From an uncultured Blastocatellia bacterium (GTDB lineage: Bacteria > Acidobacteriota > Blastocatellia > Chloracidobacteriales > Chloracidobacteriaceae): 37,752 bases of DNA. Of this stretch, positions 1 to 37,752 are shown in pieces; position 1 is the stretch's first letter, and every line of letters begins with the position of its first letter. The stretch lies in contig CALGZC010000068.1 of assembly GCA_937934745.1 (NCBI GenBank), positions 1-37,752 on the forward strand, in the 5' to 3' direction. The translations under genes were made by a program, and so were the position numbers. Below the pieces are notes generated by a model. It was not told the DNA's origin. It saw only the letters and a program-made list of their open reading frames with translations, and ran no database searches.

Positions 1-48
1 TTGGTTTTCTCAGGGAAGTTTCGTGCGCCCTCTGCGGCGCTGCGGTGA

Positions 49-174
49 AATTTCCGGTGGGTCGAAGGACGATGGTGGTCAGAAGCAGCTCCCCTGCTGA
101 AGGAAGCGACTCCGGGGTGGTGCAATGCCGCGCCTGCGCGCCGTTTGGAGCATTGCCAAGAATCTCCGGCCTGA
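49..174 (+). pseudogene. C-terminal remnant of a TnpB-like (IS200/IS605) protein
   Basis: An open frame follows a stop at 46-48 and ends at TGA 172-174. Its last residues include EAAPLLKEATPGWC and finish QESPA. This matches the poorly conserved tail often seen at the end of TnpB proteins, where the stop codon lies inside the element's terminal hairpin, as it does here. No zinc-ribbon or RuvC motif is present, because the stop at 46-48 and the window edge cut the frame. The reading rests on the combination of tail style and hairpin and not on a catalytic motif. It could also be a coincidental frame. Confidence 0.45.
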
Positions 175-195
175 AGGCCGGGGAGGATTGTCAAG
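160..195 (+). mobile_element. Probable right end of an IS200/IS605-type element
   Basis: A near-perfect hairpin has arms CCGGCCT (166-172) and AGGCCGG (175-181) with a 2-base loop, extended by one wobble and one further pair. It is followed by GGAGGATTGTCAAG. A GC-rich hairpin followed by GGAGGAT and TCAA is the usual look of the right end of TnpB-carrying IS200/IS605 elements, which is also the 3' end of the guide-like omega RNA. No tnpA or left end is seen in the window. Confidence 0.5.
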
Positions 196-200
196 AATGA

Positions 201-238
201 ACTGACTGCCTGGGCCGTTGACGCCCCAGGCAGTCAGT
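201..238. repeat. Perfect 14-bp inverted repeat
   Basis: The arm ACTGACTGCCTGGG (201-214) is matched exactly by its reverse complement at 225-238, with a 10-base loop. No T-run follows, so it is not a standard intrinsic terminator. It lies a few bases beyond the presumed IS end and is followed by a 12-bp tandem repeat (ATGGAACTGACG at 243-254 and 255-266). Confidence 0.7.
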
Positions 239-269
239 GGCAATGGAACTGACGATGGAACTGACGGCG

Positions 270-307
270 GTGAAGCTTGCTGATAGGCAGCTTCACTGCT
301 GCGCTTT
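270..307 (+). terminator. Possible weak terminator hairpin
   Basis: GTGAAGCT (270-277) pairs with AGCTTCAC (289-296) across an 11-base loop, and a run of five T follows after 'tgctgcgc'. The distance from stem to T-run is longer than ideal. The rest of the leader up to 473 shows no other gene or recognisable signal. Confidence 0.3.
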
Positions 308-473
308 TTGACGCGCAATTGAGGCTGCGTCAGCAGGTGTCACGAAGCTGTTTACAAAACCGTTGCTTTCATGCTTCACTCGTAAAACTCCCAGCTTCAG
401 GTGATAAGGTTAAGGCCTTGGTTTTTCAAGTCCTGGCGTTGCCCGGTGAGGTTGCCTGCGCGGAACTGCTGCC

Positions 474-1406
474 ATGATGCACAATGTGAAACAAGTTGAC
501 GCTCGGCGCGGGTTGTGTTGTGGCCGGTTGAGCTTTGTCGGATGGTGGAAACTATCTTGGGTGGTGATCTGGTGTTTTGCCGTCGGTGGGCTAAGTTGTC
601 CGGCGGTTTCCCTGCCTGCCGGTTCTGTCCATCCACAGTCAACAGGTGTCCTCTCCGAAGCCGAACTCCTGGCGGCATTGCGCAGCTTCAAAGTCGAGGC
701 TGACGAGCTCCAGAAGCAGCTGATTGCCTCGCCTTTGGGACAACCAGTTAGTCGGCGGATGGTACGTTATGAGGAGTACAGTGCGTTACACGCCAGCTGG
801 GGAACCCGGATTCAAGAGCGCTACAACCTGCTCAATGGTTACTATGAGCAGGTGAATCGTGTTTACCGGGTCAATCCGAACTCACGGCTTTATCTTGACA
901 TCCGAAACGCCTATGTTGATGCCAAAGCCGCGTTTGACGCACTCAACCAAGCCTTTGCCAAGTGTTCCAAGCCGGATGACACGCGGACCCCAACGGTCGT
1001 TGTGTCGGACGGCCGGCTCAGCACACATCTCTCCAAGGCCATCACCACTGCCAAGACGGAGTCCACCCCGACGGTCGACATCGGGCAGGTTGATGAGTTG
1101 CGCTACATCGGGAAGTTCGACGCCGTTGAACTCTACTTACTGGTTCACGCCACGACTGCCTGCTATGTGATGTACGGCCTGCAGGATCGGAAGACAGATG
1201 AAAAAGGGGAGGTTGTGGATGAAGTGGACCCGCGCGTGATTTTCTCCCGGCCGTTCAACGTGGCAGTCGTGCAGAACTTCACCCCGCAAGAGCATCTTGA
1301 CCACGTACTACAACTCGACCTAACACCGGTGCAGGCGCAGCTTGAAACCTGGCGGTTCATTACCGAGTCGCTCGCACGCGCGAAGAGCTATGCCCGCAAT
1401 GATTAG
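474..1406 (+). CDS. Secreted or membrane-anchored hypothetical protein
   Basis: This protein has 310 residues. The N-terminus has a long hydrophobic stretch around residues 22-46 (FVGWWKLSWVVIWCFAVGGL), which fits a signal peptide or anchor, so the mature protein probably lies in the periplasm. The remainder is soluble, mostly helical in appearance, and rich in charged residues, with no catalytic motif that I recognise. Two cysteines (in FAKCSK and TACYVM) lie in the middle and do not form a metal-binding pattern. The ATG at 474 is directly followed by a second ATG, and the Shine-Dalgarno sequence is poor. The gene ends 23 bases before the hybrid kinase on the same strand, so the two may be cotranscribed and the protein could be a partner of the sensor. 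That link is inference only. Confidence 0.6.
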   Translation: MMHNVKQVDARRGLCCGRLSFVGWWKLSWVVIWCFAVGGLSCPAVSLPAGSVHPQSTGVLSEAELLAALRSFKVEADELQKQLIASPLGQPVSRRMVRYEEYSALHASWGTRIQERYNLLNGYYEQVNRVYRVNPNSRLYLDIRNAYVDAKAAFDALNQAFAKCSKPDDTRTPTVVVSDGRLSTHLSKAITTAKTESTPTVDIGQVDELRYIGKFDAVELYLLVHATTACYVMYGLQDRKTDEKGEVVDEVDPRVIFSRPFNVAVVQNFTPQEHLDHVLQLDLTPVQAQLETWRFITESLARAKSYARND

Positions 1407-1429
1407 AAGCCAGGCCCGCCATCATTGAT

Positions 1430-4270
1430 GTGATGGCTTTGGAACGGCCGTTCCTCTACCCCCGGACGCACCGATCTTGTCAGGTTGCCGTTCATCGGGT
1501 AGAGTTACAGGCTGCGCAGTTTTTATTGGTTGGCTGCAAAGTTTTTTCAGTCCTCGGCACTCCTGCTTCGTTGTCAGCGGCTTCTTCATTTTGCATTGCT
1601 ACTGTCGGGACTACACCCACTCTCGAACGTCTATCCACGGCTTTGCGTGATACCGGCGGTCAGGTTGCGTCTCTGAGCAGCCCGGCAGCAGTGGACTGGT
1701 CAGCGGTGGACGCCGTTGTGGTGGACGCCCAGGACGTGGACTGCTCTTCATCTGCGGCGTGGTGGCGCGCTGCCGAGCAGCACCAGGTCCCGGTATTGGT
1801 GTACGCCCACCGGTTGTTAGCGTCGCAGGCAGCAGCCTGGTTGGGGGCAGGGGCATGGGATTGCCTGGACGCGGGAATGCCGCCAGCGTTGGTCATCCAC
1901 CGGATTCAGCAAGCGGCGGCGTGGCGGCGACAAGCGTCTGATAACGCTTTACAGGCAGCCTTTGTGCGCAGTCTGAGCAGGTCATCGCCGGCGCGGATTG
2001 GTGTGGTGGAAAACGTCAGGGGGCGCTTTGTGTTCCGGATTGTCAACCAGACCCTGGCGGCAGATTTTGGGCGTCTGCCGGAACAACTCATCGGTCACCC
2101 ACTGAATGAGCTGGGGCTGACGGAGGGGCAGGCCGCCGATCTGTCGGTGTGGCAACGGTGGTGTCGGGAAGCGCTCCGCCGCGAAAGCAGCCTGTCGTTC
2201 GTGCATCAGTCACTTTCCTCTGCCCGGTGGTTTGCGGCCACCTTTGATCCGCTTCGTCGGCATGGTTTCGCTGCGGATGCCGTTTTGATGTACATCGAGG
2301 ACATTAGTGACCAACAGGCGGCAAAGCTCCGTTCGGTGGAAAGCGAAGAGCGCTTTTACCGTGTCTTTCAGGTGATTCCGATTGCGACTTCAATTCAGAC
2401 CATACCTGACGGACGCTATCTCGACATCAACGCGGCATTCACCAAGATGTTCGGCTACACCCGTGCGGAGGTGCTCGGACACACGGCGCTGGAACTGGGT
2501 TTGTGGCTGAAGCCGGAGCAGCGCGAGCAGTATTACCGCGAGCTGGAAACGCAGGGGAAGGTGATTGATTTTCAGGGAAGCTATCGCACCCGCGATGGGC
2601 GGGTGGGGGAGGCCTTGGTATCGGCGGTGACGCTGGTCATCGGCGACATGCCCTGTCAACTGGCGCTAATTCAAGATGTGACCGAGGCGCTTCAGTTGAC
2701 GGAACGCCTGCGGCAACGTGAGGAGTGGTTTCACGCCATCCTCAACGCGGCGCTTGATGGGATTATTGTCGAGGATGAGCGACGCATTGTGTATGCCAAC
2801 CAGGCCGTGGCCCGCCTATACGGTGTTGAGACGCCGGAGGCGTTGGTCGGGCAGGAGTTCTACGTCATGTGCGCACCGCATGAAGAGGGACGCTTGCGCG
2901 ACTACACGCAGCGTCGGATGCGCGGTGAGCCAGCTCCGCCGACGTATGAGTTCACGGCGCGGCGTGCCGATGGCACAACGATAGAGATTGAAAATGCCGT
3001 GTCGGAGTTTATGTCCGGCGGCAAGAAATACCTGATTGCCATTATGCGCGACGTCGGAGAGCGGAAACGCCTCCAGGCGACCCTCCAGTTGGCGCAGAAG
3101 ATGGATGCCGTTGGCCGGCTGGCCGGGGGGATTGCGCATGACTTCAACAATTTGCTGAACGGCATTTTGGGGTTCTTGCGGCTGGCGAGGCGGAAAGCAC
3201 TGTTGGGCGGCGACAAGACGCTGGAAGAGTACTTCAACGCCATCGAATCCTCCGCCGAGCGCGCTGCACAGTTGGTCTCCAAGCTGCTCGCTTTTGGGCG
3301 CCAGAAAGAAGCTTCGCGGCAGATCCTTGACCTGACGGCAGTGGTTGAGGACAGCTTGTTGCTCATCCGTGGGTTGTTGCCGCCGAACATTGAACTCATC
3401 ACCGACCTGTCCCCCACCGTACTGCCTCTGGAGGGGGATCGAGATCAGCTTCAGCAGGTGATCGTCAACCTGTGTCTCAACGCACGCGATGCGATGCCTC
3501 AGGGGGGGACAATTACGCTGGGCACGCGCGCCGAGGTGTTCTCGGTTCGGCGCGACGGTCGAACGTTAAGTGGTCAGCTTGGCGGACCTTGTGTGTGTCT
3601 GACGGTGGCCGACACCGGAATTGGGATGGACGAGGACATTCGCCGGCGGATTTTCGACCCATTTTTTACGACCAAGGCGATGGGCGATGGCGCCGGCCTG
3701 GGCCTGTCGGTGGTGCACGGTATTGTGACGGCGCATGGTGGTTCAATCGGTGTGGAGAGTACGCCGGGCAAGGGCACACGCTTCGAGATTCGCTTCCCGG
3801 CGCTCCGGGCCGGGGCCGGAGGCAACACTTCACCGCAACAGTATCCAACGCCGGAGGACGGTGTCTCCCTTGTCCATCCGGCGTCTTCAGCGGGCCTGGT
3901 GCTGGTGGTCGAGGATGATGTGATGATTGCCCAGCTTGTAGCAGAAATTTTGCACGAAGCAGGTTATGACGTCCTCACGGCCACCGATGGTCAACAGGGC
4001 ATTGCGCGCTTTGCCGAACGGCCGGACGCCTTCAAGCTGGTGATTTTGGACGTGACCATTCCGAAGTTGGACGGGCTGGCCTGCCTGCGGGTCATTCGTC
4101 ATCACCGACCTGACATCCCGGTTGTGATCGCCAGCGGCTACGGGGAGGAAATTGCGGCGGGCGAACTTTCAGCCCAGGCATCTGTGTTTCTCCAGAAGCC
4201 GTTCACGCCGGAAGTGCTCCTGTCGGTGGTCGCCCGTGCCCTTGGGCAGGATGCCTCGTCAGCCACCTGA
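1430..4270 (+). CDS. Multi-PAS hybrid histidine kinase with C-terminal receiver
   Basis: This protein of about 946 residues is a sensor that autophosphorylates and can pass the phosphate to its own receiver. Order of parts: a receiver-like N-terminal domain at about 54-165, apparently degenerate; PAS-like segments at about 185-295, 305-420 and 430-545; a HisKA dimerisation helix with GGIAHDFNN (phospho-acceptor His about 570); an HATPase domain with N box NLCLNARDAM (about 681-690), DTGIGM (728-733), FDPFFTTK and GAGLGLS; and a receiver at about 822-942 with acidic pair E828-D830, phospho-acceptor Asp about 874 and Lys about 923. There is no transmembrane helix, so it is probably cytosolic and senses an internal cue through PAS. 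The start is GTG 1430 or ATG 1433, neither with a clear ribosome-binding site. No DNA-binding output domain or cognate regulator is adjacent. The HDFNN form of the H box is typical of soluble hybrid kinases. Confidence 0.93.
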   Translation: MMALERPFLYPRTHRSCQVAVHRVELQAAQFLLVGCKVFSVLGTPASLSAASSFCIATVGTTPTLERLSTALRDTGGQVASLSSPAAVDWSAVDAVVVDAQDVDCSSSAAWWRAAEQHQVPVLVYAHRLLASQAAAWLGAGAWDCLDAGMPPALVIHRIQQAAAWRRQASDNALQAAFVRSLSRSSPARIGVVENVRGRFVFRIVNQTLAADFGRLPEQLIGHPLNELGLTEGQAADLSVWQRWCREALRRESSLSFVHQSLSSARWFAATFDPLRRHGFAADAVLMYIEDISDQQAAKLRSVESEERFYRVFQVIPIATSIQTIPDGRYLDINAAFTKMFGYTRAEVLGHTALELGLWLKPEQREQYYRELETQGKVIDFQGSYRTRDGRVGEALVSAVTLVIGDMPCQLALIQDVTEALQLTERLRQREEWFHAILNAALDGIIVEDERRIVYANQAVARLYGVETPEALVGQEFYVMCAPHEEGRLRDYTQRRMRGEPAPPTYEFTARRADGTTIEIENAVSEFMSGGKKYLIAIMRDVGERKRLQATLQLAQKMDAVGRLAGGIAHDFNNLLNGILGFLRLARRKALLGGDKTLEEYFNAIESSAERAAQLVSKLLAFGRQKEASRQILDLTAVVEDSLLLIRGLLPPNIELITDLSPTVLPLEGDRDQLQQVIVNLCLNARDAMPQGGTITLGTRAEVFSVRRDGRTLSGQLGGPCVCLTVADTGIGMDEDIRRRIFDPFFTTKAMGDGAGLGLSVVHGIVTAHGGSIGVESTPGKGTRFEIRFPALRAGAGGNTSPQQYPTPEDGVSLVHPASSAGLVLVVEDDVMIAQLVAEILHEAGYDVLTATDGQQGIARFAERPDAFKLVILDVTIPKLDGLACLRVIRHHRPDIPVVIASGYGEEIAAGELSAQASVFLQKPFTPEVLLSVVARALGQDASSAT

Positions 4271-4414
4271 GTCGGCATCATGATCGGCATCATGAGTTGA
4301 CACCGCCGGCGCCTGTGCGAATCCATATACTAGCGTGGATTTGCACCACGTCACACAACCAGGGCTGCGGACCAACCGCGCCGGGAACACTGCACGATAC
4401 TTTGCGAGGAACCG

Positions 4415-4726
4415 ATGCCCATCAACGACGACGTTCCCTGCCGCCTCTCTCCGTACCGAAGTTCGTCCGATATTCCAGAAGGGAGGAAGCTGTCCCGTAA
4501 CTTTTACGCCGGTCGGGTGACCTCGCCGCCGGTGATGAACACGACGCCGCCGGCGCCGGCCGGGGGCTTTGGGCGTGAAATCCCGCGCGGGCGAAAGCTC
4601 CCGGCCGGCTTTTATGCTGCCCGTCGGACCTCGGCTTTTCAGCCGGAGCAGTACACCAAGCCGATCCCGCGCAAAACACCCCGGATTACGGGGCGCCCGA
4701 CGACTGACTGGTACGATCCGCGCTAG
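4415..4726 (+). CDS. Small basic proline-rich protein with an internal twin repeat
   Basis: This protein has 103 residues and I do not recognise it. The ATG at 4415 has GAGGA a few bases upstream, a reasonable ribosome-binding site. Two imperfect copies of an 18-residue unit are present: IPEGRKLSRNFYAGRVTS (about residues 20-37) and IPRGRKLPAGFYAARRTS (about 56-73), separated by a Pro/Ala/Gly linker. The C-terminus is rich in Pro, Arg and Thr and ends WYDPR. No signal peptide or membrane helix is seen. The last 41 bases overlap the 3' end of kdsB on the other strand. The repeat preserved at protein level with a ribosome-binding site argues for a real gene, although the region is GC-rich and open in other frames. 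Confidence 0.55.
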   Translation: MPINDDVPCRLSPYRSSSDIPEGRKLSRNFYAGRVTSPPVMNTTPPAPAGGFGREIPRGRKLPAGFYAARRTSAFQPEQYTKPIPRKTPRITGRPTTDWYDPR

Positions 4727-5534
4727 GTGGGCGCATTGATGATGTTCCGGCGCCGTGCGGTGGGGTTGTTTCGCGGTGCGCCAGGTAGCGGCGGACGCGC
4801 TCGGCGTCGGCAGGCGTGTCCACACCGATCGATGGGTGGGTGGACTCAACCACATGGATCGGTATGCCGTAGGTCAACGCCCGGAGCTGCTCAAGTCCCT
4901 CGGCCAGTTCCAACGGTGCCGGGGGCAGGTGGGTCAAGTGCAGCAATGTCTCACGGCGATACACATACAGCCCCGTGTGCTTGCGCCATAGCGCCTGCGC
5001 CTGCGCCGGCTGCCGGGGATAGGGAATCAGGGCGCGTGAGAAATACAGCGCTTGGTGTTGGGCATTGCACACAACCTTGACAATGTTGGGGTTGGCGGCG
5101 TCGACCGGGTCAAGCCGCTCGCAGGTGGTAACAAGGGGCAGTAGTGGGTCGGCCTGGGCTGGAGCAATGGCGGCGGCAATCGTTTCCGGGGCGATTAGCG
5201 GCTCATCGCCCTGCACGTTAACAATCAGATCGGCGTCAATGGCCGCCGCCACTTCTGCCACCCGGTCTGTGCCGCTCGGATGGTCGGCGCGCGTCAGCCA
5301 CACCTCACCGCCGAAACCGGCGACGACGGCGGCAATTTGTTGGTCTGCCGTGGCGACAATGACCTGCGCGACGCCGGGCGTTTGCCGGACGCGGTCGTAA
5401 ACATGCTGAATCATTGGCCGTCCGCACAGATCGAGCAGGGGTTTACCCGGCAGACGGGTTGCGGCATAACGGGCCGGGATGATGGCAACAACGCGCAACG
5501 GCGGCCGGGGAGAAGCTTCACAGGCGCGTTCCAT
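4686..5534 (-). CDS. kdsB: 3-deoxy-manno-octulosonate cytidylyltransferase (CMP-Kdo synthetase)
   Basis: It activates Kdo with CTP to CMP-Kdo for the inner core of lipopolysaccharide, in the cytoplasm. The N-terminal nucleotide-binding motif IPARYAATRLPGKPL, the substrate motif HPSGTDR and VNVQGDEPLI are all present, as is KHTGLYVYRRETL further on, as in the KdsB family. I chose ATG 5532-5534, which gives 282 residues beginning MERACEASPRP. The frame stays open upstream to a TTG at 5672 and would add a Cys-rich stretch containing CPVC. That is possible but not typical of the family. The C-terminus carries an extra tail of about 30 residues (HGAGTSSMRPPSAD...) that the enzyme does not need and that overlaps the small gene on the opposite strand. 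It indicates an organism with an LPS outer membrane. Confidence 0.92.
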   Translation of the reverse strand: MERACEASPRPPLRVVAIIPARYAATRLPGKPLLDLCGRPMIQHVYDRVRQTPGVAQVIVATADQQIAAVVAGFGGEVWLTRADHPSGTDRVAEVAAAIDADLIVNVQGDEPLIAPETIAAAIAPAQADPLLPLVTTCERLDPVDAANPNIVKVVCNAQHQALYFSRALIPYPRQPAQAQALWRKHTGLYVYRRETLLHLTHLPPAPLELAEGLEQLRALTYGIPIHVVESTHPSIGVDTPADAERVRRYLAHRETTPPHGAGTSSMRPPSADRTSQSSGAP

Positions 5535-5731
5535 AAACGTGGGGCAGCAACGCTGGAGCAGTGTCGGTTCTTTGGGCTCGGCGCCGGGGCTTTGCCGAGT
5601 CCCGCGTTCTGTGTATCGAGTTCTGCATACCGGGCAAAAGGTAAATTCAGTGAGAGTGCAACGCCGGCGCAACCCGTCGGCACGAACAAGCGGTATCTTG
5701 CCGGACAGGTGCTGGGCAGTTGTACCTGCCC

Positions 5732-7303
5732 TTACGCCGGATGTAGCGGGGAAGCCGGCCGCTCTGGCAGGGGCTGCACCTGCGTTGGCAGCCGGTTGCT
5801 AGCCTGACCGGTTTCCCAGGCGAGCGTTTCAGCCTGCCGTGCCAGACATCTGCCCAGTGCTTCGGTCTCGGTGGCGGGGACATCCCGGATAACCACCGGG
5901 GTCGGCCCGGCTGTGTCCAGGATCAGTGTCGCCAAACCTAGCCGCCGGTCAAACGGCGTTTGCCGGATGACGACCGTCTGAATGTTCTGGACCGGTACGA
6001 CATGGATGACGCGGTTCGCCCAACCCTGACGGACGAACCAGTAACGCGGGGTAGCGATGTACCCCCGTGCACAGGAATCCAGCCGGCTGACAAGGACAAT
6101 GACCGGCAAGCCCACCAGGACGAGCCAACCGAGGAGCCAGGTCCACCACCACCAGCATATCACTGCGGCCGGAATGAGCCAGCCCAAGCGCCGGAGGATG
6201 CCGCGCCGCACGGCTAAGGGGGATACAGACCGCCACGCCCGCTCATCCGGTAGATCGTCGGCTAAAAAACGCCGAAGCAGGTTGTTCACCTCCGCGCTGC
6301 GCACGAGCGGAGCCAACAAGCCCCGGCCCTGGCGTTCTTCCTGCCGTTCATAGGTGACACTGGCGACCTCGACCCGGAGTGCCGCCCATCCGCACAGTCG
6401 GCGTAACACCGTTTGCTCTACGGCGATCAACTGAATGCGCGCTGGCGACAGGTTGCTCACATGGCGCGTGAAGAGTCCATAGGTACGCCGGAGCGCCGCG
6501 CCCTGCTGCGTCAGGCGAAAGTCATAGAACCGCACCAGGCTCAGCAGTCCTGAGAGGGTGACACTGAGGAGCAGCAGAGCACCGGCCCAGCAGGCGAGGA
6601 GGGCTGCCGCCGTCCAGGGGCTTTGTTGACCGAGCGCGCGGGTGGCGTCGGCGATGGCGTGCCACACGGCCCGGCGCTTGTCTTCAGGCAGCCATTCTTC
6701 GGCAAAGCGGAACAGTGCCCCCAGGGCAAGAAACAGCGTGAAGATGCTGTTAGATGTCAGTCCCGCGGCGAGCAACGCACGGGGAGACAGGGCCAGCAGC
6801 GGTGTTTCTGCTGCATCTGGGGCGGGGACCGGTGAAACAGCGGCTGCTGCCTGCACACCGAACACACTCCGGCGCAGGTGGGCAATGTCGGAGACGGCGA
6901 GCACGGCCAGCGAGGCTTCAACGCCGTTGCCCGTCGAGGTCTCAATGTCGGCCCGCGCCACTCCGAGCCACCGTTGGATGAGATTCTGCTCAAGGCGAAT
7001 TTCCTGAATGTTGGCCAACGGGATGTGCCGTTCCTGGTGGCGCAGCAGGCCCTGTTCGATGACCAGTTCATCGGCTGCTACGCGGTAGCGAAAGCTTCGG
7101 TAACGGGCGATGGTCAGCAGCAGGCTCAGCAGGCCGAACACAAGTACCAACAGCGCGCCGAAGATGCTGAAGTCAGAAATGACCCAGTACAGCAGGGGGA
7201 TCAGGAGTTGCCGGGCAACGCCAAGGAGTTCAAACAGCAGCGTCCAGGGGTGGAGCCGGCCGGACGGACGCGATAGCGCGGCAGGATGGCTTTCGGGCTT
7301 CAT
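5732..7303 (-). CDS. bPH2-domain (DUF304) membrane protein, YdbT-like
   Basis: This protein has 523 residues. It has pairs of hydrophobic helices near residues 25-65, 180-235 and 375-405, each followed by a soluble segment that looks like a bacterial PH (bPH2) domain, for example YRVAADELVIEQGLLRHQERHIPLANIQEI and the later RQGWANRVIHVVPVQNIQTVVI. This three-unit layout is that of Bacillus YdbT. The start codon overlaps the stop of the upstream gene in an ATGA, so the two are translationally coupled and probably form one membrane complex, as with YdbS-YdbT. The biochemical role is not established. The family has been linked to envelope stress or antimicrobial resistance in Bacillus. Confidence 0.82.
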   Translation of the reverse strand: MKPESHPAALSRPSGRLHPWTLLFELLGVARQLLIPLLYWVISDFSIFGALLVLVFGLLSLLLTIARYRSFRYRVAADELVIEQGLLRHQERHIPLANIQEIRLEQNLIQRWLGVARADIETSTGNGVEASLAVLAVSDIAHLRRSVFGVQAAAAVSPVPAPDAAETPLLALSPRALLAAGLTSNSIFTLFLALGALFRFAEEWLPEDKRRAVWHAIADATRALGQQSPWTAAALLACWAGALLLLSVTLSGLLSLVRFYDFRLTQQGAALRRTYGLFTRHVSNLSPARIQLIAVEQTVLRRLCGWAALRVEVASVTYERQEERQGRGLLAPLVRSAEVNNLLRRFLADDLPDERAWRSVSPLAVRRGILRRLGWLIPAAVICWWWWTWLLGWLVLVGLPVIVLVSRLDSCARGYIATPRYWFVRQGWANRVIHVVPVQNIQTVVIRQTPFDRRLGLATLILDTAGPTPVVIRDVPATETEALGRCLARQAETLAWETGQASNRLPTQVQPLPERPASPLHPA

Positions 7304-7935
7304 CGTGTCGTCTCTCCTGTTGGCTCGACGGCCGCTGTAGGTGCTTTCTGACCCTGGAGCTGTGCCAGAAGCCGGTTGCGCAGCGCGGCCGCATCGGCAG
7401 CCGGCAGCCCTGGCAGCACGGTACTCGACGCATGCATCCCGGCCGTGTGAAAAACAAGGGTGGCCAGTCCGTATGAGCGCTCAAACGGGCCTTGGCGGAG
7501 GTCAATGTGCTGGAGGCGTGACAGGGGTATGAGCCGGCTTTCGCGAAACCACACGCCGTGGCCTACCTCAATGACGTGGTTGTCGATCCGGTAGGCGTAA
7601 TGCCGATAGGCCAGCGGCGGATACCGGATGACATAGGCCACCGCGAAGAGTACCGCCAACGCCCACCCTGCGAGCAGCACCCAGAACCACATCCCCAGGG
7701 ACAGGACGAGTGTGCCGACGGTGATCAGAACAAAGGCCACGGACAGGAAGAGGCTCCATTCGATGCCGTCGGTCAGCCGCCACAGGGCGATAACGTTGGG
7801 GTCGAGGGTGGAAAAACGCTCCGCCGGCGGTGGATCGGATGGGGCCGCCGGTGGTGTCGCCATCTCGGCCGGCGCCGTGGAGACGGCAGGCGGTAGTGGC
7901 GGAAAGGCGAGGACATCCGGTGCAGGATCAGGCAC
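7300..7935 (-). CDS. bPH2-domain (DUF304) membrane protein, YdbS-like
   Basis: This protein has 211 residues. The proline/alanine-rich N-terminus of about 45 residues is followed by two membrane helices (WSLFLSVAFVLITVGTLVL and WFWVLLAGWALAVLFAVAYVI) and one bPH2 domain (YRIDNHVIEVGHGVWFRESRLIPLSRLQHIDL). The start is GTG at 7935, supported by TAGGAA about 8 bases upstream. It is the first gene of a two-gene unit and overlaps the next by four bases. The short single-unit protein together with the long three-unit protein is the standard arrangement of this family. Confidence 0.8.
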   Translation of the reverse strand: MPDPAPDVLAFPPLPPAVSTAPAEMATPPAAPSDPPPAERFSTLDPNVIALWRLTDGIEWSLFLSVAFVLITVGTLVLSLGMWFWVLLAGWALAVLFAVAYVIRYPPLAYRHYAYRIDNHVIEVGHGVWFRESRLIPLSRLQHIDLRQGPFERSYGLATLVFHTAGMHASSTVLPGLPAADAAALRNRLLAQLQGQKAPTAAVEPTGETTR

Positions 7936-8384
7936 GGTCTCGTTCCTACTTTGGCGTCAGTGAGCTTAGGTCACGTCCCCGGCGATGCTCCTCAGACGAC
8001 GGCGCCGCGGTCTCGGTTGATTCTGACATCAATCTGTCCGGAACGACAATCTGCCTGCGGTCGAGACCGGCCATTGGCCTTAAGGCAGCGCGCGTCATCG
8101 CGCCTTAAGGCAGCGCGCGTCATCGCGATGCCGGGCAGGCGACCGTACCAGAGGTTCGGGGTTCGCCCTGTGCCGACCGGCGTGCGGTGGTCGGTTGCCT
8201 AGGGGTGGGCCGGGGGCGCATCGCGCCGCCGCCACGACGTGGGGCTGCGCCACCACTGCGGGTTGCACCCGGTAGCGGCTCGGTGGGCTACACCGCGCGG
8301 ATGGATTGTGCTCGGCCGCCACGCGGGCTACGGCGGCGGATCACCGGAGAGTCTGGGGTGCGGCAGGGGCCGCCAAAGCAGGGT
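7936..8384. other. 449-bp gap with a tandem repeat and no gene seen
   Basis: The gap lies between the bPH2 pair and the hibernation factor, both transcribed leftward. It is very GC-rich, and frames open here show no family resemblance. The one clear structure is a 25-bp tandem repeat, listed separately. No tRNA or riboswitch is recognised. Confidence 0.5.
8077..8126. repeat. Two perfect 25-bp tandem copies, each with a 10-bp palindrome
   Basis: The unit begins with the palindrome GCCTTAAGGC, followed by AGCGCGCGTCATCGC. It occurs at 8077-8101 and again without change at 8102-8126. It may be a recent tandem duplication or a pair of protein-binding sites. It lies about 140 bp upstream of the minus-strand bPH2 operon start. 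Confidence 0.85.
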
Positions 8385-8939
8385 TTATGGCTCAATCAGG
8401 CCGAAGTTGCCATCGGGTCGGCGGTAGAGAACGCCCACTCGGTCGGTTTCGATATTGCGGAAAACCACGAACTGTTCCTTGGGGGACAAGCTGGCCATGG
8501 CATCATCGGGCGTCATCGGCTTGACGGCATAGCGGCGCGTGGGGATGATGCGCGGCTTTTTCAGAGGCTCTGCCGGTTCGCTTTCTGCATCGGTGCGTGC
8601 TGCCTCGGCTGCCGCCGTAACGGCTTTGACGCTGGCGCGGGTTTTGCGCTTCGTCTCTGTCTTCTCCTTGAGCTTGTTGACTTGCCGGGTCAGCTTCTCG
8701 GTTGCCTGCGTAATGGACTGATACATATCGTCCGTCGCAGCCTTGCCGGTCAGAACTTGCTCGCCCATTGTCAGGACCAATTCCGCAAGGTTGCGGTGCT
8801 TTTCAATCGCCATGGTGAGGTGCAGGCGAATGTGGTCACGGCCGTCCAGGAGTTTGGCGATCTTCTTGGTCTGCTCGCGGGCAAACTTTTTGATGGCCGG
8901 GGTGAGGGTAAAGTTGCGTACGGTGAAGTCAAGGTTCAT
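8385..8939 (-). CDS. hpf: Ribosome hibernation promoting factor, long form
   Basis: This protein has 184 residues. The N-terminal domain (about 1-100, starting MNLDFTVRNFTLTPAIKKF) is the RaiA/YfiA fold that binds in the 30S mRNA/tRNA channel. The C-terminal domain (about 130-184, with FVVFRNIETDRVGVLYRRPDGNFGLIEP) is the conserved dimerisation domain of long HPF, which joins two ribosomes into 100S particles. A charged Lys/Ala/Glu linker lies between them. The upstream sequence has AGGAG about 13 bases before the ATG. It stands alone as a transcription unit, and its use is expected in stationary phase or in darkness/starvation. Confidence 0.93.
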   Translation of the reverse strand: MNLDFTVRNFTLTPAIKKFAREQTKKIAKLLDGRDHIRLHLTMAIEKHRNLAELVLTMGEQVLTGKAATDDMYQSITQATEKLTRQVNKLKEKTETKRKTRASVKAVTAAAEAARTDAESEPAEPLKKPRIIPTRRYAVKPMTPDDAMASLSPKEQFVVFRNIETDRVGVLYRRPDGNFGLIEP

Positions 8940-8989
8940 CGGTGGTGAAGAAACTCCTGCAACTGGGTAAAATCAACTGAAGTATTGAG

Positions 8990-10006
8990 TCAATGCTGCG
9001 CTCTGCGTGCTGCGGAACGCGGCGGCGCCAGTCCGTCTAAGAGAATGTCCACAAGGTCGGCGATGAGCACATGGCCTTCGGCTTCGCTACAGTAGTCCAC
9101 AACAGGGATATCCTCGACGGTAATGGCCATTGCCACGCGGCCGTGCTTCGTATAGACGATGCCGATGTCACTACGCAAATGGTCAAGCGCGCCGGGCTTA
9201 TTGGCGATGACCACGCCGCGCAAACGCCGCCCGATGCCATCACGAAACTGCTGCCGTTTCATGATGGTCAGCATTTCCTGTGAGGCTTCCGGGCTCACCA
9301 CCAGACCGCGTTCGAGAGCCTCCAGCAGCCTGACCATTTCACGTGGCGTCGTGACACCGATGCCGTACGGTTTGTTTTCCTCAAGATGGTTTTGGCGGAA
9401 TGTACTTTCGCCGCCGCCGCCGATCTTGCGTAGGGACCGGGTGGCTGCAAAGCCCATGGCTTCCAGCCGCGCATTGACGGCATCCGTGGTGATGCGGTCG
9501 AGGAGGATGTTTGTGGCGATATTGTCGCTCACCACGATCATCAGCCGCATTGCGTCCCGGACGGTAATTTGTGTTCCCGGTGTGAGTTCAAACAGCACGC
9601 CGCCGTCTTCGTACTCATGCCGGCGGACAACGGTCAGCTTTTCGTCCCAGGTCAGTTTGCCTTCGGCGACCTGCGCGAAGACCTCCACCATGATGGGAAC
9701 TTTGATGGTACTGGCCGTCCGCACTTTGGTGTCGGGCGCCAGTCCAAAGGTCTCACCGGTATCGAGATTTTTGGCGAAGCAGAAGACCTTGCCTTTGAAC
9801 GATGCCAGCCGCTGGCGCACCCGCCGATACATTGCGGCCGTCTGCCGCGCCGGACGTTCATCCATCACCGGGAGAGCGGTTTGGGCGGCGGCGCTTGGGA
9901 GCGAACTGCATGGATTGCACCGGGGAAGCACGTGCCAGAACGGTGCGGAGAGCATGCACAGTCCGATCCACCACAGCCGGTGAGGGAACAGGGATTGCAA
10001 CGCCAT
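8990..10006 (-). CDS. Exported beta-lactamase-like serine hydrolase (class A fold)
   Basis: This protein has 338 residues. The N-terminal hydrophobic segment (about 10-28) fits a signal peptide. Active-site motifs of the penicillin-binding serine family are visible: S99-T-I-K102 (SxxK), S160-D-N162, and K270-P-G in place of the usual K-T/S-G. VTTPREMVRLLEAL corresponds to the conserved helix after the omega loop of class A enzymes. The usual omega-loop Glu-x-x-x-Asn is not obvious, so hydrolysis of beta-lactams cannot be assumed. It could be a cell-wall-related peptidase or an ancestral-type hydrolase. It is followed by hpf in the same direction with a 50-bp gap and preceded by the HNH nuclease. 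Confidence 0.8.
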   Translation of the reverse strand: MALQSLFPHRLWWIGLCMLSAPFWHVLPRCNPCSSLPSAAAQTALPVMDERPARQTAAMYRRVRQRLASFKGKVFCFAKNLDTGETFGLAPDTKVRTASTIKVPIMVEVFAQVAEGKLTWDEKLTVVRRHEYEDGGVLFELTPGTQITVRDAMRLMIVVSDNIATNILLDRITTDAVNARLEAMGFAATRSLRKIGGGGESTFRQNHLEENKPYGIGVTTPREMVRLLEALERGLVVSPEASQEMLTIMKRQQFRDGIGRRLRGVVIANKPGALDHLRSDIGIVYTKHGRVAMAITVEDIPVVDYCSEAEGHVLIADLVDILLDGLAPPRSAARRAQH

Positions 10007-10061
10007 AAGGTTGTTCGTGGCCGGACCGAACGGCGTGCTGAGGCGATTCCGTCAGGCGCCG

Positions 10062-10607
10062 TTAGGCAGCAGCCGCCTCATCAAGGTACAGATACTTCCG
10101 CCACTCCGGTCGGGAGGCCGCCGCGTGATGCAGCGCCGTCAGATCGAGATCGTGCCACAGGGCAGCCGGATTCGACAGCAGGGGCATCCGGGCTTCGTCA
10201 GGTGTTCGGTCACCTTTGCGCTGGTTGCATTCGTGGCAGCAGGCGCAGAGGTTTTCGGGAACCGATTGTCCGCCGCGTGAACGGGGCACGATGTGGTCAA
10301 GCGTCAAATCGGCTGCCGTCCCACGCTTGTTGCAGTACTGGCAGCGGTATCGGTCGCGGATCAAAATCTTCGTCCGTAAGCCACCGGACGAACGCCGTCG
10401 CTTGCGGACGTTGATGTACTCGTGCAACCGGACAACAGACGGGCAGGCAAACGTAAAGCGTACTGTGCGCAGTACGCGGTCGCCGTCTTTTTCCAAGACC
10501 TCGGCCGTCCGCTGCCAGACCATGCGCAATGCGCGCGGCAGCGAGACCAAGCCCAGCGGTTCATACGAGGCATTGAGCAGGAGGACTTTCCGTTGCGCAA
10601 TGAGCAA
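10062..10607 (-). CDS. HNH endonuclease family protein
   Basis: This protein has 181 residues. The C-terminal half has a complete HNH module: CQYC (zinc ligands), DHIVPRSRGG with the catalytic His, then CHECNQRKGDRTP. The N-terminus KVLLLNASYEPLGLVSLPRAL is the conserved opening of a widespread chromosomal HNH subfamily of unsettled role. The start is TTG at 10607, chosen because AAGGAG lies 9 bases upstream and because no ATG precedes the conserved N-terminus. It is a single-copy style gene and not linked here to restriction, intron or phage genes. Confidence 0.88.
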   Translation of the reverse strand: MLIAQRKVLLLNASYEPLGLVSLPRALRMVWQRTAEVLEKDGDRVLRTVRFTFACPSVVRLHEYINVRKRRRSSGGLRTKILIRDRYRCQYCNKRGTAADLTLDHIVPRSRGGQSVPENLCACCHECNQRKGDRTPDEARMPLLSNPAALWHDLDLTALHHAAASRPEWRKYLYLDEAAAA

Positions 10608-10987
10608 GCTCGCACTCTCCTTCCTTCCAGCCTGGCGTATGCTGCGCCGCAGTGGCCGACGGGCAAATACGCCTTGACAGGGGTTGCCCCATGATGCGCG
10701 AAAGACACCGGCGCTGACAACCCCTTGTGTTGGTGGAAAGCCTCGTGTGAGAAGCGCCGCCCAGTGGACCGGCTAGATAACCGGCCGCAGCCATGTGACC
10801 GGTCAGTTGTGGCCATCCCAGTTGTGGCCATCTAGGCTGTCCTCAACGCTATGACATGTGGGTGGGGCGACGGGGATGGTCGGCGGAAGCCGGCCGGACT
10901 TGGCCGCGCCAAGTAGTCATAGGCCGTCAATCTGGACTAAAGTGAGTGTACGCTTGGTTACAAACTTCCGGCCCGAGGAGCCGCTTT
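10608..10987. other. 380-bp divergent intergenic region
   Basis: It separates the minus-strand HNH gene from the plus-strand radical SAM operon and so should hold both promoters. It contains a near-perfect 15-bp tandem repeat (CAGTTGTGGCCATC at 10804 and 10819) and a small CCGG...CCGG dyad around 10770-10785. I see no convincing -35/-10 pair and no gene. Confidence 0.45.
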
Positions 10988-12229
10988 GTGCGTGTTGAGC
11001 AGTTTCTTATTTTGGCCCGCCAACGTGTGGCAGAGTTGCGGCGGGCACTGGTGGCGCTGCCATCCGAGTTCGCCCGGCATAGGATGTGCGCAACGCAGCT
11101 CCGGCAGCTCCGCGAGCAGACGCTCGATGAACTGGCGCAGGTGAATGTGCCGACGCTTGCTCCGGCGACGTTGGCAACCGTCGAGCGGTACACGGGCTAC
11201 GGCCGCTTTCGTGATCTGGACCTCAACGCCTATCTGGCACGCGAGCGCGACCGCCTGATGCAGCGTGTGGCAGAAATTAGCGCCGATCCCCGTTTCATTC
11301 GGCGCCAGGAACTCCTCGACCCGACAGCCGGGGAGTTGACGCTACGGCTCAAACAGGCGCGCGATGAGTTGGCGCTGATTGAAAGTGGACTCCAATGCTA
11401 CGAGCAAGAGCCCGATTTTCTCGATCTGTACCGGCGTGGCTACCGGACACCTGCTTACCGGCAGAGTTGGCTTTCACGGCAGTACTACTTAGACTGGAAA
11501 CGGGGCGATGAGATCACGGAAAAGTTTGGCTGCAAGTCTTTTTCCGAAGTTCGTGCGGCCTATGACCATTTACTGCGTGGACGTGAAGTGTGTCGGAAGA
11601 CGCTGGAAAGCCTTGAGGGTGAGATCGAGGATGTTCGGCGGCTGATTGCCGAACTTAACGAAGCCCAGCGCCGGCTCAATGACCTGCCGAGGTTTGTTCT
11701 GGAGGATTTTCGCCGGATGGTGCGCGAGCACCTGGTCTTGGCCGACCGGAAGCAACTGTTTGGGTGGGCAGGCGGCGACCGCGTGCGCGAGTCGCTGATC
11801 AAGCGGTTGGACGGGGTCGAGAAGCAGCTTGAGTACACACAAGCAATGGTCGACCGTTGCCTGAAAGCGGAGCAGCACGATCTGACGGAGGCCATAACCA
11901 AGTTGGAGCGGAAAGTTGCGAAGTTTTCGCGTCCGAAATATGCCGGGACGTTGTTGGATCCCCACCAGGTGCAGACGTGGCTGCGTGATCCACGGGAGCG
12001 TTTGGTCGCGCAACGCGCGCGTTTTTGGCGCGATTATGCCGTGGTGGCCGAGTACAACCAGTACGACCGGTACGACTTTGCCTCCGATTTGCTCTGGTGG
12101 GATGTGATGACCGACGGGCGACTGGACGGCAGCTTCATTCCAGAGGTCGAGCAGTATCGGCAGCAGCATCCGGGCTACGTGTATCAGCGCCCGACGCCGT
12201 TCTACGGTCAGGAGGTGGAGGTCTCATGA
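10988..12229 (+). CDS. Uncharacterised coiled-coil protein, first gene of the radical SAM operon
   Basis: This protein has 413 residues and I recognise no family. I chose GTG 10988 because GAGGAG ends at 10980, seven bases upstream. The frame continues to another GTG at 10946 without a ribosome-binding site. The protein is highly charged (Arg, Glu, Leu) and helical, with likely coiled coil around residues 215-300 (VCRKTLESLEGEIEDVRRLIAELNEA...) and further helices after it. The C-terminal part is aromatic-rich (DYAVVAEYNQYDRYDF, YRQQHPGYVYQRPTPFYG). There is no signal peptide. The stop overlaps the start of the glycosyltransferase gene, so coupling is tight. A scaffold or substrate-presenting role is possible but is inference from context. 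Confidence 0.75.
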   Translation: MRVEQFLILARQRVAELRRALVALPSEFARHRMCATQLRQLREQTLDELAQVNVPTLAPATLATVERYTGYGRFRDLDLNAYLARERDRLMQRVAEISADPRFIRRQELLDPTAGELTLRLKQARDELALIESGLQCYEQEPDFLDLYRRGYRTPAYRQSWLSRQYYLDWKRGDEITEKFGCKSFSEVRAAYDHLLRGREVCRKTLESLEGEIEDVRRLIAELNEAQRRLNDLPRFVLEDFRRMVREHLVLADRKQLFGWAGGDRVRESLIKRLDGVEKQLEYTQAMVDRCLKAEQHDLTEAITKLERKVAKFSRPKYAGTLLDPHQVQTWLRDPRERLVAQRARFWRDYAVVAEYNQYDRYDFASDLLWWDVMTDGRLDGSFIPEVEQYRQQHPGYVYQRPTPFYGQEVEVS

Positions 12230-14004
12230 CGCGGGCGCTGACGGTGGTTGCCTATGCTGTGAACGGTTCGGGTATCGGGCATCTGACGCGCGTCTTGGCC
12301 GTCCTGCGCTGGATGCGGCGTCTGGCGCTGTGCGCCGGAAGGCAGCTCGACATTTACCTGCTGACGACTTCGGAAGCCGGGCAGTTAGCGTTGCGCGAGG
12401 GGATTGCCACATTCAAGCTGCCGAGCAAAACGGTCGTCCGGGCAGCCGGGCTGCCAAAGGAAGACTATCTGCGTTTGGCGCGACAGTGGGTCTGGCATAG
12501 CTTGGGGTTACTCAAGCCGGATCTGCTGCTGGTGGACACCTTTCCGGGGGGCACGTTTGGCGAGCTTGGTCCGGCGCTTGATCTGTCGGGACGCAGATTG
12601 TTGATCCGGCGGGCAGTGCGCGCTGAGTTTGACCCGGCGGGCTTTGCCGGCTGGCTGCCGTGTTACGACCGCATCCTGACCGTTGTGGAACCAGGGGCAG
12701 GGCGACTTGAGACTGATAACAAAATTAACTTTGCCAGTGAATCAGGACGTGACACGGCGAATGGTATCACCCTACCTCTAGACCGCAATCTTTCCGGCCT
12801 GGGTTTGGAGATTGCAGGGCGACTGCCTGACGGCGGTGCAATCTCGCCGACGGTGGCGGCACGGACGCGGTATGTCCCTCCGATTTTGCTGCGTGAGCCG
12901 GAGGATTGTCAGAACCGGGCGACGGCGCGGCGACGGCTGGGCATCCCCGATGACGCCTTCGCTTTGTGGCTGAGCGCAGGCGGCGGCGGGGACGCCTGCG
13001 CTGAACGCGCCTTGGCGACGCTCATCGAAGCCTGTGAAGCCTTGCCGGACGCGCATCTGGTCGTTGGCGCGGGGCCGCTCTACGCCGGCCCGCCGCGGCG
13101 CGGACCGCGCATCACGTGGCTGACCGACCCGTTGGCGGTTGAGGATTTCGCCGGGTTGGATGCCGCCATTTCAGCCGCCGGTTTCAACGCAACCTATGAG
13201 TTGCTGGCGCTGGGCATCCCGACGGCCCTGTTCGCGCAGGAAAAAATCGCTGATGACCAAGCCGCCCGGGCCGCTCGGGCTGCTGCCGCCGCCGCCGCGC
13301 TTTGGTTACCGCTGGACGCCGCCGGGCGGCCGGATGCGGTGGCGCTGCGCGAAGCGTTGGCCAGCCTGCGCGACGGGGAGACGCGGGCGCGGCTGACGGC
13401 GCGGGCGCGGGCGTTCGTTCCGCTGGGCGGAGCGCGGCAAGCCGCCTGGCATGCGATGCAATTGTTGCTCGATCCGTCCGAGTTGCGCGCCGCCGCCGCC
13501 CGGGCGACGCCGCGTTTGTGCCGGTGGCTGGAAAGCCGGAATCTGGACGCCGAGCGGTGCGCGCAGCTATGGGCGCTGACCGTGGCCGTCACGGACGGCG
13601 ACGACTTGGCGGAGTTGTTGGAGACGCTTCCGGAAAGCTTTGGATTGGATGACTGGCTGTTCTTCGCCCGGCGGCTGCCGGCGCCGGGCGACGAGGCTGA
13701 TTTGGAAGCCGCGCTCGCGCTATGGGGAAGGCTGGCCGAGGCCCTGCAGCCCTTTGATGACGAGCGGGGGCGCTTGGCGTTTCTGCGGCATCTGCCGTGG
13801 TCGAAGCGGGCGTCGCCCGACGATCAGGTGCGCGTCATCACGGGCTTTTTGGCGGCGGCGCGCCTAGCGGGCGAAAGTCTTTACCGGGCGTTGAGCGTGC
13901 TGGAGCGGCATACGGCCGGGGCGGAAAACGATCCGTGGCGCTGGCTGATGGCGGTGGAGGCTGCCGCGCGGGAGGTGGGCGATGGAGCCGTGGCAGGCGC
14001 GTAA
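12226..14004 (+). CDS. GT-B type glycosyltransferase with helical C-terminal extension
   Basis: This protein has 592 residues. The N-terminal Rossmann half begins VVAYAVNGSGIGHLTRVLAVLRW, where the G-x-G-H-x-x-R loop is typical of MurG/GT28-like enzymes. The C-terminal half has LSAGGGGDACAERALATLI, ITWLTDPLAVEDFAGLDAAISAAGFNATYELLALGIPTALF and a following Gln/Asp, the usual nucleotide-sugar site. From about residue 420 a helical segment of about 170 residues is added that is not part of the GT-B core. A stretch around residues 162-205 (nt about 12710-12840) is less GC-rich and Asn/Ser-rich, and looks like an insertion. The ATG at 12226 overlaps the previous stop (ATGA), with AGGAGG upstream. 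Acceptor and donor are unknown. Confidence 0.82.
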   Translation: MTRALTVVAYAVNGSGIGHLTRVLAVLRWMRRLALCAGRQLDIYLLTTSEAGQLALREGIATFKLPSKTVVRAAGLPKEDYLRLARQWVWHSLGLLKPDLLLVDTFPGGTFGELGPALDLSGRRLLIRRAVRAEFDPAGFAGWLPCYDRILTVVEPGAGRLETDNKINFASESGRDTANGITLPLDRNLSGLGLEIAGRLPDGGAISPTVAARTRYVPPILLREPEDCQNRATARRRLGIPDDAFALWLSAGGGGDACAERALATLIEACEALPDAHLVVGAGPLYAGPPRRGPRITWLTDPLAVEDFAGLDAAISAAGFNATYELLALGIPTALFAQEKIADDQAARAARAAAAAAALWLPLDAAGRPDAVALREALASLRDGETRARLTARARAFVPLGGARQAAWHAMQLLLDPSELRAAAARATPRLCRWLESRNLDAERCAQLWALTVAVTDGDDLAELLETLPESFGLDDWLFFARRLPAPGDEADLEAALALWGRLAEALQPFDDERGRLAFLRHLPWSKRASPDDQVRVITGFLAAARLAGESLYRALSVLERHTAGAENDPWRWLMAVEAAAREVGDGAVAGA

Positions 14005-15157
14005 GCGCCGGTGGCAGGGGATGGCCGAGGGCCGAACGCTGGTCGGGCCGCACACGGTGCATGTTGATTTAGCCAACGGCTGCAACACGAATTGCACGAC
14101 GTGCTGGGATCACTCGCCGTTGCTGGCGAGGCCGCGCCCGGCGGCCTGGAAGCGCAGGATTTTCGAGCTCGAGCGATTTGTCGCGCTCGCCGCCGACCTG
14201 GCCAGCCTCCAGTCGGTTGAGTCGGCGATTTTGGCGGGGATGGGCGATCCATTCGTCAATCCCTTCATTTACGACATCATTGCCGAGTGCAAGCGTCAGG
14301 GCTGGCGCGTGACCGTGTTGACCAATGCGTTGTTGGCCGACCCGGAACGCATCGCCGCGCTGGGCGTGGACGCCATGCTGGTGTCGGTCAACGGCGCGAG
14401 CCCGGCTTCCTACGCCGCCTTTCATCCCAACCTGCGGGCGAGCGATTTCGGGCGCTTGAAAGCGCTACTGGCGCGGTGGCAGGTACTGGGTGTGCCGGTC
14501 AAGCACGTCCAGGTCATCAACCGCGATACTGCCCCGGAGTTGGTGGCAATGGTCGAATTTGCAGCCCAGTACGGCGCACGACACGTGACCTTCAAGTTGG
14601 CAAGTCTGGGCGGCGGCACGGAAGCCTGCGCCATAACGGAAGCGCAGCGGGCACAGTTGCGTGAACAGTTGGTTCCGGCGGCGCAGGCGCTGGCGGCGCG
14701 GCTGGGCGTGGCGACGAACCTCGATGTCTTTGCCCGGCAACTGGCGGCAGGAGGGCTGGCGACGACGCCAATCGAGGACATTGGATGCTTCATGGGATGG
14801 CGCTACGCGCGCATTACGGTCGAGGGCGAGTTACTGTACTGCTGCGCGACGGCGCTTCGGGTCGGGCATTTGGATCAGGGTCCGTTTTCGGCGCAGTGGT
14901 TTGGGGCGGAGTGGGAAGCCATGCGGGCGCGGCTGCGGGCTGGAGACTACCTGCCGGCGTGCCGGCAATGTGGGAAGTTCAACCAGAATGTTAAGCTCGC
15001 GGCCAAGGTTCGGGAGCGGTTCGGGGAGGCGGTGTACCGGAGTCTGACGGGGCGACAAGTGTCTGATAACACAAAAAGAGGAACAGACGCACAGGGCGGG
15101 AAGGAGAGCATTGCAAACCATGCCATTGCAAACCATGTCGCGGCGACCGACCATTGA
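13982..15157 (+). CDS. Radical SAM protein with SPASM-like C-terminal cluster domain
   Basis: This protein has 391 residues. The radical SAM motif is C34-NTN-C38-TT-C41, binding the [4Fe-4S] cluster that cleaves S-adenosylmethionine. A glycine-rich GMGDPFVNP takes the place of the GGE motif. The C-terminal part has Cys about 268 (DIGCFMGW), a Cys pair about 286-287 (YCC) and CRQC about 326-329, in the manner of SPASM domains holding auxiliary iron-sulfur clusters. The last 35 residues are a polar tail. The ATG at 13982 lies six bases after GGAGG and overlaps the glycosyltransferase by 23 bases. SPASM enzymes modify peptides or sugars, but no obvious precursor peptide is encoded nearby. It is more distant from the next two radical SAM proteins than these are from each other. 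Confidence 0.88.
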   Translation: MEPWQARKRRWQGMAEGRTLVGPHTVHVDLANGCNTNCTTCWDHSPLLARPRPAAWKRRIFELERFVALAADLASLQSVESAILAGMGDPFVNPFIYDIIAECKRQGWRVTVLTNALLADPERIAALGVDAMLVSVNGASPASYAAFHPNLRASDFGRLKALLARWQVLGVPVKHVQVINRDTAPELVAMVEFAAQYGARHVTFKLASLGGGTEACAITEAQRAQLREQLVPAAQALAARLGVATNLDVFARQLAAGGLATTPIEDIGCFMGWRYARITVEGELLYCCATALRVGHLDQGPFSAQWFGAEWEAMRARLRAGDYLPACRQCGKFNQNVKLAAKVRERFGEAVYRSLTGRQVSDNTKRGTDAQGGKESIANHAIANHVAATDH

Positions 15158-16007
15158 GTGGCAAACAAACGGTGTCTGCAACTACGACTGCTCGTATTGC
15201 ATTCAGTCACGCCAACATCGGCAAGGCTATCCGTCAGATGACACCATCGAGCGCTTCCTGGCGTTTTTTGCGCAACTACCGGGCGCGTGGGAAATCAAAA
15301 TGTCAGGGGGTGAGCCGTTTGCATTGCGTGGCTTTATGACGCGCATTATTCCCGGCCTGGCGGCGCTGCCACATCACGTGTCGGTACTGACGAATTTCTC
15401 TGCGCCGCTTGGCGTCCTGCGGCGATTTGTGGACTTCGTTGGGGACAAGCTGGAGGTATTTTCGGCCAGTTTGCATCTGGAGTACGTTGAAGTCGGTGTG
15501 TTCGTCAAAAAGGCCGTCACGTTCCGGTCGTGGCTACGGCCGGAGACGACGTTTGTTGTCAACAATGTGCTCGTGCCGGGGACGGTTGCCGCGCTGGTTG
15601 GCGTCAAGGCGCAGGTCGAAGCCGCCGGCTTGAAATACTTCCCGCAAGTTATGAAAACCAAGCAGGGCGTCTATGCCTATGATGCGGCGGAGGCGGCGCT
15701 GGTGAAGGCGCTGATCGGCGAGCGTCCGACGGCGCGCGAGGCGAACGTCGCGCCATCGTACAAGGGGCGGCGCTGCTGGGCGGGCGCGGCATACTTTGTC
15801 GTTGACCAGTTTGGCCAGGCTTTTCGCTGCCGAACGGCTAAGCGGTGCGGCGAAGGTTACTTGGGGAACGTCTTGGACGGGACGTTTCGCCTGGCCATGG
15901 GACCGGAAATTTGTCGTTACGATATTTGTCCGTGCACGGTGCCGGCCAACCGCGGCATGATTGACGGGATCTCGCCGGGGCGGCAAGCTGAAGAACCAAA
16001 GCAATAG
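15120..16007 (+). CDS. Radical SAM protein, first of a tandem paralog pair
   Basis: This protein has about 295 residues. The cluster motif is C-NYD-C-SY-C, followed by WEIKMSGGEPF (GGE motif) and VSVLTNFSA. The C-terminal third has CWAGA, FRCRTAKR and ICRYDICPCTVP, five cysteines suited to an auxiliary cluster. The start is uncertain: TTG 15111, ATG 15120 and ATG 15135 are in frame, and a 15-bp in-frame duplication (CATTGCAAACCATG twice) sits exactly there. AAGGAG at 15101-15106 favours one of the first two. It overlaps the preceding gene by about 38 bases. Nearly every motif recurs in the next gene, so the pair arose by duplication. The substrate is unknown. Confidence 0.88.
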   Translation: MPLQTMSRRPTIEWQTNGVCNYDCSYCIQSRQHRQGYPSDDTIERFLAFFAQLPGAWEIKMSGGEPFALRGFMTRIIPGLAALPHHVSVLTNFSAPLGVLRRFVDFVGDKLEVFSASLHLEYVEVGVFVKKAVTFRSWLRPETTFVVNNVLVPGTVAALVGVKAQVEAAGLKYFPQVMKTKQGVYAYDAAEAALVKALIGERPTAREANVAPSYKGRRCWAGAAYFVVDQFGQAFRCRTAKRCGEGYLGNVLDGTFRLAMGPEICRYDICPCTVPANRGMIDGISPGRQAEEPKQ

Positions 16008-16032
16008 GCCGGTCGGCAGCGCACTGCGCTTT

Positions 16033-16083
16033 GTGAAACAAACGAAGAAGCCGGTAAGGAAGAAACTGAGAACGGGGCGATGA
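16033..16083 (+). other. Possible 16-residue basic micro-ORF
   Basis: GTG at 16033 opens a frame reading MKQTKKPVRKKLRTGR and ends at TGA 16081-16083, overlapping the ATG of the next radical SAM gene. Nine of 16 residues are Lys or Arg. No Shine-Dalgarno sequence is evident, so it may be chance or a translational-coupling leader. Confidence 0.2.
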
Positions 16084-17021
16084 GCTTGGAAGCGGCACCG
16101 CCAAAACCATCGGAAGGCGTTGTGATGTGGAACATCAACACCACGTGCAACTACCGGTGTTCCTACTGCACGCAGCGCTTTCTCGATGACCGGACGCGCT
16201 GGGCGCGCGATACGCCGCGCTTTCTGGAGGGCTTCCGGCGGCTGCCCGGCCGGTGGGAAATCAAGATTTCAGGCGGCGAACCGTTTTTGCATCCGACGTT
16301 TGTGGAAGTCGTCGGCGCACTGGCCCGGATGGGCCACCGGGTGAGCGTGGTGACGAACTTTTCGGCTTCGACGGAAAAGCTTGACCGGTTTCTGGCGGCG
16401 GCGGGCGGCGCCCTGCGCGTGTTTTCGGCAAGTCTGCACCGTGAGTATGTGGCAACGGAAGCCGAACTGGCAGCCTTTATTGCCAAGGCGCGGTGGGTGA
16501 TGGCGCAGTTGCCGTTGGGAGCGACGTTCAACGTGACCTGTGTTGCGACACGGAGCAATTTACCGGCGCTGCCGGCGCTGGCGCAGCGGTTTGCGGCGGC
16601 AGGCATTCGCTTCAAGGCGCAGCCCGAGAAGCGAGACCGGGAGGTGATTAGCTATACAGAAGAAGAACAGGCGCAGCTTTTGGCGCTTGGCGGACACAAT
16701 GACTTGGGCGTGATTGCGCCGTCGTTTCTGGGACGGCCCTGCTGGGCGGGGGCCTGGGCGTTTACGCTCGATGATCGCGGCGCGGCGTGGCGCTGCTACC
16801 CGGCGCGGCGCTATCGGCGCGAGTATCTGGGGAATTTTCTCGATGGGACGTTCGCGCTCTTCGACGCCGCGCGGATATGTCCCTACGCCTACTGCAACTG
16901 CACCGTCCCGATTGAACGCGGCATGGTAGCCCGTGAGACTGGTCATGACCTGGGCGACCAGCCGGGTGGCCCCTGGGGGCAAGAAGGCGACGATGCCTGG
17001 GCGGAAGGCTCGGCGCGATGA
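16080..17021 (+). CDS. Radical SAM protein, second of a tandem paralog pair
   Basis: This protein has 313 residues. C23-NYR-C27-SY-C30 is the radical SAM site, WEIKISGGEPF the GGE motif, and VSVVTNFSAS and VFSASLHREYV match the upstream paralog. The C-terminal cysteine set CWAGA, WRCYPARR and ICPYAYCNCTVP is kept, so both copies are likely active. The segment after TVPIERGM is a polar tail of about 35 residues. It starts 72 bases after the previous gene, the only real gap in the operon, and its stop overlaps the next start (ATGA at 17018). The two copies may act in sequence on related positions or have diverged in substrate. Confidence 0.88.
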   Translation: MSLEAAPPKPSEGVVMWNINTTCNYRCSYCTQRFLDDRTRWARDTPRFLEGFRRLPGRWEIKISGGEPFLHPTFVEVVGALARMGHRVSVVTNFSASTEKLDRFLAAAGGALRVFSASLHREYVATEAELAAFIAKARWVMAQLPLGATFNVTCVATRSNLPALPALAQRFAAAGIRFKAQPEKRDREVISYTEEEQAQLLALGGHNDLGVIAPSFLGRPCWAGAWAFTLDDRGAAWRCYPARRYRREYLGNFLDGTFALFDAARICPYAYCNCTVPIERGMVARETGHDLGDQPGGPWGQEGDDAWAEGSAR

Positions 17022-17470
17022 AGTTCAAGACGTTCTTGGCGTTGGTGGTGGCCGGTGGGCTGATGGTCTCGGCGTTGGTGATTGGCGCGTGTGTCTGGCT
17101 GGTGAAGACGCGCCGCTTGCAGGATGCAGCCGCTGTGCCGCCGGACGCACCGACGATGCCAGTGATTCCGGCAGCCGACAACGCCTTGCGTCCGGCAGAT
17201 CGCGACCTGCTCGAAGCCCTGCGGCGGCCGGCGACCACAAGCCGCATTAAGGATGCATTTCCCGGACGTCCGCACAAGATCAGTCTCTACTGCGACACAC
17301 CGGGGCAAGGATGGAATCGGGCGAAGATCGATCTCAACCGCAACAACAAGTGGGATGAGAAAATCACCATCGTCAACGGGGAGCCGGTCAAACGGGTGGT
17401 AGCCTCGCAGGACGATGAGAACTACGATCTTGAGTATCGCTGGCTTGGCGGTCGGTGGGTTGCCAAGTGA
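17018..17470 (+). CDS. Membrane-anchored protein with a calcium-loop-like motif
   Basis: This protein has 150 residues. The N-terminal helix (about 5-29, FLALVVAGGLMVSALVIGACVWLV) is followed by Lys-Thr-Arg-Arg, which suggests an anchored protein facing the periplasm. The linker (36-60) is Ala/Pro-rich. The C-terminal half contains D105-L-N107-R-N109-N-K-W-D113, spaced like an EF-hand or dockerin loop, within KIDLNRNNKWDEK. The ATGA overlap with the third radical SAM gene makes it the last member of the operon. It may be the export or surface partner of whatever the operon makes. No known family is assigned. Confidence 0.75.
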   Translation: MKFKTFLALVVAGGLMVSALVIGACVWLVKTRRLQDAAAVPPDAPTMPVIPAADNALRPADRDLLEALRRPATTSRIKDAFPGRPHKISLYCDTPGQGWNRAKIDLNRNNKWDEKITIVNGEPVKRVVASQDDENYDLEYRWLGGRWVAK

Positions 17471-17517
17471 GTCCGCCGTTGTGGGTGGTCGGCAGGTTTC
17501 GGTACGGCTACCCTCTC

Positions 17518-18276
17518 TCACAGTTGTCTTTGGATTGCATAAACCATGTCGCGCAACTCTTCGGCGGTTTGGCCGGTGAAGGATTCCAGGTTTGCGCGTG
17601 CCTGGCGACGGATACGTTCGCGTTCTGCTCCCTGGGCAAACGTATGCTGTGAGTAGATGGCAGTCGCCAGAATGGCCAGAGATTCGGCGAGGACTTGGCG
17701 TTCGCGATCGTGGGAAGCCAGGAAATCCTCATCGTTCATCAAAATCTCACGAAAGATTTCATAAAACGCATAGGGGACACCCGGCGGCATCGGGTTTCCG
17801 AAGACGATGGTGTAGTGATTGTTGAGGTAAAGCGCAATGGCGGCCGCAACATCTTCCGTGGGCCATCCTTGCTCCACCATACCACGCCGATACTCCTGCA
17901 ATGCCTCTACGTAGAACTGAAAGGCAGCCTGCGGATTACCATCTGCGGTCTGCGCGAGAAGCTCTGGCGCGAGCATGTCGGCGACTGGGCGATAGGTCGT
18001 TGTCCGCCGACGTGAGCCATCGCGGGACGTGCGCGCCGATTCATCTCGGCGGCGTGTCACCGGTCGGTCGGAAAAAATAGAGCCAGCACGCTGTTCGTAA
18101 GCGCGGATTTTGTCCCGTGCCGGACGCCGGTTGAGTGTTGGCGCGCGGCCAACCTGCTCGTAGTCGTACCAATTAGGGTCGGCAGGGCGATTTCGCTGTG
18201 CGGGAGTCGTTGCGCCGACAACTTGTATTGTGAGAACGATGAGAAAGGAGCGGCGTAAAATCGTGCGTAGGAGCAT
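17518..18276 (-). CDS. Exported hypothetical protein
   Basis: This protein has 252 residues from the ATG at 18276, which begins MLLRTILRRSFLIVLTIQVVG, a good signal peptide ending near TTPAQ. An upstream in-frame start at 18372 would bury the signal and is less likely. After an Arg-rich, probably disordered segment (about 30-95), a compact helical domain follows (PELLAQTADGNPQAAFQFYVEALQEY ... YLNNHYTIVFGNPMPPGVPYAFYEIFREIL). The arrangement recalls poorly characterised bacterial DUF proteins with a 'YLNNHYTIV' block, but I cannot name the family with confidence. It converges on the radical SAM operon with 47 bases between the stops. Confidence 0.7.
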   Translation of the reverse strand: MLLRTILRRSFLIVLTIQVVGATTPAQRNRPADPNWYDYEQVGRAPTLNRRPARDKIRAYEQRAGSIFSDRPVTRRRDESARTSRDGSRRRTTTYRPVADMLAPELLAQTADGNPQAAFQFYVEALQEYRRGMVEQGWPTEDVAAAIALYLNNHYTIVFGNPMPPGVPYAFYEIFREILMNDEDFLASHDRERQVLAESLAILATAIYSQHTFAQGAERERIRRQARANLESFTGQTAEELRDMVYAIQRQL

Positions 18277-18675
18277 GACGCAATCCACTCTAAGCTTTAT
18301 GGAGCCAACCTCTGAGTGAGGCGGCAAAGACCTACAGGGCGGATGATAAGACCAGGAGAGCCTGTTCTTCAATAGAGTCGCCTCTGAGTGAAAAGAACTT
18401 TGAACGACTCTTACAGCGGACTTGTCAACTTGCCTGTCAACTTTCGGTAGTTATGCTTGGGCTTGCATTCGAATTAGCAGCCGAGTAAACAGCGCACAGG
18501 CAAGCCCTGGCTAAGGGTGGTTTTCAGATCGGGCTTGGTTGCAAGGCTCCGTGCCACGAGTCGCAGGATCAAAGAAGGTCAGCGGCGCACATAGACAGTA
18601 GGCAAGTTGATTGTTGCCAAAAGGTAGATGTAGATACCGAAAGGCAATGGCATCGCGTTTCACCGGCGCCCAACC
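18277..18675. other. 399-bp non-coding stretch
   Basis: It lies between the exported hypothetical gene and the bioY pseudogene. It includes short repeated TGTCAACTT words (about 18424-18445). No gene, terminator or promoter is clear. Confidence 0.4.
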
Positions 18676-19245
18676 ATGGTGAGCGCAAGTTACCCTCACC
18701 TGGTCCAAACGTTGTTTCCGCGCATACGCGCCGACCTCCGGCGCGATGCGGCGATGGTGCTGCTCGGGAGCCGGCTCGTCGCGGCTCTGGCGCAAATCGT
18801 CATCCGGCTATAGCCTGTGCCGATCGCGCCGGTCAGACGCCGGGCGTGCTGCTGGTCGGCGCGGCGTTGGGCCAGCGTTGCGGCGTGCTGGCGCCGGTTG
18901 CCTATGCGCTACAGGGGGCAGCCGAGTTGCCCTTCTTTGCCGGCGGTGCGTCCGGCGTGGCGCAATGGCTCGCGGCCCGACCGGCGGCTACTTGACGGCT
19001 CCATCTTCGCCGCGGTGCTCACCGGCCGGCTGAGCGAACGCGGCTGGGATCGGCGCTTCTGGGGCACACTGCCGGCGATGGCATCGGGCAACGCTGTGAT
19101 CTACGCCTTTGGCATACTGTGGCTGGCCCAGTTCGTCGGCCGGCCGCACGCGCTGGAGGTCGGGGCCTGCTGCCATTTTTGCCGGGCGACGCTATCAAAG
19201 CGGCGCTTGCCGCGCTGGCCCTGCCCGGGGCACCGGCGCGGTCGC
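18676..19245 (+). pseudogene. bioY: Broken biotin transporter substrate-binding subunit BioY
   Basis: BioY is the membrane S-component of the biotin ECF transporter. Pieces appear in the right order but in different frames: an N-terminal part from ATG 18676 (YPHLVQTLFP ... VLLGSRLVAALAQIVI) ending at TAG 18814-18816; then PVPIAP; then, after a shift near 18830, GQTPGVLLVGAALGQRCGVL and ELPFFAGGASGVAQWL; then GPTGGYL in a second frame near 18975; then GSIFAAVLTGRLSERGWDRRFW ... GNAVIYAFGILWLAQFVG in a third; and finally GLLPFLPGDAIKAALAALAL from 19164 in the first frame again. One stop and at least four frame changes mean it cannot be functional. It begins a decayed region that runs to about 20750. 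Confidence 0.8.
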
Positions 19246-19357
19246 ACGCCGGCAGTCGCCGCCGCGTGCGCAGGGTCACGTCATCCGATTCGACAGCGCT
19301 TACCGACGAACCAGGCCGCCGAGAGCGCCTCCGCCGGCTCCAGCACCGTGCCGGTGG

Positions 19358-19633
19358 TCATCTCCTGCTTGTCGGCGGATAGCCATGCGTGCGCAGGATG
19401 CACTCGACCAGCACGCGTAGATGGGTCCGCGCGCTCTCGGGCTGCGTCCGGTCAATGGTGACATTGGCGCGGACGGCGGCGACAAGCTCACGCGCGATGG
19501 GGCGCAGCGTCGCATTGCCCAGCACCTTCACCGCGCTGTCGTTCGTCTCCAGGGCGTTGTAGAAGGCCAGCTCGTCCTCGGTGAGGCCGAGTTGCTCGCC
19601 GCGAGCGGTGGCTGCGCGCATCTCCTTTGCCCT
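19358..19633 (-). pseudogene. hsdR: C-terminal fragment of a type I restriction enzyme R subunit
   Basis: About 90 residues, including RGEQLGLTEDELAFYNALET, NDSAVKVLGNATLRPIAREL and a final YPPTSRR, match the very C-terminal helical region of HsdR proteins (EDE-x-AFYDAL, VTIDW, KYGYPPD in the family). The helicase and nuclease domains are absent. It is in frame with the transposase remnant that precedes it on the same strand, but that fusion looks like an accident of insertion or deletion. Several consensus residues have drifted (VTIDRTQ for VTIDW), as expected for a relic. Confidence 0.75.
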
Positions 19634-20258
19634 TAACAGGGGCAAGCGACCTTCCATAACGTGTCGAAACGATGACTCATTACAGCCGTCCCGAAACGGC
19701 ACGGCGTTGCTCAGGCGGGCGCGAGACCGGCGCATCCGACTCTGACCGAAACGCGCCTTGACCTGTTTGGCGCCGGCTTCGAGCGTCCCGTTGCCGATGG
19801 GCAAACCGGCAGCCTGAACGTCACGATAGTGCATGCGTTCGCGGCACGCTTCAGCCAGGCAGTCGGCAAGGGTGTTGACCTGTCCGTTATAGTGGGGTGT
19901 GCCGGATTGCCCAGGCCGCCCCTCGTCGGGCAGGCGCGCCCCCGGCAACACCAGGTCGCGCTCTAACCCGGCGCTGACCTGTCCCCAGATGCCCACAAGC
20001 GCCCGTCCAGAGGATACCGCCCCTGGCGCTGGTGTGGGTCGGAGTCGTATGCCCGCGTCTGGGATCGTTCCCCGGCGGGTCACGGTCGCCTTTTTTAGGT
20101 GCATCGGTATCTGCTGCGTTCCGTCGTTCTTCCGGGTGTTCGCGCCGTGTGCGCAGGAGGGCTTGACCGCTCCGCCGGGGTGCCTCCAGCACGCGGTCCT
20201 CAATATCCGTCAGGGTCGCGCCTTCGGTCTGATTCGCCTTATTCTGGCAGGGCGGCAA
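19634..20258 (-). pseudogene. Degenerate transposase, probably ISKra4 family
   Basis: The C-terminal part contains AAGLPIGNGTLEAGAKQVKAR followed by MRRSRARLSNAVPFRD. This resembles the conserved GLPIGSG-x-VE-x-x-x-K-x-VKAR block and following GMRW region near the end of ISKra4-type transposases. The N-terminal part (TEGATLTDIEDRVLEAPRRSGQALL, from 20258) is in another frame, so at least one frameshift lies around 19900-20000. No inverted repeats or target duplication could be placed. The element is dead and its 3' end now runs into the hsdR scrap. Confidence 0.6.
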
Positions 20259-20752
20259 TCGCGGCGTCGGTCACTTTGCGAAGCGAGCGGGCCGGGGCTG
20301 TCGTTTGTCAGGCCCTATTATTTTGCCCCTACAGAGAAGTTCACTCCTGGCGACAAGGGCGGCCTTGTCGCAGAGTCAGCTTTTGTGGGGTGGCAGTTTG
20401 ACGGGTAGCAAGCTTTGTCTGGCAGCAAGTCCTAGGGCGGACCATCGCGTCTGCTGGTCCAGCAACTTGCCCTTCCTGGGATGGTGCAATCGCTTGTGAA
20501 CGCCCTCCGTAAGCCTCTCCGGACACGATGCGCGGGCGGGCGATCGGCGCGCTTCTTGACGTGCCTCTCTTTTTCAGAGGCTACTACCGTACCAAGACAG
20601 CAGATGGTCAATGAGAGGTGAGATGACAGCTCACGCCATTGCTGGCGTTACCTTCCGCTGGACCCGATGCGCCCGACCGCAGAAAAGGGGCATGACAGGT
20701 CAACATCCCCGATGGTACAAGTGCTTAACCCTCTGTTAAACAAGGTTCAAGT
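20259..20752. other. 494-bp decayed region upstream of cobN
   Basis: No intact gene is found. The segment next to 20258 may still be transposase-derived on the minus strand. I searched by eye for the conserved cobalamin-riboswitch core and found none before cobN. The last bases (AAGGTTCAAGT) give cobN only a weak ribosome-binding site. Confidence 0.4.
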
Positions 20753-23700
20753 ATGGGTTTCTACCACCCGACAACCGACAGTCGCGGGCTTCCTACCGGC
20801 AACAAACGCAATCTGACCTGCCGGCCGGCGGTCGCCGGCGGCTGTCAGGAAGATCATGGCACCAAACTCTATCGCCCCAGACCGGACATCGTGTTCATTT
20901 CGGCGTCGGACACCGAGCTGCGCCTGGTCGCCGAGGCGCGGCAACGGCTTCCACAGGGGTTTCCGGTCCTTGAAGTCCAAGCGGCGCGGGCGTTGCAGCA
21001 TCCGGCCGAACTGGACGCCTTCCTGGGCGGGATTGCGCCAACGGTCAAGCTTGTCATCGCGCGCATCCTGGGCGGCATCGCCTACTTTGCTAGGGGCTTC
21101 GACTGTCTCGCGCGGCTTCACCGCGACACCGGCTGCCACGTTGTTGCATTGCCCGGCGATAACCGTCCTGACGCGCTGTTGCTCGCACGCTCGACCGTCG
21201 GCGCGGATGTCGCCGAGGAATTGCTGGCGTACTGTGTGGCCGGCGGCGTCGAGAACTATGCCCAGGGGCTGCGTTATCTGTCCGACCGCCTGCTGGGGAC
21301 GGCATTCGGCTTTGCGCCGCCGCAGGCAGCGCCGCTGACGGGGCTGTACCATCCGCGGGCGACGGACCTAGAAGCGACGGCCCGGATGGCAGTCGCGGAT
21401 TTCCAGAACGCGTACTGGCGTCCCGGATGCCCGGCCATCGGCGTCGCCTTTTATCGCGCGTACTGGCAAAGCGGCGACCTGGCGGTTGTGGACGCGCTGG
21501 TCGCCGCGATTGAAGCGGCAGGCGGTAATGTCCTGCCGGTGTTTTGTTACAGCCTGCGCGATGACATGGAAAACGCCGGCGGTTTGCCGGAGCTTTTTGC
21601 GTGCTACTTCAGCGATAACGGCCGCCCGCGTGTCCAGGCCATCATCAGCCTGCTGAGCTATGCCCTGGCCGGACTGACGCACACGGAACGGTTGACGCTT
21701 GCCGGCGGTGGCGCAGCCGAGGCGCTTCAAAGGCTCGGTATCCCCGTCCTTCAAGCGCTAACCTGCGGCGATACGGTTGCCGCTTGGCGGGCGAGCGCGC
21801 AGGGACTCTCGCCGCTTGACGCCGCCATGAAGGTAGTGATGGCGGAATTTGATGGGCGACTGATTACGACCGTCGTCGGCGCCCGTGAATCCGACGCCGC
21901 CGGAGCGCGGCTGGCCGTCCTGCCCGAAGCCGCGGACGCCGTTGCGCGGCTCGCCGTGCGCTGGGCGCGCTTGCGCGACCTGCCGAACGCCGAAAAGCGC
22001 CTGGCCATCGTCCTGACCAACTTTGCCAACCGCAACGGGCGCGTCGGCAGCGCAGTGGGCCTCGATACGCCCGCCTCTGTGCTCAACATCCTCCGCGCGC
22101 TCCGGGATGCCGGCTACACCATTGACGACTTGCCGCCCAACGGGGACGCGCTCATGGCCGAGCTGCTGGCGCAAGGCGGTTATGAAGCGCCGGCGTTGTC
22201 CACCGAGCAAGCCGCGCGCGCTTGCGCCCACTATCGGGCGGAGGACTACTGCGCGTGGTTTGCCATGCTGCCGCCTGACAACCAGGTGCAACTCCGGGCG
22301 ACATGGGGCGAGCCGCCCGGGACGGTCATGACGGATGGCGTCACGGGGTACATTCCCGCGCGGCGCTACGGCAATGTGCTGGTGATGATTCAGCCCCCGC
22401 GCGGCTATGGCGACAACGTGCAGGCGCTGTACCACAGCGGGGAGCTTGTCCCGCCGCACCATTACCTGGCGGTTTACCGGTGGCTGCGCGACCACTTCGG
22501 CGCAGATGCCATCATTCACTGCGGGAAGCATGGAACGGTCGAGTGGCTGCCTGGGAAGGCGCTGGGCCTGTCCAATGCCTGCTATCCGCAGTTGGCGCTC
22601 GACGACACGCCGGTGTTGTATCCGTTTCTCATCGGTGATCCGGGCGAAGGGTTGCAAGCAAAGCGGCGGTGGCATGCCTGTGTCGTCAGCCACCTGCCGC
22701 CGCCGATCACGCAGGCAGAAGCCGACCGTGAAGGCGAACTGGCTCCACTCCAATCTCTCTTGACGGAGTTGGCCCGCGCCGAGCAGCTCGATCCGGAAAA
22801 GCGCCCGCTCATCGTTGACGCCATCTGGGAAGCTGTGGTCGCCGCGAACCTGCACCGGGACTTGGGCTACGAAAGCCGCCCGAGTGAGGGCGAGGTAGGT
22901 GTGTTCCTGAAAAAGCTGGACGGCTATCTCTGCGATCTGGGGGAAATACCGGTGCGTCACGGCCTCCATGTGTTTGGTGAGGCCCCGACCGGCGACCGGC
23001 TGATAGACCTGCTCTGGGCGCTGTCCCGGCAGGCGACACCACCTCGGCGCGGACTCCCGGCTGCGCTGGCCTGTGATTTGGGTCTGCCCGAAGACCTCTT
23101 TGACCGCTCCGGGGAAGAAGCCTGGCCGCCGGAGGCAACGCCGCCGTGGCTTGCAGTTTTCCAGGACGCGCCCATCACGAGCATTGGGCGGCTGCGGAGG
23201 GCGCTTGATGCGGCAGCACGGTCGCTGGTGCAGGCGCTTGTTGCGCACAACTTCAATCTGGCTGCCGTCGTGCTGCCGGTCAAGCCGCCCTCGGCCGTGT
23301 CAGATATGTTGACCCTGATCGCCTACGACATCGCGCCGCGCGTTCGGCGCGCAACCGATGAACTCACGCATTTGCTGGCCGGTCTGGAAGGTCGCGCTGT
23401 GCCGCCGGGTCCGAGTGGCGCGCCGACGCGCGGCCTGCCGGATATTCTGCCGACGGGGCGAAACTTCTACGCCGTGGACATCCGCGCCATTCCCTCGCCC
23501 TTTGCATGGCAGACCGGACAACGCCTGGGTGACGCGCTGCTGGCAACGTACGCGCAACAGCAGGGGCGTTTCCCGGAAGTGGTCGGATTGACCATCTGGG
23601 GAACCGCCACCATGCGGACGCAGGGTGATGACGTGGCCCAGGCGCTGTGGCTGCTGGGCGTCGAGCCGGTCTGGCAGGCCGGCAACCGCCGGATCGCCGG

Positions 23701-24691
23701 ACTCCGCCGGCTGCCGGTTGCGGAACTCAAGCGACCGCGGGTGGATGTCGTCCTGCGTGTCTCCGGCTTTTTCCGCGACGCTTTCCCGAATGTTCTGGCG
23801 CTGCTGGATGAAGCCGTCAACCTGGCCGCCGACGCCGACGAGCCTGCGGAATGGAACTATGTCCGCAAGCGTGTCCGGGCCGATGAGGCGCGTTACCTGG
23901 CCGCCGGCGTCGCCGCCGATGAAGCGCGGCAGCAGGCCCGCTTTCGGATTTTTTCCAACCGGCCCGGCGTCTATGGGGTGGGCATTTTGTCGGCCATCGC
24001 CGCAGGCGCGTGGGAAACGCGCGAGGATTTGGCGACCATTTACCTGCGCTGGAGCGGCTATGCGTATGCGGCCGGGGCGTACGGCGTGCCGGCCGCGGAG
24101 GCGCTCGCCACGCAGTTGGCTGCCTGTGAAGTCGCCGTTCAGAACCAGGACAACCGCGAGCACGACATTCTCGACAGCGACGATTACATGCAGTTTCACG
24201 GCGGGATGGCGGCGGCCATCCAGAACCTGCGCGGCGCAGCGCCGGCACTGCTGTTTGGCGATTCGGCCGATCCGGCGCACCCGCACGTCCGGACGCTTCA
24301 GGATGAACTGCGCCGCATCGTCCGGGCGCGCGTCACCAACCCGAAGTGGTTGCGGGCGATGCAGGAACATGGCTACAAAGGCGCGCTCGAAATGGCGGCA
24401 ACGGTGGACTACCTTTTTGGCTATAGCGCCCTGACGGGCTTGGTCGAGGACTGGATGTATGAGCGCGTCGCCGAGGCTTATTTGTTTGACGAGGCAACGG
24501 CGGAGTTTTTGCAGCGGAGCAATCCCTGGGCGCAGCGGGACATTGCGGCGCGCCTGCTCGAAGCCGCCCGCCGGGGCTTGTGGGCGCGCCCGCCGGCCGC
24601 GGCGGCGGCGCGGCTGGCGGCCATCCGGGCGGCAGCGGATGAGGCCTTGGCACGCAGACTGGAGGGGCAGACGTTATGCATGCGCGTATGA
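20753..24691 (+). CDS. cobN: Aerobic-type cobaltochelatase large subunit CobN
   Basis: This protein has 1312 residues, the usual size for CobN. It inserts cobalt into hydrogenobyrinate a,c-diamide together with an ATPase motor, in the cytoplasm. Family blocks: HGTVEWLPGKALGLSNACYP near residue 593, PVLYPFLIGDPGEG near 622, IPVRHGLHVFGEAPTGDRL near 728, GTATMRTQGDDVAQALWLLG near 951, FRDAFPNV near 1005, and EHDILDSDDYMQFHGGMA near 1136. The family also includes the BchH/ChlH magnesium chelatase subunit. The flanking BtuF-like, cobO and cobB genes favour cobalt. No cobS/cobT or chlI/chlD partner is in the window. The stop overlaps the next start by 16 bases. Confidence 0.9.
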   Translation: MGFYHPTTDSRGLPTGNKRNLTCRPAVAGGCQEDHGTKLYRPRPDIVFISASDTELRLVAEARQRLPQGFPVLEVQAARALQHPAELDAFLGGIAPTVKLVIARILGGIAYFARGFDCLARLHRDTGCHVVALPGDNRPDALLLARSTVGADVAEELLAYCVAGGVENYAQGLRYLSDRLLGTAFGFAPPQAAPLTGLYHPRATDLEATARMAVADFQNAYWRPGCPAIGVAFYRAYWQSGDLAVVDALVAAIEAAGGNVLPVFCYSLRDDMENAGGLPELFACYFSDNGRPRVQAIISLLSYALAGLTHTERLTLAGGGAAEALQRLGIPVLQALTCGDTVAAWRASAQGLSPLDAAMKVVMAEFDGRLITTVVGARESDAAGARLAVLPEAADAVARLAVRWARLRDLPNAEKRLAIVLTNFANRNGRVGSAVGLDTPASVLNILRALRDAGYTIDDLPPNGDALMAELLAQGGYEAPALSTEQAARACAHYRAEDYCAWFAMLPPDNQVQLRATWGEPPGTVMTDGVTGYIPARRYGNVLVMIQPPRGYGDNVQALYHSGELVPPHHYLAVYRWLRDHFGADAIIHCGKHGTVEWLPGKALGLSNACYPQLALDDTPVLYPFLIGDPGEGLQAKRRWHACVVSHLPPPITQAEADREGELAPLQSLLTELARAEQLDPEKRPLIVDAIWEAVVAANLHRDLGYESRPSEGEVGVFLKKLDGYLCDLGEIPVRHGLHVFGEAPTGDRLIDLLWALSRQATPPRRGLPAALACDLGLPEDLFDRSGEEAWPPEATPPWLAVFQDAPITSIGRLRRALDAAARSLVQALVAHNFNLAAVVLPVKPPSAVSDMLTLIAYDIAPRVRRATDELTHLLAGLEGRAVPPGPSGAPTRGLPDILPTGRNFYAVDIRAIPSPFAWQTGQRLGDALLATYAQQQGRFPEVVGLTIWGTATMRTQGDDVAQALWLLGVEPVWQAGNRRIAGLRRLPVAELKRPRVDVVLRVSGFFRDAFPNVLALLDEAVNLAADADEPAEWNYVRKRVRADEARYLAAGVAADEARQQARFRIFSNRPGVYGVGILSAIAAGAWETREDLATIYLRWSGYAYAAGAYGVPAAEALATQLAACEVAVQNQDNREHDILDSDDYMQFHGGMAAAIQNLRGAAPALLFGDSADPAHPHVRTLQDELRRIVRARVTNPKWLRAMQEHGYKGALEMAATVDYLFGYSALTGLVEDWMYERVAEAYLFDEATAEFLQRSNPWAQRDIAARLLEAARRGLWARPPAAAAARLAAIRAAADEALARRLEGQTLCMRV

Positions 24692-25593
24692 CTGCACGCC
24701 AGGTGGCCGCCATGGCAAGCGCTCTAGCTGCCTTGGCTGGAGCGACCGGAAGCTGTCAGCCGGGCGCGCCGCCGCCCCAAGGCGACAAAACGGCCGAGCA
24801 ATCGCCCGCGGCAAAGCCGCGCCGGGTCGTTTCGCTCTCCATCGGGACGGATGAGATTCTGTGCGCGCTGGTCGAGCCGGAGCGGATTGCAGCACTGTCG
24901 AAATATGCTCCGGACCCGGAGGCCAGCTACGTTGCGGAACCGGCCCGACAGATTGGCGTCTTCGTCGAGCGCGAGCCGGAGCAGATCCTGGCGCTCCGGG
25001 CCGACTTGGTGCTGCTGGCGCGCTATACCAAGGCCGAGCTACGGCAGGCCGTGGAGCAAACCGGGACGCCGACGCTCGTTGTCGAGGACTTTCGCTCGCT
25101 GGACGACATCGAACGCAACATCCACCGGATTGGGCGGGCGGTCGGCGAGGAAGCACGCGCCGAGTCGGTCATTGCCAACCTGCGCGCCAAGCTGGCGCAG
25201 GCGCGGGCGATGCTGCGTCCTGATCGGGTGGGCTGGCGGGCGCTCTATGTCATGCCGCCGCTCCTGGTCGCCGGACGGGAGACGATCACCGATGTCAAGC
25301 TCACAGCAGCCGGTTTACGTAACGCAGCAGCCGACGCCGGACTTCGGGGCCACGTCGCCTTCTCCCCAGAAGCCCTGCTCAACTTGGACCCGGACATAAT
25401 CTTTGTGGCTACCGGATTGGCCGCTGATGCAGGCTTTCGTGAGCGGTTACTCGGCAATCCGCAACTCAGGGCGTTGCAGGCTGTGCGCCGGCAGCGCATC
25501 GTCGCGCTGCCATCGCGGGCGCTGCGAACGGTGTCCCACCATGTGGCCGACGCCGTTCATGACATCACGCAGGCCGTCAATGCGCTTCCGTAG
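24676..25593 (+). CDS. BtuF-like periplasmic substrate-binding protein (cobalamin/cobamide uptake)
   Basis: This protein has 305 residues. The N-terminus (MTARQVAAMASALAALAGATGSC) looks like a lipoprotein signal with Cys about 27, though TGSC is an atypical lipobox. The rest follows the two-lobed helical-backbone binding proteins of the BtuF/FepB type: RRVVSLSIGTDEILCALVEPERIAALS, EPEQILALRADLVLLA, TPTLVVEDFRSLDDIERNIHRIG, and FSPEALLNLDPDIIFVATG. Corrinoid specificity is inferred from overlap with cobN. The permease and ATPase (btuC, btuD) are not in the window. It is convergent with the outer-membrane barrel gene, with 80 bases between stops. Confidence 0.85.
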   Translation: MHARMTARQVAAMASALAALAGATGSCQPGAPPPQGDKTAEQSPAAKPRRVVSLSIGTDEILCALVEPERIAALSKYAPDPEASYVAEPARQIGVFVEREPEQILALRADLVLLARYTKAELRQAVEQTGTPTLVVEDFRSLDDIERNIHRIGRAVGEEARAESVIANLRAKLAQARAMLRPDRVGWRALYVMPPLLVAGRETITDVKLTAAGLRNAAADAGLRGHVAFSPEALLNLDPDIIFVATGLAADAGFRERLLGNPQLRALQAVRRQRIVALPSRALRTVSHHVADAVHDITQAVNALP

Positions 25594-25673
25594 CATGTGC
25601 AATTGGGCTGAGGGCGACCCGCCGGGGTAGGTGCAGGGAAGCCCCCCGTGCCCGGCAGCCGCCCCCTGAAGCA

Positions 25674-26237
25674 TTACTTTTTGCCGAATGTGAAGTTGAC
25701 ACCGAAGCTCAGCCGCAGGTGGCTCTGGGTGTCACGCAGGACGCTACCGGCGCCGCCGATTTTCGTAAACAGATACTCTCCCTGAAGCGGACGCAGGGAG
25801 ACCATATCGGAGACCTTGACATCGAGGCCGCCGCCGACCGCCATAGCAAAACCGCCGCCGCCGTCAAACCGGAGCGGACTTGAGCCGCTGACCGGAACGC
25901 GGCTGGCGCGCGCGCCGCCAAGCAGCACATGCGCAAACGGCGTCAGGCGGTCGCCGCGCAAGCTAACGCGCGGGCCGCCCATGAAGGTGTAGAGATTGGT
26001 GGCCGTGTCATAGTGAGCGCCGAAGTCGCCAACGACCCCCAGAACAGAGGTCACGTTGTAAACACCCTGCAGGTTGAAGCCGAAAGCGTCTTGGCTGGGA
26101 CTGCGCGGCGTGAGGTCGTTGAGCCGCGCGTAGGTGAAGCCGGCAAAGAATTCCCCCTGGGGGACATCCTGAGCGCTGGCCTGACAGGTCAATAGCCCGA
26201 CCAGTGCCAGGATGGCAAACCATATCTGTTTCATCAT
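25674..26237 (-). CDS. Outer-membrane beta-barrel protein (OmpA-like barrel fold)
   Basis: This protein has 187 residues. The signal peptide MMKQIWFAILALVGLLTCQASAQ is followed by alternating strands (GEFFAGFTYARLNDL, DAFGFNLQGVYNVTSVLGVVGDFGAHY, NLYTFMGGPRVSLRGDRLTPFAHVLLGGA) and ends HLRLSFGVNFTFGKK, as in small eight-stranded barrels of the outer-membrane beta-barrel family. Four ATG codons cluster at the start. The one at 26237 is best placed, nine bases after AAGGA. It lies downstream of the TonB receptor on the same strand with a gap of about 110 bases, so cotranscription is likely. The function is unknown. Confidence 0.82.
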   Translation of the reverse strand: MMKQIWFAILALVGLLTCQASAQDVPQGEFFAGFTYARLNDLTPRSPSQDAFGFNLQGVYNVTSVLGVVGDFGAHYDTATNLYTFMGGPRVSLRGDRLTPFAHVLLGGARASRVPVSGSSPLRFDGGGGFAMAVGGGLDVKVSDMVSLRPLQGEYLFTKIGGAGSVLRDTQSHLRLSFGVNFTFGKK

Positions 26238-26349
26238 AAGCATCATTCCTTCAAGAGAAGTTGTGCCGCAGGAAAGGCTCCGGTCTCCATTGGCCGCGGT
26301 GGCGAGCTGAGGGAAGCCCATCGTCTCGCCACCGGACATCTGGAGGGAG

Positions 26350-29300
26350 CTAGAAATCAATCCGCACTGCCAACTGGATGAAGCGTGGGTTGCTTCCAAA
26401 GGTCGCCTTGGGACGGTTGAAGAAACTGTCCGAGGCAATGGTAAACCGGTTGATCGCCGTGCTGGTCGAGTCAACCGGATTGACACCGTTGACCGAACCC
26501 GGCACGAACTGCGGGTGGTTGAAGGCGTTGAAGAAGTCGGCCCGGAACTGCGCCCGAATCCCTTCCGTGAGCCGGAAGTTCTTGCGGATAAAGATGTCAA
26601 AGTTGTTGATAGCCGGGACGCGCAGCGTATTGCGCCCGGCGGTCGCCAGCGCCCCCGGACCGGCCACGATGTACTGCGCATTGGGGTTGAGCGCCACGTA
26701 GGCCACCGTCGCCGGGTTGCCCAGCGGCACCGGGTTGCCAAGGGCATTGACGGCGCGGACGCCACTCCCCGTGCCGCGCTGGCCGTTCGGATTGAGCACC
26801 GTCCGGTCGCCGGCGTTGTCGCCGTTGAGGTTTGAATCGACACCGCTGCGCGCAGTGAACGGCTTGCCGGTTTCGTAGCTGTACGTCCCCGAAATGCTAA
26901 ACCCGCCCAACAGCGAGCGCAGCCAGGGATTGGAGCTGTTGAGGAAAAACGGCAGATCATACGTGCCGGCAATTGTCAGGCGGTGAGTACTGTCCAGTAG
27001 GGACAGGGATCGCTCGGCGCGTAGATTTTGGAAGTCCTGCACACGCCGCGACGACAGCACGGTGCTGAACAGCTCTGCCGTTGTGTCGTCAATGAGCTTG
27101 CTGAAGGTGTAGGCCAGATTCACCGTGTAGTTTTGCGTCAATCGTTTCTGAACCTGCAACTGCAAGCCGTGGTACGTTGAGTTGCCGTTGGAAAGAAACG
27201 CCACCAGATTGCCGGCATTGAAGCCGGCCGCAGCAAACGCCGGCACAAAATTGGACCGCGCGGCAATGATCTGAGAAAGCGTCGGCAGCCCGGCGAGTTG
27301 GGACGGCGTCGGGTTGGCGAGGAACGTCGGCAGCGAGTTTTGCGGCGTGACGCGCGGCTGACGGTTGATCCGGTTTTGCGTCAGCAGATGGACGCCCCGC
27401 GTCCCGACGTAGCGCGTTTCAACGGCCCAGTCCTTGAAAAACTGGCGCTGTATGCCCAGAGTCCAGGTAATCGAGTAGGGCACCTTTTGGTCGGGGATCC
27501 ACGACGAGGTAATCGCGCGCAGCTCGGCCGGTGTCCCCGTCACCGGCGCCGGCGTCGGCGGCAGGCCGCCACCCGCCAGGAAGCCCGGCACGCCCGGCAC
27601 TTCGACATTGCGCGTCTGGTTAAACTGCGGCGGCAACGACAAGATGTACAGGTTGTCAAAAATAATGTCGTAGCCCATGGAGAAGCCGGCGCGAATCGAG
27701 CTTTCGCCGGGGTTGCCAAAGAGGCGGTTGAGCCAACCCGAAGAGAAATTCGGCGCGTAGGCCACGCCAATCACTGGGGCAAAGTTGGTGGTTTGCTCGG
27801 TCGGCGCGTTGAACGAAATCAAGCCCGGCACCGAGGCATCGCTGTTGAGCCGCTGCAGGCGCGCCGTGAAAGGCACTTGCTGGTAGGCATACCGGAAGCC
27901 GTAGTTGAACGTCAGCTCCGGCCGGATGCGCCAGCTATCCTGCGCAAAGCCGAAAAACAGCCACTGGTTGCCGTAGTAGGGCGACACGCCGACGGTGCGC
28001 TCGCCGAACTCAGGACTCAAATCGCGCAGAAATGACTCAGTCGCCAAATAGAAGTAGTCGCCGCGCTGCCGCTGGACAAAGGACTGCGGGGCAATCAGCC
28101 GCCGGGTGTCAATGCCGAACTTGAGCGTGTGGTTGCCGACCGTCCAGGTGACATTTTCGATGAGTTGGTAGTTGTTCTCGATGCCGAACTGCGGCGCGAC
28201 CGGATTCGGGCCGATGTTCACGCCCAAGTCATTGAGCTCAATGTTCGGAAAACTGTCCAGCCCGGGGTAGGGAATGTTGGGCACGGGAATGTCGTTGCGC
28301 GATCGGCGAAACGAGAAGCGAAACTCGTTGGTCAGGTTCGGCTGGATGGCGAAGATGTTGGTGTAGGAAAACAAGCGGCCGTCCACCGGAATATCAGTGA
28401 AGAACGCCGGCAGGCCCGCGCCGGTGTCGATCGCCCGGATGCGGTCGAAGATAAACCGCGTCCGGTGTGTCAGGCGGTCGCTCTGCACGAAGTCGAGGTT
28501 GAAAACAAAGTTCCGCTGGTTACTGAACGCAGGGCGCTGAATTGAGACAAACCCCACGGGAATGTTTTGACCAGCCACGACAACCGTCCCAGCAAGCGAG
28601 GGATCGGCGGTCGGCGCTGCCGGCAGGTACGTCCGCAGAATGTTCAGGTTGGTGGCCGACAAGCCGGGAATGCTTCCCAGGAGGCTATAGCCGGCCTGAG
28701 TCGGCGCAATGATGCCGCCGGCTGTGGCCGACGATCCGGTTTGCTGACCTTCGTATTGGGTGAAGAAAAAGAGCCGGTCCTTGACAATTGGGCCGCCGAC
28801 ATTCCCCCCGTAGCGCGAGTAGTCAAAGCGCGGTTGGGTGTTGCGGGTGATGCCCTGCTCTTTTTCCCGCACGCCAAGCGCATTGAGCTTGCGGTTTTGT
28901 AGAAAGAAGTACGCCGTACCATGGAAGGCGTTCGTGCCTGACTTGGTGACGGTGATGAACTGGCCGCCGTTAGAACGCCCGAACTCGGCGCCGAACTGGT
29001 TGGTGAGCAACGTAAATTCGGCGACGGCTTCCGGCGAGATGTAAATCTGCGGCCCGGTCACCGACTTATCGTTGTTGTCAATCCCGTCGACTGTGAAGTT
29101 GTTATTACGTGGCCGCTGACCGCCGACCGAACCGCCCGTCCCAACGCCCAAGCCGCCGCTGCTCGATACACCGGCCGACGTGAGCGCCAGATTGTAGATG
29201 CCGCCGGGGACGGTTGTTTGACCGAGTTCGACCACCTGCCGCGCTTCATACGAACGGGCCAGATCGTTGGAGCTGGTTTGGACCAGGCCGGCGCCGGTAG

Positions 29301-29691
29301 CTGTGACCTCAATGATGTCGGTTGTACCACCGGTCTCTAACTTCGCCGTCAAGTCGGTCGTCCGGTTGAGCTCGACGCGAACATCGGTAAAGCGCAGGGT
29401 GGCAAAGTTGGGCGCCTCAATCTTGACTTCGTAGAGACCCGGCGGCAGGTTGACCAACAAAAACTCGCCGTTCTCACCGGACTGCGTTGTGGTGACTTTG
29501 TTGGTCTGCTTGTCTGTGAGCGTAACCTTGGCGCCGGCGATGACGGCACCGGTTGGGTCCTGAACAATGCCACGCAAGTTACCGTTTGTGACCTGTCCGA
29601 AGTTGTTTATTGTGAAAAGCCCGATCAGTGCCAGCAAGAGCGCTGCCCAGTGCGCCCGGCGCTGATTGACCTCGGGATGGCGTGTTTGCAT
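26350..29691 (-). CDS. Large TonB-dependent receptor with N-terminal carboxypeptidase-regulatory domain
   Basis: This protein has 1113 residues. The signal peptide (about 1-32) is followed by a carboxypeptidase-regulatory-like domain (about 36-120: GNLRGIVQDPTGAVIAGAKVTLTD ... GLYEVKIEAPNF), a plug (about 125-260, with NNFTVDGIDNND and GAEFGRSNGGQFITVTKSGT) and a barrel that ends in Phe (FIQLAVRIDF). This is the Oar-like architecture expanded in acidobacteria, often linked to oligosaccharide or unknown ligands and distinct from BtuB. The ATG is preceded by GAGGAC seven bases upstream. Its place between the BtuF-like gene and cobO suggests corrinoid uptake, but the family alone does not show this. 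Confidence 0.9.
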   Translation of the reverse strand: MQTRHPEVNQRRAHWAALLLALIGLFTINNFGQVTNGNLRGIVQDPTGAVIAGAKVTLTDKQTNKVTTTQSGENGEFLLVNLPPGLYEVKIEAPNFATLRFTDVRVELNRTTDLTAKLETGGTTDIIEVTATGAGLVQTSSNDLARSYEARQVVELGQTTVPGGIYNLALTSAGVSSSGGLGVGTGGSVGGQRPRNNNFTVDGIDNNDKSVTGPQIYISPEAVAEFTLLTNQFGAEFGRSNGGQFITVTKSGTNAFHGTAYFFLQNRKLNALGVREKEQGITRNTQPRFDYSRYGGNVGGPIVKDRLFFFTQYEGQQTGSSATAGGIIAPTQAGYSLLGSIPGLSATNLNILRTYLPAAPTADPSLAGTVVVAGQNIPVGFVSIQRPAFSNQRNFVFNLDFVQSDRLTHRTRFIFDRIRAIDTGAGLPAFFTDIPVDGRLFSYTNIFAIQPNLTNEFRFSFRRSRNDIPVPNIPYPGLDSFPNIELNDLGVNIGPNPVAPQFGIENNYQLIENVTWTVGNHTLKFGIDTRRLIAPQSFVQRQRGDYFYLATESFLRDLSPEFGERTVGVSPYYGNQWLFFGFAQDSWRIRPELTFNYGFRYAYQQVPFTARLQRLNSDASVPGLISFNAPTEQTTNFAPVIGVAYAPNFSSGWLNRLFGNPGESSIRAGFSMGYDIIFDNLYILSLPPQFNQTRNVEVPGVPGFLAGGGLPPTPAPVTGTPAELRAITSSWIPDQKVPYSITWTLGIQRQFFKDWAVETRYVGTRGVHLLTQNRINRQPRVTPQNSLPTFLANPTPSQLAGLPTLSQIIAARSNFVPAFAAAGFNAGNLVAFLSNGNSTYHGLQLQVQKRLTQNYTVNLAYTFSKLIDDTTAELFSTVLSSRRVQDFQNLRAERSLSLLDSTHRLTIAGTYDLPFFLNSSNPWLRSLLGGFSISGTYSYETGKPFTARSGVDSNLNGDNAGDRTVLNPNGQRGTGSGVRAVNALGNPVPLGNPATVAYVALNPNAQYIVAGPGALATAGRNTLRVPAINNFDIFIRKNFRLTEGIRAQFRADFFNAFNHPQFVPGSVNGVNPVDSTSTAINRFTIASDSFFNRPKATFGSNPRFIQLAVRIDF

Positions 29692-30038
29692 AGGAATTGT
29701 CCTCAGAAGCTCTTGTTGCTGAAGTCGCCCCGAGAGGGGTTGTTTACAATGAATTCACAGAACATTAACGCAAATTGCATACCAAATTGAGTTATCACGC
29801 TAAACATCGCATATACAGTATGTTAGTCAATTGCCACCGGGTCGCTTGTTCAAAAATTTGAAGGCGGGTTTATTTTTTTGACTGATTTTTTTACGTACGC
29901 CGGGCTGCCCGCCCCAGTGCAGAACATTCGTAGGGGCGCAGCATTGACGCCGCTCACGACTGACCTGCAAGATGGCGGCTGCGAGTCGCCGCCCATAGGA
30001 CACGGAAAGTCAGCGCCTTGCCCCCGTGACAAACGCCG
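29692..30038. other. 347-bp divergent intergenic region, AT-rich in its left half
   Basis: It should hold the promoters for the TonB receptor (minus) and cobO (plus). The stretch 29750-29900 is much more AT-rich than its surroundings and has two T-runs near 29870-29892. I could not assemble a cobalamin-riboswitch core in either orientation. GGGCTGCCCGCCCCAGTG near 29903 is only superficially similar to one part of it. Confidence 0.5.
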
Positions 30039-30686
30039 ATGACAACCCCTAAGCCACCAACTGCGCCGGTCGCCGCCGACCAACCGGATGCTGACGATGC
30101 CCGCCACCGGGCGCGCATGGCTCGGAAAAAGGCGCTCCAGGACGCCCGCATCGCGCAGGCGACACGGGAAAAAGGGCTGATTATCGTGCATACCGGGCCG
30201 GGGAAGGGGAAAACCACGGCGGCGTTAGGGATGGTCTTTCGGGCGCTTGGCCACGGCCTGCGGGTCGCCGTCGTCCAGTTTACCAAAGGCGCTCGAACAA
30301 GTGGCGAAGCCAACTTCGCCCGCGAACTTGCCGGACGGGTGGACTTTTTCGCGCTTGGCGAGGGTTTCACGTGGGAGACCCAGGATCGCGAGCGCGACTG
30401 CGCCGCCGCCGCCCGCGCTTGGGAGAAAGCCTGCGAGCTGATGGCCGACCCCCGTTACAGCCTGGTCGTCTTGGACGAGCTCAACATCGTTTTGCGTGAC
30501 GATACCCTGCCGCTGACAACGGTCCTGGAGGCGCTCCATCACAAGCGCCCGGAACTGCACGTCGTCATCACCGGACGCAGCGCCCGCCCGGAACTGATCG
30601 AGCTGGCCGACCTCGTGACTGAAATGAAACTTGTCAAGCATCCCTTCCGTGCCGGGGTCCGGGCACAGCCCGGTGTGGACTTCTAA
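30039..30686 (+). CDS. cobO: Corrinoid adenosyltransferase CobO/BtuR type
   Basis: This protein has 215 residues. It transfers the 5'-deoxyadenosyl group of ATP to the cobalt of cob(I)yrinate a,c-diamide or other corrinoids in the cytoplasm. The P-loop GPGKGKTT (about 53-60), preceded by QDARIAQATREKGLIIVHTG, is the family signature. VVQFTKG, LVVLDELNIVL and HVVITGRSARPELIELADLVTEM follow in the usual order. The N-terminal 28 residues are a polar extension. It heads the plus-strand cobO-DUF1874-cobB group. The ribosome-binding site is weak. Confidence 0.95.
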   Translation: MTTPKPPTAPVAADQPDADDARHRARMARKKALQDARIAQATREKGLIIVHTGPGKGKTTAALGMVFRALGHGLRVAVVQFTKGARTSGEANFARELAGRVDFFALGEGFTWETQDRERDCAAAARAWEKACELMADPRYSLVVLDELNIVLRDDTLPLTTVLEALHHKRPELHVVITGRSARPELIELADLVTEMKLVKHPFRAGVRAQPGVDF

Positions 30687-30757
30687 CGGAGTTACGCAGC
30701 CGCGTATTGTCCGCGTGTTGTCTTGGTAGCGCGAGCTGCCCTATAAGTAACTCGGTT
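30685..30757 (+). promoter_or_regulatory. Long stem and promoter-like boxes directly before the DUF1874 start
   Basis: AACGGAGTTAC (30685-30695, over the cobO stop) can pair with GTAACTCGGTT (30747-30757) with one mismatch, and the right arm ends at the base before ATG 30758. Inside it, GCAGCCGCG (30696-30704) pairs with CGCG and GCTGC (30730-30739) with one bulged A. Alternatively TTGTCT (30718-30723), an 18-base spacer and TATAAG (30742-30747) form a promoter whose transcript would begin within a few bases of the ATG. No Shine-Dalgarno sequence exists. Confidence 0.45.
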
Positions 30758-31102
30758 ATGGAGCCACGCTGCCTGTCACTGATCAACGCCAGTATCCTTA
30801 CCGCTTACGGACTCTACCGTTACGAGCCGCTGACCGTTGAGGGAGCCCGGCGACTGATTGCCCAAAGTCAATCCAACGGCGTCCGGCTGCGGTCGGCTGT
30901 CGGCCACACCGCAACGGCAAGCTTGCTGACGCGGCTCCTGGGTGTTGAAATACCGGTCAACCGCATTGCCATTGCCCAGCAAGTCGGGGAACAGGCCATT
31001 GTCTTTCGCTTAAACAGCCGCCCGCCGGAGGGCGCGATCTTGTCTGAGCCCGAACTTGAAGCCATCGGCTATGAACTCGGCTTGCTGACCAGGTTAGAGT
31101 AG
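30758..31102 (+). CDS. DUF1874 protein, putative cyclic-oligoadenylate ring nuclease (AcrIII-1/Crn2-like)
   Basis: This protein has 114 residues and matches the DUF1874 (STIV B116-like) family over its length: LSLINASILTAYG at the N-terminus, SAVGHTATASLLTRLLG, VPVNRIAI, VFRLNSRPPEG and EAIGYELGLLTRLE. Characterised members degrade cyclic tetra-adenylate and so switch off type III CRISPR signalling; viral forms are AcrIII-1, cellular forms Crn2. His50 in VGHTAT fits the catalytic His47 of SIRV1 gp29, and R88 and E91 fit R85 and E88 (recalled numbering). ATG 30758 is chosen because the conserved N-terminus starts there. It sits between cobO and cobB with gaps of 71 and 62 bases, unlike the overlapping genes elsewhere. 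No CRISPR array or cas gene is in the window. Confidence 0.85.
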   Translation: MEPRCLSLINASILTAYGLYRYEPLTVEGARRLIAQSQSNGVRLRSAVGHTATASLLTRLLGVEIPVNRIAIAQQVGEQAIVFRLNSRPPEGAILSEPELEAIGYELGLLTRLE

Positions 31103-31107
31103 CCGGC

Positions 31108-31123
31108 GCCGCCCTCGGGCGGC
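31108..31123 (+). repeat. Perfect 7-bp GC hairpin between DUF1874 and cobB
   Basis: GCCGCCC and GGGCGGC are separated by TC, six bases after the DUF1874 stop. A second GGCGCC dyad flanks it. There is no T-run, so it would be an RNA stabiliser or attenuating stem and not a standard intrinsic terminator. Confidence 0.5.
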
Positions 31124-31164
31124 AGCGGCGCCGCCAGGGTTGACGCCAGGTTAGGGAAGTCGTC

Positions 31165-32565
31165 ATGCCATCGAATGTCCCGCGCCTCATCATCGCCGCG
31201 CCGTCCAGCGGCAGCGGGAAAACGACCGTGGCCGCCGGTCTGATGGCCGCCTTTGTACAGCATCTGCGCGTTCAGGGTTTTAAAGTCGGCCCGGACTACA
31301 TTGACCCCATGTATCACGCGGCCGCGACCGGCTGCCCGGCGCGTAACTTAGACGCCTGGATGCTGCCACCGGCAGTGGTCCGGCGGAATTTTCTGCGCGC
31401 CGCCGCGCCGGTCCAGTTGAGCCTCATCGAAGGCGTGATGGGGCTCTTCGACGGGTTCGGCGCCGACCCGCTCGAGGGCAGCACGGCGCACATCGCCCAA
31501 CTGTTGGACGCGCCGGTGGTCTTGGTTGTGGATTGCGCCCGTATGTCGGTCAGCGCCGCCGCCGTTGTCCACGGCTTTCACACGTTTATGCCAAAGGTCA
31601 ATATCGCGGGCGTGATTTGCAACTACGTCGGCGGCGAGCGTCACGCCGCGTGGCTGCGCGAGGTCATCGAACGCTATGGCCTCCCGGTGCTGGGCTGTCT
31701 CCCCAACCTACCCAACCTCACCGTTCCAGACCGTCACTTGGGCCTTCTAACGGTTGCCGAGCGACCGCAGGAAACGCGGCGGTTTCTAGCCGCCGCGCGG
31801 GAGGCCATGGCGCACTACCTAAACTTGGACCAGTTGCTCGCCCTGGCGCAGGCCGCCCCGCCGTTGCCCCTCGACGAGCTTGAGGACATCACGCCCTTTG
31901 TGACCGGCGGCCATCCGCCGACACGCATCGGCGTCGCCCGCGACGAGGCTTTTTGTTTCTACTATGAGGACAACTTCGACGCCCTGCGCCGTCAAGGGGC
32001 GGAAATTCTCTACTTTAGCCCCCTGCACGACGCCGCGTTGCCGGACGGCGTCGCCGGCTTGTACTTCGGCGGCGGCTACCCTGAACTCTATGCCGAGCCG
32101 CTCAGCGCCAACGCCGTCATGCGCGCCGCCGTCGCAGAGGCCCACCGGCAGGGGATGCCGATCTACGCCGAGTGCGGAGGATTGATGTATCTCACGGAAG
32201 CTATCCGCGCGCCGGACGGCCGCCTCTGGCCGATGACGGGACTGCTCCCCGGCCACTGCCGTCTCAGCGAGCGGTTGACTATGGGCTACCGTGAAGTCGC
32301 GCTGGCGCGCGATGGGCTGCTGGGCGAGACTGGACGCCGCCTGCGCGGACACGAGTTTCACTACTCGGATTGGGAGAACCACCCCACGGACTGCCCGGCC
32401 TACGAAGTTCACCCGCACGGGGGAAGGGAAACGCCGTACCCGGAAGGTATTGCGCGGCGAAATCTGCACGCGAGCTATATTCACGTTCACTTTGGACAAG
32501 ATGAGCGACTTGCCGCCAACCTGGTCAACCGCTGTCGGGCCTGGCAGGCCGGCGTGACCGTGTAG
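31165..32565 (+). CDS. cobB: Cobyrinate a,c-diamide synthase (CobB/CbiA)
   Basis: This protein has 466 residues. It amidates carboxylates a and c of (hydrogeno)cobyrinate using ATP and glutamine. The N-terminal dethiobiotin-synthetase-like half has the P-loop APSSGSGKTT (about 11-20), FKVGPDYIDPMYH and NLDAWM. The C-terminal glutamine amidotransferase half has YFGGGYPEL and the nucleophile Cys337 in YAECGGLMYL, with GHEFHYS and a later His region (SYIHVHFG). With cobN present, the product or substrate is probably the hydrogenobyrinate form of the aerobic route. GGGAAG lies before the ATG. The gene converges on yjbQ with five bases between stops. Confidence 0.95.
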   Translation: MPSNVPRLIIAAPSSGSGKTTVAAGLMAAFVQHLRVQGFKVGPDYIDPMYHAAATGCPARNLDAWMLPPAVVRRNFLRAAAPVQLSLIEGVMGLFDGFGADPLEGSTAHIAQLLDAPVVLVVDCARMSVSAAAVVHGFHTFMPKVNIAGVICNYVGGERHAAWLREVIERYGLPVLGCLPNLPNLTVPDRHLGLLTVAERPQETRRFLAAAREAMAHYLNLDQLLALAQAAPPLPLDELEDITPFVTGGHPPTRIGVARDEAFCFYYEDNFDALRRQGAEILYFSPLHDAALPDGVAGLYFGGGYPELYAEPLSANAVMRAAVAEAHRQGMPIYAECGGLMYLTEAIRAPDGRLWPMTGLLPGHCRLSERLTMGYREVALARDGLLGETGRRLRGHEFHYSDWENHPTDCPAYEVHPHGGRETPYPEGIARRNLHASYIHVHFGQDERLAANLVNRCRAWQAGVTV

Positions 32566-32570
32566 GGCAG

Positions 32571-32993
32571 TTATTCACCGATGACTTTGACGAGCACCCG
32601 TTTCGGCCGGTAGCCGTCAAACTCACCGTAGAAAATTTGCTCCCACGGACCGAAGTCAAGCCGCCCGTTGGTAATCGCGACCACGACTTCGCGCCCCATG
32701 ATTTGGCGCTTGAGATGGGCGTCGGCATTATCCTCGCCGGTGCGGTTGTGGTGGTAGTGATTCGGATCAGGGTTGAACGGCGCGAGCTTCTCCAGCCAAA
32801 CTCCGAAATCATGGTGCAGACCGCTTTCGTCGTCGTTGATAAACACGCTCGACGTAATATGCATGCTGTTGCACAGCACTAGCCCTTCCTTGACGCCGCT
32901 CCGGCGGACAATGGCTTCCACCTGGGGCGTGATGTTGACGAACCCCATTTTCGACGGAATGTTGAAAGTCAGGTATTCGGTTAGCGATTTCAC
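32571..32993 (-). CDS. yjbQ: YjbQ/UPF0047 family protein
   Basis: This protein has 140 residues, the normal length. Conserved features: [67 protein letters not shown] and [13 protein letters not shown], with the clustered His/Asp/Glu residues of the family's active-site pocket. Members show weak thiamin phosphate synthase activity in complementation tests, but the natural role is not settled. It faces cobB and is not part of its operon. Confidence 0.92.
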
Positions 32994-33179
32994 GGCTGCG
33001 ATGCTCCTGGAAAGGTTGCCTCAAGAAGTCTCGCGTAGGAAGTCTTGTGACGAGAGCCTTCCATAGCCGGGCGCTTTTGAAAAGCAGGCCCGTCCGTTGC
33101 CACCGATGAGCGCGCAAAGCCTCGCCTCGGGCTCGTCCGCCGGGCTTTTTCAAGCCTGGGTTCGCCGCGGATGAGCGCT

Positions 33180-34259
33180 CTAGCGCCCCCCGCGCGCCGC
33201 CAGCGCGCCGGATGCCATCGTCGCTTGAAGGCTCGCCAGCCCGTCTCTGACCGTGGACACAAGCTTGGCTTGGGCGAACTTTTTCTTGAGGAAGCTAAAC
33301 TGACCGCCGAGTAAATCGGTCTGTATTCGCGCCGTGTAGGCGATTAGCGTTTGCGTTTGGCCGGTGGCGCTCGCGAAGGGGATTAGCTCGGCGATTACGA
33401 GGCCGGCTTCGGCGTAGTGGTTGGCGTACACCAGCGTCGAGGCGACGTAGGCCCGCTCGCCGTCGCGCCAGATGAAGATCTGGACAAGCGACGTGACCGG
33501 CTTCAGGTCGCCGTACTTCTGCACGGCCCAGTAGAGAAACGACTCGGCGCTCGCTTGCTGGTCTTGTCGCGGAAACTGCCGGAGCGCCTGACACAAGCGC
33601 GCCTGTCGCGGGGACAGGGCGGCTTGCTCGGAAAAGAGCGCCGCGTAAGCCGCCTGCGCATCCGAGCAGGCGCGCTTGTCGGCGTATGGCGGGAGGCCAG
33701 ACTGTCCCTGGGCGGCGTAGGCCAGCGCCCGCTTCCACAGCATTTGCCGGTAGATTTCGGCGAGCGATGACCGGGACGCCTGCGCGCCATCCGAGCTGGG
33801 CGTCTGCAGGCGCTTGATCTCGGCTTCGCAGAGCTTGACGCTTGAATCGCCCAGCCTGGCGGCGCGGAGTTCGGCGACCGTTTCCGTGCTGACCGGCAGC
33901 GCCGCGACATCCGCTAAGTCGGGCGTTTGGCGAAAGCGGCCGCAGGCCACAACGCTCCCGCCCAGGCGAATCGCGTCGAGCGACCGGTACATCGCCAACA
34001 GGTCGGCAGGCGCGGCGCTTATGACGGCTAAGCCCTGGGCGGCGATGACCCTAGGCGGCGCGGTCGCGAGCGGACGCGCCACGATGCCGCCGGATTCGAG
34101 CGCGGCGAGTTCAGATGACTGGAGATTGAACTCCGTCAGGCCCGTCAGCGCGGCGCGCGTCAGCTCGGCTGACGTTGGGCGAGGCGATGCGACCGGCCAG
34201 ATCAGCAGCAGCCCGATGAGCCAGCTTTGTGCCCAACTGCGCCGGCTGATTCGCCGCAT
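33180..34259 (-). CDS. Exported hypothetical protein
   Basis: This protein has 359 residues. AAGGAG lies eight bases before ATG 34259, a strong ribosome-binding site. The N-terminus (MRRISRRSWAQSWLIGLLLIWPVASPRPTSA) is a signal peptide. The mature part is Ala/Leu-rich and helical, with three Cys spread over it (VACGRF, KLCEAE, KRACSD) plus RLCQAL. The second half contains FIWRDGERAYVASTLVYANHYAEAGLVIAELIPFA. No family is recognised. A short stretch of its signal-peptide coding region recurs near 35215 (listed separately), which suggests a lost paralog. Confidence 0.7.
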   Translation of the reverse strand: MRRISRRSWAQSWLIGLLLIWPVASPRPTSAELTRAALTGLTEFNLQSSELAALESGGIVARPLATAPPRVIAAQGLAVISAAPADLLAMYRSLDAIRLGGSVVACGRFRQTPDLADVAALPVSTETVAELRAARLGDSSVKLCEAEIKRLQTPSSDGAQASRSSLAEIYRQMLWKRALAYAAQGQSGLPPYADKRACSDAQAAYAALFSEQAALSPRQARLCQALRQFPRQDQQASAESFLYWAVQKYGDLKPVTSLVQIFIWRDGERAYVASTLVYANHYAEAGLVIAELIPFASATGQTQTLIAYTARIQTDLLGGQFSFLKKKFAQAKLVSTVRDGLASLQATMASGALAARGGR

Positions 34260-34564
34260 TGGTCAACTCCTTCCAAGTGAAAGATGAGGCCAAATCATCG
34301 CTTGGGTTTTTGGCACGCTGAGGGTTGATAGCCTTGTGAGGCTACGGCCGTTGAACATTCGGGTAACGGTGGCGGGCTTGAGCTTATTTTTACATAGTAT
34401 GCATTATCAGACTAATTGTGTCGCCCATGAAAGCGCCATGTCGAGCCGCGCCGCCAAGGTCTCCCAGATACTTGCGCTGGCGAGTGGGGGCGCTTGACAC
34501 CAGAGCGATCGATCGACTGTACTTGTCGCACCATCCAAGAGACTTCCCAACAGGAGCCCGAGTC
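34260..34564. other. 305-bp divergent intergenic region
   Basis: It lies between the minus-strand exported protein and the plus-strand HEAT protein. An AT-rich stretch is centred on 34385-34420. One promoter candidate is listed separately, and nothing else is recognised. Confidence 0.45.
34494..34523 (+). promoter_or_regulatory. Candidate sigma-70-type promoter for the HEAT-repeat gene
   Basis: A perfect -35 box TTGACA (34494-34499) is followed by an 18-base spacer and TGTACT (34518-34523), a poor -10 box. A transcript would start about 35 bases before the ATG at 34565. Confidence 0.35.
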
Positions 34565-34972
34565 ATGGACATCATCAACAACTTCGTGCGTCAAATGGCC
34601 AAGATCGACGAGTACCTGCGGATTATCGAGGCGCTTGCCCCGGAAGTGGCATCCGCGGCGGGTGTGCGCGAAGCATTTATCCGGGCTTTGAACAACGGAT
34701 ACAGAGAAGTTCGGGTGGCGGTCATCAGAGCTCTGGCTCCCCTTGCTTCAACTGATTCCGAAATCCGTGACAAGATTTTGGAGCGTATGGACGACCAAGA
34801 GGAACTGGTTCAAGTGGTAGCCATTGAAGCGCTTGCCCCCCTGGCGGCGAGCGACGACCGAGTCCGCGACAAGCTCTTGGAGATTGTTAAAGGGGGCAAG
34901 GAGGACGACGAGTTCTCGGCGCTCAAGAAAGACATGCTCGACGCCGTGAAAGATGCCGATAATGCCGATTGA
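34565..34972 (+). CDS. Small HEAT-repeat protein
   Basis: This protein has 135 residues. I chose ATG 34565 because AGGAG lies eight bases upstream; the frame is open further but without a signal. Three copies of a 33-residue unit are clear, with openings IEALAPEVAS (21), IRALAPLAST (54) and IEALAPLAAS (87), each followed by VRE/IRD/VRD and a second helix. This is a HEAT or HEAT-like solenoid used for protein binding. The N-terminal helix (MDIINNFVRQMAKIDEYLRI) caps it and the C-terminus is acidic and Lys-rich. There is no signal peptide, so it is cytosolic. The partner is unknown. Confidence 0.85.
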   Translation: MDIINNFVRQMAKIDEYLRIIEALAPEVASAAGVREAFIRALNNGYREVRVAVIRALAPLASTDSEIRDKILERMDDQEELVQVVAIEALAPLAASDDRVRDKLLEIVKGGKEDDEFSALKKDMLDAVKDADNAD

Positions 34973-35368
34973 GGCGATGAGGCGTTATCTTCAGGCTTTA
35001 TTTCGAGACCGTCATACCTTGCCGGGGTCTCGTGCCCGATGTCCTGACCGGCCCAAGCTCTGAACGCTCGCAGACAGGCAGATGACGCCTGAAGTCCTAC
35101 GAATGCTCAAGGTCTTAATCATCCTGCCAAATGCCTTTCGCGCTCAATCCAAAGTCATCTGCAAAGTCTGAACGACAAAATCCCTATGCTCCCATAGAGC
35201 CGTGTACGGACCTCCAGATCAACAGCAGCCCAATGAGCCAGCGCGGAGAGCTAAGCCCGGTGTGCGCTGCAATACCGTTATCGGTTGCAGGAAATAGCAT
35301 CCCGCCAGCGACAGCCCCTGCCCGGTGCCGACGGTGAGCCGGTAGCGAACCGTCCTGAAACACCATCA
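34973..35368. other. 396-bp intergenic region with a gene fragment
   Basis: No intact gene is seen. It contains a 28-bp near-copy of part of the exported-protein gene (35215-35242). CTTTATTTCGAGACCGTCAT and a GGGGTCTCG word follow the HEAT gene without a clear terminator hairpin. Confidence 0.4.
35215..35242 (-). repeat. 28-bp near-copy of the signal-peptide region of the 33180-34259 gene
   Basis: The bases match 34198-34225 at 26 of 28 positions, in the same orientation, and on the minus strand both read WLIGLLLIW. The similarity stops on both sides. It is either the remains of a duplicated gene or a chance match in a hydrophobic codon run. Confidence 0.4.
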
Positions 35369-37567
35369 CTACGGGCGGCCAATCCAATTCCCGACGACCG
35401 GAAGGTCGCCTGCGTTGCCGTAGTTGAACGACAGATCGGCGAAACCGGCACTCAGTTCATTCTTCAGGAAAAATCGCCAGCTCCCCTCGACAAGCCGGAC
35501 AATCCCAATCCCCTCACGGCCATCCCCGTTCCAATCTCCAGCAAAAGGGATGTCATCCGTCAAACCGTAAAAAAACGTCGCTTCCGCAACCGAGGACAAT
35601 AGATCGTTCCGGTAGTAGAAAAAGCCGTTCGTCCGGCGGTAGCAGCCAACCGTCGTCGTCCCATTCCCATCCCAGTCACCCACAACCGGGGTATCCGTCC
35701 CCAAGCCAAAGTTGACAACCACATCCGGCGCACCGGCGCTGTTCGTGTTACGCAGGAAAAAGACGCCATTCCGAAAGATACCGATGGTATCACGACCGTC
35801 GCCATCCCAGTCGCCCGCCAGGGGAATATCACCGGGCGCACCAAACGAAAACGACACATCGGCAAAGCCGGCACTGTTGCTGTTACGGAGGAAAAACGTC
35901 CCTAACCCACTGACGATACGGAAGATACCGATGGTCGTCGTCCCGTCGCCGTCCCAGTCCCCGGAAAGGGAGATGTCATTCCCCTGCCCGAAGAAAAACG
36001 CCGTGTCGGCATCACCGCTCGTCAGGCTGTTGCGTAAGTAGAAGAAGCCGTCTGATCGGCGAAACAAGCCGATGGTTTCAAGGGCCGAAACAGCTTGAAT
36101 TACCGTGACGGCACGCCCCGCAACCGTGATCATCCCGGTGCGCTGCCGCCCACGGTGCGCTGCTACACGATAGGTTACCGTCCCGTTCCCGACGCCGGAT
36201 GCGCCGCTCAGGATGGTGATCCACGGCACATGACTGACCGCTTGCCACACACAGTCACCGGCAGCCGTTACCGTCACCACGCCTTCCCCACCTAGCGCGG
36301 AAACGTTGACCGTCGGCGGCGTCACTGCCGAGGCACAACCCGGAGCATCGCCTAGTAAACGGACAATGCCGGCGTGCGGCACGCCGTTGAACGTAGCAAA
36401 GACCCCACCAACCACAGGCTTACCATCCATCTGCAGCGCCAGCGCATACACGGCGCTGCTTGCTCCGCTTCCGGGATCAAAGCCCGTATCGAGCGAGCCG
36501 TCCATCGGGTTGAGACGGGCAATGCGGCTACGGGCTGCGCCGTTGACCGTTGTGAACTCACCGCCGATCACAATGCGCCCATTGGGCTGTACAATAAGGG
36601 CATAGACATCAGGGAGCAAACCACCGGCAACGCCCCCGAACGCACCGAACGTCGCATCTAGTGCTCCATTCGGTTCTAGGCGCGCCACACCTCCACGCGC
36701 CACGCCACTAATAAAACGAAAGGCGCCGCCGATGAGAATGCGGCCATCGGGCTGGACGCTCAGCGTGTTCACAACCCCGTCGTTATCACCGCTTTGTGAG
36801 AAGGTCAGGTCAAGTGCGCCATCAGCCGTCAGACGCGCCAGCCGACTGCGCAGGACACCGTTGACCTGCGTAAACGCGCCACCAAGCACAATGCGTCCGT
36901 TGGGTTGGATGGCTAGGGCAAAGACAGCACCGTTGGCGACCGCATTGGGGTTGAAACCGGCATCCAACACACCATCGGCGGTCAGGCGTGCAAGACGCTC
37001 GCGGCGCTGGCCGGCAAGGTGGCTAAAATCCCCTGCAACCAACAGTTTGCCATCCTCCTGCCGCGCCAGGGCATAGACGATACCGTTGCTGTCCGTTTCG
37101 GCGGCAAAGGTTACATCCGGCAAGCCGTCGGCATTGAGCCGGGCCAGGCTACGGCGGAGCACACCGTTGACGCTTGAAAATGCGCCGCCGATGACAATCT
37201 TGCCATCCGGTTGCAGCAACATCGCTTCAATACGGCCGTTGACGCCGGCACCGAGACCGAACACGGTATCGAGCGAACCGTCAGGATTGAGGCGGGCAAG
37301 GTTGTTGCGGGGAACGCCGTTGACGGCCGTAAACTCACCGCCAATGACCAGCTTACCGTCGGGCTGAACGGCGATGGCATACACCGCACCGGTGACACCG
37401 CTGCCTGGGTTGAAATTCGGATCAAGTGCCCCGGCCTGGGCAAAGGCAGAGCCTGCGGTCAAGCCGAGCATCACTACCAATCTCAACAGGCTGCACCACC
37501 AATAGTGCTGTAACAGCGGCACCGGTTTGCGTAAACCTCGCAGGTGTACATTATCACACACTAGCAT
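35369..37567 (-). CDS. Large secreted repeat protein: delta-60 repeats, BACON-like domain, FG-GAP-like repeats
   Basis: This protein has 732 residues. A signal peptide at about 23-44 (CSLLRLVVMLGLTAGSAFAQ) is preceded by about 20 polar residues. Residues about 48-410 hold seven delta-60 repeats of some 52-55 residues, each with a core like AVQPDGKLVIGGEFTAVNG followed by LARLNPDGSLD. A BACON-like all-beta domain follows (about 425-500: CVWQAVSHVPWITILSG ... GMITVAGRAVTVIQ). The end carries five units with a core like GDWDGDGTTTIGIFR, the Asp/Gly-rich calcium-loop style of FG-GAP/VCBS repeats. It is probably a cell-surface or secreted beta-propeller protein. The role is unknown, but adhesion or carbohydrate binding is plausible. 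Confidence 0.87.
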   Translation of the reverse strand: MLVCDNVHLRGLRKPVPLLQHYWWCSLLRLVVMLGLTAGSAFAQAGALDPNFNPGSGVTGAVYAIAVQPDGKLVIGGEFTAVNGVPRNNLARLNPDGSLDTVFGLGAGVNGRIEAMLLQPDGKIVIGGAFSSVNGVLRRSLARLNADGLPDVTFAAETDSNGIVYALARQEDGKLLVAGDFSHLAGQRRERLARLTADGVLDAGFNPNAVANGAVFALAIQPNGRIVLGGAFTQVNGVLRSRLARLTADGALDLTFSQSGDNDGVVNTLSVQPDGRILIGGAFRFISGVARGGVARLEPNGALDATFGAFGGVAGGLLPDVYALIVQPNGRIVIGGEFTTVNGAARSRIARLNPMDGSLDTGFDPGSGASSAVYALALQMDGKPVVGGVFATFNGVPHAGIVRLLGDAPGCASAVTPPTVNVSALGGEGVVTVTAAGDCVWQAVSHVPWITILSGASGVGNGTVTYRVAAHRGRQRTGMITVAGRAVTVIQAVSALETIGLFRRSDGFFYLRNSLTSGDADTAFFFGQGNDISLSGDWDGDGTTTIGIFRIVSGLGTFFLRNSNSAGFADVSFSFGAPGDIPLAGDWDGDGRDTIGIFRNGVFFLRNTNSAGAPDVVVNFGLGTDTPVVGDWDGNGTTTVGCYRRTNGFFYYRNDLLSSVAEATFFYGLTDDIPFAGDWNGDGREGIGIVRLVEGSWRFFLKNELSAGFADLSFNYGNAGDLPVVGNWIGRP

Positions 37568-37752
37568 ACATCAAATAAACAAAAGCCTCACTCCTGTTCC
37601 GCAACGCCTATGCCAATCTAGCCAGCACCGGCCACATCTACTGTTTGCTGCCGGCTTCCCTCATCGCAGCCGGTTTCACCGCCGCCACAAGACCACGGCT
37701 AGCACCTTCCTCTCCACAGGCTTCACCCCCCGGCGAAACTCCCCCGAAGACC

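Follow-up and report, generated by a model that had tools for sequence, protein, structure and literature searches.

The protein encoded between cobO and cobB in the contig analyzed here is very probably a cyclic tetra-adenylate (cA4) ring nuclease of the Crn2/AcrIII-1 type, judging by its family, predicted fold and catalytic His, from which we infer its chemistry. The gene is a resident of the genus and not a recent viral stray, since it occupies the same locus in five of seven genus genomes and is under strong purifying selection. The most likely reading, which we hold with moderate confidence, is that of a stand-alone cA4 ring nuclease acting as a trans off-switch for type III-B CRISPR in the genus. 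The window, meaning the whole stretch of DNA that was analyzed, is an entire contig of 37,752 bases; its own genome is labeled G000 and the 114-residue DUF1874 protein is labeled P0001. Gene content suggests that the genus is Chloracidobacterium (Acidobacteriota).

The DUF1874 protein and its predicted active site

The gene and its key codons are located as follows:

30758..31102, + strand: DUF1874/PF08960 ring-nuclease-type protein, P0001, 114 aa (Pfam, structure search, family alignment)
30905..30907, + strand: codon of the predicted catalytic His50 (opposite His495 of Marinitoga Csx1-Crn2 in the alignment; Ala at this position in 8y7g)
31019..31030, + strand: codons of Arg88 to Glu91, R-P-P-E (kept across the DUF1874 family)

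The coordinates and translation given for this 114-residue ORF in the original prediction were correct; an in-frame TTG at 30707 provides an alternative start that would add 17 residues. DUF1874 membership was confirmed with the PF08960 profile, which matched residues 7-107 of P0001 over profile positions 2-101 of 101 with 92.4 bits (cut-off 26, E 2.1e-26). PF08960 was the sole Pfam family matched by the protein, and P0001 was its only match in the 3.29 Mb genome. No match to known B12 families was found (PF08960 alone in Pfam, none in NCBIfam). The PADLOC 'Csx16' model PDLC01147 also matches P0001, at 1.1e-26; the labels in PADLOC may therefore not keep Csx16 and Crn2 apart.

Both of the blocks named as hallmarks are present, SAVGH with H50 and R88-P-P-E91, and among aligned family members H50 is found in 33/33, R88 in 33/33 and E91 in 32/33. 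We take R88 and E91 to be the active-site Arg and Glu, equivalent to R85/E88 of SIRV1 gp29. The 33 members come from our own collection and include one pair of identical rows; they were counted without L048 (79 aa, His block deleted) and without L050, L055 and L069, which repeat counted members or were never treated separately. L048 (1489-1728, - strand, in genome G263) is a Crn2 gene that has type III RAMP genes at a distance of about 3 kb and has lost the catalytic-His block through an internal deletion; judged from its sequence, it should be a naturally inactive Crn2 member.

A phmmer search of the PDB gave AFV3-109 (2j6b) at E 4e-15, together with STIV B116, Marinitoga Csx1-Crn2 and 2x4i (SIRV1 ORF 114a), and the viral anti-CRISPR entry 6scf moved from E 0.19 by phmmer to 4e-8 with a profile of seven homologues. 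The AlphaFold monomer model of P0001, made with a 20-row alignment, has a mean pLDDT of 90.3 and has the AcrIII-1/Crn2 fold. With this model, Foldseek gave TM scores of 0.82 to 2j6b and 0.84 to 8y7g, and the 17 hits at probability 1.00 were all chains of entries already found by phmmer. VIA-align returned Z scores of 17.3 for 2j6b (104 residues), 15.9 for 8y7g, 15.1 for 6scf (106 residues) and 13.2 for the SIRV1 entry 2x4i; the top unrelated chain reached only 3.3. H50 aligns with H495 of Csx1-Crn2, as expected for the claimed catalytic His, and 8y7g, titled an H495A mutant, differs from His exactly at this column. In PMC7293037, Csx1-Crn2 H495A shows no cA4 degradation, and PMC7213978 calls SIRV1 gp29 H47A inactive. 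By homology with relatives described in PMC7293037 and PMC7371418, a P0001 dimer would take up cyclic tetra-adenylate, and His50 would act as general acid, with no metal, to yield linear di-adenylates.

A B12 gene block kept in the genus

The genes surrounding P0001 are:

20753..24691, + strand: cobN, first gene of the block (Pfam PF02514; tblastn in four relatives)
24676..25593, + strand: periplasmic binding protein, second gene of the block, which we take to be BtuF-like (Pfam PF01497; tblastn)
26350..29691, - strand: outer-membrane beta-barrel receptor with a carboxypeptidase-regulatory domain (Pfam PF25183, PF13620)
30039..30686, + strand: cobO, ATP:corrinoid adenosyltransferase, block copy (Pfam PF02572, 6e-64; 71 nt upstream of DUF1874)
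31165..32565, + strand: cobB-type gene with CobB/CobQ glutamine amidotransferase and CbiA domains (Pfam PF07685, PF01656; 62 nt downstream of DUF1874)
32571..32993, - strand: UPF0047 protein past cobB that remains adjacent to the block, presumably YjbQ-type (Pfam PF01894; tblastn)

The predicted position between cobO and cobB was thus verified by Pfam for both neighbors, and the cobO-DUF1874-cobB order is kept in 5/7 genus genomes. When the window proteins were searched by tblastn, the order cobN-btuF-cobO-DUF1874-cobB was found in all four relatives with DUF1874 and so, with G000, in 5/5; the stretch from G003 stops inside cobN, and only the end of that gene is covered there. The two genus genomes that lack DUF1874, drafts that are 85% and 95% complete, lack the block cobO and cobB alike. 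Of ten family genomes searched, cobB was found in the same five as DUF1874, and so was the block copy of cobO; a second cobO, 42-47% identical, is present in 7/7 genus genomes. The gene content around this core varies. The receptor is inside the block in G000 and G003 and is not in the stretches from G006, G005 and G001; two CsgG-like genes on the opposite strand separate DUF1874 from cobB in G006; G005 and G001 carry an extra ORF downstream of cobO and ahead of DUF1874 (in G005, Pfam identifies it as a methyltransferase); and a short remnant, which we interpret as antitoxin-like, precedes cobB in G003. In G005 the DUF1874 stop is 6 nt from a GTG that we interpret as the cobB start.

Transcription of DUF1874 together with cobO and cobB is probable, given strand and spacing. 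A promoter and terminator scan of 29600-33100 gave no excess over shuffles. At the Rfam gathering score, neither a cobalamin riboswitch nor any other element was found in six sources totaling 115 kb (G003 being covered only from inside cobN). Three other features of the sequences are recorded here. The G006 cobB (L026; G006:C2:529730-531093) matches in two pieces near the C-terminus, a possible frameshift. Window positions 18817-20203 hold a weak partial BioY match (+ strand, sub-cut-off in Pfam) and the C-terminus of a HindI-type restriction subunit (PF11867, - strand), remnants that suggest an old insertion upstream of cobN. At 8077-8126 there is a perfect intergenic 25-nt tandem duplication.

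Between G000 and G003, DUF1874 shows a dN of 0.10 at a saturated dS of 1.8, compared with 0.11 at 1.26 for cobO and 0.19 at 1.05 for cobB; its constraint equals that of cobO and exceeds that of cobB. The gene in G000 has neither frameshift nor stop. These values bear on the suggestion in the original prediction that the gene might be a stranded viral anti-CRISPR, which is disfavored by the shared locus, the purifying selection and the lack of a recognizable viral gene among the neighbors scanned. An old phage AcrIII-1 could still have landed in the block and been domesticated or stranded there, kept by chance or for a benefit to later phages, and the family is indeed common in viruses: P0001 is matched by 48/50,697 phage records, the best of which (Fusobacterium phages, 50% identity) falls within the 39-52% range of acidobacterial relatives outside the genus. 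The tree (32 rows, without the truncated L048, without L050 and L055, which are the L047 and L046 proteins, and without L069 and L070, considered duplicates of L068; row set A3 was without L059 and L068-L070) is compatible with a viral or a cellular origin. Support was 96/95 for the genus clade; for the acidobacterial clade linked to type III, which also contains L052, a cas-free stretch by BLAST, it was 98/95. Holding the genus clade together with the type III-linked acidobacterial Crn2, a group defined after tree inspection, gave an AU p of 0.318, which neither supports nor rejects the arrangement. However, of eight neighboring proteins compared with PHROGs, only those at 33180-34259 (E 4.9e-4) and 35369-37567 (E 2.7e-36) matched, both to families of no known function and to no named phage gene; no match was obtained for cobO, cobB or the remaining four, and the window locus does not lie in a virus or prophage. 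With one locus in five genomes and purifying selection also against it, we consider a phage origin of this kind unlikely.

Recruitment to bind an adenosylcobalamin intermediate had also been proposed; the stable gene linkage agrees with this proposal, but sequence and fold give nothing in its favor. More broadly, co-option of P0001 for a CRISPR-independent role, for example on an adenine nucleotide tied to corrinoid adenosylation, would explain why DUF1874 stays in the B12 block and is intact after the decay of the Cmr genes described below. Consistent with such a role, the block order is kept in 5/5 genomes, with dS high or saturated and with changing inserts and flanks, the G005 gene comes within 6 nt of cobB, and DUF1874 is missing jointly with the block cobO and cobB in two genomes. 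On the other hand, the active-site residues are all conserved, the closest folds to the model are those of cA4 enzymes, no cob neighbor was seen by eye in the ORF lists of eight scanned loci, the window and the stretches of the four relatives (G003 upstream of cobN excepted) show no cobalamin riboswitch, and operon order may persist without common function. We therefore regard co-option as improbable, both as a role for P0001 and as the explanation of its persistence.

Type III CRISPR in the genome, the genus and the phylum

The statement that no CRISPR lies nearby holds for the window contig, which has no array-like repeat and to which no G000 match to Cas10, RAMP or PF09651 maps. A search for type III cas genes elsewhere in the genome identified one type III-B locus, on contig C59, and this locus is broken. 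G000 has one match to PF22335 (Cas10 palm) and three to PF03787 (RAMPs), all on C59, and P0001 is thus encoded apart from the type III locus of its own genome. Six G003 proteins (Cmr2, Cmr3, Cmr4, Cmr5, a fused RAMP and a CARF-HEPN effector, the C59 genes being named from position and family matches) each align with C59 in 2-4 pieces, with frame changes in the pieces and in-frame stops in several; 6/6 of the genes examined are broken. As a control, 13 G003 proteins match the window, and 11 of these align in a single frame with no in-frame stop, two of them with a second match taken as a paralogue; the exceptions are cobB, with one stop taken as its own end, and one ORF with 3 stops at 45% identity. 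We considered whether sequencing error had broken up the Cmr genes and rejected this, as the window control is mostly intact versus 6/6 split and GC is alike (0.601 vs 0.625). The sequence breaks on C59 are thus likely real decay rather than sequencing error, short of proof because C59 is a short draft contig.

For the substitution counts G005 served as the third sequence, and a codon was used only if its window was at least 45% identical. In five Cmr genes (1,953 codons), the G000 side had 163 unique amino-acid changes and the G003 side 78, compared with 187 and 150 synonymous unique changes, respectively (Fisher p 0.003). The corresponding G000:G003 counts of amino-acid changes were 10:10 for cobO and 3:5 for DUF1874. 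If DUF1874 had been released together with the Cmr genes, about 10 changes would be expected on the G000 side, compared with the 3 seen (rough Poisson P ~0.01); a direct Fisher 2x2 test of 3:5 against 163:78 gave p 0.12 on small numbers. DUF1874 is therefore likely still constrained in G000 after Cmr decay, and the contrast of 3:5 with 163:78 is what a CRISPR-independent role would also predict. The sole type III locus found in G000 being broken, P0001 could instead be a recent orphan with no current function, which served type III-B and has had too little time to decay; the modest excess of Cmr replacements, about 0.034 per codon, agrees with this. We think this very unlikely, as DUF1874 has fewer changes than expected by the Poisson estimate and carries no frameshift or stop.

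Other sources of substrate were sought in G000. The SMODS cyclase PF18144, which would indicate CBASS as another source of cyclic nucleotides, is absent, as is any PF09651 CARF protein. With the broken type III-B locus, these absences mean that no substrate source is known in G000; that of PF09651 is weak evidence, as CARF effectors of other kinds occur in G003 and G006, where PF09651 is likewise absent. No GATTGAAAC-type repeat arrays were found in G000, G001, G004 or G005, compared with 148 repeat pairs of this type in G003, 23 in G006 and 2 in G002, where they are a 14-nt tandem repeat. Since G001 and G005 have open Cas10 genes but no GATTGAAAC repeat, this pattern leaves room for arrays in G000.

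Among the relatives, G001, G003, G005 and G006 each have two PF22335 matches above cut-off and one below it, the latter in a frame of 762-790 aa taken as a GGDEF protein; G002 and G004 have none above cut-off. GGDD is kept in 8/8 of the above-cut-off Cas10 proteins, and CARF-type effectors of the CARF7, TIGR02710, TM1812/Csx1 and Csm6-like kinds occur in 7/8 of their loci, with none recognized in the L024 stretch. A Cmr locus lies on the same contig as DUF1874 at a distance of about 17 kb in G003 and about 20 kb in G006, the Cas10 proteins of the two being 69% identical, and the type III loci of G001 and G005 occupy the other contig. In G006 a repeat array of GGTTCATCCCCACGTGCGTGGGGAAC type with 61-nt spacing (L026:15902-18001) begins about 2.4 kb past cobB, placing CRISPR near the B12 block in one relative. 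Also in G006, the CARF protein encoded at L035:3909-5096 (- strand) is of the Csx1 type. Its best match in PADLOC is a family fused to a C-terminal 'CSX16' domain, which the protein itself does not have; G006 encodes DUF1874 elsewhere. DUF1874, the block cobO, cobB and Cas10 coincide in the genus (5/7 each), so the link to Cas10 is confounded there, and as the B12 block has the same pattern, co-presence of DUF1874 and type III genes within the genus lends weak support.

In a draw of 396 genomes from the phylum, DUF1874 was found in 7 and RAMP genes in 68, with 7/7 of the former among the latter (G003 lay outside the draw, and the RAMP genes of G000 were counted though its locus is broken). By genera, RAMPs were present in 4/4 with DUF1874 versus 46/206; Fisher p was 3e-6 for genomes and 0.003 for genera, with relatedness ignored. 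Three DUF1874 genes outside the genus lie at most 2.1, 3.2 and 3.4 kb from the closest RAMP gene among the matches listed, and one such gene overlaps a CARF gene by 4 nt; the L055 copy of that CARF protein matches PF09651. A scan of genome contigs for DUF1874 gave eight loci, L049-L056, of which L050 and L055 duplicate the proteins of G343 and G093. A BLAST comparison with 51 ORFs taken from the cas loci of the genus placed L049, L050, L054 and L055 next to type III genes and showed no type III neighbor for L051, L052 and L053; L056 adjoins a Cas_NE0113 protein. In two acidobacterial Cmr loci, the protein encoded just upstream of Crn2 (L050:7851-9914, 687 aa; L049:8657-9889, two ORFs) has no Pfam match, no PADLOC match for the L050 form and no homologue in the genus loci examined; it is a candidate accessory of type III signaling. 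The CARF-Crn2 neighborhood of L054, binned as Candidatus Parcubacteria, is nearly that of Pyrinomonas methylaliphatogenes (L055), which suggests transfer or mis-binning.

Of the roles proposed, that of a Crn2 acting in trans for a type III system located elsewhere in the genome fits the genus and phylum data best, but its partner in the window's own genome is a pseudogene cluster.

Proposed role of P0001 and comparison with known ring nucleases

As a trans off-switch, P0001 would act on type III-B loci elsewhere on the genome, and these loci would come and go while DUF1874 stays fixed between cobO and cobB. G000 would at present carry an orphan off-switch, intact and apparently constrained, whose sole type III-B locus found has decayed; the gene in G000 was either orphaned recently or has a second role. 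A stable B12 block and an intact gene beside a dead type III system make a role beyond CRISPR worth testing. As a tentative extension, a ring nuclease may have left its CRISPR locus to become a resident tolerance gene, borne by the B12 block and steadily made, that permits gain and loss of type III systems without cOA poisoning, outlives a dead one and possibly acts on an adenine nucleotide of B12 metabolism as well.

The significance of P0001 is that of a conserved host member of a ring nuclease family outside the reach of searches around type III loci. The ring nuclease survey PMC12409355 took proteins at most 6 kb from type III loci and reported Crn2 in 7 of them; with this radius, the DUF1874 gene of the B12 block would be missed. 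In a literature search that covered few subscription papers, no report was found that linked AcrIII-1 or a ring nuclease with cobalamin. Among the matches listed, no ring nuclease title appeared for Chloracidobacterium with CRISPR, and those on ring nucleases or cyclic oligoadenylate did not name Chloracidobacterium. The case also lets one ask, as a natural experiment, whether an off-switch persists longer than the system that it controls. If the predicted activity is true, the genus provides matched genomes in which type III is apparently working, broken or absent.

Several known systems resemble P0001. The DUF1874 protein of a Bacillus ICE is YddF; its family belongs to the same Pfam family as P0001, the Bacillus subtilis control gave a PF08960 match, and a Bacillus plasmid member is 32% identical to P0001 and differs in being plasmid-borne. 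Csx16/Csx20, Crn1, Crn3 and Crn4 have a role to which that of P0001 can be likened, the cOA off-switch described in PMC12409355, but belong to other families, whereas P0001 matches PF08960 alone in Pfam. With the viral AcrIII-1 proteins (SIRV1 gp29, that of phage THSA-485A, and viral relatives such as AFV3-109), P0001 shares the fold and the conserved positions; it differs in being chromosomal at a conserved position, with 0/8 neighbors recognizably viral. With Crn2, including Marinitoga Csx1-Crn2, it has in common the domain, the fold, the catalytic His and the conserved Arg and Glu, but no type III locus adjoins it, its gene sits in a B12 block and it is unfused to Csx1. By membership, P0001 is a DUF1874 protein that is by position neither a Crn2 nor an AcrIII-1.
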